Assembly (NCBI GenBank): GCA_029834535.1
Contig: JAQMWT010000605.1
Location: 1 to 45,093 of the forward strand
DNA: 45,093 nucleotides
Origin: Chrysophaeum taylorii
Lineage: Eukaryota > Sar > Pelagophyceae > Pelagomonadales > Pelagomonadaceae
Direction of reading: 5' to 3'
Position numbers and translations under genes: made by a program. Position 1 is the first letter of the stretch; every line of letters starts with the position of its first letter. The notes below the pieces were generated by a model. That model was not told the DNA's origin. It ran no database searches and saw nothing but the letters and a program-made list of their open reading frames with translations. Below, piece by piece: positions 1-45,093 of this stretch.

Positions 1-663
1 ATCGGAGGCCGTCGCGTTCGAGTGCTCGCGAGATGAGCACGTAGAAGCCTTTGAGGTTCCACCTGGGAACCTTGGGGTGGTGCGCGAGGTTGATGACGAA
101 TTTCTCCAGCGTGCGTCCTTGGACCTTGAAGTCGGTGATGGCAAACGCGAGCTGCGCCGGAAAGTCGACTACGGCCATTTTCGCGGGAGGTTGTAATCGA
201 CGGCGACGCTACGGAGGCGCTTCGCTTCGGTGTCGCTCGTTGAGATAGTCTTCTTATCGAGCGGGATGAGTTGGGTGCCGTCGTCGATCTCGTCGTCGTT
301 GGCGTCGGGGTTGCGATGTTGGAAGTCGACGAGTTCGTTTTCGAAGTCGTCGAGGTGCATGCCGTGCCACTTATAGGCGGGAGGTAGCGTCTCGTGTTGT
401 TTCGCCTCGCGCTTTCGGTTTCCGACGCGGATGGTCATGGTGTTGGGCGGCGTCGGAAGGTGGACTTCTTGGTAGCCTCCGATCTCGCGTGCTCTGGCGA
501 GCGGTGCGCAGGTTTCGTCGAATTCGTCGAGGAGGTCGTGGCATAGGCCGGGAGTGCCGTTGGCCCAGTTGCGTTTCGGGTTTTCGTTTTGGAAGATGAC
601 GCACGGGGCTCCTTCGACCCAAGAGGCTCGCATGGTCTCTTTCTCGGCTTCGTAGAAGTCGTC
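1..663 (-). pseudogene. Helitron Pif1-type helicase, C-terminal part (runs off window)
   Basis: Downstream continuation of the same helicase in two frames. From about 660 to 171 the frame reads YDDFYEAEKETMRASWVEGAPCVIFQNENPKRNW; the GAPC..FQN...NG block is typical of the helicase segment that follows motif III. After a frame change near 175-190 the sequence reads PAQLAFAITDFKVQGRTLEK and, near the edge, GFYVLISRALERDGLR. These match the QG-T and SR motifs (V and VI) at the C terminus of Pif1 family helicases. The gene leaves the window at position 1, so its end cannot be described. Confidence 0.8.
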
Positions 664-2533
664 GTAAGGGACGTGGGCGAAGCGTCGGCGTTGGCGGTGT
701 CGATGTTCCACGTGACGAAAGGGAGACCGAAGTATTGGGCGAAATTTTTCGCTTGGGCGTAATTGAGGGCGTCGAGTTCGACGTGAGACAAGACGCCGAT
801 GGGCGCGAAGCGCCACGCTGGATCTTGGACGTCGACGGCGCTGAGCGTTTTGATGCTGTCGACGAAGTCGCGCGTGACGGGGGTCGGATTGTTCGTTTGG
901 CGCATTTGGAGCTGAGTTTCCACGAAGTCCGGGTCGTCGAACGATCTCATGATCTTTTCTAATTTTGTTCGTCGCGCTTGTTCTAGAACGCGGAGGCCGG
1001 CGGCCACGTAGGTGTCCGGGTTGATGGTCTGCATGCCAACGGCCTTTTTGACGAGCGTCTTGTACCAGGGATCGCCTTGTTTCACGGGGTCCTTCTGCTG
1101 CACGTCGCCGGCGAGAACGACGGGAATGCCGCCGAAGGGCACGTTGCTTTCTTCCATGAGCGCGCGGAAAGCGTAGTCGACTTCGCCCAACAGGCCAGCG
1201 CTTATGAATGAGACCTCGTCGATGACGAAGGCGACGACGTCCTCGAGCTTGACGCCGGTTTGAATTTCGAAGTTGCGACGCTGGGTTTCCAAGCGCGACG
1301 ATTCGAGGTGCGTCGGAATCTTGACGTTTCTGCCGAGATGAAGCAAGGTGAGCAACGTTGCTTCTCGGAAGGCGGCGGACGCGACGCCGACGAAGGATGT
1401 CAAGATGATGTGGCCGAGGTTCTCTTCGCGCGCTTGCTTGCGGAGAATTTTGAGGACGGCGGTTTTTCCCGAGCCTCCGGGGCCGACGAGAAGATGGACC
1501 GGCATGGGGCCGAAGCCAGCGGCTGCTAAGGTGTCCTGGATGTTCTCCACGGTTTCGGCGCGATCGCGAGCTTCGACGCGATATCGAATGACGCGATAGA
1601 GAGTCGCGCCGAATTTGCGTTGCAGAGGAGTAAGCGGCGGCGGACCCGGTTTAGGATTCGCCTGAATCCACATTGCGCGTTGTCGTTCCCATTGGTCGTC
1701 CGTGAGGGGATCGAACGCTTCCGGAATCTCGACGTCGCCGGGTGGCGTCGAATGCGCGGTCGTTCCGACTATGTCGTTTTGTTTTCGACGAGCGCGCGCA
1801 AAGTCGTCTTTGTGGGCGAGGGGCAGTCGTAGGTATTGTCTCGCTTGGTTTGTGTCGCGAAACTGTCGTCGAACGTGTGGCGAAATTGAGGCCGTGAGGG
1901 CGGCTCGAAAATTCTCGAAAGTTTCGTGGTACGACGACGACGCAGAATTGGCCGTGCAACCTTGTGGCAGTAGTGGATGAAGGGCGCTCACGACGGAATC
2001 TTTTATTTCCTTCAGTCGCTTGATTTCGTCGCGTCGCGTTTGTAGTTGTCGTGCTTGGCTTTCATCTGGCGAAAAGGCAACGCGGATCACGGCGAGCGCT
2101 TTCGTCGCATCGTCTCTTTCGCGAATGGGAATGGTCTCAGTAGGGCGGCGATTGTCGATCCAAAGGTCGCGGAATCGCGTTCGATAACGAATCATGAGTG
2201 CTGCGACCTCGCTGTTAAAAGTTGGCTCGAAGTTTTGGATCGCGGTGTGACGCCCGACCGCGATGGCTCGCTTCCGGCGATGTGCCGGATCTTGGTCGTT
2301 TTTTGGGCCGCGCAGGCAAGCGTCTGTCTCGAGTGTAGCATAAAAGCAGGCGAACGTCGAACCCGTTGGTTCGAATGGCCTTCGCGCAAAATCCAGGGCT
2401 CGAAGGCTGCGGCGTAAAGAACGAGGATGCGTTCCGTTTGTTTCTTGGATTGTGTCTTAGTCGCAGTTCGCGTGCCGACGTAGGAGAGGGAGACGGACTT
2501 TGCTCTTCGGACGAGGAGATGAGTTGCGCGCAA
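435..2533 (-). pseudogene. Helitron Pif1-type helicase, N-terminal and central part
   Basis: From about 2533 to 2400 the reading frame gives HPLRATHLLVRRAKSVSLSY, a block usual between Rep and helicase. The main frame is open from about 2400 (upstream of the ATG at 2195) down to 435. Counting from that ATG, Walker A is GPGGSGKT at residues 238-245 (1461-1484), Walker B is VIDEVSF at 324-330, and helicase motif III is GGIPVVLAGDVQQKDPV at 355-371. These are superfamily 1B Pif1 motifs; in Helitrons the helicase unwinds DNA during rolling-circle transposition. The last approximately 85 codons (below about 700) are a low-complexity wrong frame, because homology moves into the neighbouring frame. 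Catalytic motifs are intact but the gene is not. Confidence 0.85.
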
Positions 2534-2542
2534 AGGGTGCGG

Positions 2543-3960
2543 TTATCGAAGGACGAATCGATAGACGGGACGTCCAGGCTTGTCGTCGGCTCCGTCGGCG
2601 TAGGCGGCGGCGGCTCGCGATGCGGCGATGGGGTCGACGATGCTGTAGTGGTAGAAATAATCTCGATATCTGTCGAGCCAATCACGGTCTGTATCGTTCG
2701 CGAGGCGTAGTTGAAAGAGGCTTGCAAATTCGGTTGCGTTCACATCGACGAGACGCTCGTCGCGCCAGGCGTAGATCTCGGGTTGCGTGACGAGCACGGT
2801 GTTGCGTTCGCCGTTTTCGATCGTCACGAAGATTCGCGAGAACATAGACTTTTCACGAAGGCTTTCGTCTGCAGATAGGCGGTCTGCGTTTTCTCGCAGC
2901 GTGGCATCTAACGCTACATCGTCAACTTCAACGTTGTCGTCGTCGTCGTGGATTTCGTGAGCTTCTTGTTGATATCTATTTTCGTTGTCGTCATCGCTCT
3001 CGGTTTCACCGATTTGTTCTTGATAGCGTTTTTTCTGTTGCCACAAAAAAGTGACGTGGTCCGCGGTCGAAAAGGGGACGTCTTTGCGAGAAGAATACGA
3101 CGAGTCGAGCCCGAGAACGATACTTGCAGCTTCGACGCTCTCGAGTTCGTCACACTGCGAGTTGACGATGCGCTGCGCGACTTGTTTTGCAAACGTGCTT
3201 TTGACCGCGTCGTCGTCCGCGTGTGGGGATGTCTTGTATTCATTCACAATGTCCCAAGCGTCGGCGAAGAGGGACGCCGCGTACGTGATTTGCAACACGT
3301 GTTTTGAGACGTATTTCGACAGGTAGAGTGCGGCTTCCTTGGCGGTGGCGCCGATTCCCATCGACTGGGCGTTGAGGTTGCTAGTTTGAGCGAGAACCGC
3401 TATTTCGTTGTAGTCCGGAATGAGCGCGTTGCGGCATTCGAAATCTTTCGATGTGCAGGCATCGAAGAGTTTCCGCAAGCTGGCGCGGACGTCGGGTCGT
3501 TCGAAGGACGCCTCGGACGCGAGCTCGTCAAGGTGTTTGAAGATTTTTTCGTATCCTGGACGTCGCAAAGTGGCATCGATGGGCCGTTCCTTCTGGATAA
3601 TTTGTGCGAGCAATGTTCGTCGGTCCCAATCTCCGTTGGTGCTCGGTTGGCCATTTGCATCGAAGTCGTCGAATCGGAAGCCGTTCTGAACGCGCTCGGA
3701 GTTGCCAAAACTCATCGATGCTGCGTTCTTCGTGGGTAGCCGACTCCGACAAAAGAGGGCGATGCACGTCGAAGACGATGGGTCGTTCGTCCTGATTGTC
3801 GAAGTGAAGCCCGGGTTCCGTACCGATCCGCGCGATTTCCGTAGTTGCTTCAACACCGACGAGGTGCCGTATCTCGTCTTCGTGGTGTCGGTCACGATGC
3901 TTCTCGTAGCAGAAGCAGCGTATGTCGACGTGGTGCGCGTTATCGTTCATGGTCGCGTAA
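2543..3960 (-). pseudogene. Helitron Rep domain segment with two-tyrosine motif
   Basis: Continues the Rep domain after a break near 3950. The first part (about 3960-3700) makes sense in one frame (NAHHVDIRCFCYEKH, then RPIVFDVHRPLLSES); from about 3700 to 2543 it continues in another, in which the block ALIPDYNEIAVLAQTSNLNA precedes YLSKYVSKH. This is the Y-x2-K-Y-x2-K signature of Helitron Rep proteins, whose tyrosines attack and hold the DNA end in rolling-circle transposition. The two tyrosines are at about 3325 and 3313. An acidic stretch (about 2950-3010) and a conserved C-terminal block follow. At 2543 this frame stops while homology continues in the frame reading HPLRATHLLVRRAKSVSLSY. 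All frame changes are taken as lesions; short introns cannot be ruled out without transcripts. Confidence 0.8.
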
Positions 3961-6900
3961 TTTTGTCGCATTTTTTTATGAGTAGGAAGATGAGCTTGAG
4001 CACGCTGTGGCTGCACGGATGGCCGAGTCGACAGCCCGCGTTGTTGTTTTTTTCGCACGTGTTTTGATGTTGGTGCGTCATGGTGTGGTGTACAACTCGA
4101 AGAGCTCGATGTTCGAGTTCGGCGGATTGGGCGTTTCGTGCGATCATCAAATCGCCTCGTTCTTTGATTCGTGGTAGGCGAAGGGCGCGCTCGGCGACGT
4201 CGACGGCGTGGTATGTGTAGGGCAAGCGCCCTCGAATTTGAGTGTTGCGAGCTTCGATCATGGCGTCTCGGAGATCCGCGCGATGCACGATGAAGGCCAA
4301 CATGCGAGGAGGGAGACCTCCATATAAAATCGAGTGGCCGTGTTGGGCCATTCTTTTGGTGGATTCGACAACCATGCGCATCGCAATCGCGCGTCCGAAG
4401 AGGCCTGGAGGTTGACGACGCAGTTGTTCGTCCTTGAGCGGACTTTCGTCTAAGCGCAGGAGATTTCGGCGTATGTTTCGGTTGTTGAAGTCGAAAACGA
4501 GCGCAGTGGCAACGGGGTTGTCGCTCGCCAGTTGGTTGAGCTTCGTATCGTCGAGCACGATTCGAGCTTCGGGGTGGTCGTCGTTTGGCCACGCGAGTTG
4601 GTCGAGTATCTTGCGCGTATTTGGATCATCGAGACAGGGAAAGTTTCCGTGTTTTGTGAAAGCGTACGCGAGACGGACGACGTCGTCGTTATGGACGTCG
4701 TCCATGGCGTGGGTGATGAAGACCGCTCCTGGTCCGTAGTTTCTCATGTCGTTCATCACATTTCTCATCTCGGCGTCGCGCTCGGCACTGCTCCACGGTA
4801 CTTTCCCGGAAGGGAAGTGCATGAAGTTGTGAACTTGCTTGAGGAGATGGTTGGCCTCTTTCGTCTTCGTTTTTTTTTTTGCAAATTCGAGTCTGCTCCT
4901 GAAATCGGGGTGTGTCACCAGCTCTTTGAATTTGTCGAACTCCTCAGGGTTGGCGTACATGCTGCCAGCAACAGCCCGACTCGCTTCGTGACGCCGGATC
5001 GTGTTGGCACACATAAACAACAGTGGCATCGAATGCGCAAATCGATTATCGAAGACGAGCGCGAGCTGACGGTACTTGTCAGGTGGTATGATCTTGTTGA
5101 GCGTGATACCGCGACGCGTAACAAATAGGTGGAAGAACGCGTCGTAGAGCGCTTGTGGAAATCCAGCATAATCATCAAGGGGGACGATGCCTCGGCGTAG
5201 CTCGTAGCGTCGTTCTTTGTCTTCGACGATTCCGGTCTCTTTTGACGAAGACTCGTCGACACGGTTCTGCATGATGTCCTTCGCCGTCGCCTCCATGCTT
5301 TCAAGGATGACCGTCGCGGTTTGCTCCGGTCGGGGTAAAATACCGACGTGACCGACTTCCGTTTGGGTTGAGTTGTCGTCCTCGTTCGCGACGTCGTCGT
5401 CGTTGTCCTTCAATTGGTCGGCGTCGCCTCGAGGTCGTTTTCTTTCGTCTAGTGCACGATGATGGTCGCTTTGGGCAATGGCTCGGACGTTTGCGACGTC
5501 AGATGGCATCGCAACTTCGTCAAGTTTCGTGTCTTGCACGCGACGCGCTTTTTGTTTGAGGACCTCGACGACGTAAGATTCGGCGTCGCTGCGCGTCTGA
5601 CCTTGGCGAATTCGCAAGAAGTCGCCAAAGTTCTCTTGGAAGGAGTCATAGTCGCCAGGTTCGAGGATATTTTCGTTGCGCACGTCGAGATCCGGCACGT
5701 GAAATTGCACTTGCATCAAGTTGAAGACAACGTGCGGTCGGATGCGCGTGTCGAAGATGTGAAGAGCTTTACGCTCGAGTTGGCCGTGTGTGCCTTCTGG
5801 ACCAACAATGAATATGAGGACGTCGTTGAGCGCGACATCAATGGCCTTGCGGTCAATGCGACGACCAAACTGTTCGTCGGCTTCGTCCAGGACGACGTGT
5901 TGCGGGAAAGTGATGGTTTGACCGCGCAGACGAGAACGACGCCCGGTTGCAACGACTTTGAGTACGCGCAAGTAGGCACGCGCTCGAGCTAGGAGCAGAA
6001 CTTCGACGTCGGATGGGTGCGACATGTCGAGATCGCTTCCATCATCAAGGTTGATTCTGAGACGACCGAAATCTGCACCAGATGCGATCGTGTTTTTGGG
6101 CGCAACTTGCCTTCGTGGAGAGTCGGAAGTTAAAGCTTGATAGCACTTGGAGCAGACGTCGACGGTACCATTTTCACGGGCCGCTTCTGGGATGAGGTGG
6201 AATCGGCCTTCGCCATTTGGGGCCTCATACGAGTTGTGGAAGGCGGCGGCATTGGTGTGCACGATCTCGTCCTGGCGATGTCCATTAACGATCTTCTCTC
6301 TCACGAGTTCGAAAGTGCGGCGTTTGCGGCTTTCGAGCAGGTCCTCGTCTTCTTTCGAGTATTCGAGCCAAGTTTCCTTGGCATCGCGAAGAACGTCGAT
6401 CGTCGCGTATGTTTCGAGGGGATCGCGAACGAAACAAGATCCGCAGACGCGATGATTTTCGGCGAATTGCTCGCGCGCGGTGTTGAAGTCGCCGTAACAC
6501 GCGAGTTTGACATCGTCGTCGACGTGACCAACGTGGTGAAGGTCACGCGTGCAATCTTGAACACACTCGTCGACCAATTGCTGGTAAATGTCAGCGCGTT
6601 CGCCACGTTCGACGGGACGATTGTCGTCGGCAGCCCGAACGTCGCGCGCCGCTTTCTGGTCGTTGGCCTTCTCGAGCTCGGCCTCGAGGTACGGGAGTCG
6701 CAGGACTTCTCGAAGAGCGGCACTCGCATCGCAGTCGTAAAGATGCTCGAGGCCCGCGGGGTCATCTCGAAGTTCTTCGTGTCGCTCCGCCCGTTGCACG
6801 TTACGACGGTGTCGCGTTCGTTCGTGCTCTTTTTCCTTGTCGTCAGCGAGCGCCGCAGCGCGACGCAGTCGCGATCGGTCGCGTTCCCTATCTTTGTCGT

Positions 6901-7378
6901 GAGCGAGCGCCGCAGCGCGACGCAGTCGCGATCGGTCGCGTTCCCTATCTTTGTCGTCAGCGAGCGCCGCAGCGCGGCGCTGTCGTCCTCGGTCGCGTTC
7001 CCTATCTTTGTCGTCAGCGAGGGCCGCAGCGCGACGCTGTCGTCCTCGGTCGCGTTCCCTATCTTTGTCGTCAGCGAGCGCCAGAGCGCGACGCTGTCGT
7101 CCTCGGTCGCGTTCTTTTTCTTTGTGTTGCGGGAGCGCGGCAAGACGACGCTGTCGCGATCGTTGACGTTCTTTTTCCTTGTCTTGCGCGATCGCGGCGA
7201 CACTACGCTCGCGTTTTTGCTTCGCGTCGACGTCTCGGTGATTCTCCCCAGAAACACGCCGTTCCTCATCCGCGAGTTCCTGAGGTGTCGCCATCATTTC
7301 TTCGGCGCTTTCCATCGGTTCTACTTCCTGGGGCGTCACGACGAGTTCTTCGCGGCATTCCACCGTCGATTCTTGCAA
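3947..7378 (-). pseudogene. Helitron Rep-helicase, N-terminal part with HUH nuclease motif
   Basis: An open frame of 1143 codons. It opens at a TTG; the first ATG is codon 22 (7315), so translation probably began there. Residues about 66-198 are seven 19-residue basic repeats of the DKDRERDRGRQRR type. Two CxxC pairs (CGSC about 312, CSKC about 409) followed by a conserved block ending in LRGQTITFPQ resemble the zinc-binding DUF6570-type region found with Helitron helicases. Residues about 830-1000 look like the Helitron-like N domain. HGHSILYGG at 1013 aligns with the HUH nuclease motif, although the middle residue is Gly rather than hydrophobic. A zinc motif THQHQNTC...GCRLGHP follows at about 1100. 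The frame then ends, and homology continues in another frame, so this is the front part of a broken gene. Confidence 0.82.
6785..7183 (-). repeat. 57-bp coding tandem repeat, about 7 units
   Basis: Seven head-to-tail units of 57 bases, seen on the plus strand as repeated GTCGCGTTCCCTATCTTTGT blocks, encode 19-residue units rich in Arg, Asp, Glu and Ala (DKDRERDRGRQRRAAALAD type). The length is a multiple of three, so unit gain or loss keeps the frame. Charged repeats of this kind occur at the N terminus of other Helitron proteins and probably form a helical nucleic-acid-binding or spacer segment; that role is inference. Confidence 0.85.
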
Positions 7379-7607
7379 ATTTTGGGCCGTTGAACGGTTT
7401 CAAGCTTCATTGAACATTTAATTTTTCAACCCTTGCTCAAACACATTGAACTCTTCAACCTTTCCTCCAATATGAGTCTTAACTACTAATCGACAGATGT
7501 TTGTCTGTTTGTTTGTTTGTTTGTTTGTTTGTTTGTCTGTCCCTCGATTTAGGGTAAGGATCAGGTAGGCGCGAGAGTAAGGATCAGGTAGGCGCGAGAG
7601 CCAGACA

Positions 7608-8204
7608 GTGATCCTCCAAGCCGTCTACGGCGACCTCGCAGACTATTTCCACGACCCGCGGCGGCTCTTTCAGCGCGCCATTCTCACGCCCCGTCGAAAC
7701 GATGTTGTCGATGCTGACAACGCGCGCATGACCGCGGCCTTTTTTTCCCGGAGACGAGGCGTCGGAGTTCTTTTCGGCTGACTAGGCTGGGTCGGAAGAC
7801 GACGCCTCGCTCTTTACAGTAGAGTTTTCAACTCCCTGACAACCAACGGCATGCTGACTTTGATCGCGAGCTTAAAGTCTTCGCAACCTCGACCCGTCGC
7901 ACGGCCACTGCAACGGTACCAGATACATGATCGATCGTGTCGTTGTCACCGAGGCTACTCCAACCTGTATCGCTTAAGGCCCGCCTACGCCAAACGATCA
8001 ACAAGAGCCAGGGCCAGACGCCCCGCGAGGTCGGCGTCCTCTTTCCCAAGCCCGTCTTCTGCCACGTCCAGCTCTACGTGGCTCTCTGTCGATCGGCATC
8101 TCCGAGGATATACTCATCTGGGTCGACGACTCCACCCTACCCCACACGTGCTGCGCAATACCGATAAGCCCCCTCCCGGCGTCTACACGCGCACTGTAGG
8201 TTAA
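7608..8204 (+). pseudogene. Helitron helicase C-terminal remnant (second Helitron family)
   Basis: Begins VILQAVYGDLADYFHDPRRL, then RAILTPRRNDVVDADNARM, which is the Pif1 segment upstream of motif V. Further on, in another frame, it reads TINKSQGQTPREVGVLFPKP and VFCHVQLYVALCRSASPR, the motif V/VI region of Helitron helicases. The wording (NKSQGQT...PVFCH.QLYVAL.R) differs clearly from the helicase at 1-2533, so this comes from a different Helitron family. Only the last approximately 200 codons are present, with at least one frameshift near 7770 and further breaks. In Helitrons this region lies close to the 3' terminus, so the arm is probably a 5'-truncated Helitron copy. The inverted partner is at 9857-10472. 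Confidence 0.75.
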
Positions 8205-8520
8205 CTTACTGGGACCAGGTGAACTTACTGGGGTTGGAGATTGGGACTAGGTGAGCTGAGTGACCAGGTGAAACTGGGACCAGGTGAACATACTGGGGTT
8301 TTTAGAGTAAAGGGTTTTTAGAGTAAACTAAAAGGTTGGCGGCGCGTGCGGATCAAAGCAGCTTAGATTGGCGGAGGCGAGAGCGACGAGCTCAAAGGAG
8401 TTGGTGTGAGCTAGGTGAACTTACTGACCGGTGAACTTATATGAAACTTACTGGGACCAGACCTGAACTTACTAGGGTTAGAGATTGGGACTAGGTGAAC
8501 TTACTGGCCTGCACTTGTAT
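8205..8520. repeat. Cluster of short repeats, GTGAACTTACTGG type
   Basis: About eight degenerate copies of a motif close to GGACCAGGTGAACTTACTGG, irregularly spaced, with intervening GAGATTGGGACTAG. The reverse complement cluster lies at 9540-9890. No coding sequence is seen. Function unknown; it follows a helicase C terminus, so it may be the subterminal repeat zone of the Helitron family in the arms. Confidence 0.7.
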
Positions 8521-8661
8521 TTTATTATTTTTATAGAAACGCATGGACATACATAGACGAACGGAGGAATACTAGACGAATGGTGGAACGTCCCATTTCA
8601 TACGCACGGACGGACAGACGGACGGACGGACGGACGGACGGTCGCCTGGGGGGGGGGTCGG

Positions 8662-8801
8662 CATCATTTCTTCGGCGCTTTCCATCGGTTGTACTTTGTG
8701 AGGCGTCACGACGAGTTCTTCGCGGCATTGTTGCAATTTTTGGACCGTTGAACGGTTTCAAGCTTCATTGAACATTTAATTTTTCAACCTTTGCTCAAAC
8801 G
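8662..8801 (-). repeat. Duplicate of the Helitron 5' end (copy of 7292-7441)
   Basis: Runs parallel to 7292-7441 with short deletions: both contain CATCATTTCTTCGGCGCTTT, then GGCGTCACGACGAGTTCTTC, then GTTTCAAGCTTCATTGAACA. The copy covers the first approximately 30 codons and the upstream flank of the Helitron protein, so a piece of the same family inserted or was duplicated here. Confidence 0.85.
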
Positions 8802-8839
8802 TGGAACGTTCCATTTCATACTCCAACAATAGTAGACGG

Positions 8840-9245
8840 ACGGTGGAACGTTCCATTTCAAGAGTGTTGCGGCCGCGCGGTAGCTTTCAATAGTGTTGCG
8901 GCGGCGCGGTAGCACGAGGCTGTCGCGCGCGCTCGCGGTCCTTTTCCTACCGTTGCGGCTGCCCGGTAGCACGACGCTCTCGCGGTCGGTCGCGTTGCTC
9001 TTCCTCGCGTTGCGGCCGCGCGGTATCACGAGGCTCTCGCGCTCGGTCGAGCTCCTTTTCCTAGTCTTGCCGCACGCTCCCACGCGATGTCACTCTTGGT
9101 CCGCGTCGAGGTCGCGGTGCTTCTGCTGCTTCTGAGCTTCGCTCGGGCGGTGCCGCGCAAGCCGCGCGCGCCCCTCGGTGTCGAGGCGCTCTTTAGGCAC
9201 GAGACGCGGCTCGTCCCAGGAGGCGTCGCCATCATTTCTCCGGGG
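8840..9245 (-). pseudogene. Decayed copy of a Helitron N-terminal repeat region
   Basis: Read leftward, the start at about 9240 gives GEMMATPPGTSRVS, matching EEMMATPQELADE near the N terminus of the Helitron protein at 7378. About 350 bases then repeat a roughly 57-base unit (plus-strand GTTGCGGCCGCGCGGTA, CACGAGGCTCTCGCGCTCGG and variants), the counterpart of the charged 19-residue repeats at 6785-7183 but strongly diverged. No open frame carries through. It is probably the front end of a related Helitron, cut off on both sides. Confidence 0.65.
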
Positions 9246-9321
9246 CAAGCACGCAAGATATGCTAAGATCGGCAAGATAGTTTAAGCTTCAACCCAACAT
9301 GAGTATTGAATTTTTCTATAC

Positions 9322-9426
9322 CGGTCGGACGGACGGACGGACGGTCGGATATGTTGGGTGGTCGGGCGGACGGACGGACGGTCGGATATGTTGGGTGGTC
9401 GGACGGACGGCCGGTCGGTCAGACGG
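9322..9426. repeat. (GGAC)n tract with a GGTCGGATATGTTGGGTGGTC repeat
   Basis: Runs of GGAC alternate with two copies of the motif GGTCGGATATGTTGGGTGGT. Simple-sequence DNA of no evident function; a similar tract is at 8605-8642. Confidence 0.8.
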
Positions 9427-9532
9427 ATTATTCGATTCGTAGCTGTTGATTCCATCAACAGGATACGAGTCGTACGTATATCCTTAGCTCCCTACACGTA
9501 GTGTAGATTTCCTACTTGTATCTTAACACCGT

Positions 9533-10570
9533 AACAAGTGCAGGCCAGTAAGTTCACCTAGTCCCAATCTCCAACCCCAGTAAGTTCACCTGGTCACCTG
9601 GTCCTAGTAAGTTCACCTGGTCAGTAAGTTCACCTAGTCCAAATCTCTAACCCCAGTAAGTTCGGCGTAAACCCACTCGTGCTCACACCCACTCCTTTGA
9701 GCTCGTCGCTCCCACCCCCGCCAATCCAAGCTGCTATGATCCGCACGCGCCGCCAATCCTTGAGTTTACTCTAAAAAGCCCAGTAAGTTCACCTGGTCTC
9801 AGTAAGCTCACCTGGTCACTATATTCACATAGTCCCAATCTCTAACCCCAGTAAGTTCATCTTGTCCCAGTAAGTTCACCTACAGTGCGCGTGTAGACGC
9901 CGGGAGGGGGCTTGTCGGTATTGCGCAGCACGTGTGGGGTAGGGTGGAGTCGTCGACTCAGAAGAGCATATTCTCGGGGCTGCCGATCGACAGAGAGCCA
10001 CGTAGCGCTGGACGTGACAGAAGACGGGCTTGGGCAAGAGGACGCCGACCTCGCGGGGCGTCTGGCCCTGGCTCTTGTTGATCGTTTGGCGTAGGCGGGC
10101 CTTAAGGGATACAGGTTGGAGGAGCCTCGGTGACAACGACACGATCGATCATGTATCTGGTACCGTTGCAGTGGCCGTGGGACGGGTCGAGGTTGCGAAG
10201 ACCTTAAGCTCGCGCTCAAAGTCAGCATGCCGCTGGTTGTCAGGGAGTTGAAAACTCGACTGTAAAGAGCGAGGCGTCGTCTTCCGACCCAACCTAGTCT
10301 CCCGAAAAAGAACTCCGACGCCTCGTCTCCGGGGAGAAAAGGCCGCGGTCATGCGCGCGTTGTCAGCATCGACAACATCGTTTCGACGGGGCGTGAGAAT
10401 GGCGCGCTGAAAGAGCCGCCGCGGGTCGTGGAAATAGTCTGCGAGGTCGCCGTAGACAGCTTGGAGGATCAATGTCTGGCTCGCGGGCCTACCTGATCCT
10501 TACCCTAAATCGGGGGACAGACAAACAAACAAACAAACAGAAAAACATCTGTCGATTAGTAGTAAGGACT
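9533..10570 (-). repeat. Right arm of local inverted repeat
   Basis: Inverted partner of 7470-8520. It includes the short-repeat cluster (9540-9890, motif seen as CAGTAAGTTCACCTGGTC), the helicase C-terminal remnant on the minus strand (9857-10472) and a (CAAA)n microsatellite (about 10509-10546). Just inside the short-repeat cluster it has roughly 120 bases (about 9665-9780) of which only part is matched near 8330-8410 in the left arm. Confidence 0.85.
9857..10472 (-). pseudogene. Helitron helicase C-terminal remnant (inverted partner)
   Basis: Read leftward it starts MILQAVYGDLADYFHDPRRL and RAILTPRRNDVVDADNARM, then, after a frame change, TINKSQGQTPREVGVLLPKP and VFCHVQRYVALCRSAAPR. These are the late Pif1 helicase motifs, the same family as 7608-8204, with a few amino-acid differences (QR for QL, AA for SA). 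Here the block RAILTP...GVGVLFRETRLGRK stays open longer than in the left arm, so this copy is slightly better preserved. It is truncated at its N terminus by the end of the arm. It cannot be functional alone, having no Walker motifs. Confidence 0.75.
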
Positions 10571-10920
10571 GCGTGACGTCGTACGCATCAACAGGGTATA
10601 CTAATTTTTGTGCACAAAATCTTGTGACGTCTCCGACTTTTTTATTGGACAAGAGACGCTGTCCGGCGCAGCCGCTGGAGCTGCCCCAGCTCGGAGATAC
10701 CCAGAATTAGCCGGCGTTTCCGACGGCCAACGAGACGTCCTAGCGCACCCACCCGCTACTCCTGCGTCGCACCGTGGTCCCTTGCTCCAGGCGCGGTCGC
10801 GGTCCTCGGCAGTACTGTACAAGTCTCGGCCTCGTGTTGCGTCAGAAATATACCGCAGATACTATAAAGCATACCAAGTCAGAGTTCTAGCATCAGGGTA
10901 CGGTTCTAGTACGACGTACC
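10571..10920. other. 5' flank of the hAT-like element
   Basis: Contains CAGGGTATACTAATTTTTGT at 10591, which resembles the outer end of an hAT terminal inverted repeat, but I found no matching inverted end downstream of 13895. No convincing gene; short open frames on both strands have no recognisable motif. Confidence 0.35.
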
Positions 10921-13895
10921 ATGCTAGCCAAGAAGCCGACCGCAAACAAGAAAAGCAGAGCGAGTGATGGTGCTGCCGCCGGCGGACCCAAGTCGTCGTT
11001 ATTCACCGACTACTCGGAGGAAGTCGGCTTTGAGCTACTGGTTCCAGGCACTTGGTGGAATGGTGGAACCGCGACGGAGCGCCGCAGGGAATGGAAAGCG
11101 GTGGTTGTCAAATTCGAAAAGAAGCACCAATTTCCATCTGGGCGGCAGAAGGACGCGGTGCTGCTGTCGTGCCCGGAATACAATGTCGACAACGACGCGG
11201 AACGCGAGTTCTGGTGTGAGGTCCATGGCTCCTCACCGAAGTCTTACGCATCGCTGAAGGCACGCTTCCAAGATAAGGAGAAGCAGCGGAAAGTGCGCTC
11301 GGCCGCAGTGCGACTTGCGCTGGACCAAGAAAAAGACAAAGGCAATGCCGACAGCGAACAAGACGACGGGGATGACGACGATGACGGTGACGGGACGCGT
11401 GATAGCAAGAAGGGCGCATACAAGTCCGTCGTCGCACCCTTCTTTAGCCAGGTCAGGGGTCCACTTTCGTGCAATGCACAAGACGGAAGTGTCTCGACCA
11501 AGACCGTTCGTTTCGAGTTCAAGTGTCTGTTGCCGGGGGGAGAAAAGCTGAGTCCTGTCTACGACTTCGGGCAGATCACGAATGGCGTGTATCCCGATAA
11601 ACCAAGCTCGACGTCCAAGCGATCAAGGTACCTGCAGCAACACTACGTTGCGATCTACGAGGAGTTTGTCCTTGGTAAATCACCGTTCACACGGTCAACC
11701 GTCGTCGAAGGAGAAACCGTCCAAAAGCTCACATTGGCCAAGAGCTGGGCCGCGTCCGTCAAGTATGTAATAGCCTGCGCGAGCGAGCTCCGCCCGTTCG
11801 GTCTCCGCAAGAGGCCTCTGATGAAAGAGTTCCTTGAAGCTCTCGACCCGAAGTACGGTACACCCTGTCGCTCAACGTGCAACCGCATCGCACTCGCTCT
11901 ACTCGAGTTAGATCGCGAGTACTTGCTGGAATTCCTTGCCGACCTGAAGGAGCGGCGAATGGAGGGATTCGTGACGACGACTGAAGACGGCTGGACCGAC
12001 GGCAAGGGGAAAAACCACTACACAAGCCTATCGATACACGTTATCGCGAGTAAGAAAGAAAAAGTGGATGTCGACGTTCGCGAGCTTTCTCCCGATGACA
12101 TCAAGGCCGGGAAACTGATGACGGGATCGGGCTCGCAGCTCAAACTTACAAACGCGCAGCTTGTGATTTCTTTCAAGGTCTCGAACTCCACCGATAAAGC
12201 CGAGGACGTAGCAGACGAGTACGACACCGCTATTACCAGGCTTGGGCTCCAACATACCAATGTGAACTATTCGTGCCTTGACGGCGCTGCTGTCGGGCTC
12301 GCATCCCGTTGGCAACTCATGGACGTTGAGGACTGGGGCACCTGCCAGCCCCATCAAATTTCGTGCGCATTGAACCATATGCTCTCGGGACAGGAACGAA
12401 AGAAAGCAGAAACCCCGATTGCAAAAAACTCATCGAGAAGAATCGTGAGGTGGCGGCTTTCTTCCACCGGTCGACAGCATGGACGAAGAGGCTCCTGGGG
12501 TGTCAGAACACCGTCGGTGTCCCGAAGGGAAAAGAACTCAACGCTGCGGTCGGTGTGGCGACGCGCTGGTATAGCGACGGTGCGACTGTTGCGCGAAATA
12601 CCTTGCTCGAGGAGCCTATCGAGAACTGCCTCGATGAGGCCAAGAGGAAGCGCGAGGGCCGAAAGCCGTTGCGGCACAACCGAGGTCAAGCGGCGAGCAT
12701 AGAAGTCGATGAAGATGAAAATATAAACAAAGTAGTAGCGGAAGGCTTGAGTGACCAATATGATTCCGACTGCTCTGTCTACGATGATGACGATGAGAAG
12801 CCATCATCATTGAGCTCGAATCCGCCATCACAACCCCGAGTCCCTGCGATGTCGTCAAGAGACTGGAGATGTAATGCTCAACTGGAAGGCTTCATGAAGC
12901 CTCTGCATATGCTGACACTCCAAACCGAAGGCGACGTCCCGGTTGCCGATATGGTTCGCGTATTCACCGTCCGCGCACTCAACAAGCTGAAACGAGACAC
13001 ACTTCAGGTACCGATGCGCAATACGGGCCTCGTAAACAAGCGCAAGTTCCTTGATGTGGAATGGGGGGAGTGCGATGGTTTGGTCTCAACTGCTCGGGGC
13101 ATTTGCATACAAGAACTGGAGAGGCGCTGCACGCAGTTCGCAGTTCGCCCCACCGAAGGCTGTCGGCAATCTGATGATGCTGAGCCCTTCGATCAATATT
13201 GAAAAAGTGCTCCCTGTTGCGCAGGCTACTTTAGTCAAGACTCGGTTCGACAGTACATGGAAAGAGGCAGCGCGCGCGTTGGACTTGATGCAACCGGAGC
13301 CAGCGCTGCATTCCCCGATGAAGCGACGCAAAACGAGTCATAGTGATGACAACGACGACGACGACGACGACGATCTGCTAGATTTAGGTGACGACAGCGA
13401 CAACTCGAAGGCCGCAACTGCTCCGCAAGCCCACAACGCAGAAGTAGAAAAGGCGAAGTTCCTCTCTATGCCCAGGACTGAATGGTCTCGTTTAAAGATG
13501 ATGGCATTCGAGGCAAGCGAGTGGACCTGCTTCGAATGTACGCTGATCCCAAGATCCGGGCAGATTACCCGACTGCGACGCTCATGTTCGAAAGTGAAGG
13601 CAACGCGACTCAAACTGAGGCGCACGAGGAACGTGTGTTCCGATTTGGCAAACTTACGAAAAGCGCGCTCCGTTCAAGTCTATCGCCGATAATTCTTGGT
13701 TCGTTTGTCGTCATCAAACACAACTACCCCTTCTGGAAGTACTTGCATGGCGACATTGATTATGACCGCCGGTGGAAAATCTACAAGAAGACGCCAAGCA
13801 CACTAGGCGATCATGATTCTCCAGGCGAAGAAACTGACGTCGATGATGATGATGACGGCGAAAATGCGGAGGAAGATAACGACAACGACTTCTGA
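10921..13895 (+). pseudogene. hAT-superfamily transposase-like gene, frameshifted
   Basis: From the ATG at 10921 the frame is open to about 12390. It carries CRSTCNRIALALLELDRE, then TTTEDGWTDGKGKNHYTSLS (the hAT TDGWTS...HY.SL..H core), then CLDGAAVGL...CQPHQISCALNHML, matching TDNA...C.AH.LN. After a shift near 12390 the second frame gives NREVAAFFHRSTAWTKRLL and VGVATRWYSDG, the hAT TRWnS region. Further shifts near 13150 and 13470 are needed to reach the C terminus, where EERVFRFGKLTKSALRSSLS followed by P and a KHN matches the hAT dimerisation signature. Asp-rich runs (about 13350-13400, 13845-13890) are unusual. The first shift is shared with the mirrored copy at 43254-45093, so it predates the duplication. 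It may once have moved a cut-and-paste element; this copy is dead. Confidence 0.75.
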
Positions 13896-14279
13896 CGACT
13901 GAGAGGCGTCAAAACAGCACGATATATATGACCGCCATGTTCTTCTCACATGCACCTGGTGCCGTGTCTCGGAACGTCGAAGACTCTAGGACTTGCCGCA
14001 GCTTCTACGACCACCACCACCCCCTCCCCTTTACTCCCAACCCCCCCCTCCCCTCGCTCTGCTCTCGCCTCACTCAGCGCTCTGGTTTTGATCTCCCCCC
14101 CTTCCTTCTTTGCCAGCCCCGCCTTATCCTCAGTTTTAACTCTGTAACCAACCCTCCCCTCTTAGCAGTCGAACTTTAAGAACCCCTCCCCACCCCAGTG
14201 CCTGCGGCAACGTTGTACTATCAAAAAGCTTGAGTAAGACTTAGTGCCAAGGGCAGACAATCGCGAATGCGGACAGGCA
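13896..14279. other. Non-coding, pyrimidine-rich flank after the hAT-like gene
   Basis: TATATATGACC just after the stop, then C- and CT-rich DNA (14010-14160) with runs of 7 C. No gene is seen. The same stretch with a few differences is at about 42906-43253 in the right arm. Confidence 0.6.
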
Positions 14280-14515
14280 CCGAACGCGAACTCGCCGCGA
14301 ATGAGAACTCGCCGCGAACGCGAACCCGTAGCGAGCCCCAACTCGCCGCGAACGCGAACCAGTAGCGAACCCGAACTCGCCGCAAACGCGAACCCGTAGC
14401 GAACCCGAACTCGCCGCGAATGCGAACCAGTAGCGAACCCGAACTCGCCGCGAACGCGAACCGGCAGCGAACGCGAACCAGTAGCGAACTCGAACTCAAA
14501 GCGAACGCGAACCCT
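14275..14515. repeat. Minisatellite built on GCGAAC
   Basis: About 240 bases of imperfect tandem units of roughly 33-36 bases (GCGAACGCGAACCCGTAGCG and AACCCGAACTCGCC variants), themselves built from the 6-mer GCGAAC. The minus strand is open throughout and would encode a VRVRGEF-type peptide, which I treat as a by-product of the repeat. Mirrored at about 42655-42905. Confidence 0.85.
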
Positions 14516-14821
14516 GGATTTGTTGCTTCCTTTAGTCGGTGCCTGGGGGTGTACCAGGGTCGTATCCGTAGATGGGGTAGGTGTGGGGGGTGATACGAGG
14601 AGCATCCGGGTGGATAGGCGGTGGAAGGGAGTTGAGGATTTGCTGAAGAACCGTCTTGGGCTCGTTGGGTGTTGTGGCGGCAACTCCTGACCGCTAAGGC
14701 TTACCCTCCATTCTCGAGGCTTGATACCCGTTCAACGGGACGCCTTTTCCTACTTTCCTAGTGACATCATACCTCTCCCTCATGAGAAGCGTATCTTGCA
14801 GCATTCTTGTAGCATTCTTGC

Positions 14822-14835
14822 TATCATATATATAC
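14822..14835 (+). promoter_or_regulatory. TATA-like box in the element A LTR
   Basis: ATCATATATATACCC lies about 590 bases upstream of the gag ATG and 425 upstream of the likely primer-binding site, a sensible place for the U3/R promoter of an LTR. It is conserved in the mirrored copy (about 42335). Confidence 0.4.
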
Positions 14836-15258
14836 CCTCCATCTTGTTGAGAGGCTTGGTGAGCGTGAGCAAGGTGTGTGGCGAGCATATCCGACCCCGA
14901 GTCCGCGTTTTCCTCGTTCAGTGAGGTCTAGGACGAGTCGGTGAGTACCCCCTTTGTCACCCGGGGGTCGGGAGTGGTCTTTTCTGTGCCGCCATACGTG
15001 GTGGAGGATATGAGATCGTGCGACTATATCGGTCGCCGACGAACGAGTGCCGCCGTACGTATTGTATTACGTGGTCCGGATTTGCACGTGTGCCCTGATC
15101 AAGCACGCGGAGTTCCAGTGTACCGGTTTGCGTTGAGAATATACGCGGACTTTGTTTCGTTCGTGCGTCCCGAGAGACGACGAACACGCGTGCGAGTTGG
15201 AAATCGCAGCGCATTCACCCGGGAAGTGATTTTGGTATAGCTGAACGGCGGAAGCTGT

Positions 15259-15276
15259 TGGCGAGTGGGATCGCTA
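15259..15276 (+). promoter_or_regulatory. Candidate primer-binding site of element A
   Basis: TGGCGAGTGGGATCGCT reads as the complement of a tRNA 3' end (…CGATCCCACTCGCCA), with the CCA terminus and a T-arm-like GATCCC block. It lies 150 bases before the gag ATG, where reverse transcription of an LTR element is primed. Which tRNA is unknown. Confidence 0.5.
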
Positions 15277-15424
15277 CCCACGGGCATTTTTGGATTGCCA
15301 GCGGATCGGAATTCCGTGAGTGCTGTTTTTACAGCGACAGACAGCGTTGTTGTGATCAACGTGCATTACTTCGAGTGATCGAATCCGGACTTGTTCCGAG
15401 ATTCCTCATCGACATTGATACAAT

Positions 15425-17235
15425 ATGGATACAGACGCAGACGTGCGTGAGGACGAATCTCCTCCAGTGCTTCCCGCCGCCCCTGAGATAGGCCGCGACG
15501 AAGGTGAAGTACGAGAGGCCGAGGCAGTCGAGGTTGCTGACTTGCCCCCTGACGCGCCTCCAGATACCGCCATTTTCCCGCCGTTGGGTCCAACGACCCC
15601 GGACCGTGGCGAGCGTGTTACGATTGAGCGCGGATCCGTAACCCGAAGTCGACTTCGTGAAGACCTTGAGCGGAGACGTTGCGAAAATGAACGATTAGCT
15701 GAGCGATTTGCCCGTGAAAGGGCTGAAGCTAAAGAAGAAGCGGCTCGACGAGAATTCAACATGCTGAATGACGCATTGCAGCAAGAGGTCGAAACAACGA
15801 CGACCCTACGTGAGGAGATTGAACGATTTCGTCGTAAGCGAGATGAATTGTTAGCCGAACGTACACGTCGTGAGAGTAGCCGCGAACGACCCGTGAGTCG
15901 ACCCAAACCGGAAACGCCCGTGAGGCGGCCTGAACCGGAAAGGAGCACTGAAACGGGGGATGAACCTCCGCCCCGAGTCGATACGGAGACTGAGGGTAGG
16001 GCGGAAACTGAAGATGAAGGTGCGAAATTTTTACGGGGATTATCACGGGGATTATCGCAGACGGCTGCGGACGCCTTCGAGAAGGCCAACCTGAGCCGAT
16101 CTCGTCGCCCCACTTCCAGTTTGAAGGCCGACAACTTCAAACTCGTCATCGACGGCCGAGATCAACGGCAGTTCAGTCTGGATTCGGCAGCGGTGATGCA
16201 TACTTTGGCAGATGACCATTACTCGGTCGAGAAAGTACGTTACCTATTACCGGTGCATTTACGCGATACCGTTGCACCAATTTTTGAGGGGCATTTGCGG
16301 GAATACGAGGAGCTCTGCGATGAGCTACCGCACGGTCCGTCATTTTATTTGAAATTGGATGCTGACGACGAAGAGCATGGAGCCTCGATTCGGCGCATCC
16401 GTCGTCTCAACAAGACTTACTGTGATAAGAGTCTGGATTACTTTAGATCGACTTGACGACCTCAGAGCACGCAGCAGGAGCTGCTCGATAAGCTGCGGAA
16501 GGTCACTCAGTCTTCAGTTCCGAAGAAGAATGGGGAGCGGCACGTACAAACGTATTGTACCAAATTCCAGATGAGGCTTTAGCCTTTTGTGCCGAATCCA
16601 GCCGCACGATGGATGACGTTGATATCCTCGACCAGCTTATCAGTGGTTTGGCGTCCAAGGATTTACGGACCCGTGTGAGGACTATGAGGAGCGGACACTC
16701 GGATAGTTGCGTGACTTTTAAGTCGATGGTGGCGCTTATTACGCGACTCGATAACGACTTTCGGAAGTTGACGGAGGAGGAGAAGGACCAAGGGCCTTCC
16801 AATCCGAAACCAATTAAACCGCTGCGAGGGCGGGGAGGTCGAGCTATGACTTCCGATCAACAATCTAAGCAAGATGCTGATAAACCGTCTGGGAATACGG
16901 TTCCGCTGATCTTACGAGATCCTTCTTGGTGGTGCAAGAAGACGTGCAAGGAGTGCGGATACTTCTGGTCCACCCATGATGAAGATGAACACGGAAATCG
17001 CGTGGTTTGCAACCGCGATCCGGACCGTTATCACTGTGCGATGTGGAGACTCATTCGGAAATACAAAAAGCCACCCATCTCGCGTTCCGATTGGGAGAAG
17101 CGTGACGATGCAACTAATGCGCACGCCACGCGCGGGTCGGAACCTACTAATGAAATACAAACGGCCCTCACCGAGCTTGGAACCACAATGGAAACCATGG
17201 TGAACGAGGTCAGTGGCATCAAAGATGGCAAGTAG
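15425..17235 (+). pseudogene. Element A gag
   Basis: ATG at 15425. The first segment (to a TGA at 16454-16456) has an acidic N terminus, a long Arg/Glu-rich coiled-coil zone (about residues 70-150), an RPEPERSTETGDEP linker and a folded region beginning SSLKADNFKLVIDGRDQRQF. Homology continues after the stop, through a one-base deletion near 16570, into ALAFCAESSRTMDDVDILDQ and LTEEEKDQGPSNPKP, ending with a Cys/His cluster WWCKKTCKECGYFWSTH...C...HC that may bind zinc like a nucleocapsid. It stops at a TAG (17233-17235). In the mirrored copy both stops are sense codons (TGC, TCG), so the left copy acquired them. The family is not one I can name; a Gag of a Gypsy-like element is the best reading from the order gag-then-protease. 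Confidence 0.65.
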
Positions 17236-18728
17236 TCTTCTACACGACAGCGAGACGGACGATCGCCTTCTAGACGATCGTCGCGCCGACACCGAAGTAA
17301 GAGCCTTGATCAAAAGGCCAATAGTCCTACATCAAGCCCGAGCCCCCGCCGTCGCCGCCATAGCCGGAGCTCTAGTCGCAATTCGCGCCGGCGCAGACGT
17401 CATCGACAGCGCGATGACGAATATGACGGAGGCCGATATCAGGATAGTTCGGGACATTCGAGCGCAACTTTCGCGTTCCAATCTCTATGCGCAGCGCGGC
17501 CATCGTCGGTGTTGTCTTTTACCCGACGGCGCCCCCCGCCCGAGTCTCCGATGATGTTGCCGATACCGCTGTGACGAGCAGCCATCGCTTGCAACAGGAG
17601 CAAAATACCACCAACGCTCGGATCGTTCGGTGGCCTTCTACATCGTACGTGGAAGCAATATCAGATGCAACTTTGGATTCTCCGCGCTACTGGGAAGACT
17701 CACACTCGGAGACCAACGAACCCATGCCGCAGGTTCCAGTGTCCCCCCATTTTTCGATGTGCATGTCTTGCAGGGCAGTTCACGATGATGACGTTAGACC
17801 TTTTGAGTTGACGTCGGGGACGACGTCCTCTTTTCCTACGCCCCCCCCCGAAAGTGCTTTAGCCGATGTATTAGCCGATGTTTTAGCCAATACAGTTTTG
17901 GTCGCAGCAGAGCAGACCACAGCGGCGCCGATGGAGGAGAAGTGGATGGGAATGTCCGATTTGATGGACGAGAAACGAAAATTATCAGAGGAGACAAAGG
18001 AGGAAGTATATGTGCCTCCGATTGAGAAGTGTCAGAATTTGTTGCCAGCGAAACTGGGGAATGAGGAAGCAGCCGAAGCGGCGAGCGCCAATATAGATTC
18101 AGAGGCGAGATGTGGGACGCCAGATATGGCAGCGGTGACGATGCAGATTCCGGGCGATGCGAAACCGGAGATGCGATGTCATCACACTGCACTTTCGCCG
18201 AGCGATGGGGAAAAGATCGAGCAAGACCTCATCACCATCGGTTGTCTGGACCCTGGTACACTTACGTTCATAGTTGGTCATATTTACAGACTACGAGACG
18301 GGCCGAAGTTCGCAACGACTTTAGGCGTGGATGGGATGGCTAATGTCTCCTATATTTGTCGTGGGATGGTCGAAAAACAGACAAAGGATAATAAAATCCC
18401 TGACCGAGGCGATCTCCCAGTCGAGCGCACCCTGTGCGGGTCAGGATTGAACAAGACGACTATCCACAAATGGGTCGCATTGCGAATTGCGCTCGCGGAC
18501 GCCGTGGCCGTTCCAGTGGTTGCCATTGTGGCCGATACTAATCACCTATTTCTGCTGGGAGCGCGCGATATTCGGGTGTTGGGAGCCATAGTGGACTACC
18601 CGCGAAATCGCATTGCGCTTCTCCGCACACAAATCGCTTATGGGCGCAAGAAGTTAAAGGTGCAGGATCGACGAGTCGATTCTCCGATTTTGACGTTCAG
18701 AACAACTGATGACGAGCGTTCCAAATAA
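17236..18728 (+). pseudogene. Element A: basic RS-rich linker and retropepsin-like region, 3' truncated
   Basis: After the TAG the original frame (still joined to gag in the mirrored copy) encodes an Arg/Ser-rich tail (RQRDGRSPSRRSSRRHRSKS and similar). From about 17487 a 413-codon frame runs to 18728. Its C-terminal third has VPVVAIVADTNHLFLLGARD followed by IRVLGAIVDYPRNRI, which resembles the second half of a retropepsin (flap and LG.D.L..LGA..D elements); the catalytic D-T/S-G triad is not clear (ADTN may be its relic). Reverse transcriptase and integrase are absent: the element ends at about 18715-18730 where element B begins in the opposite orientation. The segment from about 17900 on is identical at the protein level in both arms. 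Confidence 0.5.
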
Positions 18729-19965
18729 AGCCACCAATTGCGACAAGCTTGTTTGCAACCATACCAAGAGCGACGGAGCTTGTAAACGATTTTGGAACCA
18801 TCGGTGGGTTGGCGAGGAGCATAGCCTTCGGGTGGCCAGACATAGATGTCTTCGTCAATGGGAGCTTGAATAAAAGCGGAGCTGACATCCAACTTGTGCA
18901 AATCCCAGTCATGAACAGCGACAAAGGTTAGAAAGAAACGGATCGTGACGATGTTGGCAACCGGTGAGTAGGTGTCATGATAATCAATGCCGTGAACCTG
19001 GGTGTAACCGCGGACGACGAGGCGAGCCTTGTACGATTTGAAGCGGCCAGAGTCATACTTCTTGCGGAGGATCCACTTGAGGGTACAAATGTTGCCAGAA
19101 AAAGTCGAAGGAAGGCGAACAACATCCCAGCAACCAAGCTGACCAAGGGAGCTATATTCTTTAGCGATGGCTTGCAACCAGCCAGGACGCTCAGGATTGG
19201 TCTGAGCTAAAGCTTCACGTAAATGGGTGGAAGTAATCGTAGTTTCGTCAATGTATGAATACTGAGAGATTTCTTCGGAAGCAGGGTAATAAACGTGTGC
19301 ATGGGGATCAACAAGGGTGTTAGCTAAACAAAGGGGAAGGAAGACATAATGAACTAACAAACGAAAGCTAACATAAGAGACATACAAAGAGTTACAGGAG
19401 GAAACAGAAGCGACAGAGGAAACAGAATCGACATTGTGACAGGATGAAACAGAATGGCCCGTATAAAAGTTTGTTGGTTGTTGTAACGCGCGTTGGTCGA
19501 CTTTGCGCGGTCGGCCCCGTCTGGCGCGACGTAATGGTGCACGTTTCGTTTGTCCGGTAACATTTGGGTATCCAGTGACGGTTGAGTTGTTTCAGGGGTG
19601 ATCAGTCCCGATAAGGCCGGCTCCTGAGCATCAAAAACAGAAGACAAGGGCGCCACAGCGGAAGATAAACGAGGGTCGTAATAAAATAAGTCAGGAAAAC
19701 GAGAATCCACTAGAGACGGAGGAAGGGGTTGAGAGGACAGAGACTCACGCAGAGCGAAATTTTCGTCAAAAACAACATCAATCGAGGTGTGGATGACAGG
19801 ACCTGTGGGGCGTTGAAGTAATATGCGATATCCAGGGCCTGCAGAGGGATACCCAATGAAGATACCGGTTATAGCTTTGGTAGGCCATTTGTCGCCAGTA
19901 AGAATTGCAGCAGGACAGCCCCAAACACGAAGAAAATCAACACGGGGGAGAGTCTCATGTAGCAT
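18638..19965 (-). pseudogene. Element B: Copia integrase C-terminal linker and 5' part of reverse transcriptase
   Basis: Read leftward, MLHETLPRVDFLRVWGCPAA is the Copia LR.FGC block that follows the integrase core; with the upstream TPYE it would restore TPYEMLHE if the retroposon at 19971-20340 were removed. About 200 codons of linker follow (IDVVFDENFALRESL). The reverse transcriptase begins around GWLQAIAKEYSSLGQLGCWD and includes LKWILRKKYDSGRFKSYKAR, LVVRGYTQVHGIDYHDTYSP, HKLDVSSAFIQAPIDEDIYV and SWYGCKQACRNWW. These are fingers and palm blocks of a Ty1/Copia enzyme, with the first catalytic Asp (LDVSSAF). The YVDD box and RNase H are missing because the element breaks off at about 18720 against element A. 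There is a frame change near 19370. Confidence 0.85.
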
Positions 19966-19970
19966 TTCAC

Positions 19971-20340
19971 ATAACTAACTAACTAACTTCAGACCTCTCC
20001 CGAGCATGGGAGCCAGGCCGGACCGACAGGAGCCAGTCCGGACTCACGGGCCTGTAGACGAGGAGCGCCGAAAGGTCGGTCGGCGGAGAGTGACCATCAA
20101 GCTTGTCGCCATGCGACGAGGAGACCGCGATGCGACTGACAACCAACTCGTCGATAACCTTCCGTCTTCGCCCCGCGGCCATACCCCGTCCCACTGCGAA
20201 CGTTCCGGCTGCCAACCGGCCCGCCCGGGAGGCGAATAGGTGCCAACCTACGCCGGGAGGGCGGATGCCCTCGCAAGGCTCAGGATTCATGAGGCACCGT
20301 CCTCCATCGCAACCACAGTCGGCGATCAGGGCAAGGGAGT
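19971..20340 (-). mobile_element. TTAG-tailed retroposon, longer copy, inside element B
   Basis: A 370-base insertion separating TPYE from MLHETLP of the Copia polyprotein. On the minus strand it runs from about 20340 to a tail of four GTTA repeats at 19972-19988. A second copy at 26022-26158 shares exactly the tail end and is cut short at the other end, the pattern of 5'-truncated LINE/SINE copies made by target-primed reverse transcription. The flanks CATATGAA and TTATGTGAA suggest an imperfect target duplication. TGGTTGCGATGG near its 5' end is one mismatch from a Pol III A box, but no good B box is seen. It could equally be the 3' end of a longer LINE. Confidence 0.65.
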
Positions 20341-22898
20341 TCATATGGCGTCATATATCCAGGATTAGAGGCATTTGGCATACGCTCAGATATGAAGTCA
20401 GCCGTTTCCATGGCCCAACGCCAAAAATCAGGTGGACGGTGCGCATGTCCCAAAAGAGTGCGAGTAATATCAGCAGTGGCGCGATGAGAGCGTTCCACAA
20501 CACCGGAAAAAGCGTGCGCCTGTGAAGTTTTGGACTGAGCTGCAGGAGCACGTTTGAGAGCGATGTTGTTGCCCAGACAGAAGGTTTCGAATTGGCCCAT
20601 AAGAGAGCGGTCACGATCGGTGTAGATGAGGGCAATGCGATATCCGAATGGGCGAACCACGGTAGACAGAAAAAGTTCGAGTTGACGAGCGTTCGTAAGT
20701 GCATCGTGGCGTGGAGCAAAGTAACGCGTGCGGCGGCGCGTATGATCATCGACAAACGTGAGGATCGCGCGATCTTGATATATGAAGGATGGGACGCCTG
20801 CAAACATGAAATCGGCGTGGATAATAAGGTAGGGCGCAACGGCACGTGGACGAGACAAAGGCTCGGAGGAAGGCAGCGAAGTGGAAGCGGAAGCATGAGC
20901 TTTACGTTGGCCAACATGCGCAGCATGCATTTTGCCGAGAGCACAAGCAGGACAAAAAGAAAGAGACGCGGAGCTCGGGAAAAACGGTGCGCCAACAGCG
21001 AGAGAAGACAAACGCCGAATATAGGGAGGACTATAATGACCAAGACGAGCATGCCAAAGGTCGAAGGTAAGTTGAGTGCGTTGAGACACAGCGGGAAACG
21101 CACAAGGGTCGTGGGCACGGGGGCAAGAAGAAAATGCCACAAAAGGTGAAACGAAGTCCGCGTAGGGCGCAGCGGTCGTATTGCCGATCCAACAGACGAT
21201 CAAAAGAAGACCACAGCGACGAAGCAGGGGAATAACGTGATGCGTTTGGCGGTGACGTAAAATACGTTGCGGATGAGCAGGGCCAACGGCCTGAATGGTG
21301 TGGCAATCGTAACCAACTTGCTCAAGGGCATGATCCGAAAGAATCCGTTTGTCACCAAGGCCAGGAGAGATGAGGGTATGCGGGAACGCGACATGGATAC
21401 CATGAGGGGCGGAAAGAGTGGGTGCAGGAGAAGGAAGACCACGATTGTCAAGAGGACCAATTGAAGGAAACGTTAAGTGAGCAGTGCCGGAACCGGAAAC
21501 CAAGCCAGTGCCGAGTGCAGAAGTGATGGAGTGATGCTGAGTATTGTCAAGGTCAGTGAAACCAAAGGAAGAGTTGAAAAGATCGACGTTTGCGCCGGTG
21601 TCATAGACAACGAGACGAAGGTTGGTGCTGTGAAGGTAGTCGCGCTCACGAGCGGTGAGCAGAGCGGTAAGGGCATTGGTGGAGGAAAGGACTTGGTGAA
21701 TGGAGGGGGAGATGGAAAGAAGATGGAAATTGAAAGACGGATAGGTGGGTGCAGAAAGAGATGGGTCAGGAAGGGAGACAGCGGTGGAAGGCGGGACAGA
21801 GGGTGTGGTGGAGGGTGGCAACGCAAGGAGCGGCGGAGAGGATTGAGATGGAGGCAAGAGTGGAATGGGGGCGGAAAGATAGTTTTGGTAGAAGGGTGGA
21901 TGGGGCCTAGGTGGGTAGTGGGGATTGGACCGAGGTGGGTATTGGGGATTTGACCGACGTGGGTATTGATATTGATGCCGAGGGCGGGCGGTGGCTTGTG
22001 AGAGCAAATAGCGCTGGCGCTTATGACAATCTTTCTGGTGATGGCCAGGAATACCACAAAAGTGACAAAGATCAGTATGGCGTGGGCGCTTGCGATGGAA
22101 ACCACGTGAAGATGAAGGTCGGTTACGGAAAGATGGTCGAAAAGATGGGCGAGGGCTAGAACGTTGTTGGAAGCGCAGAGCATTGAAGCGATGAAGGTAT
22201 TTATCAGAAGGATGGTTGGGATGACCGTAAAAGTTGGAACGTTCACGATGACGGGGACTTTCACGGAACGTAGCATGGACAAGCGCAGACTTGGTCTGAA
22301 GATAATCAAAAACTTTACTGTGGAGGCGATCAACGAAACCATCGTATGTGCGCAGTTTAGGATCAAGTGCAATGAGATCCTTAGACAAGAGCGAGTCGGG
22401 GATTTTCGTCTGAAGCAATTGCAATGCAAGTGTGTCAGGGGAATCTTGATGATGCCGAGCAACTTGAACACCAGTGATGAACTTGTTAAGAAAAGACTCA
22501 AGTTCATCGATATTGTTGCACACCAAGGAATGCAGTGAAGCAATTGCAGACTGAGCGACACGATCTCCATGGCCCATGTAAACATCAGTAATGCGCTTGT
22601 AAAGGCGCGTGAAGTTCATATCGCGGTTTTCACGGATATCCGCACGATCAGTATCATGCATTGGTAGCGCCATGAAGAGTGCACTGTACCAGCGTTGCTG
22701 CTTGAGACCAACTTCTTCTTCAGAGCAGCCAGAGACGGAAATGCTAGTCCAAGTGTCAGTGGTCAAGATAATGCGATCACCGGTGGAAATGATCATGTTT
22801 TCCAGGCGATGGGTCCATTGGTGAAAAAGATGTCGCTCACCACTGAAGGCATCGAGTTTTTGCGAAAGCGTGCTATCTTTAATTTCGATCGAGGACAT
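20335..22898 (-). CDS. Element B Copia-type Gag-protease-integrase polyprotein, interrupted at 3' end
   Basis: Open frame starting upstream at 22922; MSSIEIKDSTLSQKLDAFSG at 22898 is the likelier start (positions below count from 22922). Residues about 20-220 are a Copia Gag (UBN2-type); the zinc knuckle CHFCGIPGHHQKDC (CX2CX4HX4C) is at 286-299; a Pro-rich stretch follows. The aspartic protease has VVYDTGANVDLF at 438-449. The integrase zinc site is H624, H629, C657, C660 and the catalytic triad is D703 (IIHADF), D769 (YTDRD) and E810 (GVVERSHR). The frame reaches TPYE at about 860 and then runs into the retroposon at 20340 and stops. It is the best preserved gene of the window: no internal stop over more than 850 codons. 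Without the reverse transcriptase, which is truncated downstream, the element cannot move alone. The mirrored copy at 34791-36905 is much more damaged. Confidence 0.9.
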
Positions 22899-23572
22899 GA
22901 TAAACGATAACGAACCGAACACGTAGCAATGAACTGAAGCCGATGAGGTGTCGCCACGAAGTCAAGCAGAGGCTCAACCGCGGAGAACACCTGCTGCCAT
23001 GTTACGACTGGAATGAGGCGTTAGACTAGCCATAAGAGAAAGACGTAGGGATACTGGATACGTGGTGATACGTGGTGCAGGGGTAAGTGTCATAGCTTCC
23101 TCACATAACCTATGGGTATTGGGCTGTTACCGCGCCGGCCCAGCATCGCCACGTAAACACGCTTGTGAATATTACGCCATTACCATTGTGCTGTATATAC
23201 CACATTTTGCACACGTGATCGTGTAACCTTGTGTGCACCTGTTCATAGTATCGTATTGTCATGTCAATGTTGATGTGTGTGTAATTGGCTAACCTGTACT
23301 CTTGCACACATGTTATGGAATATTTTGGGTACGTCCACTCGTACATTCCACGGCAATGCACTTAACAAGCTCCTTGAGAGCACCTGAAGTAACCAGCTGC
23401 CTCTGACTACGCTTAGCGACACTACGCTGGACCCACAGCTTGCACAGTCGTCAAATAGACATCTTTCCATCGAAAACGATGAGTGTAGATAGACACCGAT
23501 AGACAGACCCCCTTTGAATGTCTAGACAGTGTCAACTGCGTGACTGAACCCACAGGTTCCCCGTCAACTGCT
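22899..23572. other. Head-to-head 5' regions of elements B and C (LTR remnants)
   Basis: The gag ATGs of B (22898, minus) and C (23573, plus) point away from each other across 675 bases. Near 23000 the minus strand reads GTAACA followed by TGGCAGCAGGTGTTCTCCGC (about 22979-22998), which fits an LTR end in CA followed by a primer-binding site for B. That would leave B only about 110 bases of LTR before element C sequence begins near 23105, so B's LTR may be truncated. The right part has a TATA-like TGTATATACC at 23192-23201 and probably belongs to the LTR of C. Exact borders are not visible. Confidence 0.45.
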
Positions 23573-25075
23573 ATGGCAGAACACGCAGCACGAGCCGCAC
23601 CCAAGGCGATCACAGGTGCGGATATATTGAAGCTCGAAGCTCCTGTAGTTGAGTTTCTTAACGATGGAAATCGATTTCAGCTTCAGACTCGCAAGGTATC
23701 CTTGCAAATCAAGCACATTAAGCAATTGTTACGGTCCAGTCAGGCCGATGCTTTCCTCGGGTACGACTCGTACGAAGCATATACTCGGTCATGCAAGGAC
23801 TACGAGATCCTCCGGAATCAAATTCTCGATCGCGTTTTCCTGGAATGGAAGACCGATTGGGCTGCTGATCTCCGTTTAGCTGTTGATGAATTGCCCCCTG
23901 AGTATCAGGAATGGCATTTCACCAACGAAGCTTTCCCCAACTTACTTGATGCAGAAGTAGCTCAGCTAGCTACTGTCTGTTACGACTATGAAGTCAAGGC
24001 ATTACGTCCTGAAATCAATGCCCGTTTCTTATAAGAGGAACGAATCTTAAATCGCGAGCACCCGAAGGCATTAGCTTTCGACACCCGTGTTCGTGCCCCT
24101 GTTACTATGTTTTCGTTAACTGCCGCTGACTGGCACACTTATCAGAACACGTATGCTACATTCTTGCATACTTACTTCAATCTTGAAAGTGTTGGAAAAC
24201 CAGCACTTGCGGCCTGGTCCGCCATCAATGAGGCATATAACAAAAGTTATTTACCCAACAAGGCTCGAGCCATTATGCTCATCGCCTTTAGTCACTACGA
24301 GTCTGTTACGACTACTGATGTGTCCTATTTGAAACAGCAATTTAACTCTGTTGTTTATAATCCTAACTGGTATGTCCATGTATTTATCGAAGCTGTCCTA
24401 GCATTTAGGCAAATCTCTTACCAACTTAACCAGGAAGAGACTGACCTTCAATTCGACTTTGGTACTCTTTGTATAAAAATTTATGAAGAGATACATCGGC
24501 ATTATGCCGATAATACCAGCAACAATCGTTACGATCGTGGTTGGGTAGATTGGTGTTATATGTATGAAACCCGATCTTCATCTCGGCCTGTGCCAGAAGC
24601 TGAACGATTGTGTCACCCTACCAACCCTAGCTACATTTTAGAATACGCATTAGACTTATATAATGTAGTATCAAATGGGTCGAACAAAAGACGCTTAGAA
24701 CGCCCTGTTTCTTGGCAACCCTATGTCGAAGGTTTATCATCTCAACCAAAGCCAAAGTTACTACTTACAAACACGCTGGATTTAGCAGACAAAAGTCTGA
24801 CTCAAACTGCTAACACACTCGCCTTCATCACTGCGTCGCAACCTGGTACATCTTCCACGTTTAATGCTAGACGCTTGCGTAACTCTAATGATGCTCGCCA
24901 GCCTTTCTCTCGCAGCGACTTATCGTATTATCGTTCTGGTGATTCTTACGTCACCAAGAAAACTGCTGGACAGTCCCATGACCGTCCAATTTACCCCCGC
25001 ACTTTTGACAGGTCCTCTCGGTCTAACATGAAATTTTTAGATCGAACAAATCTGACCTTAAACACCCTGCGATAA
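23573..25075 (+). pseudogene. Element C gag, one in-frame stop
   Basis: The frame reads from ATG 23573 (an earlier GTG at 23540 is also in frame) to 24034, hits a single TAA (24032-24034), continues in the same frame through EERILNREHPKALAFDTRVR and stays open to 25075. The protein begins MAEHAARAAPKAITGADILK; blocks such as LLRSSQADAFLGYDSYEAYT and WHTYQNTYATFLHTYFNLES give about 500 residues of predominantly helical sequence. I recognise no named domain; position upstream of protease, methyltransferase and integrase makes it the Gag of this element. Base composition is more AT-rich than the Helitron and element A. The sequence is not disrupted except by the stop and by the duplication that follows. 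Confidence 0.65.
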
Positions 25076-25087
25076 CAGTGTAGTGAA

Positions 25088-25221
25088 CTTACGAAGCATG
25101 TGACAGATAATGATTCCACGGCTCAGCTACAACAGAATATCAACAAGTTATTTGCTTACGAAGCATGTGACAGATAATGATTCCACGGCTCAGCTACAAC
25201 AGAATATCAACAAGTTATTTG
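25088..25221 (+). repeat. 67-bp perfect tandem duplication
   Basis: Two adjacent 67-base copies beginning CTTACGAAGCATGTGACAGA. Because 67 is not a multiple of three it throws the reading frame of element C; the coding frame resumes in the second copy (LTKHVTDNDSTAQLQQNINK). The degraded mirror at about 32810-32900 also shows two copies, so the duplication predates the inverted duplication. Confidence 0.9.
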
Positions 25222-26021
25222 AGACTCTATTACAATCAGCTGACATTCTGTCAACGACATCTACTGAGGACAACAGTAATTTACTTCGTCTAAACGAACA
25301 ACTCATGTTTGCAGAAGACATCATTTATGATGTAGACGTTCATCTATCCTCGACCGAAAAGTCGTTAAACTACGTGGAGCCACAACACCATACTGTTGTT
25401 ACTGCTCCCACCCCAAAGGCAACTCCTCCTACTACAGGCTCGAAGAATGCCCCCAACACACAGGGTAATCCCTCCAATATTGTGCCTAACCTCTTTACTG
25501 CTTCCGCCATCTCGGCTTTACCACCAGCGTTACTGTCCTCGCTATCTTCACAGGTCCAATCTGCCCTCAACCTACCACCACAAGCCGAAACCAAAAGGGA
25601 TGCCGATCATACTTCGCTATCGTCATTTGATGAAAAGCACGGCATGGCTGATGAGGCTGACGAACCATCACCACCTGTTCAACCGATAATTATTCCAACG
25701 AATCTGCTATTGCTGGAGAACTTCTTCACAGCCAGCCTCTCCACTACTTGCCCACATTCGGAAAACGCCTTCCTCACCAACTACATGAAGGTAAACAGTG
25801 TCCCTCCACATTGTTCCTTTCTATATTTGACTCTTGTGCTACCATCTCATTGATGTCCACTTACGATTTTACAATACCCAATCATATTATTCCACTGGAC
25901 TCCAAATACGCGCCGATTGTTATTCAAATAGCCACTGGACAACAACGTGCCTCACACATGATGTCAACACGTAACATTGTTGTTCCCCTACCAGATCATC
26001 CACAAGTTGGCTATGTTAAGA
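25158..26021 (+). pseudogene. Element C: Gag C terminus and aspartic protease remnant
   Basis: From the second duplication copy the frame gives LTKHVTDNDSTAQLQQNINK, a leucine-rich segment, then a Pro/Thr-rich linker (to 25853). After a frame change near 25760 the sequence reads LFLSIFDSCATISLMSTYDF and PIVIQIATGQQRASHMMSTR. The core FDSCATISLMS fits the catalytic D-S/T-G-A loop of retropepsins except that Gly is Cys (DNA about 25829-25840), and ATGQ..A would be the second strand. Processing of a Copia polyprotein needs this enzyme; the G-to-C change and the frameshift imply it is inactive in this copy. The reading ends at YVKT where the retroposon at 26022 is inserted, and continues beyond it. 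Confidence 0.55.
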
Positions 26022-26158
26022 CTAACTAACTAACTAACTTCAGACCTCTCCCGAGCATGGGAGCCAGGCCGGACCGACAGGAGCCAGTCCGGAATCACGG
26101 GCCTGTAGACGAGGAACGCCGAAAGGTCGGTCGGCGGAGAGTGACCATCAAGCTTGTC
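26022..26158 (-). mobile_element. TTAG-tailed retroposon, 5'-truncated copy, inside element C
   Basis: Matches 19972-20108 nearly base for base, from the GTTA-repeat tail inward, then stops after AAGCTTGTCG. It is flanked on both sides by GTTAAGA (26015-26021 and 26159-26165), a clean 7-base target duplication. Shared tail end, variable other end and target duplication are what target-primed retroposition leaves. Confidence 0.75.
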
Positions 26159-28456
26159 GTTAAGATCGACTTCGCTTTATGTCTTCAGCCAGTGCACGAC
26201 CGACATCTCGCTATCCTGAGCATGCTCGAGTGGAACCAGACGAACCTGACCACTGTGTTCAATGATCGAGCTGAGCCAAAGCTCAGCGCTGTCACGAGCC
26301 GCATAGACAAAGATGTGCGTATTCCCATACACTACATAGCAGCTAATTTGCCGGCTCTCCCTTGTCTCACCTACAACATCGCTCGCGACAAGCAACTCGA
26401 ACTTCGTTCCCTCGCATTTCCCCTCAAGCGATACCATGAAAACAGGGATCTACTGGCATACTACAACTACCTACTCCGAAGAGTTTTACCAGATCGCCCG
26501 TGGATTCGCCCTTTGGTTCTCAATCTTCGGAATCAGAACAAGTTTGTTCAACAAAACACGCAACCATTAACCTGACTACTCTCACGCCCAGTGTTTCTCT
26601 CACAAGAGTCCAATCCCCGCAAACCCTCTGTAATGTTACTTTGTTCTGGTTTGTCAACTCCGGCGTTCCTGTCTCAAGCCAATATATCAAGGTAAAAGTT
26701 GTTGTTGAGTCTGATGATACGCTTGTTCGTATGTTACGCCACCGTTTCCCTACTGTATTATTATTTGAATCTCTTCCCGCCTTTATTAACCATCTTCACC
26801 TAATTTCACCAGAGGAAATGCGCAAATTCCATAGTGATATAATTGAGATTACTCCTCCCTGCACGAACAGGACTCTACTAAAGCAGCATAAGACAGAAGA
26901 CTTACACAGCCTGTTAGACGATTCTCTTTTCGACAGCATGCTGTCAGTCATCAAGTTACTCCAGCCCTTGGTACTACTGGCTGAGATGACGCCTCCGCAT
27001 AAGTACTGTCATCAAGACCACATCACAGTGGCCAACCTCATCCATACTACACTTGATTACTGTGTCGATGTTGTTGATAGGTTCCCGACCTACCTCTGTG
27101 GCGACTACCAATCTAGAGAAAGATGGATATGCATCGCACGCAGGTATTCTACTGGACCAATTAAAGTATTGTCGTGGCCTATCCTCCATCCACGCCCCTT
27201 CCTAAAGATCGTGGATGATCTACAAGCTATTCCCAAGCGCCTTTGGCTACCTAACCACGTATCCAAAGACTGGATCCGGGTGTTCCCCGATCCTCCATAT
27301 GTCCCCGTTCCTAAAACTCTTGCACCTTACTCTCGCACAGGTTCTGTTCAGCTTACTATGGCTGACCTTGAATCCCTCAATATGTTACTGCTTCGCCTTC
27401 GCTCACAACAGGCTCACGAGCAACGTACTCACTCTGTTCAATCCGAGTGTACTTATCATCAGCTGTGCTTTAAACGCTCCTCTATGGAGCCGCTACCCAA
27501 TGCAACCTACCCTATACACGTCAAGGTTTTTACAATCCTCTATAACTTGTTTGCCAGCTTACACACTAACTCACCCACTCCTGTGTCTTATTACATAACC
27601 GTTTTCGAAACTAACCAACCGTCACACAGGTTACTACTTACAACCTCATCAACATCACACAACTCCCACTTCTTAACTGGTGGCCACCACTCTGACGGCA
27701 ACCTCACCATAGAGAACGCCGCCACCAAATATCATGCTTCCATTGACGCGTTTGGAAGCACGTATACGTTCACTGCCTCCGACGTCCCCCCGCGACCGGG
27801 ACAGGTCCATATATTTGGAGCCGTTTATGGGTTACTTGTGGATAGTCCAAGCCCCTCCTCAAGTTGGCTCCGCTGCCACCTATGGCACCGCCATACAAAA
27901 GCTCTTGTCCAGATGCTCTCTTGTGATGCCTGGCTGCCTTACCTACAAGGCCACCGACAACTCTTTCGACTACAAGGATTCTCATTTTGCTCTGGAAGAT
28001 CACCACTTATCTCATAGTCGCTATATAGGGTACCTTCGTGGAAGTGACCGCAAACTCGGCTCTAAAATCCACTCCATGCATGCTCCATTGCCCACCGTCC
28101 GAGGGTACGCCAATATTATTTTACTCGACCCTCGCAACGGGAAATTACGCTACCCCACTCGACCGGAGTTGATTCGTGCTAACAACCACACCAAACAACA
28201 GGAATCTTTCCTCTTGTCTCTACGCCATGACCTTTGCTGTGACATGCTCAGCAATGCTCTGCCTGCCGGTACGTACAGCACTCTGTACAAGCACCTTTCG
28301 CTCCTCGTTGCCGATATTAAATCCCTTATGTTGGACCCTACCTTCCAACATACTGCTGCCGTGACGAAGAAATCCTATGTATCCAATTTCATGACCGTTG
28401 ACCAAGCTTCCACCACGTGCAGCACAGATACCTTGTCTTTGGCACAATCTTTATGA
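26159..28456 (+). pseudogene. Element C: DNA (cytosine-5) methyltransferase-like region
   Basis: Coding resumes after the retroposon (KIDFALCLQPVHDRHLAILS), shifts frame near 26540, then shows the ordered motifs of a cytosine-5 DNA methyltransferase. In the frame open from 26500: VTLFWFVNSGVP at residues 46-57 sits where the SAM-binding motif I belongs; VVESDD at 68-73 (motif II); DIIEITPPCTNRT at 113-125, with the catalytic Pro-Cys at 120-121 (motif IV); LLAEMTPP at 159-166 (motif VI, usually ENV); YLCGDYQSRERWICIARR at 198-215 (motif VIII QxRxR). A long target-recognition-like stretch follows; after a frame change between about 27900 and 28017, HAPLPTVRG (28076-28102) and RYPTRPEL match motif IX and LSNALPAG (about 28247-28270) motif X. 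Such enzymes methylate cytosine C5. Two frameshifts make this copy non-coding as it stands. A tail of about 60 codons leads to integrase. Confidence 0.75.
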
Positions 28457-28611
28457 TGTCTATTTCCACCAACTGCTTGACCGAAATGTCGTTGAACTAT
28501 ATATCTTCGTCCTACGAAGATACTCTCGCTACTCGTGATGATGAGGATGCACCTCCAAGTGACCCTGCTGCGCACCAGGATGACGACGCACCGCCTCCCC
28601 TGCCTTAGACA

Positions 28612-29996
28612 CCGAACTCAAGTTCGATGTTCGGCGCAAACGGCATATTCCCGCTCATCCCATTCCTCGTAAGTCCCTCGCACACGGATCCACCGAATAT
28701 CTCAATGCCAAAGAACGTGCCAATCGCTTCCACCGGGTGCATCACTGCCCCGACAACGTCGCTGCCAAGGCCCCCAACGTACTTGCTCGCCCTGGATTCT
28801 CTGCTTCTGACATACCATATCGCGACTTATGCACCGACTGCATCGCACACAACAAGCGCCACCCGCACAAGCATTTCAATGCGACCAAGCCTTCATTTGA
28901 GCAAACTCACAAAGCCGGCGAAGTCTGGGCGTGCGACGGCGGCTATGTGACCATCCCATCCGAATGGGGAGGCTTCACACATATCATCGTCTTCAAGGAA
29001 CTCATTTCGAAATTTCTCTTGGTGTACTTTACACGCACCACCAACGCCACGGAGTTCACTCAAGCTCTGGATTTTGTGTATGACTTCTGTCGTACACAAC
29101 TCAACGTGCACATGCGCACCCTCTACTCCGATGCCTTCAAGCCCTACTTTAGCCAGCACATTACCTCCCCGTACCGCGTCGATAAGGGCATTCAACTCAT
29201 CGCCTTCCCGCCGTACATGCACCACTTTAACTTTGAAGTTGAGTCTGCCATCGGTTTCATCGCCGCCTCCTAAACTCGCCTTCGTTCTCTCCTTAATGCT
29301 CACTATCGTGGCGCCAAGATCGTGGAACCCGCTATCATGTTCCCATGGGCGGTGATACACACCGTTCAAAGCTACAACCTTCTCCCGAACGCCACGCTCG
29401 AGCGCATTCATCATGCTATTCTGAGTCCGCAACAGCTACTCTACAACCAACTCAACACTCCCCAACACGATATGCTCAAGATTTTTGGCGCTGAATGTTA
29501 CCTCCTATTGGAGCCCCATGAACACCACAAGTGGGAACCGTGCCGCCGCAAATATCTGTATCTCTGTTGCGCCAACGCGCAAAACCCGCTCGTCTCCCCA
29601 CGCGTCGACCATCTCGCTGACGTCGTCCTCAACCCTGAAAACGGACAAATTCGTGTTTCGTCCAAGCTGCAATTCCTCTACATGCTTCAGCATCCTACTC
29701 CTGATCCTGAACTTGCTCCTCCGCCTCACGCTCCTCCCGCGCCTTTCTCGCTCACACCCCACGCCGCTATCCAAGACCATGTCATTCAGAGGGGGACACG
29801 GACTCCTCATCCTCAGAGGGGGCACTCCCCACCTCCTTCAGCTCCTTCTTCGTCCCCTGCTCCTGCCTCTTCTCCCTCTTCTGACGCTCGCCGAAGATTC
29901 TGGCTCTATGTCACCGCCGCCCTTGCTTCCTTTACATGCTACTTGTGTTGCAACACTGTGAGGTATGAGACCAATAGTTTCGGCGCCAGAATGTGA
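28612..29996 (+). pseudogene. Element C: Copia-type integrase and linker, one in-frame stop
   Basis: In one frame: NAKERANRFHRVHHCPDNVA, then YRDLCTDCIAHNKRHPHKHF, the His-His-Cys-Cys zinc site of integrase, then the core with EVWACDGGYV (first Asp), MRTLYSDAFKPYFS (second Asp) and FNFEVESAIGF (Glu). A single TAA (29271-29273) interrupts; the same frame goes on with TRLRSLLNAHYRGAKIVEPA, LLPNATLERIHHAILSPQQL and LKIFGAECYLLLEPHEHHKW, the Copia sP..LL......L.vFG...Y block, and a Pro/Ser-rich linker. Integrase joins the cDNA to the host genome. Reverse transcriptase and RNase H would come next but the sequence turns back on itself here: the inverted arm begins within about 29935-29970. Confidence 0.75.
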
Positions 29997-32900
29997 GCAC
30001 CATCGTGATTGAGGAGTATTTTTATTGATTTGTAAACAACTGTTGCGAACCAGTAGCATGATAACGTGCCGAAGAAGATTGCCAACACGGTGATATCTAC
30101 CATAATCGCGAGTTCAACCAACGATGAGAGAACAGGCGGTTAGAAGACATTTCAAGTTAAAGTGTTGAATATACGGCGAGTCCACTTCGGCGCCTGATTT
30201 TGGTAATGTGCTGAAGACTGGTCGTCGGGCGCAGAAGAGTGCGCATCGTACCGCGACCCAGTTGACACGACTGAGAAGTCATGCAAATCAGAGCAATCCG
30301 GCGTCTGCGTGTGCGCAAACTCGGGTAATTCGTGATATGATGAAACCACCATTCGATCGCCGCCGTCGCAGGCGCGGTTTAACAAGTGAAGGCTGATCTG
30401 CTGTGCGGAGGCGCTGTTGTTGACTCGTGGCACAATCAGTGGCACATTGAAAACGCAATATTGTTGATGTCGGGCGTATTGCACCCAGTAGGCATTGGCG
30501 TTAACGGCACGTATATTCGGTAGATCCGTGCGCCAACTCCCGAATATGCCGTTGCGCGAACATCGAGCGGTTCATTACAAGGCGAAATGTGCGTCGTCAT
30601 CTGGTGCATTATCGTACGAGCAACGAAATATCTTCGTAGGACGAATATGGATAACGACATTTCGATCAAGCGGTGGTGAAATAGGTGTGGGCTGAACATC
30701 TGTGCTGCACGTGGTGAAAGGGTCAACGTCATGGTGAATACGCAAGTTTCTCGTCGGCATGGTAGTCAACAGAAGATTTAATATCGGCTGGCGACAGTAT
30801 GTACAGGCACTGGCGACGCGAGCATCAATGCGCAGGTGGCGAGGAAGGACCTGTTGTTTTTGTTGATTCGTCAACTCCGGTCGAAAATCGGCGTGCAGCT
30901 AATTTCCGTTGGTCAAGTAAATAATGCCCGGCTTCAGTGGTGACAATAGGCGTATGGAGATAGTTTTGGTATTTCGAAGATTTTATATAGCGCTTTATGA
31001 AACAAGTGGTGATCTTCAAATGGTAAAAGCCCGTCGCGAGGCAGCCAGCATGCCAGCTTTGCTGGCGGTGCCAGCAGGTGATATCCTGGCGTAACAAGCG
31101 GCTTCAAATATAACTGAGGCCTCAATCTCGAAGGAAGCGGCTGGTGATATTACCGTCCTTAAGCATGATACCCAGTGGTGGCGTTATGGTAGGTGCACCG
31201 TCAGCCTTTATTAGAATTGAAATTTATGTGATGTTGATGAGGTATGGCGTGACATTGGTGAACTTTCGAAACGGTATACAGGGTGGTAGGTAATAATAAC
31301 TTTAACAGCTGAAACCATGAAGTAAAAAACCTTGACATGGCTATAGTAGATTTGACAGTACGCTCAGAAAGACGTTGTACAGCTGATGACGCACTCGGAT
31401 TGTAAAATGTCGTGGCTGTTGTGACGTGCATACAATAACGCGTGAGGATTAGGTCGGCATATGCGAGATTTGGGGCTGAGGATCATACCGGATGTCTTTG
31501 AATGTTAGGTAGCAAACACTGAAGGTAACTTGTAGATACGATCTTCGAAGAGGTGGTAGTGATGAACACCACTGCGTGCGATACAGTAGTCGCCACGAAG
31601 TGAGTCGAGACTATCAGATATTGTATGTATGATTGGCACCTGTGATGTTGATCTTGATGACTTCTGCAGGCGTCTCAGCCAGTGACGGCATGCTGTCAGC
31701 AATCACATGCTGCTGTAAGTCCCTGATGAAAATTATATCACTATGAACGCGCATTCCTGGTGAAAGTAGTGAAGATGATTGAAGGCGAGCTTCAATAATA
31801 CGTGAGAGAAACGACTGTTGCCACGAACAACGTAATCTGCTTTACCTTGATATGACTATTGGGCTGCGATACAAAAACCAAGTAAAAATAACGACCCAGA
31901 AGGTTTGCGAGATTAGATCTTGTGAAGAAAGCGGTAACGGCGGTCGTGCACTGGCTGAACATATAAAGCGAGGTCGATCTTAACGACAGCTTGATGGTCA
32001 CTCCTCCGCTCGACTCGGCTGCCCTAAACGTTCACCGTGATCCTGTCAGTCCGGCATGCTCGAGTGAGACCAGTTAGTGGATTGGTCTTAACATAACCAA
32101 CTTGTGAATATTCTGAGCAGAGAACAACAATATTACGTGTTGACATCATGTGTGAGCACGTTATTATCCAGTAATATTTGAAATAACAATCGGCGCTCTG
32201 CGAGTCCGGTGAGTAATATGATGGGGCAAACCAAATCATAATTGAACATCAATGAATGATAACTGTAGAAAGGGGCTGTGTGGAGGAAACACTGTTTACC
32301 TTTCGTGAGCTTTGGCAGTGTGAGCAGAAACAGTGGGCGGCTACGGCAGTGGCTACTCCAGCAATCGCGGAACTGTTGAATAATAATCGGTTGAGCGAGC
32401 GGTGATCAGCCATGCCAGCTCGTCAAATGATGACGATACTTGTATGATCGGCATCCACTGAACGGCTAGTGACCTGACTGGAGACGAGCAGTTGAACCTG
32501 TGAGGCTAGCGAGGTTTGTAACGTGGCTAGCTGAGATGGCGGCAGCCAAGGGTTAGGCTGTGTGGAGGATTTTTGTGTGGGCCGAGCATTCTTCAGCCTA
32601 TAGTAGGAAGGAGATTGCTCCTTTTCGTGAGCGTAACGGCACGGTATGGTGTTGGTAACTTCCACAGCTGACTCGGTGAAAAGATAGATGAACACATCAT
32701 AAATGATGTCTTCTGCAAACATGGTTGTTCGCGAAATGGCTGTCCTCCGTAGGTGTAGTTGACGAAATGGCTTGTTGTAATAAGTCTCAAGCTTCAATAA
32801 TCAACGAGCGTCAGAGTCATTATCTGTCACATGCTAAACTAACAAATAACTGTTGATGACCTGACAGCAACGAGCTTCGTGGGTCATTATCTATCACGTG

Positions 32901-34790
32901 TACTTTCATGGATTCACTACACTGTTGCTCACCCGGGGGTAATTTAGGTCGAATTTGTTCGATCTAAAATTCATGTTAGGCGCCGAGGAACCTGTCAAAA
33001 ATGCGAAATATTGAACGGTCATGAGACGTCCAGCGATTTTTCTTAACGGTGACTTAGACCAGGAACGTGGCGACAAGTGGCGGCGAAGACCGGCTGTATC
33101 ATTATAGCGTCTAGCCAAACGTGATTATGCCGGGTACATTTTGTGAAGGCAGTATTGTTAGCAGGCCCCAGTCTGACTTTGCTGCTAAATCCAGCGTCAT
33201 TTATAGTAACAGCTTTGGCTAGTGGTTAACCGTCGACATGAGTTGCCAAGCAGCGGCCCTTCTAGCGTCTTTTGTCATTACGACTAATACATTATATAAA
33301 TTCTAATGCATATTCTAAAATGTATAAGACAACAAGTGACACAATCGTTCAGCTTCTACAACACAGGCAGCAACGTCGGGTTCGCATATAACGCAATGCA
33401 ACCACGATCGCAACATTGCTATTACTATCGCATAATGCCGATGTCTCTCTTCATAAATTTTTATACAAGAAGTACCAAGAAATCAGTCGGCGGTCTCTTC
33501 CTGATTGTAGAATGACCAGGGCCCCCTTTAATCTTGGGACAGCCTCGATGACCATGGACGACATCAGTGAGATTGCGTAACAGGGTTAAATTGCTGTTTT
33601 CAAATAAGTCATGGCTGAAACTCATGTGACAAAGGCAATGACATAATGGCGTAAGTAACTTTTGTTACTATGCCTCAATGGCGGACCGAACACACAGCTG
33701 GCACACTAGATTCAGTAGTAATAAAGGCCCTTACATGTTTTATTCAAGTCGGTCGAGGCATTAACGAAACATGTGGCTGAGGCACAGGCTACAGTGATCA
33801 GCCTGTACCGGAGTGCTCGCATTCTGCGCCAGAAACGGGCATTGATTTCGAGACGTAATGCCTTGACTTCATAGTCGTGGCTGGGCAGTAGCTAGCTGAG
33901 CTACTTCTGCATCAAGCTGGATTGAGGCTTTCGTTGGTGAAATGCCATTCTGACTACTCGGGAACATTTAATACACGGAAATCAGCAGCGGCGATCTTCC
34001 ATTCAGGAAAACGCGATCAGCGACTCGAAGATCTCATCTGCATGACCAGTATATGCTTCGTACGAAGTCGTACCGAAGCATCGGCCTGACTGAACCGCAA
34101 CAATTGCTTAATGATAGCGATTACTGAGATGCTGCAGTCTGAAATCATTTCCAGCGTTAAAAGCAGCACAGGAACTCGGCTCAATATCACACCTGTGATC
34201 GCGAGCGTCATTGCGTGTTCTGCCATAACGTGACGGGGAAACACAATGATTCAATCACGCAGTGAACTGACAGCATTCAGGGAACAATCTCAGCTCGTGT
34301 CTATCTACGCTAAATGCGTTTTCGTGTCTGACGACGACTGTGCTGTGAGGTCCAGCAGTGTCATAAGCGTAGTCGGGGCGGCTGGCACTCGGAATAACTC
34401 TCAGGCTTTGTTAAGATGCATTGCCTGAATGCAGTGGTTATATATTCCATAGCTATGATGCACAGAAGGCGGGGCCAACCAATTACACACATGAGCGGTG
34501 ACATGACAACATTACTATGAACAGGTGCACACAGACACGATGCGTGTGTATGCCGCAATGTAATGGCATCACAAGCGTGACACGTGGCGTGCTGGGCACG
34601 GCACTGTGCTCAATACCCTTAGACGTGTGAGCTTATGACACCACCCCTGCACCACGTATCACCACGTATCAGTATCCCCTACGTCTTTCTCTTATGGCTG
34701 GTCTAACGCCTCATTCCAGTCATGCTATCGGCAGCTACTCCGCGGTTGAAACTTCTGCTTGACTCGTGGCATTACACTCATCGGCTAATT
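29966..34790 (-). pseudogene. Degraded mirror copy of element C
   Basis: No open frame above about 180 codons, but reverse-complement reading follows element C from end to start. Recognisable pieces include the integrase linker (30000-30050), the start of the integrase region (ACGGCATATTCGGGAG near 30535-30550), CGAAATATCTTCGTAGGACG (30614-30633), a trace of the protease-to-methyltransferase region (30700-31980), gag (MFAEDIIYDV at 32690-32722; VMAEHA at 34212-34226) and the 5' region (34560-34790). Damage is mostly small deletions: the segment is 12-14% shorter than its partner over 25.3-22.9 kb equivalents and 35-43% shorter over 29.4-26.1 kb equivalents. No catalytic motif of the methyltransferase survives recognisably. 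See findings for the question whether this decay is biological or a sequencing artefact. Confidence 0.75.
31981..32090 (+). mobile_element. Degraded mirror of the truncated retroposon
   Basis: TTAACGACAGCTTGATGGTC then CAGTCCGGCATGCTCGAGTG, CAGTTAGT and GTCTTAACATA correspond, in reverse complement, to 26015-26165 including its flanking GTTAAGA. It shows that the insertion into element C preceded the inverted duplication. Confidence 0.7.
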
Positions 34791-36905
34791 CATGCTACGT
34801 GTTCGGTTCGTTATCGTTTATCATGTCCTCGATCGTAAGATAGCACGCTTTCGCAAACTCGATGCGCTTCGATGAGCGACATCTTTTCGCAATGGACCAT
34901 CGCCTGAAACTGCTGATCATTTCCACCGGTGATCATCTTGACCACTGACACTGAACTAGCCGTTCCGTCTCTGGCTGCTCTGAAGAAAGTTGGTCTCAGC
35001 AGCAACGTGTACAGTGCACTCTTCATGGCGCTACCAATGCATGATACTGATCGTGCGGATATCCGTGCCGCGATATGAACTTCACGCACTGGCGCATTAC
35101 TGATACATGGGCCATGGAGATCGTGTCGCTCAGTCTTGCTTCAACTGCATTCCGGTGTGCAACATATCGATGAACTTGAGTCTTTCTTAAAAGGTCATCA
35201 CTGGTGTTCTTCGTCATCAGAATTCCTGACACTTGCATTCAATGCTTCAGACGAAAATCCCCGACTCGCTGTCTATCTCATTGCCTGATAACTGCGCATA
35301 CGATGGTTTCAAAGTTGATCGTAAGTTTTGATCGAACCAATTGCGCTTGTCCATGCACGTTCCGTGAAAGTCCCGTCATCGTGAACGTTCCAACTACGGT
35401 CAAATCCCAACCATCCTTCTGATAAACTTCATCGCTTCAATGCTACTGCGCTAACAACGTTCAGCCCTCGCCTTCTTTTCGACCATCTTTCCGTAACCAT
35501 TATCTTCACGTGGTCCATCGCCGCCCACGCCATACTGATCTTTGTTTTTGTGGTATTCCTGGCCATCACCAGAAGATTGTCATAACGCCAGCGCTATTTG
35601 CTCTCAAGCGCCCTCGGCATCAATATCAATACCCACGTCGGTCAAATCCCCAATACCCACCTCGGTCCAATCCCCACTACCCACCTAGGCCCCATCCACC
35701 CTTCTACCAAAACTATCTTTCCCCCATTCCACTCTTGCCTCCATCTCAATCCTCTCCGCCGCTTCTTGCGTTGCCACCCTCCACCACACCCTCTGTCCCG
35801 CCTTCCACCGCTGTCTCCCTTCCTGACCCATCTCTTTCTGCACCCACCTATCCGTCTTTCAATTTCCATCTTCTTTCCATCTCCCCCTCCATTCACCAAG
35901 TCCTTTCCTCCACCAATGCCCTTACCGCTCTGCTCACCGCTCGTGAGCGCGACTACCTTCAGCACCAACCTTCGTCTCGTTGTCTATGATACCGACGCAA
36001 ACGTCAATCTCTTCAAGTCTTCATCTGGTTTCACTGACCTTGACAATACTCAGCAGCACTCCATCACTTCTGCACTCGGCACTGGCTTGGTTTCTGGTTC
36101 CGGCACTGCTCACTTAACGTTTCCTTCAATTGGTCCTCTTGACAATCGTGGTCTTCCTTCTCCTGCACCCACTCTTTCCGCCCCTCATGGTATCCATGTC
36201 GCGTTCCCGTACCCTCATCTCCTGGCCTTGGTGACAAACGGATTCTTTCGGATCATGCCCTTGAGCAAGTTGGTTACGATTGCCACACCATTCAGGCCGT
36301 TGGCCCTGCTCATCCGCAACGTATTTTACGTCACCGCCAAACGCATCACGTTATTCCCCTGCTTCGTCGCTGTGGTCTTCTTTTGATCGTCTGTTGGATC
36401 GGCAATACGACCGCTGCGCCCTACGCGGACTTCGTTTCACCTTTTGTGGCATTTTCTTCTTGCCCCCGTGTCCATGACCCTTGTGCGTTTCCCGCTGTGT
36501 CTCAACGCACTCAACTTACCTTCGACCTTTGGCATGCTCACGATGCACTTACGAACGCTCGTCAACTCGAACTTTTTCTGTCTACCGTGGTTCGCCCATT
36601 CGGATATCGCATTGCCCTCATCTACACCGATCGTGACCGCTCTCTTATGGGCCAATTCGAAACCTTCTGTCTGGGCAACAACATCGCTCTCAAACGTGCT
36701 CCTGCAGCTCAGTCCAAAACTTCACAGGCACGCTTTTTCCGTGTTGTGGAACGCTCTCATCGCGCCACTGCTGATATTACTCGCACTCTTTTGGGACATG
36801 CGCACCGTCCACCTGATTTTTGGCGTTGGGCCATGGAAACGGCTGACTTCATATCTGAGCGTATGCCAAATGCCTCTAATCCTGGATATATGACGCCATA
36901 TGAAC
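34791..36905 (+). pseudogene. Mirror copy of element B Gag-protease-integrase, broken
   Basis: Follows 22922-20335 in reverse complement. The first about 800 bases (to about 35600) are riddled with small deletions; beyond that the copy is nearly collinear. The zinc knuckle survives only as FCGIPGHHQK. The protease loop reads VYDTDANVNLF where the left arm has VYDTGANVDLF, so the conserved active-site Gly is replaced. A clean deletion of about 339 bases joins LTFDLWHA directly to HDALTNARQ (near 36540), removing the integrase Cys pair and the first catalytic Asp; the rest of the integrase (YTDRD, RVVERSHRA) is present. It ends at TPYEL before the retroposon. Non-functional. Confidence 0.85.
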
Positions 36906-37269
36906 TCCTTGCCCTGATCGCCGACTGTGGTTGCGATGGAGGACGGTGCCTCATGAATCCTGAGCCTTGCGAGGGCATCGCCCTCCCGGCGTAGGTTGGC
37001 ACCTATTCGCCTCCCGGGCGGCCGGTTGGCAGCCGGAACGTTCGCAGTGGGACGGGGTATGGCCGCGGGGCGAAGACGGAAGGTTATCGACGAGTTGGTT
37101 GTCAGTCGCATCGCGGTCTCCTCGTCGCATGGCGACAAGCTTGATGGTCACTCTCCGCCGACCGACCTTTCGGCGCTCCTCGTCTACAGGCCCGTGAGTC
37201 CGGACTGGCTTCTGTCGGTCCGGCCTGGCTCCCATGCTCGGGAGAGGTCTGAAGTTAGTTAGTTAGTTA
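36906..37269 (+). mobile_element. Mirror copy of the longer TTAG-tailed retroposon
   Basis: Reverse complement of 19971-20340 with a handful of differences, same place between TPYE and MLHET of the Copia polyprotein and same GTTAGTTAGTTA tail (to 37269). The insertion therefore predates the inverted duplication. Confidence 0.85.
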
Positions 37270-37270
37270 T

Positions 37271-38597
37271 GTGAAATGCTACATGAGACTCTCCCCCGTG
37301 TTGATTTTCTTCGTGTTTGGGGCTGTCCTGCTGCAATTCTTACTGGCGACAAATGGCCTACAAAGCTATAACCGGTATCTTCATTGGGTATCCCTCTGGC
37401 CCTGGATATCGCATATTACTTCAACGCCCCACAGGTCCTGTCATCCACACTCGATTGATGTTGTTTTTGACGAAAATTTCGCTCTGCGTAAGTCTCTGTC
37501 CTCTCAACCCCTTCCTCCGTCTCTAGTGGATTCTCGTTTTCCTGACTTATTTTATTACGACCCTCGTTTATCTTCCGCCGTGGCGCCCTTGTCTTCTGTT
37601 TTTGATGCTCAGGAGCCGGCCTTATCGGGACTGATCACCCCTGAAACAACTCAACTGTCACTGAATACACAAATGTTACCGGACAAACGAAACGTGCACC
37701 ATTACGTCGCGCCAGACGGGCCGACCGCGCAAAGTCGACCAACGCGCGTTACAACAACCAACAAACTTTTATACGGGCCATTCTGTTTCATCCTGTCACA
37801 ATGTCGATTCTGTTTCCTCTGTCGCTTCTGTTTCCTCCTGTAACTCTTTGTATGTCTCTTATGTTAGCTTTCGTTTGTTAGTTCATTATGTCTTCCTTCC
37901 CCTTTGTTTAGCTAACACCCTTGTTGATCCCCATGCACACGTTTATTACCCTGCTTCCGAAGAAATCTCTCAGTATTCATACATTGACGAAACTACGATT
38001 ACTTCCACCCATTTACGTGAAGCTTTAGCTCAGACCAATCCTGAGCGTCCTGGCTGGTTGCAAGCCATCGCTAAAGAATATAGCTCCCTTGGTCAGCTTG
38101 GTTGCTGGGATGTTGTTCGCCTTCCTTCGACTTTTTCTGGCAACATTTGTACCCTCAAGTGGATCCTCCGCAAGAAGTATGACTCTGGCCGCTTCAAATC
38201 GTACAAGGCTCGCCTCGTCGTCCGCGGTTACACCCAGGTTCACGGCATTGATTATCATGACACCTACTCACCGGTTGCCAACATCGTCACGATCCGTTTC
38301 TTTCTAACCTTTGTCGCTGTTCATGACTGGGATTTGCACAAGTTGGATGTCAGCTCCGCTTTTATTCAAGCTCCCATTGACGAAGACATCTATGTCTGGC
38401 CACCCGAAGGCTATGCTCCTCGCCAACCCACCGATGGTTCCAAAATCGTTTACAAGCTCCGTCGCTCTTGGTATGGTTGCAAACAAGCTTGTCGCAATTG
38501 GTGGCTTTATTTGGAACGCTCGTCATCAGTTGTTCTGAACGTCAAAATCGGAGAATCGACTCGTCGATCCTGCACCTTTAACTTCTTGCGCCCATAA
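37271..38597 (+). pseudogene. Mirror copy of element B linker and reverse transcriptase start
   Basis: The linker (37271-37843) has small indels relative to 19387-19965, for example a broken LRVWGC block near 37310. The reverse transcriptase frame (37848-38597) is identical to the left arm over all 249 residues, including LKWILRKKYDSGRFKSYKAR and HKLDVSSAFIQAPIDEDIYV. As on the left it ends at CRNWW, where it meets element A in the opposite orientation (about 38510-38520); YVDD and RNase H are missing. The perfect identity here contrasts with about 95% in the neighbouring element A gag. Confidence 0.85.
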
Positions 38598-39600
38598 GCG
38601 ATTTGTGTGCGGAGAAGCGCAATGCGATTTCGCGGGTAGTCCACTATGGCTCCCAACACCCGAATATCGCGCGCTCCCAGCAGAAATAGGTGATTAGTAT
38701 CGGCCACAATGGCAACCACTGGAACGGCCACGGCGTCCGCGAGCGCAATTCGCAATGCGACCCATTTGTGGATAGTCGTCTTGTTCAATCCTGACCCGCA
38801 CAGGGTGCGCTCGACTGGGAGATCGCCTCGGTCAGGGATTTTATTATCCTTTGTCTGTTTTTCGACCATCCCACGACAAATATAGGAGACATTAGCCATC
38901 CCATCCACGCCTAAAGTCGTTGCGAACTTCGGCCCGTCTCGTAGTCTGTAAATATGACCAACTATGAACGTAAGTGTACCAGGGTCCAGACAACCGATGG
39001 TGATGAGGTCTTGCTCGATCTTTTCCCCATCGCTCGGCGAAAGTGCAGTGTGATGACATCGCATCTCCGGTTTCGCATCGCCCGGAATCTGCATCGTCAC
39101 CGCTGCCATATCTGGCGTCCCACATCTCGCCTCTGAATCTATATTGGCGCTCGCCGCTTCGGCTGCTTCCTCATTCCCCAGTTTCGCTGGCAACAAATTC
39201 TGACACTTCTCAATCGGAGGCACATATACTTCCTCCTTTGTCTCCTCTGACAATTTTCGTTTCTCGTCCATCAAATCGGACATTCCCATCCACTTCTCCT
39301 CCATCGGCGCCGCTGTGGTCTGCTCTGCTGCGACCAAAACTGTATTGGCTAAAACATCGGCTAATACATCGGCTAAAGGCTTTCGGGGGCGTAGGAAAAG
39401 AGGACGTCGTCCCCGACGTCAACTCAAAAGGTCTAACGTCATCATCGTGAACTGCCCTGCAAGACATGCACATTGAAGAATGGGGGCACTGGAACCTGCG
39501 GCATGGGTTCGTCGGTCTCCGAGTGTGAGTCTTCCCAGTAGCGCGGAGAATCCAAAGTTGCATCTGATATTGCTTCCATTACGATGTAGAAGGCCACCGA
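38507..39600 (-). pseudogene. Mirror copy of element A protease-like region
   Basis: The 276-codon frame 38507-39337 is identical in sequence to the C-terminal 276 residues of the left copy (17900-18728), including VPVVAIVADTNHLFLLGARD. Upstream, small indels near 39370-39390 (the C-run in the left copy, 17845, is shorter here) and near 39480-39500 change the frame. The same truncation against element B is present. Retropepsin-like by the LLGARDIRVLGA block; active-site triad not evident. Confidence 0.5.
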
Positions 39601-41748
39601 ACGATCCGAGCGTTGGTGGTATTTTGCTCCTGTTGCAAGCGATGGCTGCTCGTCACAGCGGCATCGGCAACATCATCGGATACTCGGGCGGGGCGCGCCG
39701 TCGGGTAAAAGACAACTCCGGACGATGGCCGCGCTTCGCATAGAGATTGGAACGCGAAAGTTGCGCTCGAATGTCCCGAACTATCCTGATATCGGCCTCC
39801 GTCATATTCGTCATCGCGCTGTCGATGACGTCTGCGCCGGCGCGAATTGCGACTAGAGCTCCGGCTATGGCGGCGACGGCGGGGGCTCGGGCTTGATGTA
39901 GGACTATTGGCCTTTTGATCAAGGCTCTTACTTCGGTGTCGGCGCGACGATCGTCTAGAAGGTGATCGTCCGTCTCGCTGTCGTGTAGAAGACGACTTGC
40001 TATCTTTGATGCCTCTGACCTCGCTCACCATGGTCGCCATTGTGGTTCCAAGCTCGGTGAGGGCCGTTTGTATTTCAGTAGTAGGTTCCGATCCCGCGTG
40101 GCGTGCGCATTAGATGCATCGTCACGCTTCTCCCAATCGGAACGCGATATGGGTGGCTTTTTGTATTTCGAATGCGCTCCACATCGCACAGTGATAACGG
40201 TCCGGATCGCGGTTGCAAACCACGCGATTTCCGTGTTCATCTTCATCATGGTGGACCAGAAGTATCCGCACTCGCCGTCTTCTTGCACCACCAAGAAGGA
40301 TCTCGTAAGATCAGCGGAACCGTATTCCCAGACGGTTTATCCGCATCTTGCTTAGCTTTTTGATCGGAAGTCATAGCTCGACCTCCCCGCCCTCGCGGCG
40401 GTTTATTTGGTTTCGGATTGGAAGGCCCTTGGTCCTTCTCCTCCTCCATCAACTTTCGAAATCACGTAACTATCCGGTTGTCCGCTCCTCATAGTCCGCA
40501 CACGGGTCCGTAAATCCTTGGACGCCAAACCACTGATAAGCTGGTCGATGATATCAACGTCATCCATCGTGCGGCTGGACTCGGTACAAAAGGCTAAAGC
40601 CTCATTCTGAAATTTGGTACAATACGTTTGTACGTGCCGCTCCCCAGTCTTCTTCGGAACTGAAGACTGAGTGACCTTCCGCAGCTTATCGAGCAGCTCC
40701 TGCTGCGTGCTCGGAGGTCGGCAAGTCGATCTAAAATAATCCAGAATCTTATCACAGTAAGTCTTGTTGAGACGACGGATGCGCCGAATCGAGGCTCCAT
40801 GCTCTTCGTCAGCATCAATTTCAAATAAAATGACGGACCGTGCGGTAGCTCATCGCAGAGCTCTCGTATATTTCCGCAAATGCCCCTCAAAAATTGGTGC
40901 AACGGTATCGCGTAAATGCACCGGTAATAGGTAACGTAATTTCTCGACCGAGTAATGGTCATCTGCCAAAGTATGCATCACCGCTGCCGAATCCAGATTG
41001 AACTGCCGTTGATCTCGGCCGTCGATGACGAGTTTGAAGTTGTCAGCCTTCAAACTGGAAGTGGGGCGACGAGATCGGCTCAAGTTGGCCTTCTCGAAGG
41101 CGTCCGCAAACGTCTGCGATAATCCCCGTGATAATCCCCGTGAAAATTTCGTACCTTCATCTTCAGTTTCCGCCCTACCCTCAGTCTCCGTATCGACTCG
41201 GGGCGGAGGTTCATCCCCCGTTTCAGTGCTCCTTTCCGGTTCAGGCCGCCTCACGGGCGTTTCCGGTTCGGGTCGACTCACGGGTCGTTCGCGGCTACTC
41301 TCACGACGTGTACGTTCGGCTAACAATTCATCTCGCTCACGACGAAATCGTTCAACCTCCTCACGTAGGGTCTTCGTTGTTTCGATCTCTTGCTGCAATG
41401 CGTCATTCAGCATATTGACTTCTCGTCGAGCCGCTTCTTCTTTAGCTTCAGCCCTTTCACGGGCAAATCGCTCAGCTAATCGTTCATTTTCGCGACGTCT
41501 CCGCTCGAGGTCTTCACGAAGTCGACTTCGGGTTACGGATCCGCGCTCAATCGTAACACGCTCGCCACGGTCCGGGGTCGTTGGACTCAACGGCGAAAAA
41601 ATGGCGGTATCTGGAGGCACGTCAGGGGCAAGTCAGCAACGTCGACTGCCTCGGCCTCTCGTACTTCACCTTCCTCGCGGCCTATCTCAGGGGCGGCGGG
41701 AAGCACTGGAGGAGATTCGTCCTCACGCACGTCTGCGTCTGTATCCAT
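39579..41748 (-). pseudogene. Mirror copy of element A gag with its own lesions
   Basis: Start ATG at about 41748. An early single-base loss in a C run (about 41640) shifts the frame; a 256-codon frame (41620-40850) then covers the coiled-coil and SSLKADNFKLVIDGRDQRQF region and differs from the left copy at roughly 14 of 256 residues with no indel. Near 40870 a small indel (KYTRALR instead of EYEELCDELPH) shifts it again. Beyond that this copy is better than the left one: where the left has TGA (16454) it has TGC, where the left lost a base near 16570 it keeps FQNEALAF, and where the left has TAG (17233) it has TCG, so gag runs straight into the RS-rich tail (SSSTRQRDGRSPSRRSSRRH). A deletion of about 90 bases affects the Cys/His cluster near 40280. 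Useful for inferring the ancestral frame. Confidence 0.65.
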
Positions 41749-42654
41749 ATTGTATCAATGTCGATGAGGAATCTCGAAACAAGTCCGGATTCGATCACTC
41801 GAAGTAATGCACGTTGATCACAACAACGCTGTCTGTCGCTGTAAAAACAGCACTCACGGAATTCCGATCCGCTGGCAATCCAAAAATGCCCGTGGGTAGC
41901 GATCCCACTCGCCAACAGCTTCCGCCGTTCAGCTATACCAAAATCAATTCCCGGGTGAATGCGCTGCGATTTCCAACTCGCACGCGTGTTCGTCGTCTCT
42001 CGGGACGCACGAACGAAACAAAGTCCGCGTATATTCTCAACGCAAACCGGTCCACTGGAACTCCGCGTGCTTGATCAGGGCACACGTGCAAATCCGGACC
42101 ACGTAATACAATACGTACGGCGGCACTCGTTCGTCGGCGACCGATATAGTCGCACGATCTCGTATCCTCCACCACGTATGGCGGCACAGAAAAACCACTC
42201 CCGACCCCCGGGTGACAAAGGGGGTACTCACCGACTCGTCCTAGACCTCACTGAACGAGGAAAACACGGACTCGGGGTCGGATATGCTCGCCACACACCT
42301 TGCTCACGCTCACAAGCCTCAACAAGATGGAGGGTATATATGATAGCAAGAATGCTACAGGAATGCTGCAAGATACACTTATCACGAGTGAGAGGTATGA
42401 TGTCATTAGGAAAGTATGAAAAGGCGTCCCGTTGAACGGGTATCAAGCCTCGAGAAGGGAGGGTAAGTCTTAGCGGTCAGGAGTTGCCGCCACAACACCC
42501 AACGAGCCCAAGACGGTTCTTCAGCAAATCCTCAACTCCCTTCCACCGCCTATCCACCCGGATGCTCCTCGTATCACCCCCACACCTACCCCATCTACGG
42601 ATACGACCCTGGTACACCCCAGGCACCGACTAAAGGAAGCAACAAATCAGGGTT
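41749..42654 (-). other. Mirror copy of the element A LTR and leader
   Basis: Reverse complement of 14516-15424 with scattered substitutions and short indels; carries the TATA-like block (about 42330-42345) and the candidate primer-binding site (about 41903-41920). No gene. Confidence 0.5.
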
Positions 42655-42905
42655 CGCGTTCGCTTTGAGTTCGAGTTCGCTACTGGTTCGCGTTCGCTGC
42701 CGGTTCGCGTTCGCGGCGAGTTCGGGTTCGCTACTGGTTCGCATTCGCGGCGAGTTCGGGTTCGCTACGGGTTCGCGTTTGCGGCGAGTTCGGGTTCGCT
42801 ACTGGTTCGCGTTCGCGGCGAGTTGGGGCTCGCTACGGGTTCGCGTTCGCGGCGAGTTCTCATTCGCGGCGAGTTCGCGTTCGGTGCCTGTCCGCATTCG
42901 CGATT
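42655..42905. repeat. Mirror copy of the GCGAAC minisatellite
   Basis: Imperfect tandem units (GTTCGCGTTCGCGGCGAGTT) equal in length and order to 14275-14515 in reverse complement; the 92-codon frame encoded across it is the same in both arms. A tandem repeat that has not changed unit number argues that these outer arms separated recently or are homogenised. Confidence 0.85.
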
Positions 42906-43253
42906 GTCTGCCCTTGGCACTAAGTCTTACTCAAGCTTTTTGATAGTACAACGTTGCCGCAGGCACTGGGGTGGGGAGGGGTTCTTAAAGTTCGACTGCT
43001 AAGAGGGGAGGGTTGGTTACAGAGTTAAAACTGAGGATAAGGCGGGGCTGGCAAAGAAGGAAGGGGGAGATCAAAACCAGAGCTGAGTGAGGCGAGAGCA
43101 GAGCGAGGGAGGGGGTTGGGAGTAAAGGGAGGGGGTGGTGGTCGTGAAGCTGCGGCGATCCTGAGTCTTCGACGTTCCGAGACACGGCACCAGGTGCATG
43201 TGAGAAGAACATGGCGGTCATATATATCGTGCTGTTTTGACGCCTCTCAGTCG
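42906..43253. other. Non-coding flank of the mirrored hAT-like gene
   Basis: Purine-rich counterpart of 13896-14279, with short deletions. Nothing else seen. Confidence 0.6.
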
Positions 43254-45093
43254 TCAGAAGTCGTTGTCGTTATCTTCCTCCGCATTTTCGCCGTCATCAT
43301 CATCATCGACGTCAGTTTCTTCGCCTGGAGAATCATGATCGCCTAGTGTGCTTGGCGTCTTCTTGTAGATTTTCCACCGGCGGTCATAATCAATGTCGCC
43401 ATGCAAGTACTTCCAGAAGGGGTAGTTGTGTTTGATGACGACAAACGAACCAGAATTATCGGCGATAGACTTGAACGGAGCGCGCTTTTCGTAAGTTTGC
43501 CAAATCGGAACACACGTTCCTCGTGCGCCTCAGTTTGAGTCGCGTTGCCTTCACTTTCGAACATGAGCGTCGCAGTCGGGTAATCTGCCCGGATCTTGGG
43601 ATCAGCGTACATTCGAAGCAGGTCCACTCGCTTGCCTCGAATGCCATCATCTTTAAACGAGACCATTCAGTCCTGGGCATAGAGAGGGCTTCGCCTTTTC
43701 TACTTCTGCGTTGTGGTCTTGCGGAGCAGTTGCGGCCTTCGAGTTGTCGCTGTCGTCACCTAAATCTAGCAGATCGTCGTCGTCGTCGTCGTCGTCGTCA
43801 TCACTCTGGCTCGTTTTGCGTCGCTTCATCGGGAAGGCAGCGCTGGCTCCGGTTGCATCAAGTCCAACGCGCGCGCTGCCTCTTTCCATGTACTGTCGAA
43901 CCGAGTCTTGACTAAAGTAGCCTGCGCAACAGGGAGCACTTTTTCAATATTGATCGAAGGGCTCAGCATCATCAGATTGCCGACAGCCTTCGGTGGGGCG
44001 AACTGCGAACTGCGTGCAGCGCCTCTCCAGTTCTTGTATGCAAATGCCCCGAGCAGTTGAGACCAAACCATCGCACTCCCCCCATTCCACATCAAGGAAC
44101 TTGCGCTTGTTTACGAGGCCCGTATTGCGCATCGGTACCTGAAGTGTGTCTCGTTTCAGCTTGTTGAGTGCGCGGACGGTGAATACGCGAACCATATCGG
44201 CAACCGGGACGTCGCCTTCGGTTTGGAGTGTCAGCATATGCAGAGCTTCATGAAGCCTTCCAGTTGAGCATTACATCTCCAGTCTCTTGACGACATCGCA
44301 GGGACTCGGGGTTGTGATGGCGGATTCGAGCTCAATGATGATGGCTTCTCATCGTCATCATCGTAGACAGAGCAGTCGGAATCATATTGGTCCTCAAGCC
44401 TTCCGCTACTACTTTGTTTATATTTTCATCTTCATCGACTTCTATGCTCGCCGCTTGACCTCGGTTGTGCCGCAACGGCTTTCGGCCCTCGCGCTTCCTC
44501 TTGGCCTCATCGAGGCAGTTCTCGATAGGCTCCTCGAGCAAGGTATTTCGCGCAACAGTCGCACCGTCGCTATACCAGCGCGTCGCCACACCGACCGCAG
44601 CGTTGAGTTCTTTTCCCTTCGGGACACCGACGGTGTTCTGACACCCAGGCCTCTTCGTCCATGCTGTCGACCGGTGGAAGAAAGCCGCCACCTCACGATT
44701 CTTCTCGATGAGTTTTTTGCAATCGGGGTTTCTGCTTTCTTTCGTTCCTGTCCCGAGAGCATATGGTTCAATGCGCACGAAATTTGATGGGGCTGGCAGG
44801 TGCCCCAGTCCTCAACGTCCATGAGTTGCCAACGGGATGCGAGCCCGACAGCAGCGCCGTCAAGGCACGAATAGTTCACATTGGTATGTTGGAGCCCAAG
44901 CCTGGTAATAGCGGTGTCGTACTCGTCTGCTACGTCCTCGGCTTTATCGGTGGAGTTCGAGACCTTGAAAGAAATCACAAGCTGCGCGTTTGTAAGTTTG
45001 AGCTGCGAGCCCGATCCCGTCATCAGTTTCCGGCCTTGATGTCATCGGAGAAAGCTCGCGAACGTCGACATCCACTTTTTCTTTCTTACTCGC
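43254..45093 (-). pseudogene. Mirror copy of the hAT-like transposase gene, C-terminal two thirds
   Basis: Corresponds to 13895-12048. The stop is at 43254; it carries the EERVFRFGKLTKSALRSSLS dimerisation signature, an Asp-rich run, VGVATRWYSDG and, at the right edge, CQPHQISCALNHML. The same frame change near the NREVAAFF block is present. New differences include a 3-base loss (RRGSWG becomes RRGLG), one base lost near 44395 (GLSDQYD frame) and a few substitutions in the Asp run (HSDDN becomes QSDDD). Identity to the left copy is near 98-99% by eye. The gene leaves the window at 45093. Confidence 0.75.

Follow-up and report, generated by a model that had tools for sequence, protein, structure and literature searches.

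The window analysed here, a 45,093-nt stretch of Chrysophaeum taylorii DNA (contig JAQMWT010000605.1), carries on its forward strand the remnant of a retrotransposon in which a region resembling C5-cytosine-methyltransferases lies between a gag-protease-like open reading frame (ORF) and an integrase. The parts of the remnant, delimited by comparison with family copies elsewhere in the same genome (L009, L012 and L013), are as follows, with motifs numbered as is usual for the C5-methyltransferase family:

23102–29932, + strand: remnant of the methyltransferase-bearing Copia element, without long terminal repeats (LTRs) and without reverse transcriptase (RT); blastn to L009, L012 and L013
23483–26027, + strand: gag and first protease-like part, frameshifted; tblastn of the L013 gag-protease-like ORF
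26028–26158, no strand assigned: foreign repeat interrupting the protease-like region; gap between L013 blocks
26573–26575, + strand: TGA separating the gag-protease-like ORF from the methyltransferase-pol frame; next codon CTA
26576–26680, + strand: first piece of the methyltransferase-like domain; motif I, LCSGLST, lies at 26639–26659; tblastn of L009, 91.4% identity
26686–27789, + strand: methyltransferase-like domain, motifs II, IV, VI and VIII and the variable part after them; tblastn of L009, 91.0% identity
26701–26718, + strand: motif II, VVESDD
26845–26871, + strand: motif IV, EITPPCTNR
26974–27000, + strand: motif VI, LLAEMTPPH
27100–27126, + strand: motif VIII, GDYQSRERW
27788–28453, + strand: methyltransferase-like domain, motif IX/X-like part; tblastn of L009, 95.5% identity
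28151–28174, + strand: motif IX-like, YPTRPELI
28247–28273, + strand: motif X-like, LSNALPAGT
28450–28590, + strand: short last methyltransferase-like piece; tblastn of L009
28584–29996, + strand: HHCC (by eye) and integrase core in the ORF 28584–29273, SH3-like region in the ORF 29274–29996

Between 23102 and 29932 the main blocks of the remnant are 89.6–95.3% identical to L009, L012 and L013 (blastn, same genome), with the first matched base lying ~45 bp 3' of the 5' LTR end in L013 and the family similarity stopping at 29932, upstream of the RT. The gag-protease-like ORF of the window is interrupted by a 67-nt tandem duplication at 25088–25221; the foreign repeat at 26028–26158 matches positions 79–215 of L013, outside the L013 element, as well as window positions 20000–20108; and the final part of the ORF occupies 26159–26572. 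The initial annotation had placed a methyltransferase-like gene at 26159–28456, and the domain does lie there, spanning 26576 to about 28480, but the start given for it is the edge of the foreign repeat. The window pieces are 89–97% identical to a single open frame of L009 (tblastn). Downstream, an in-frame stop separates the integrase ORF from the SH3-like ORF, and both domains score below their Pfam cut-offs (rve, E 5.8e-4, 20.5 bits against 32.6; SH3_retrovirus, E 1.9e-5, 24.9 bits against 27), while 28596–29888 is 97% identical to L009 (tblastn). With its frameshifts, its internal insertion and neither LTRs nor RT, the window copy is dead.

Searching the 70.8-Mb assembly (697 contigs) with the window protein yielded long alignments at no fewer than 82 places, the window included (87 rows, five of them short pieces), a lower bound for which 82 of 1546 candidates were scored, and this number rules out a single odd copy or an assembly chimaera. 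Twenty of the 82 places, 7.5–9.9 kb each and chosen for long open frames, were taken for analysis; further sub-lineages, such as C81, C474 and C428, lie outside the 82. In L009, a single open frame of 1691 amino acids joins the methyltransferase-like region to rve (784–866, E 0.0076), SH3 (E 5.6e-4) and RVT_2 (1431–1651, E 7.7e-42), the integrase lying upstream of the RT and both rve and SH3 scoring below the Pfam cut-off; RVT_2 is equally clear in L013 (E 8.4e-42) and L024 (E 8e-42). The rve match stays below the cut-off in every scanned frame that shows it, and is adjoined by HHCC (by eye) and SH3. This one open frame, which follows a gag-protease-like ORF, bears out the initial annotation in placing the domain between a protease-like region and the integrase, and it is a single-frame copy of the kind that the annotation suggested looking for. 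The protease call is by eye and comes from the motif FDSCA (FYSCA in L012); Pfam gave no match for the protease-like region in the window or the copies scanned. RNase H was seen by eye in the 3' piece of L009, and the 3' part of L027 holds a 662-aa open frame with weak coiled-coil-like matches only, below the cut-off.

LTRs of 316 bp with TG..CA ends were found in all three copies examined (L009, L027 and L024), with pair identities of 92.7%, 93.7% and 98.1%, respectively, and the LTR positions in L009 give a computed element length of ~11.9 kb. Target duplications of 5 bp are exact in L027 (GATCC) and L024 (GTTAC) and agree at four of five positions in L009 (GATAA/GATAG). With RVT_2, an integrase preceding the RT, and TG..CA-ended LTRs flanked by target duplications, the family shows the hallmarks of Ty1/Copia elements, to which we assign it on sequence grounds.

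The search against PF00145 (curated Pfam cut-off 22 bits) that the initial annotation proposed gave matches over the cut-off for relatives of the family but not for the scanned copies of the family itself. The window ORF gave no significant match (E 0.23, 11.3 bits), L012 scored 12.6 bits, below the cut-off, L009 and L013 gave no PF00145 match at E ≤1, and no Pfam-scanned copy of the window's own family passes the cut-off; PDB sequence searches with L009 and with alignment A1 returned no match, and three of the eight A1 members match PF00145 at E ≤1, P0001 best. P0001 is an MMETSP product found by protein search at 43% identity over 53% of the query, and further protein searches returned P0002 and then P0003, P0004 and P0005, the last a canonical enzyme (PF00145, 198.1 bits) that its source names a cytosine-5 methyltransferase. 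The cut-off is passed by P0002 (23.0 bits) and P0004 (24.3 bits) and not reached by P0001 (20.2 bits, E 4.4e-4) or P0003 (17.7 bits), and P0004 matches window positions 26809–27408 directly (E 1.2e-15, 33% identity). Residues 7–198 of P0001 align in the best tblastn matches to viral-contig sequences at 28% identity; of the 526 pattern-matched stretches in that search, confirmation succeeded for 93 and 80 were retained, and the three of these 80 that were submitted to Pfam are all PF00145 (134.8, 135.5 and 72.2 bits). P0001 ends before motif IX, and a complete expressed domain was not seen. Because these bridging relatives link the two, we regard the window domain as homologous to the C5-methyltransferases.

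Compared with the whole assembly, P0001, P0002 and P0004 have at least 105, 143 and 94 related places, respectively, with best identities among the matches listed of 44%, 41% and 36%. Since none of the three has a close match in this genome, they derive from other organisms, and the methyltransferase-like domain evidently occurs beyond Chrysophaeum taylorii. The genome itself has 84 light-harvesting match rows, and among the best 60 of 365 matches the one LHC protein tested comes nearest, after multi-domain LHCI chains, to chains of the FCP/VCP type, which indicates a photosynthetic alga with a plastid of the red lineage; a search with an 18S end pattern gave no match.

A PF00145 search of the genome returned 124 match rows at E ≤10, from which two host genes and six other places (L031, L032, L035, L039, L033 and L034) were examined. 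Four of the six constitute a second Copia lineage with motifs GLHQEG, CEI, LPC and ENV and with PF00145 scores of 46.6 (L031), 34.4 (L032), 39.7 (L035) and 30.0 bits (L039). Its motif VIII keeps one R only (SKxRY), while PC and ENV are kept; judged from these motifs, the full catalytic set is not kept in both Copia lineages. In L039, the methyltransferase domain and RVT_2 (E 8.6e-28) share one frame. L039 and L009 have RTs with 39% identity, and a single BLAST stretch between the two covers the motif IX–X part through the integrase. The profile of the second lineage matches the window family with an hhalign E of 8.4e-7 and a probability of 91.5, a profile-profile comparison with a single Dnmt2 sequence gave E 0.094, and a search of the PDB with the second-lineage profile found C5 methylases, M.HhaI among them, with E values of 0.044 and above (10 sequences, E ≤10). 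The simplest reading would be one capture predating the split of the two Copia lineages.

That an ordinary Copia linker resembles a methyltransferase by chance, as the initial annotation had allowed, draws what appeal it has from the window family itself, which has no significant Pfam or PDB match. Against it stand the direct match of P0004 to the window, the relatives that exceed the Pfam cut-off (P0002, P0004 and the second lineage), the alignment of P0001 to viral-contig PF00145 enzymes and the profile-profile match between the two Copia lineages. Moreover, an ordinary Copia on the minus strand of the window (20280–22961) has a protease-like motif followed in the same frame by gag_pre-integrs (E 1.1e-9), without a PF00145 match, and no family member with an ordinary linker in place of the domain occurs among the copies read, the motif residues being kept. 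We consider chance resemblance extremely improbable and reject it.

The sequence blocks that had suggested a methyltransferase, namely ESD, PPC, the Glu of motif VI, QxRxR and the parts resembling motifs IX and X, are all present on one strand in C5-methyltransferase order. The divergence described for motifs I and VI holds in part: motif VI is indeed EMT instead of ENV, but the LFWFVNSG previously read as motif I is out of frame, and the motif I of the family is LCSGLST in frame 2, in which the second Gly of FxGxG is absent. The motif IV Cys, the motif VI Glu and the Q/R/R of motif VIII are constant in 20 of 20 copies, and motif I, which is covered by 19 copies, shows variation in 2 of 133 cells. 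The PC of motif IV, the Glu of motif VI and the Q/R/R of motif VIII recur in order in P0001, P0002 and P0004, and an eight-row alignment running from the window to P0005 has as invariant columns E49, D93, P100, C101, L121, P134, E140 and P143 (P0001 numbering), a set that includes the motif II acid, the motif IV PC and the motif VI Glu.

The two top PF00145 rows in the genome are host genes, identified by eye as Dnmt2 (L029, 69.6 bits) and DNMT5 (L030); they share the C5-methyltransferase motifs with the Copia domain but lie outside elements, and the motif I of the DNMT5-like gene, MCSGTEAP, likewise lacks the second Gly. The remaining two places, L033 and L034, represent a Gypsy-like family with a canonical motif I and PF00145 scores of 25.1 and 34.1 bits. 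In L033 the methyltransferase-like domain is followed by an RVT_1 frame (E 1.2e-13), and upstream of it L040 contains a 1252-aa frame, gag-protease-like by eye and without a Pfam match at E ≤1, whose end overlaps the L033 frame. As in the Copia family of the window remnant, a gag-protease-like part (by eye) precedes the domain, and in L033 the RT follows it; the Gypsy-like family differs in its RVT_1, its canonical motif I and its separate place in the tree.

That tree comprises 15 rows, with long branches and without DNMT1 or DNMT3. The Copia domains group with P0001–P0004 at 87/89, below the usual 95, and P0005 with DNMT5 (93/89) is the pair closest to them, by a join flagged as long-branch. 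The domains of L033 and L034 form a pair (100/100) whose neighbour is Dnmt2 (96/92), away from the Copia group. This 15-row tree names no source for the Copia domain, and the "distinct capture" of the initial annotation would rest on the Copia class of the element and on the same tree.

Selection was assessed by pairwise Nei-Gojobori dN/dS among the 20 copies, whose choice for open frames biases the values somewhat downward; alignments below 70% identity, stop codons and pairs with dS ≤0.02 were excluded. The whole domain gave a median dN/dS of 0.248 (190 of 190 pairs; summed dN over summed dS 0.242) and motifs I–VIII a median of 0.165 (188 of 190 pairs; summed 0.146), compared with 0.178 for the integrase (18 copies, 152 of 153 pairs; summed 0.280) and 0.239 for the RT (15 copies, 99 of 105 pairs; summed 0.235). 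The methyltransferase-like domain is constrained similarly to the adjoining integrase and RT, and purifying selection appears to keep it working.

The CpG observed/expected ratio averages 0.97 in the 20 Copia copies; second-lineage loci have 0.98 and 1.00, the Gypsy-like loci 1.15 and 1.31, the window's ordinary Copia 1.12, and the two host-gene loci 1.38 and 1.44. Despite the lower values of the Copia copies, no trace of CpG decay emerged, since C/T differences are not over-represented at CpG (4110 of 61218, 0.0671, versus 14758 of 224524, 0.0657; ratio 1.02). A heavy CG mark on resident copies is disfavoured because this CpG-linked C/T excess is missing; a methylation mark would escape notice if it lay in other sequence contexts, were transient or were offset by efficient repair.

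An in-frame TGA precedes the methyltransferase-pol frame in all 25 places compared (28 rows, three of which repeat a place), and the codon after it is CTA in 18, ATA in three, ATG in two, and CTG and CCA in one each. UGA CUA is given as the human high-readthrough consensus in the accessible part of PMC4359377, and because the TGA is mostly followed by CTA, readthrough is our first choice: pol, including the methyltransferase-like domain, is probably made as a minor product by UGA readthrough. Re-initiation or a separate start are the alternatives, and a separate start is also allowed by P0001, whose ORF starts with Met at the point matching the junction. The host gene taken by eye as Dnmt2 terminates in TGA, which indicates that TGA serves as a stop in this genome.

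Our best explanation, to which we give a probability of roughly 0.8, is that a Copia-type LTR retrotransposon captured a homologue of the C5-cytosine-methyltransferases and keeps it as its first pol domain, the region in the window being what is left of it in one copy. The polyprotein order would be gag-protease-like, UGA, methyltransferase-like, integrase, RT and RNase H. Lying 3' of the TGA and 5' of the integrase, the domain would be made only together with pol and would enter the particle alongside integrase and RT. There, as we tentatively propose, it could place methyl groups on cytosines, either in freshly made cDNA of the element or in the target DNA during integration, and new copies would thereby arrive marked as resident, quiet DNA. 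Control by the element of its own silencing through methylation, raised in the initial annotation, is conceivable on the same lines. A broader proposal, which we would put at somewhat short of even odds, is that the Copia and Gypsy-like families separately took up a C5-methyltransferase at the same polyprotein point, after the protease-like region; that the Copia capture is old and obligatory, predates the split of lineages whose RTs are 39% identical, and occurs beyond the species; and that the replication cycle includes a cytosine-methylation step, made available together with integrase and RT when the UGA is read through. The occurrence of a Copia carrier in two diverged lineages, of outside relatives and of a Gypsy-like carrier points to repeated benefit.

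Dnmt2 acts on tRNA, and the domain might instead be an RNA cytosine-5 methyltransferase whose substrate inside the particle is the genomic RNA of the element or its primer tRNA, a reading that we judge unlikely. Selection on the catalytic residues would fit any methyl transfer, and the absence of CpG hypermutability among copies is in line with an RNA enzyme; in the accessible part of PMC5890265, moreover, SymbioLINE-Dnmt did not methylate DNA in yeast, and its authors raise RNA methylation. Yet the domain adjoins integrase and RT, which handle cDNA, and Dnmt2 joins the Gypsy-like domains and not the Copia group, a weak placement in a small tree. More doubtful still is a methyltransferase fold without catalysis, retained as a nucleic-acid-binding or regulatory module like DNMT3L. 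The departures of motif I from FxGxG and of motif VI from ENV are what such a module might show, as is the eroded motif VIII of the second Copia lineage; the Cys, Glu and Q/R/R that all 20 copies share with P0001, P0002 and P0004 argue for catalysis, and the DNMT5-like host gene (by eye, L030) also does without the second Gly.

Capture of C5-methyltransferases by retrotransposons is of an already known kind in LINE, DIRS and Gypsy elements, and the Copia carrier is what appears to be new here. The closest known systems are those of de Mendoza et al. 2018: the accessible text of PMC5890265 describes DNMT-bearing LINE and DIRS elements in the dinoflagellate genus Symbiodinium and Gypsy elements in the charophyte Klebsormidium (SymbioLINE-Dnmt, SymbioDIRS-Dnmt3 and KnitGypsy-Dnmt3), the DIRS and Gypsy cases belonging to the Dnmt3 clade with the domain in Pol, and reports de novo CG methylation by retrotransposon DNMTs, Ka/Ks of DNMT retrotransposons <0.2, and Symbiodinium Copia without any DNMT domain. 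As far as that text goes, the family described here resembles those elements in its in-frame C5-methyltransferase domain, its many copies, its retained key residues and its purifying selection, where median dN/dS values of 0.165 for motifs I–VIII and 0.248 for the whole domain stand beside that Ka/Ks, and differs in its Copia carrier, in a domain that opens pol right after a conserved TGA, and in the divergent motifs I and VI of the window family. A single clause in the accessible part of PMC12344493, citing PMC5890265, mentions DNMT3 members embedded in LTR Copia and DIRS elements; no Copia element with a C5-methyltransferase domain was found in the accessible part of PMC9998398, and a literature search with most subscription papers and preprints outside its reach found no other description of such a Copia element. 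With a compact genome, a conserved TGA and domain-less Copia elements as controls, Chrysophaeum taylorii offers a system for asking what a methyltransferase does for an element.

The junction itself has a counterpart in Tca2 of Candida albicans, where, according to the accessible part of PMC2194720, a UGA separates gag and pol and the UGA-flanking sequence is insufficient for readthrough in S. cerevisiae. As far as that source allows the comparison, gag-UGA-pol is the arrangement in both, and the window family differs in that CTA mostly follows the TGA and pol opens with a methyltransferase-like domain.

On each side of the methyltransferase Copia remnant, the window holds gag-protease-like sequence belonging to the methyltransferase-bearing Gypsy-like family, and both of these parts end a few bases from a Copia RT piece on the opposite strand.

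15419-18716, plus strand, gag-protease-like part of the Gypsy-like family
18719-19252, minus strand, Copia RT piece
21590-23084 and 34643-36000, inverted repeats
31925-34238, minus strand, distant gag-protease-like relative
38037-38516, plus strand, Copia RT piece
38519-41754, minus strand, gag-protease-like part of the Gypsy-like family

With the Gypsy-like and Copia RT pieces paired on both sides and accompanied by the inverted repeats, the remnant looks as if enclosed by two inverted arms. The distant relative, oriented opposite to the remnant, shows 27-34% identity in its long stretches, and no methyltransferase part was detected with it. Elsewhere in the genome, the Gypsy-like family (loci L033, L034 and L040) has its own C5-methyltransferase-like domain.

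The 3' part of one methyltransferase Copia copy in the genome holds an open frame, with Cys-containing and coiled-coil-like sequence and no family above the cut-off in a Pfam scan.

L037 (a piece of this copy) 1659-3644, minus strand, 662-aa open frame

Among the matches listed in a whole-assembly search, contigs C81, C474, C428 and others match the related MMETSP protein P0001 at ~41-42% identity, with long open frames at some of these places. Absent among the matches listed for the window query, they are, as judged from sequence, further sub-lineages of the methyltransferase-like domain. The gene at L030, taken by eye as the host DNMT5, forms one frame of >2000 aa, with MCSGTEAP as motif I and TSC replacing PPC.
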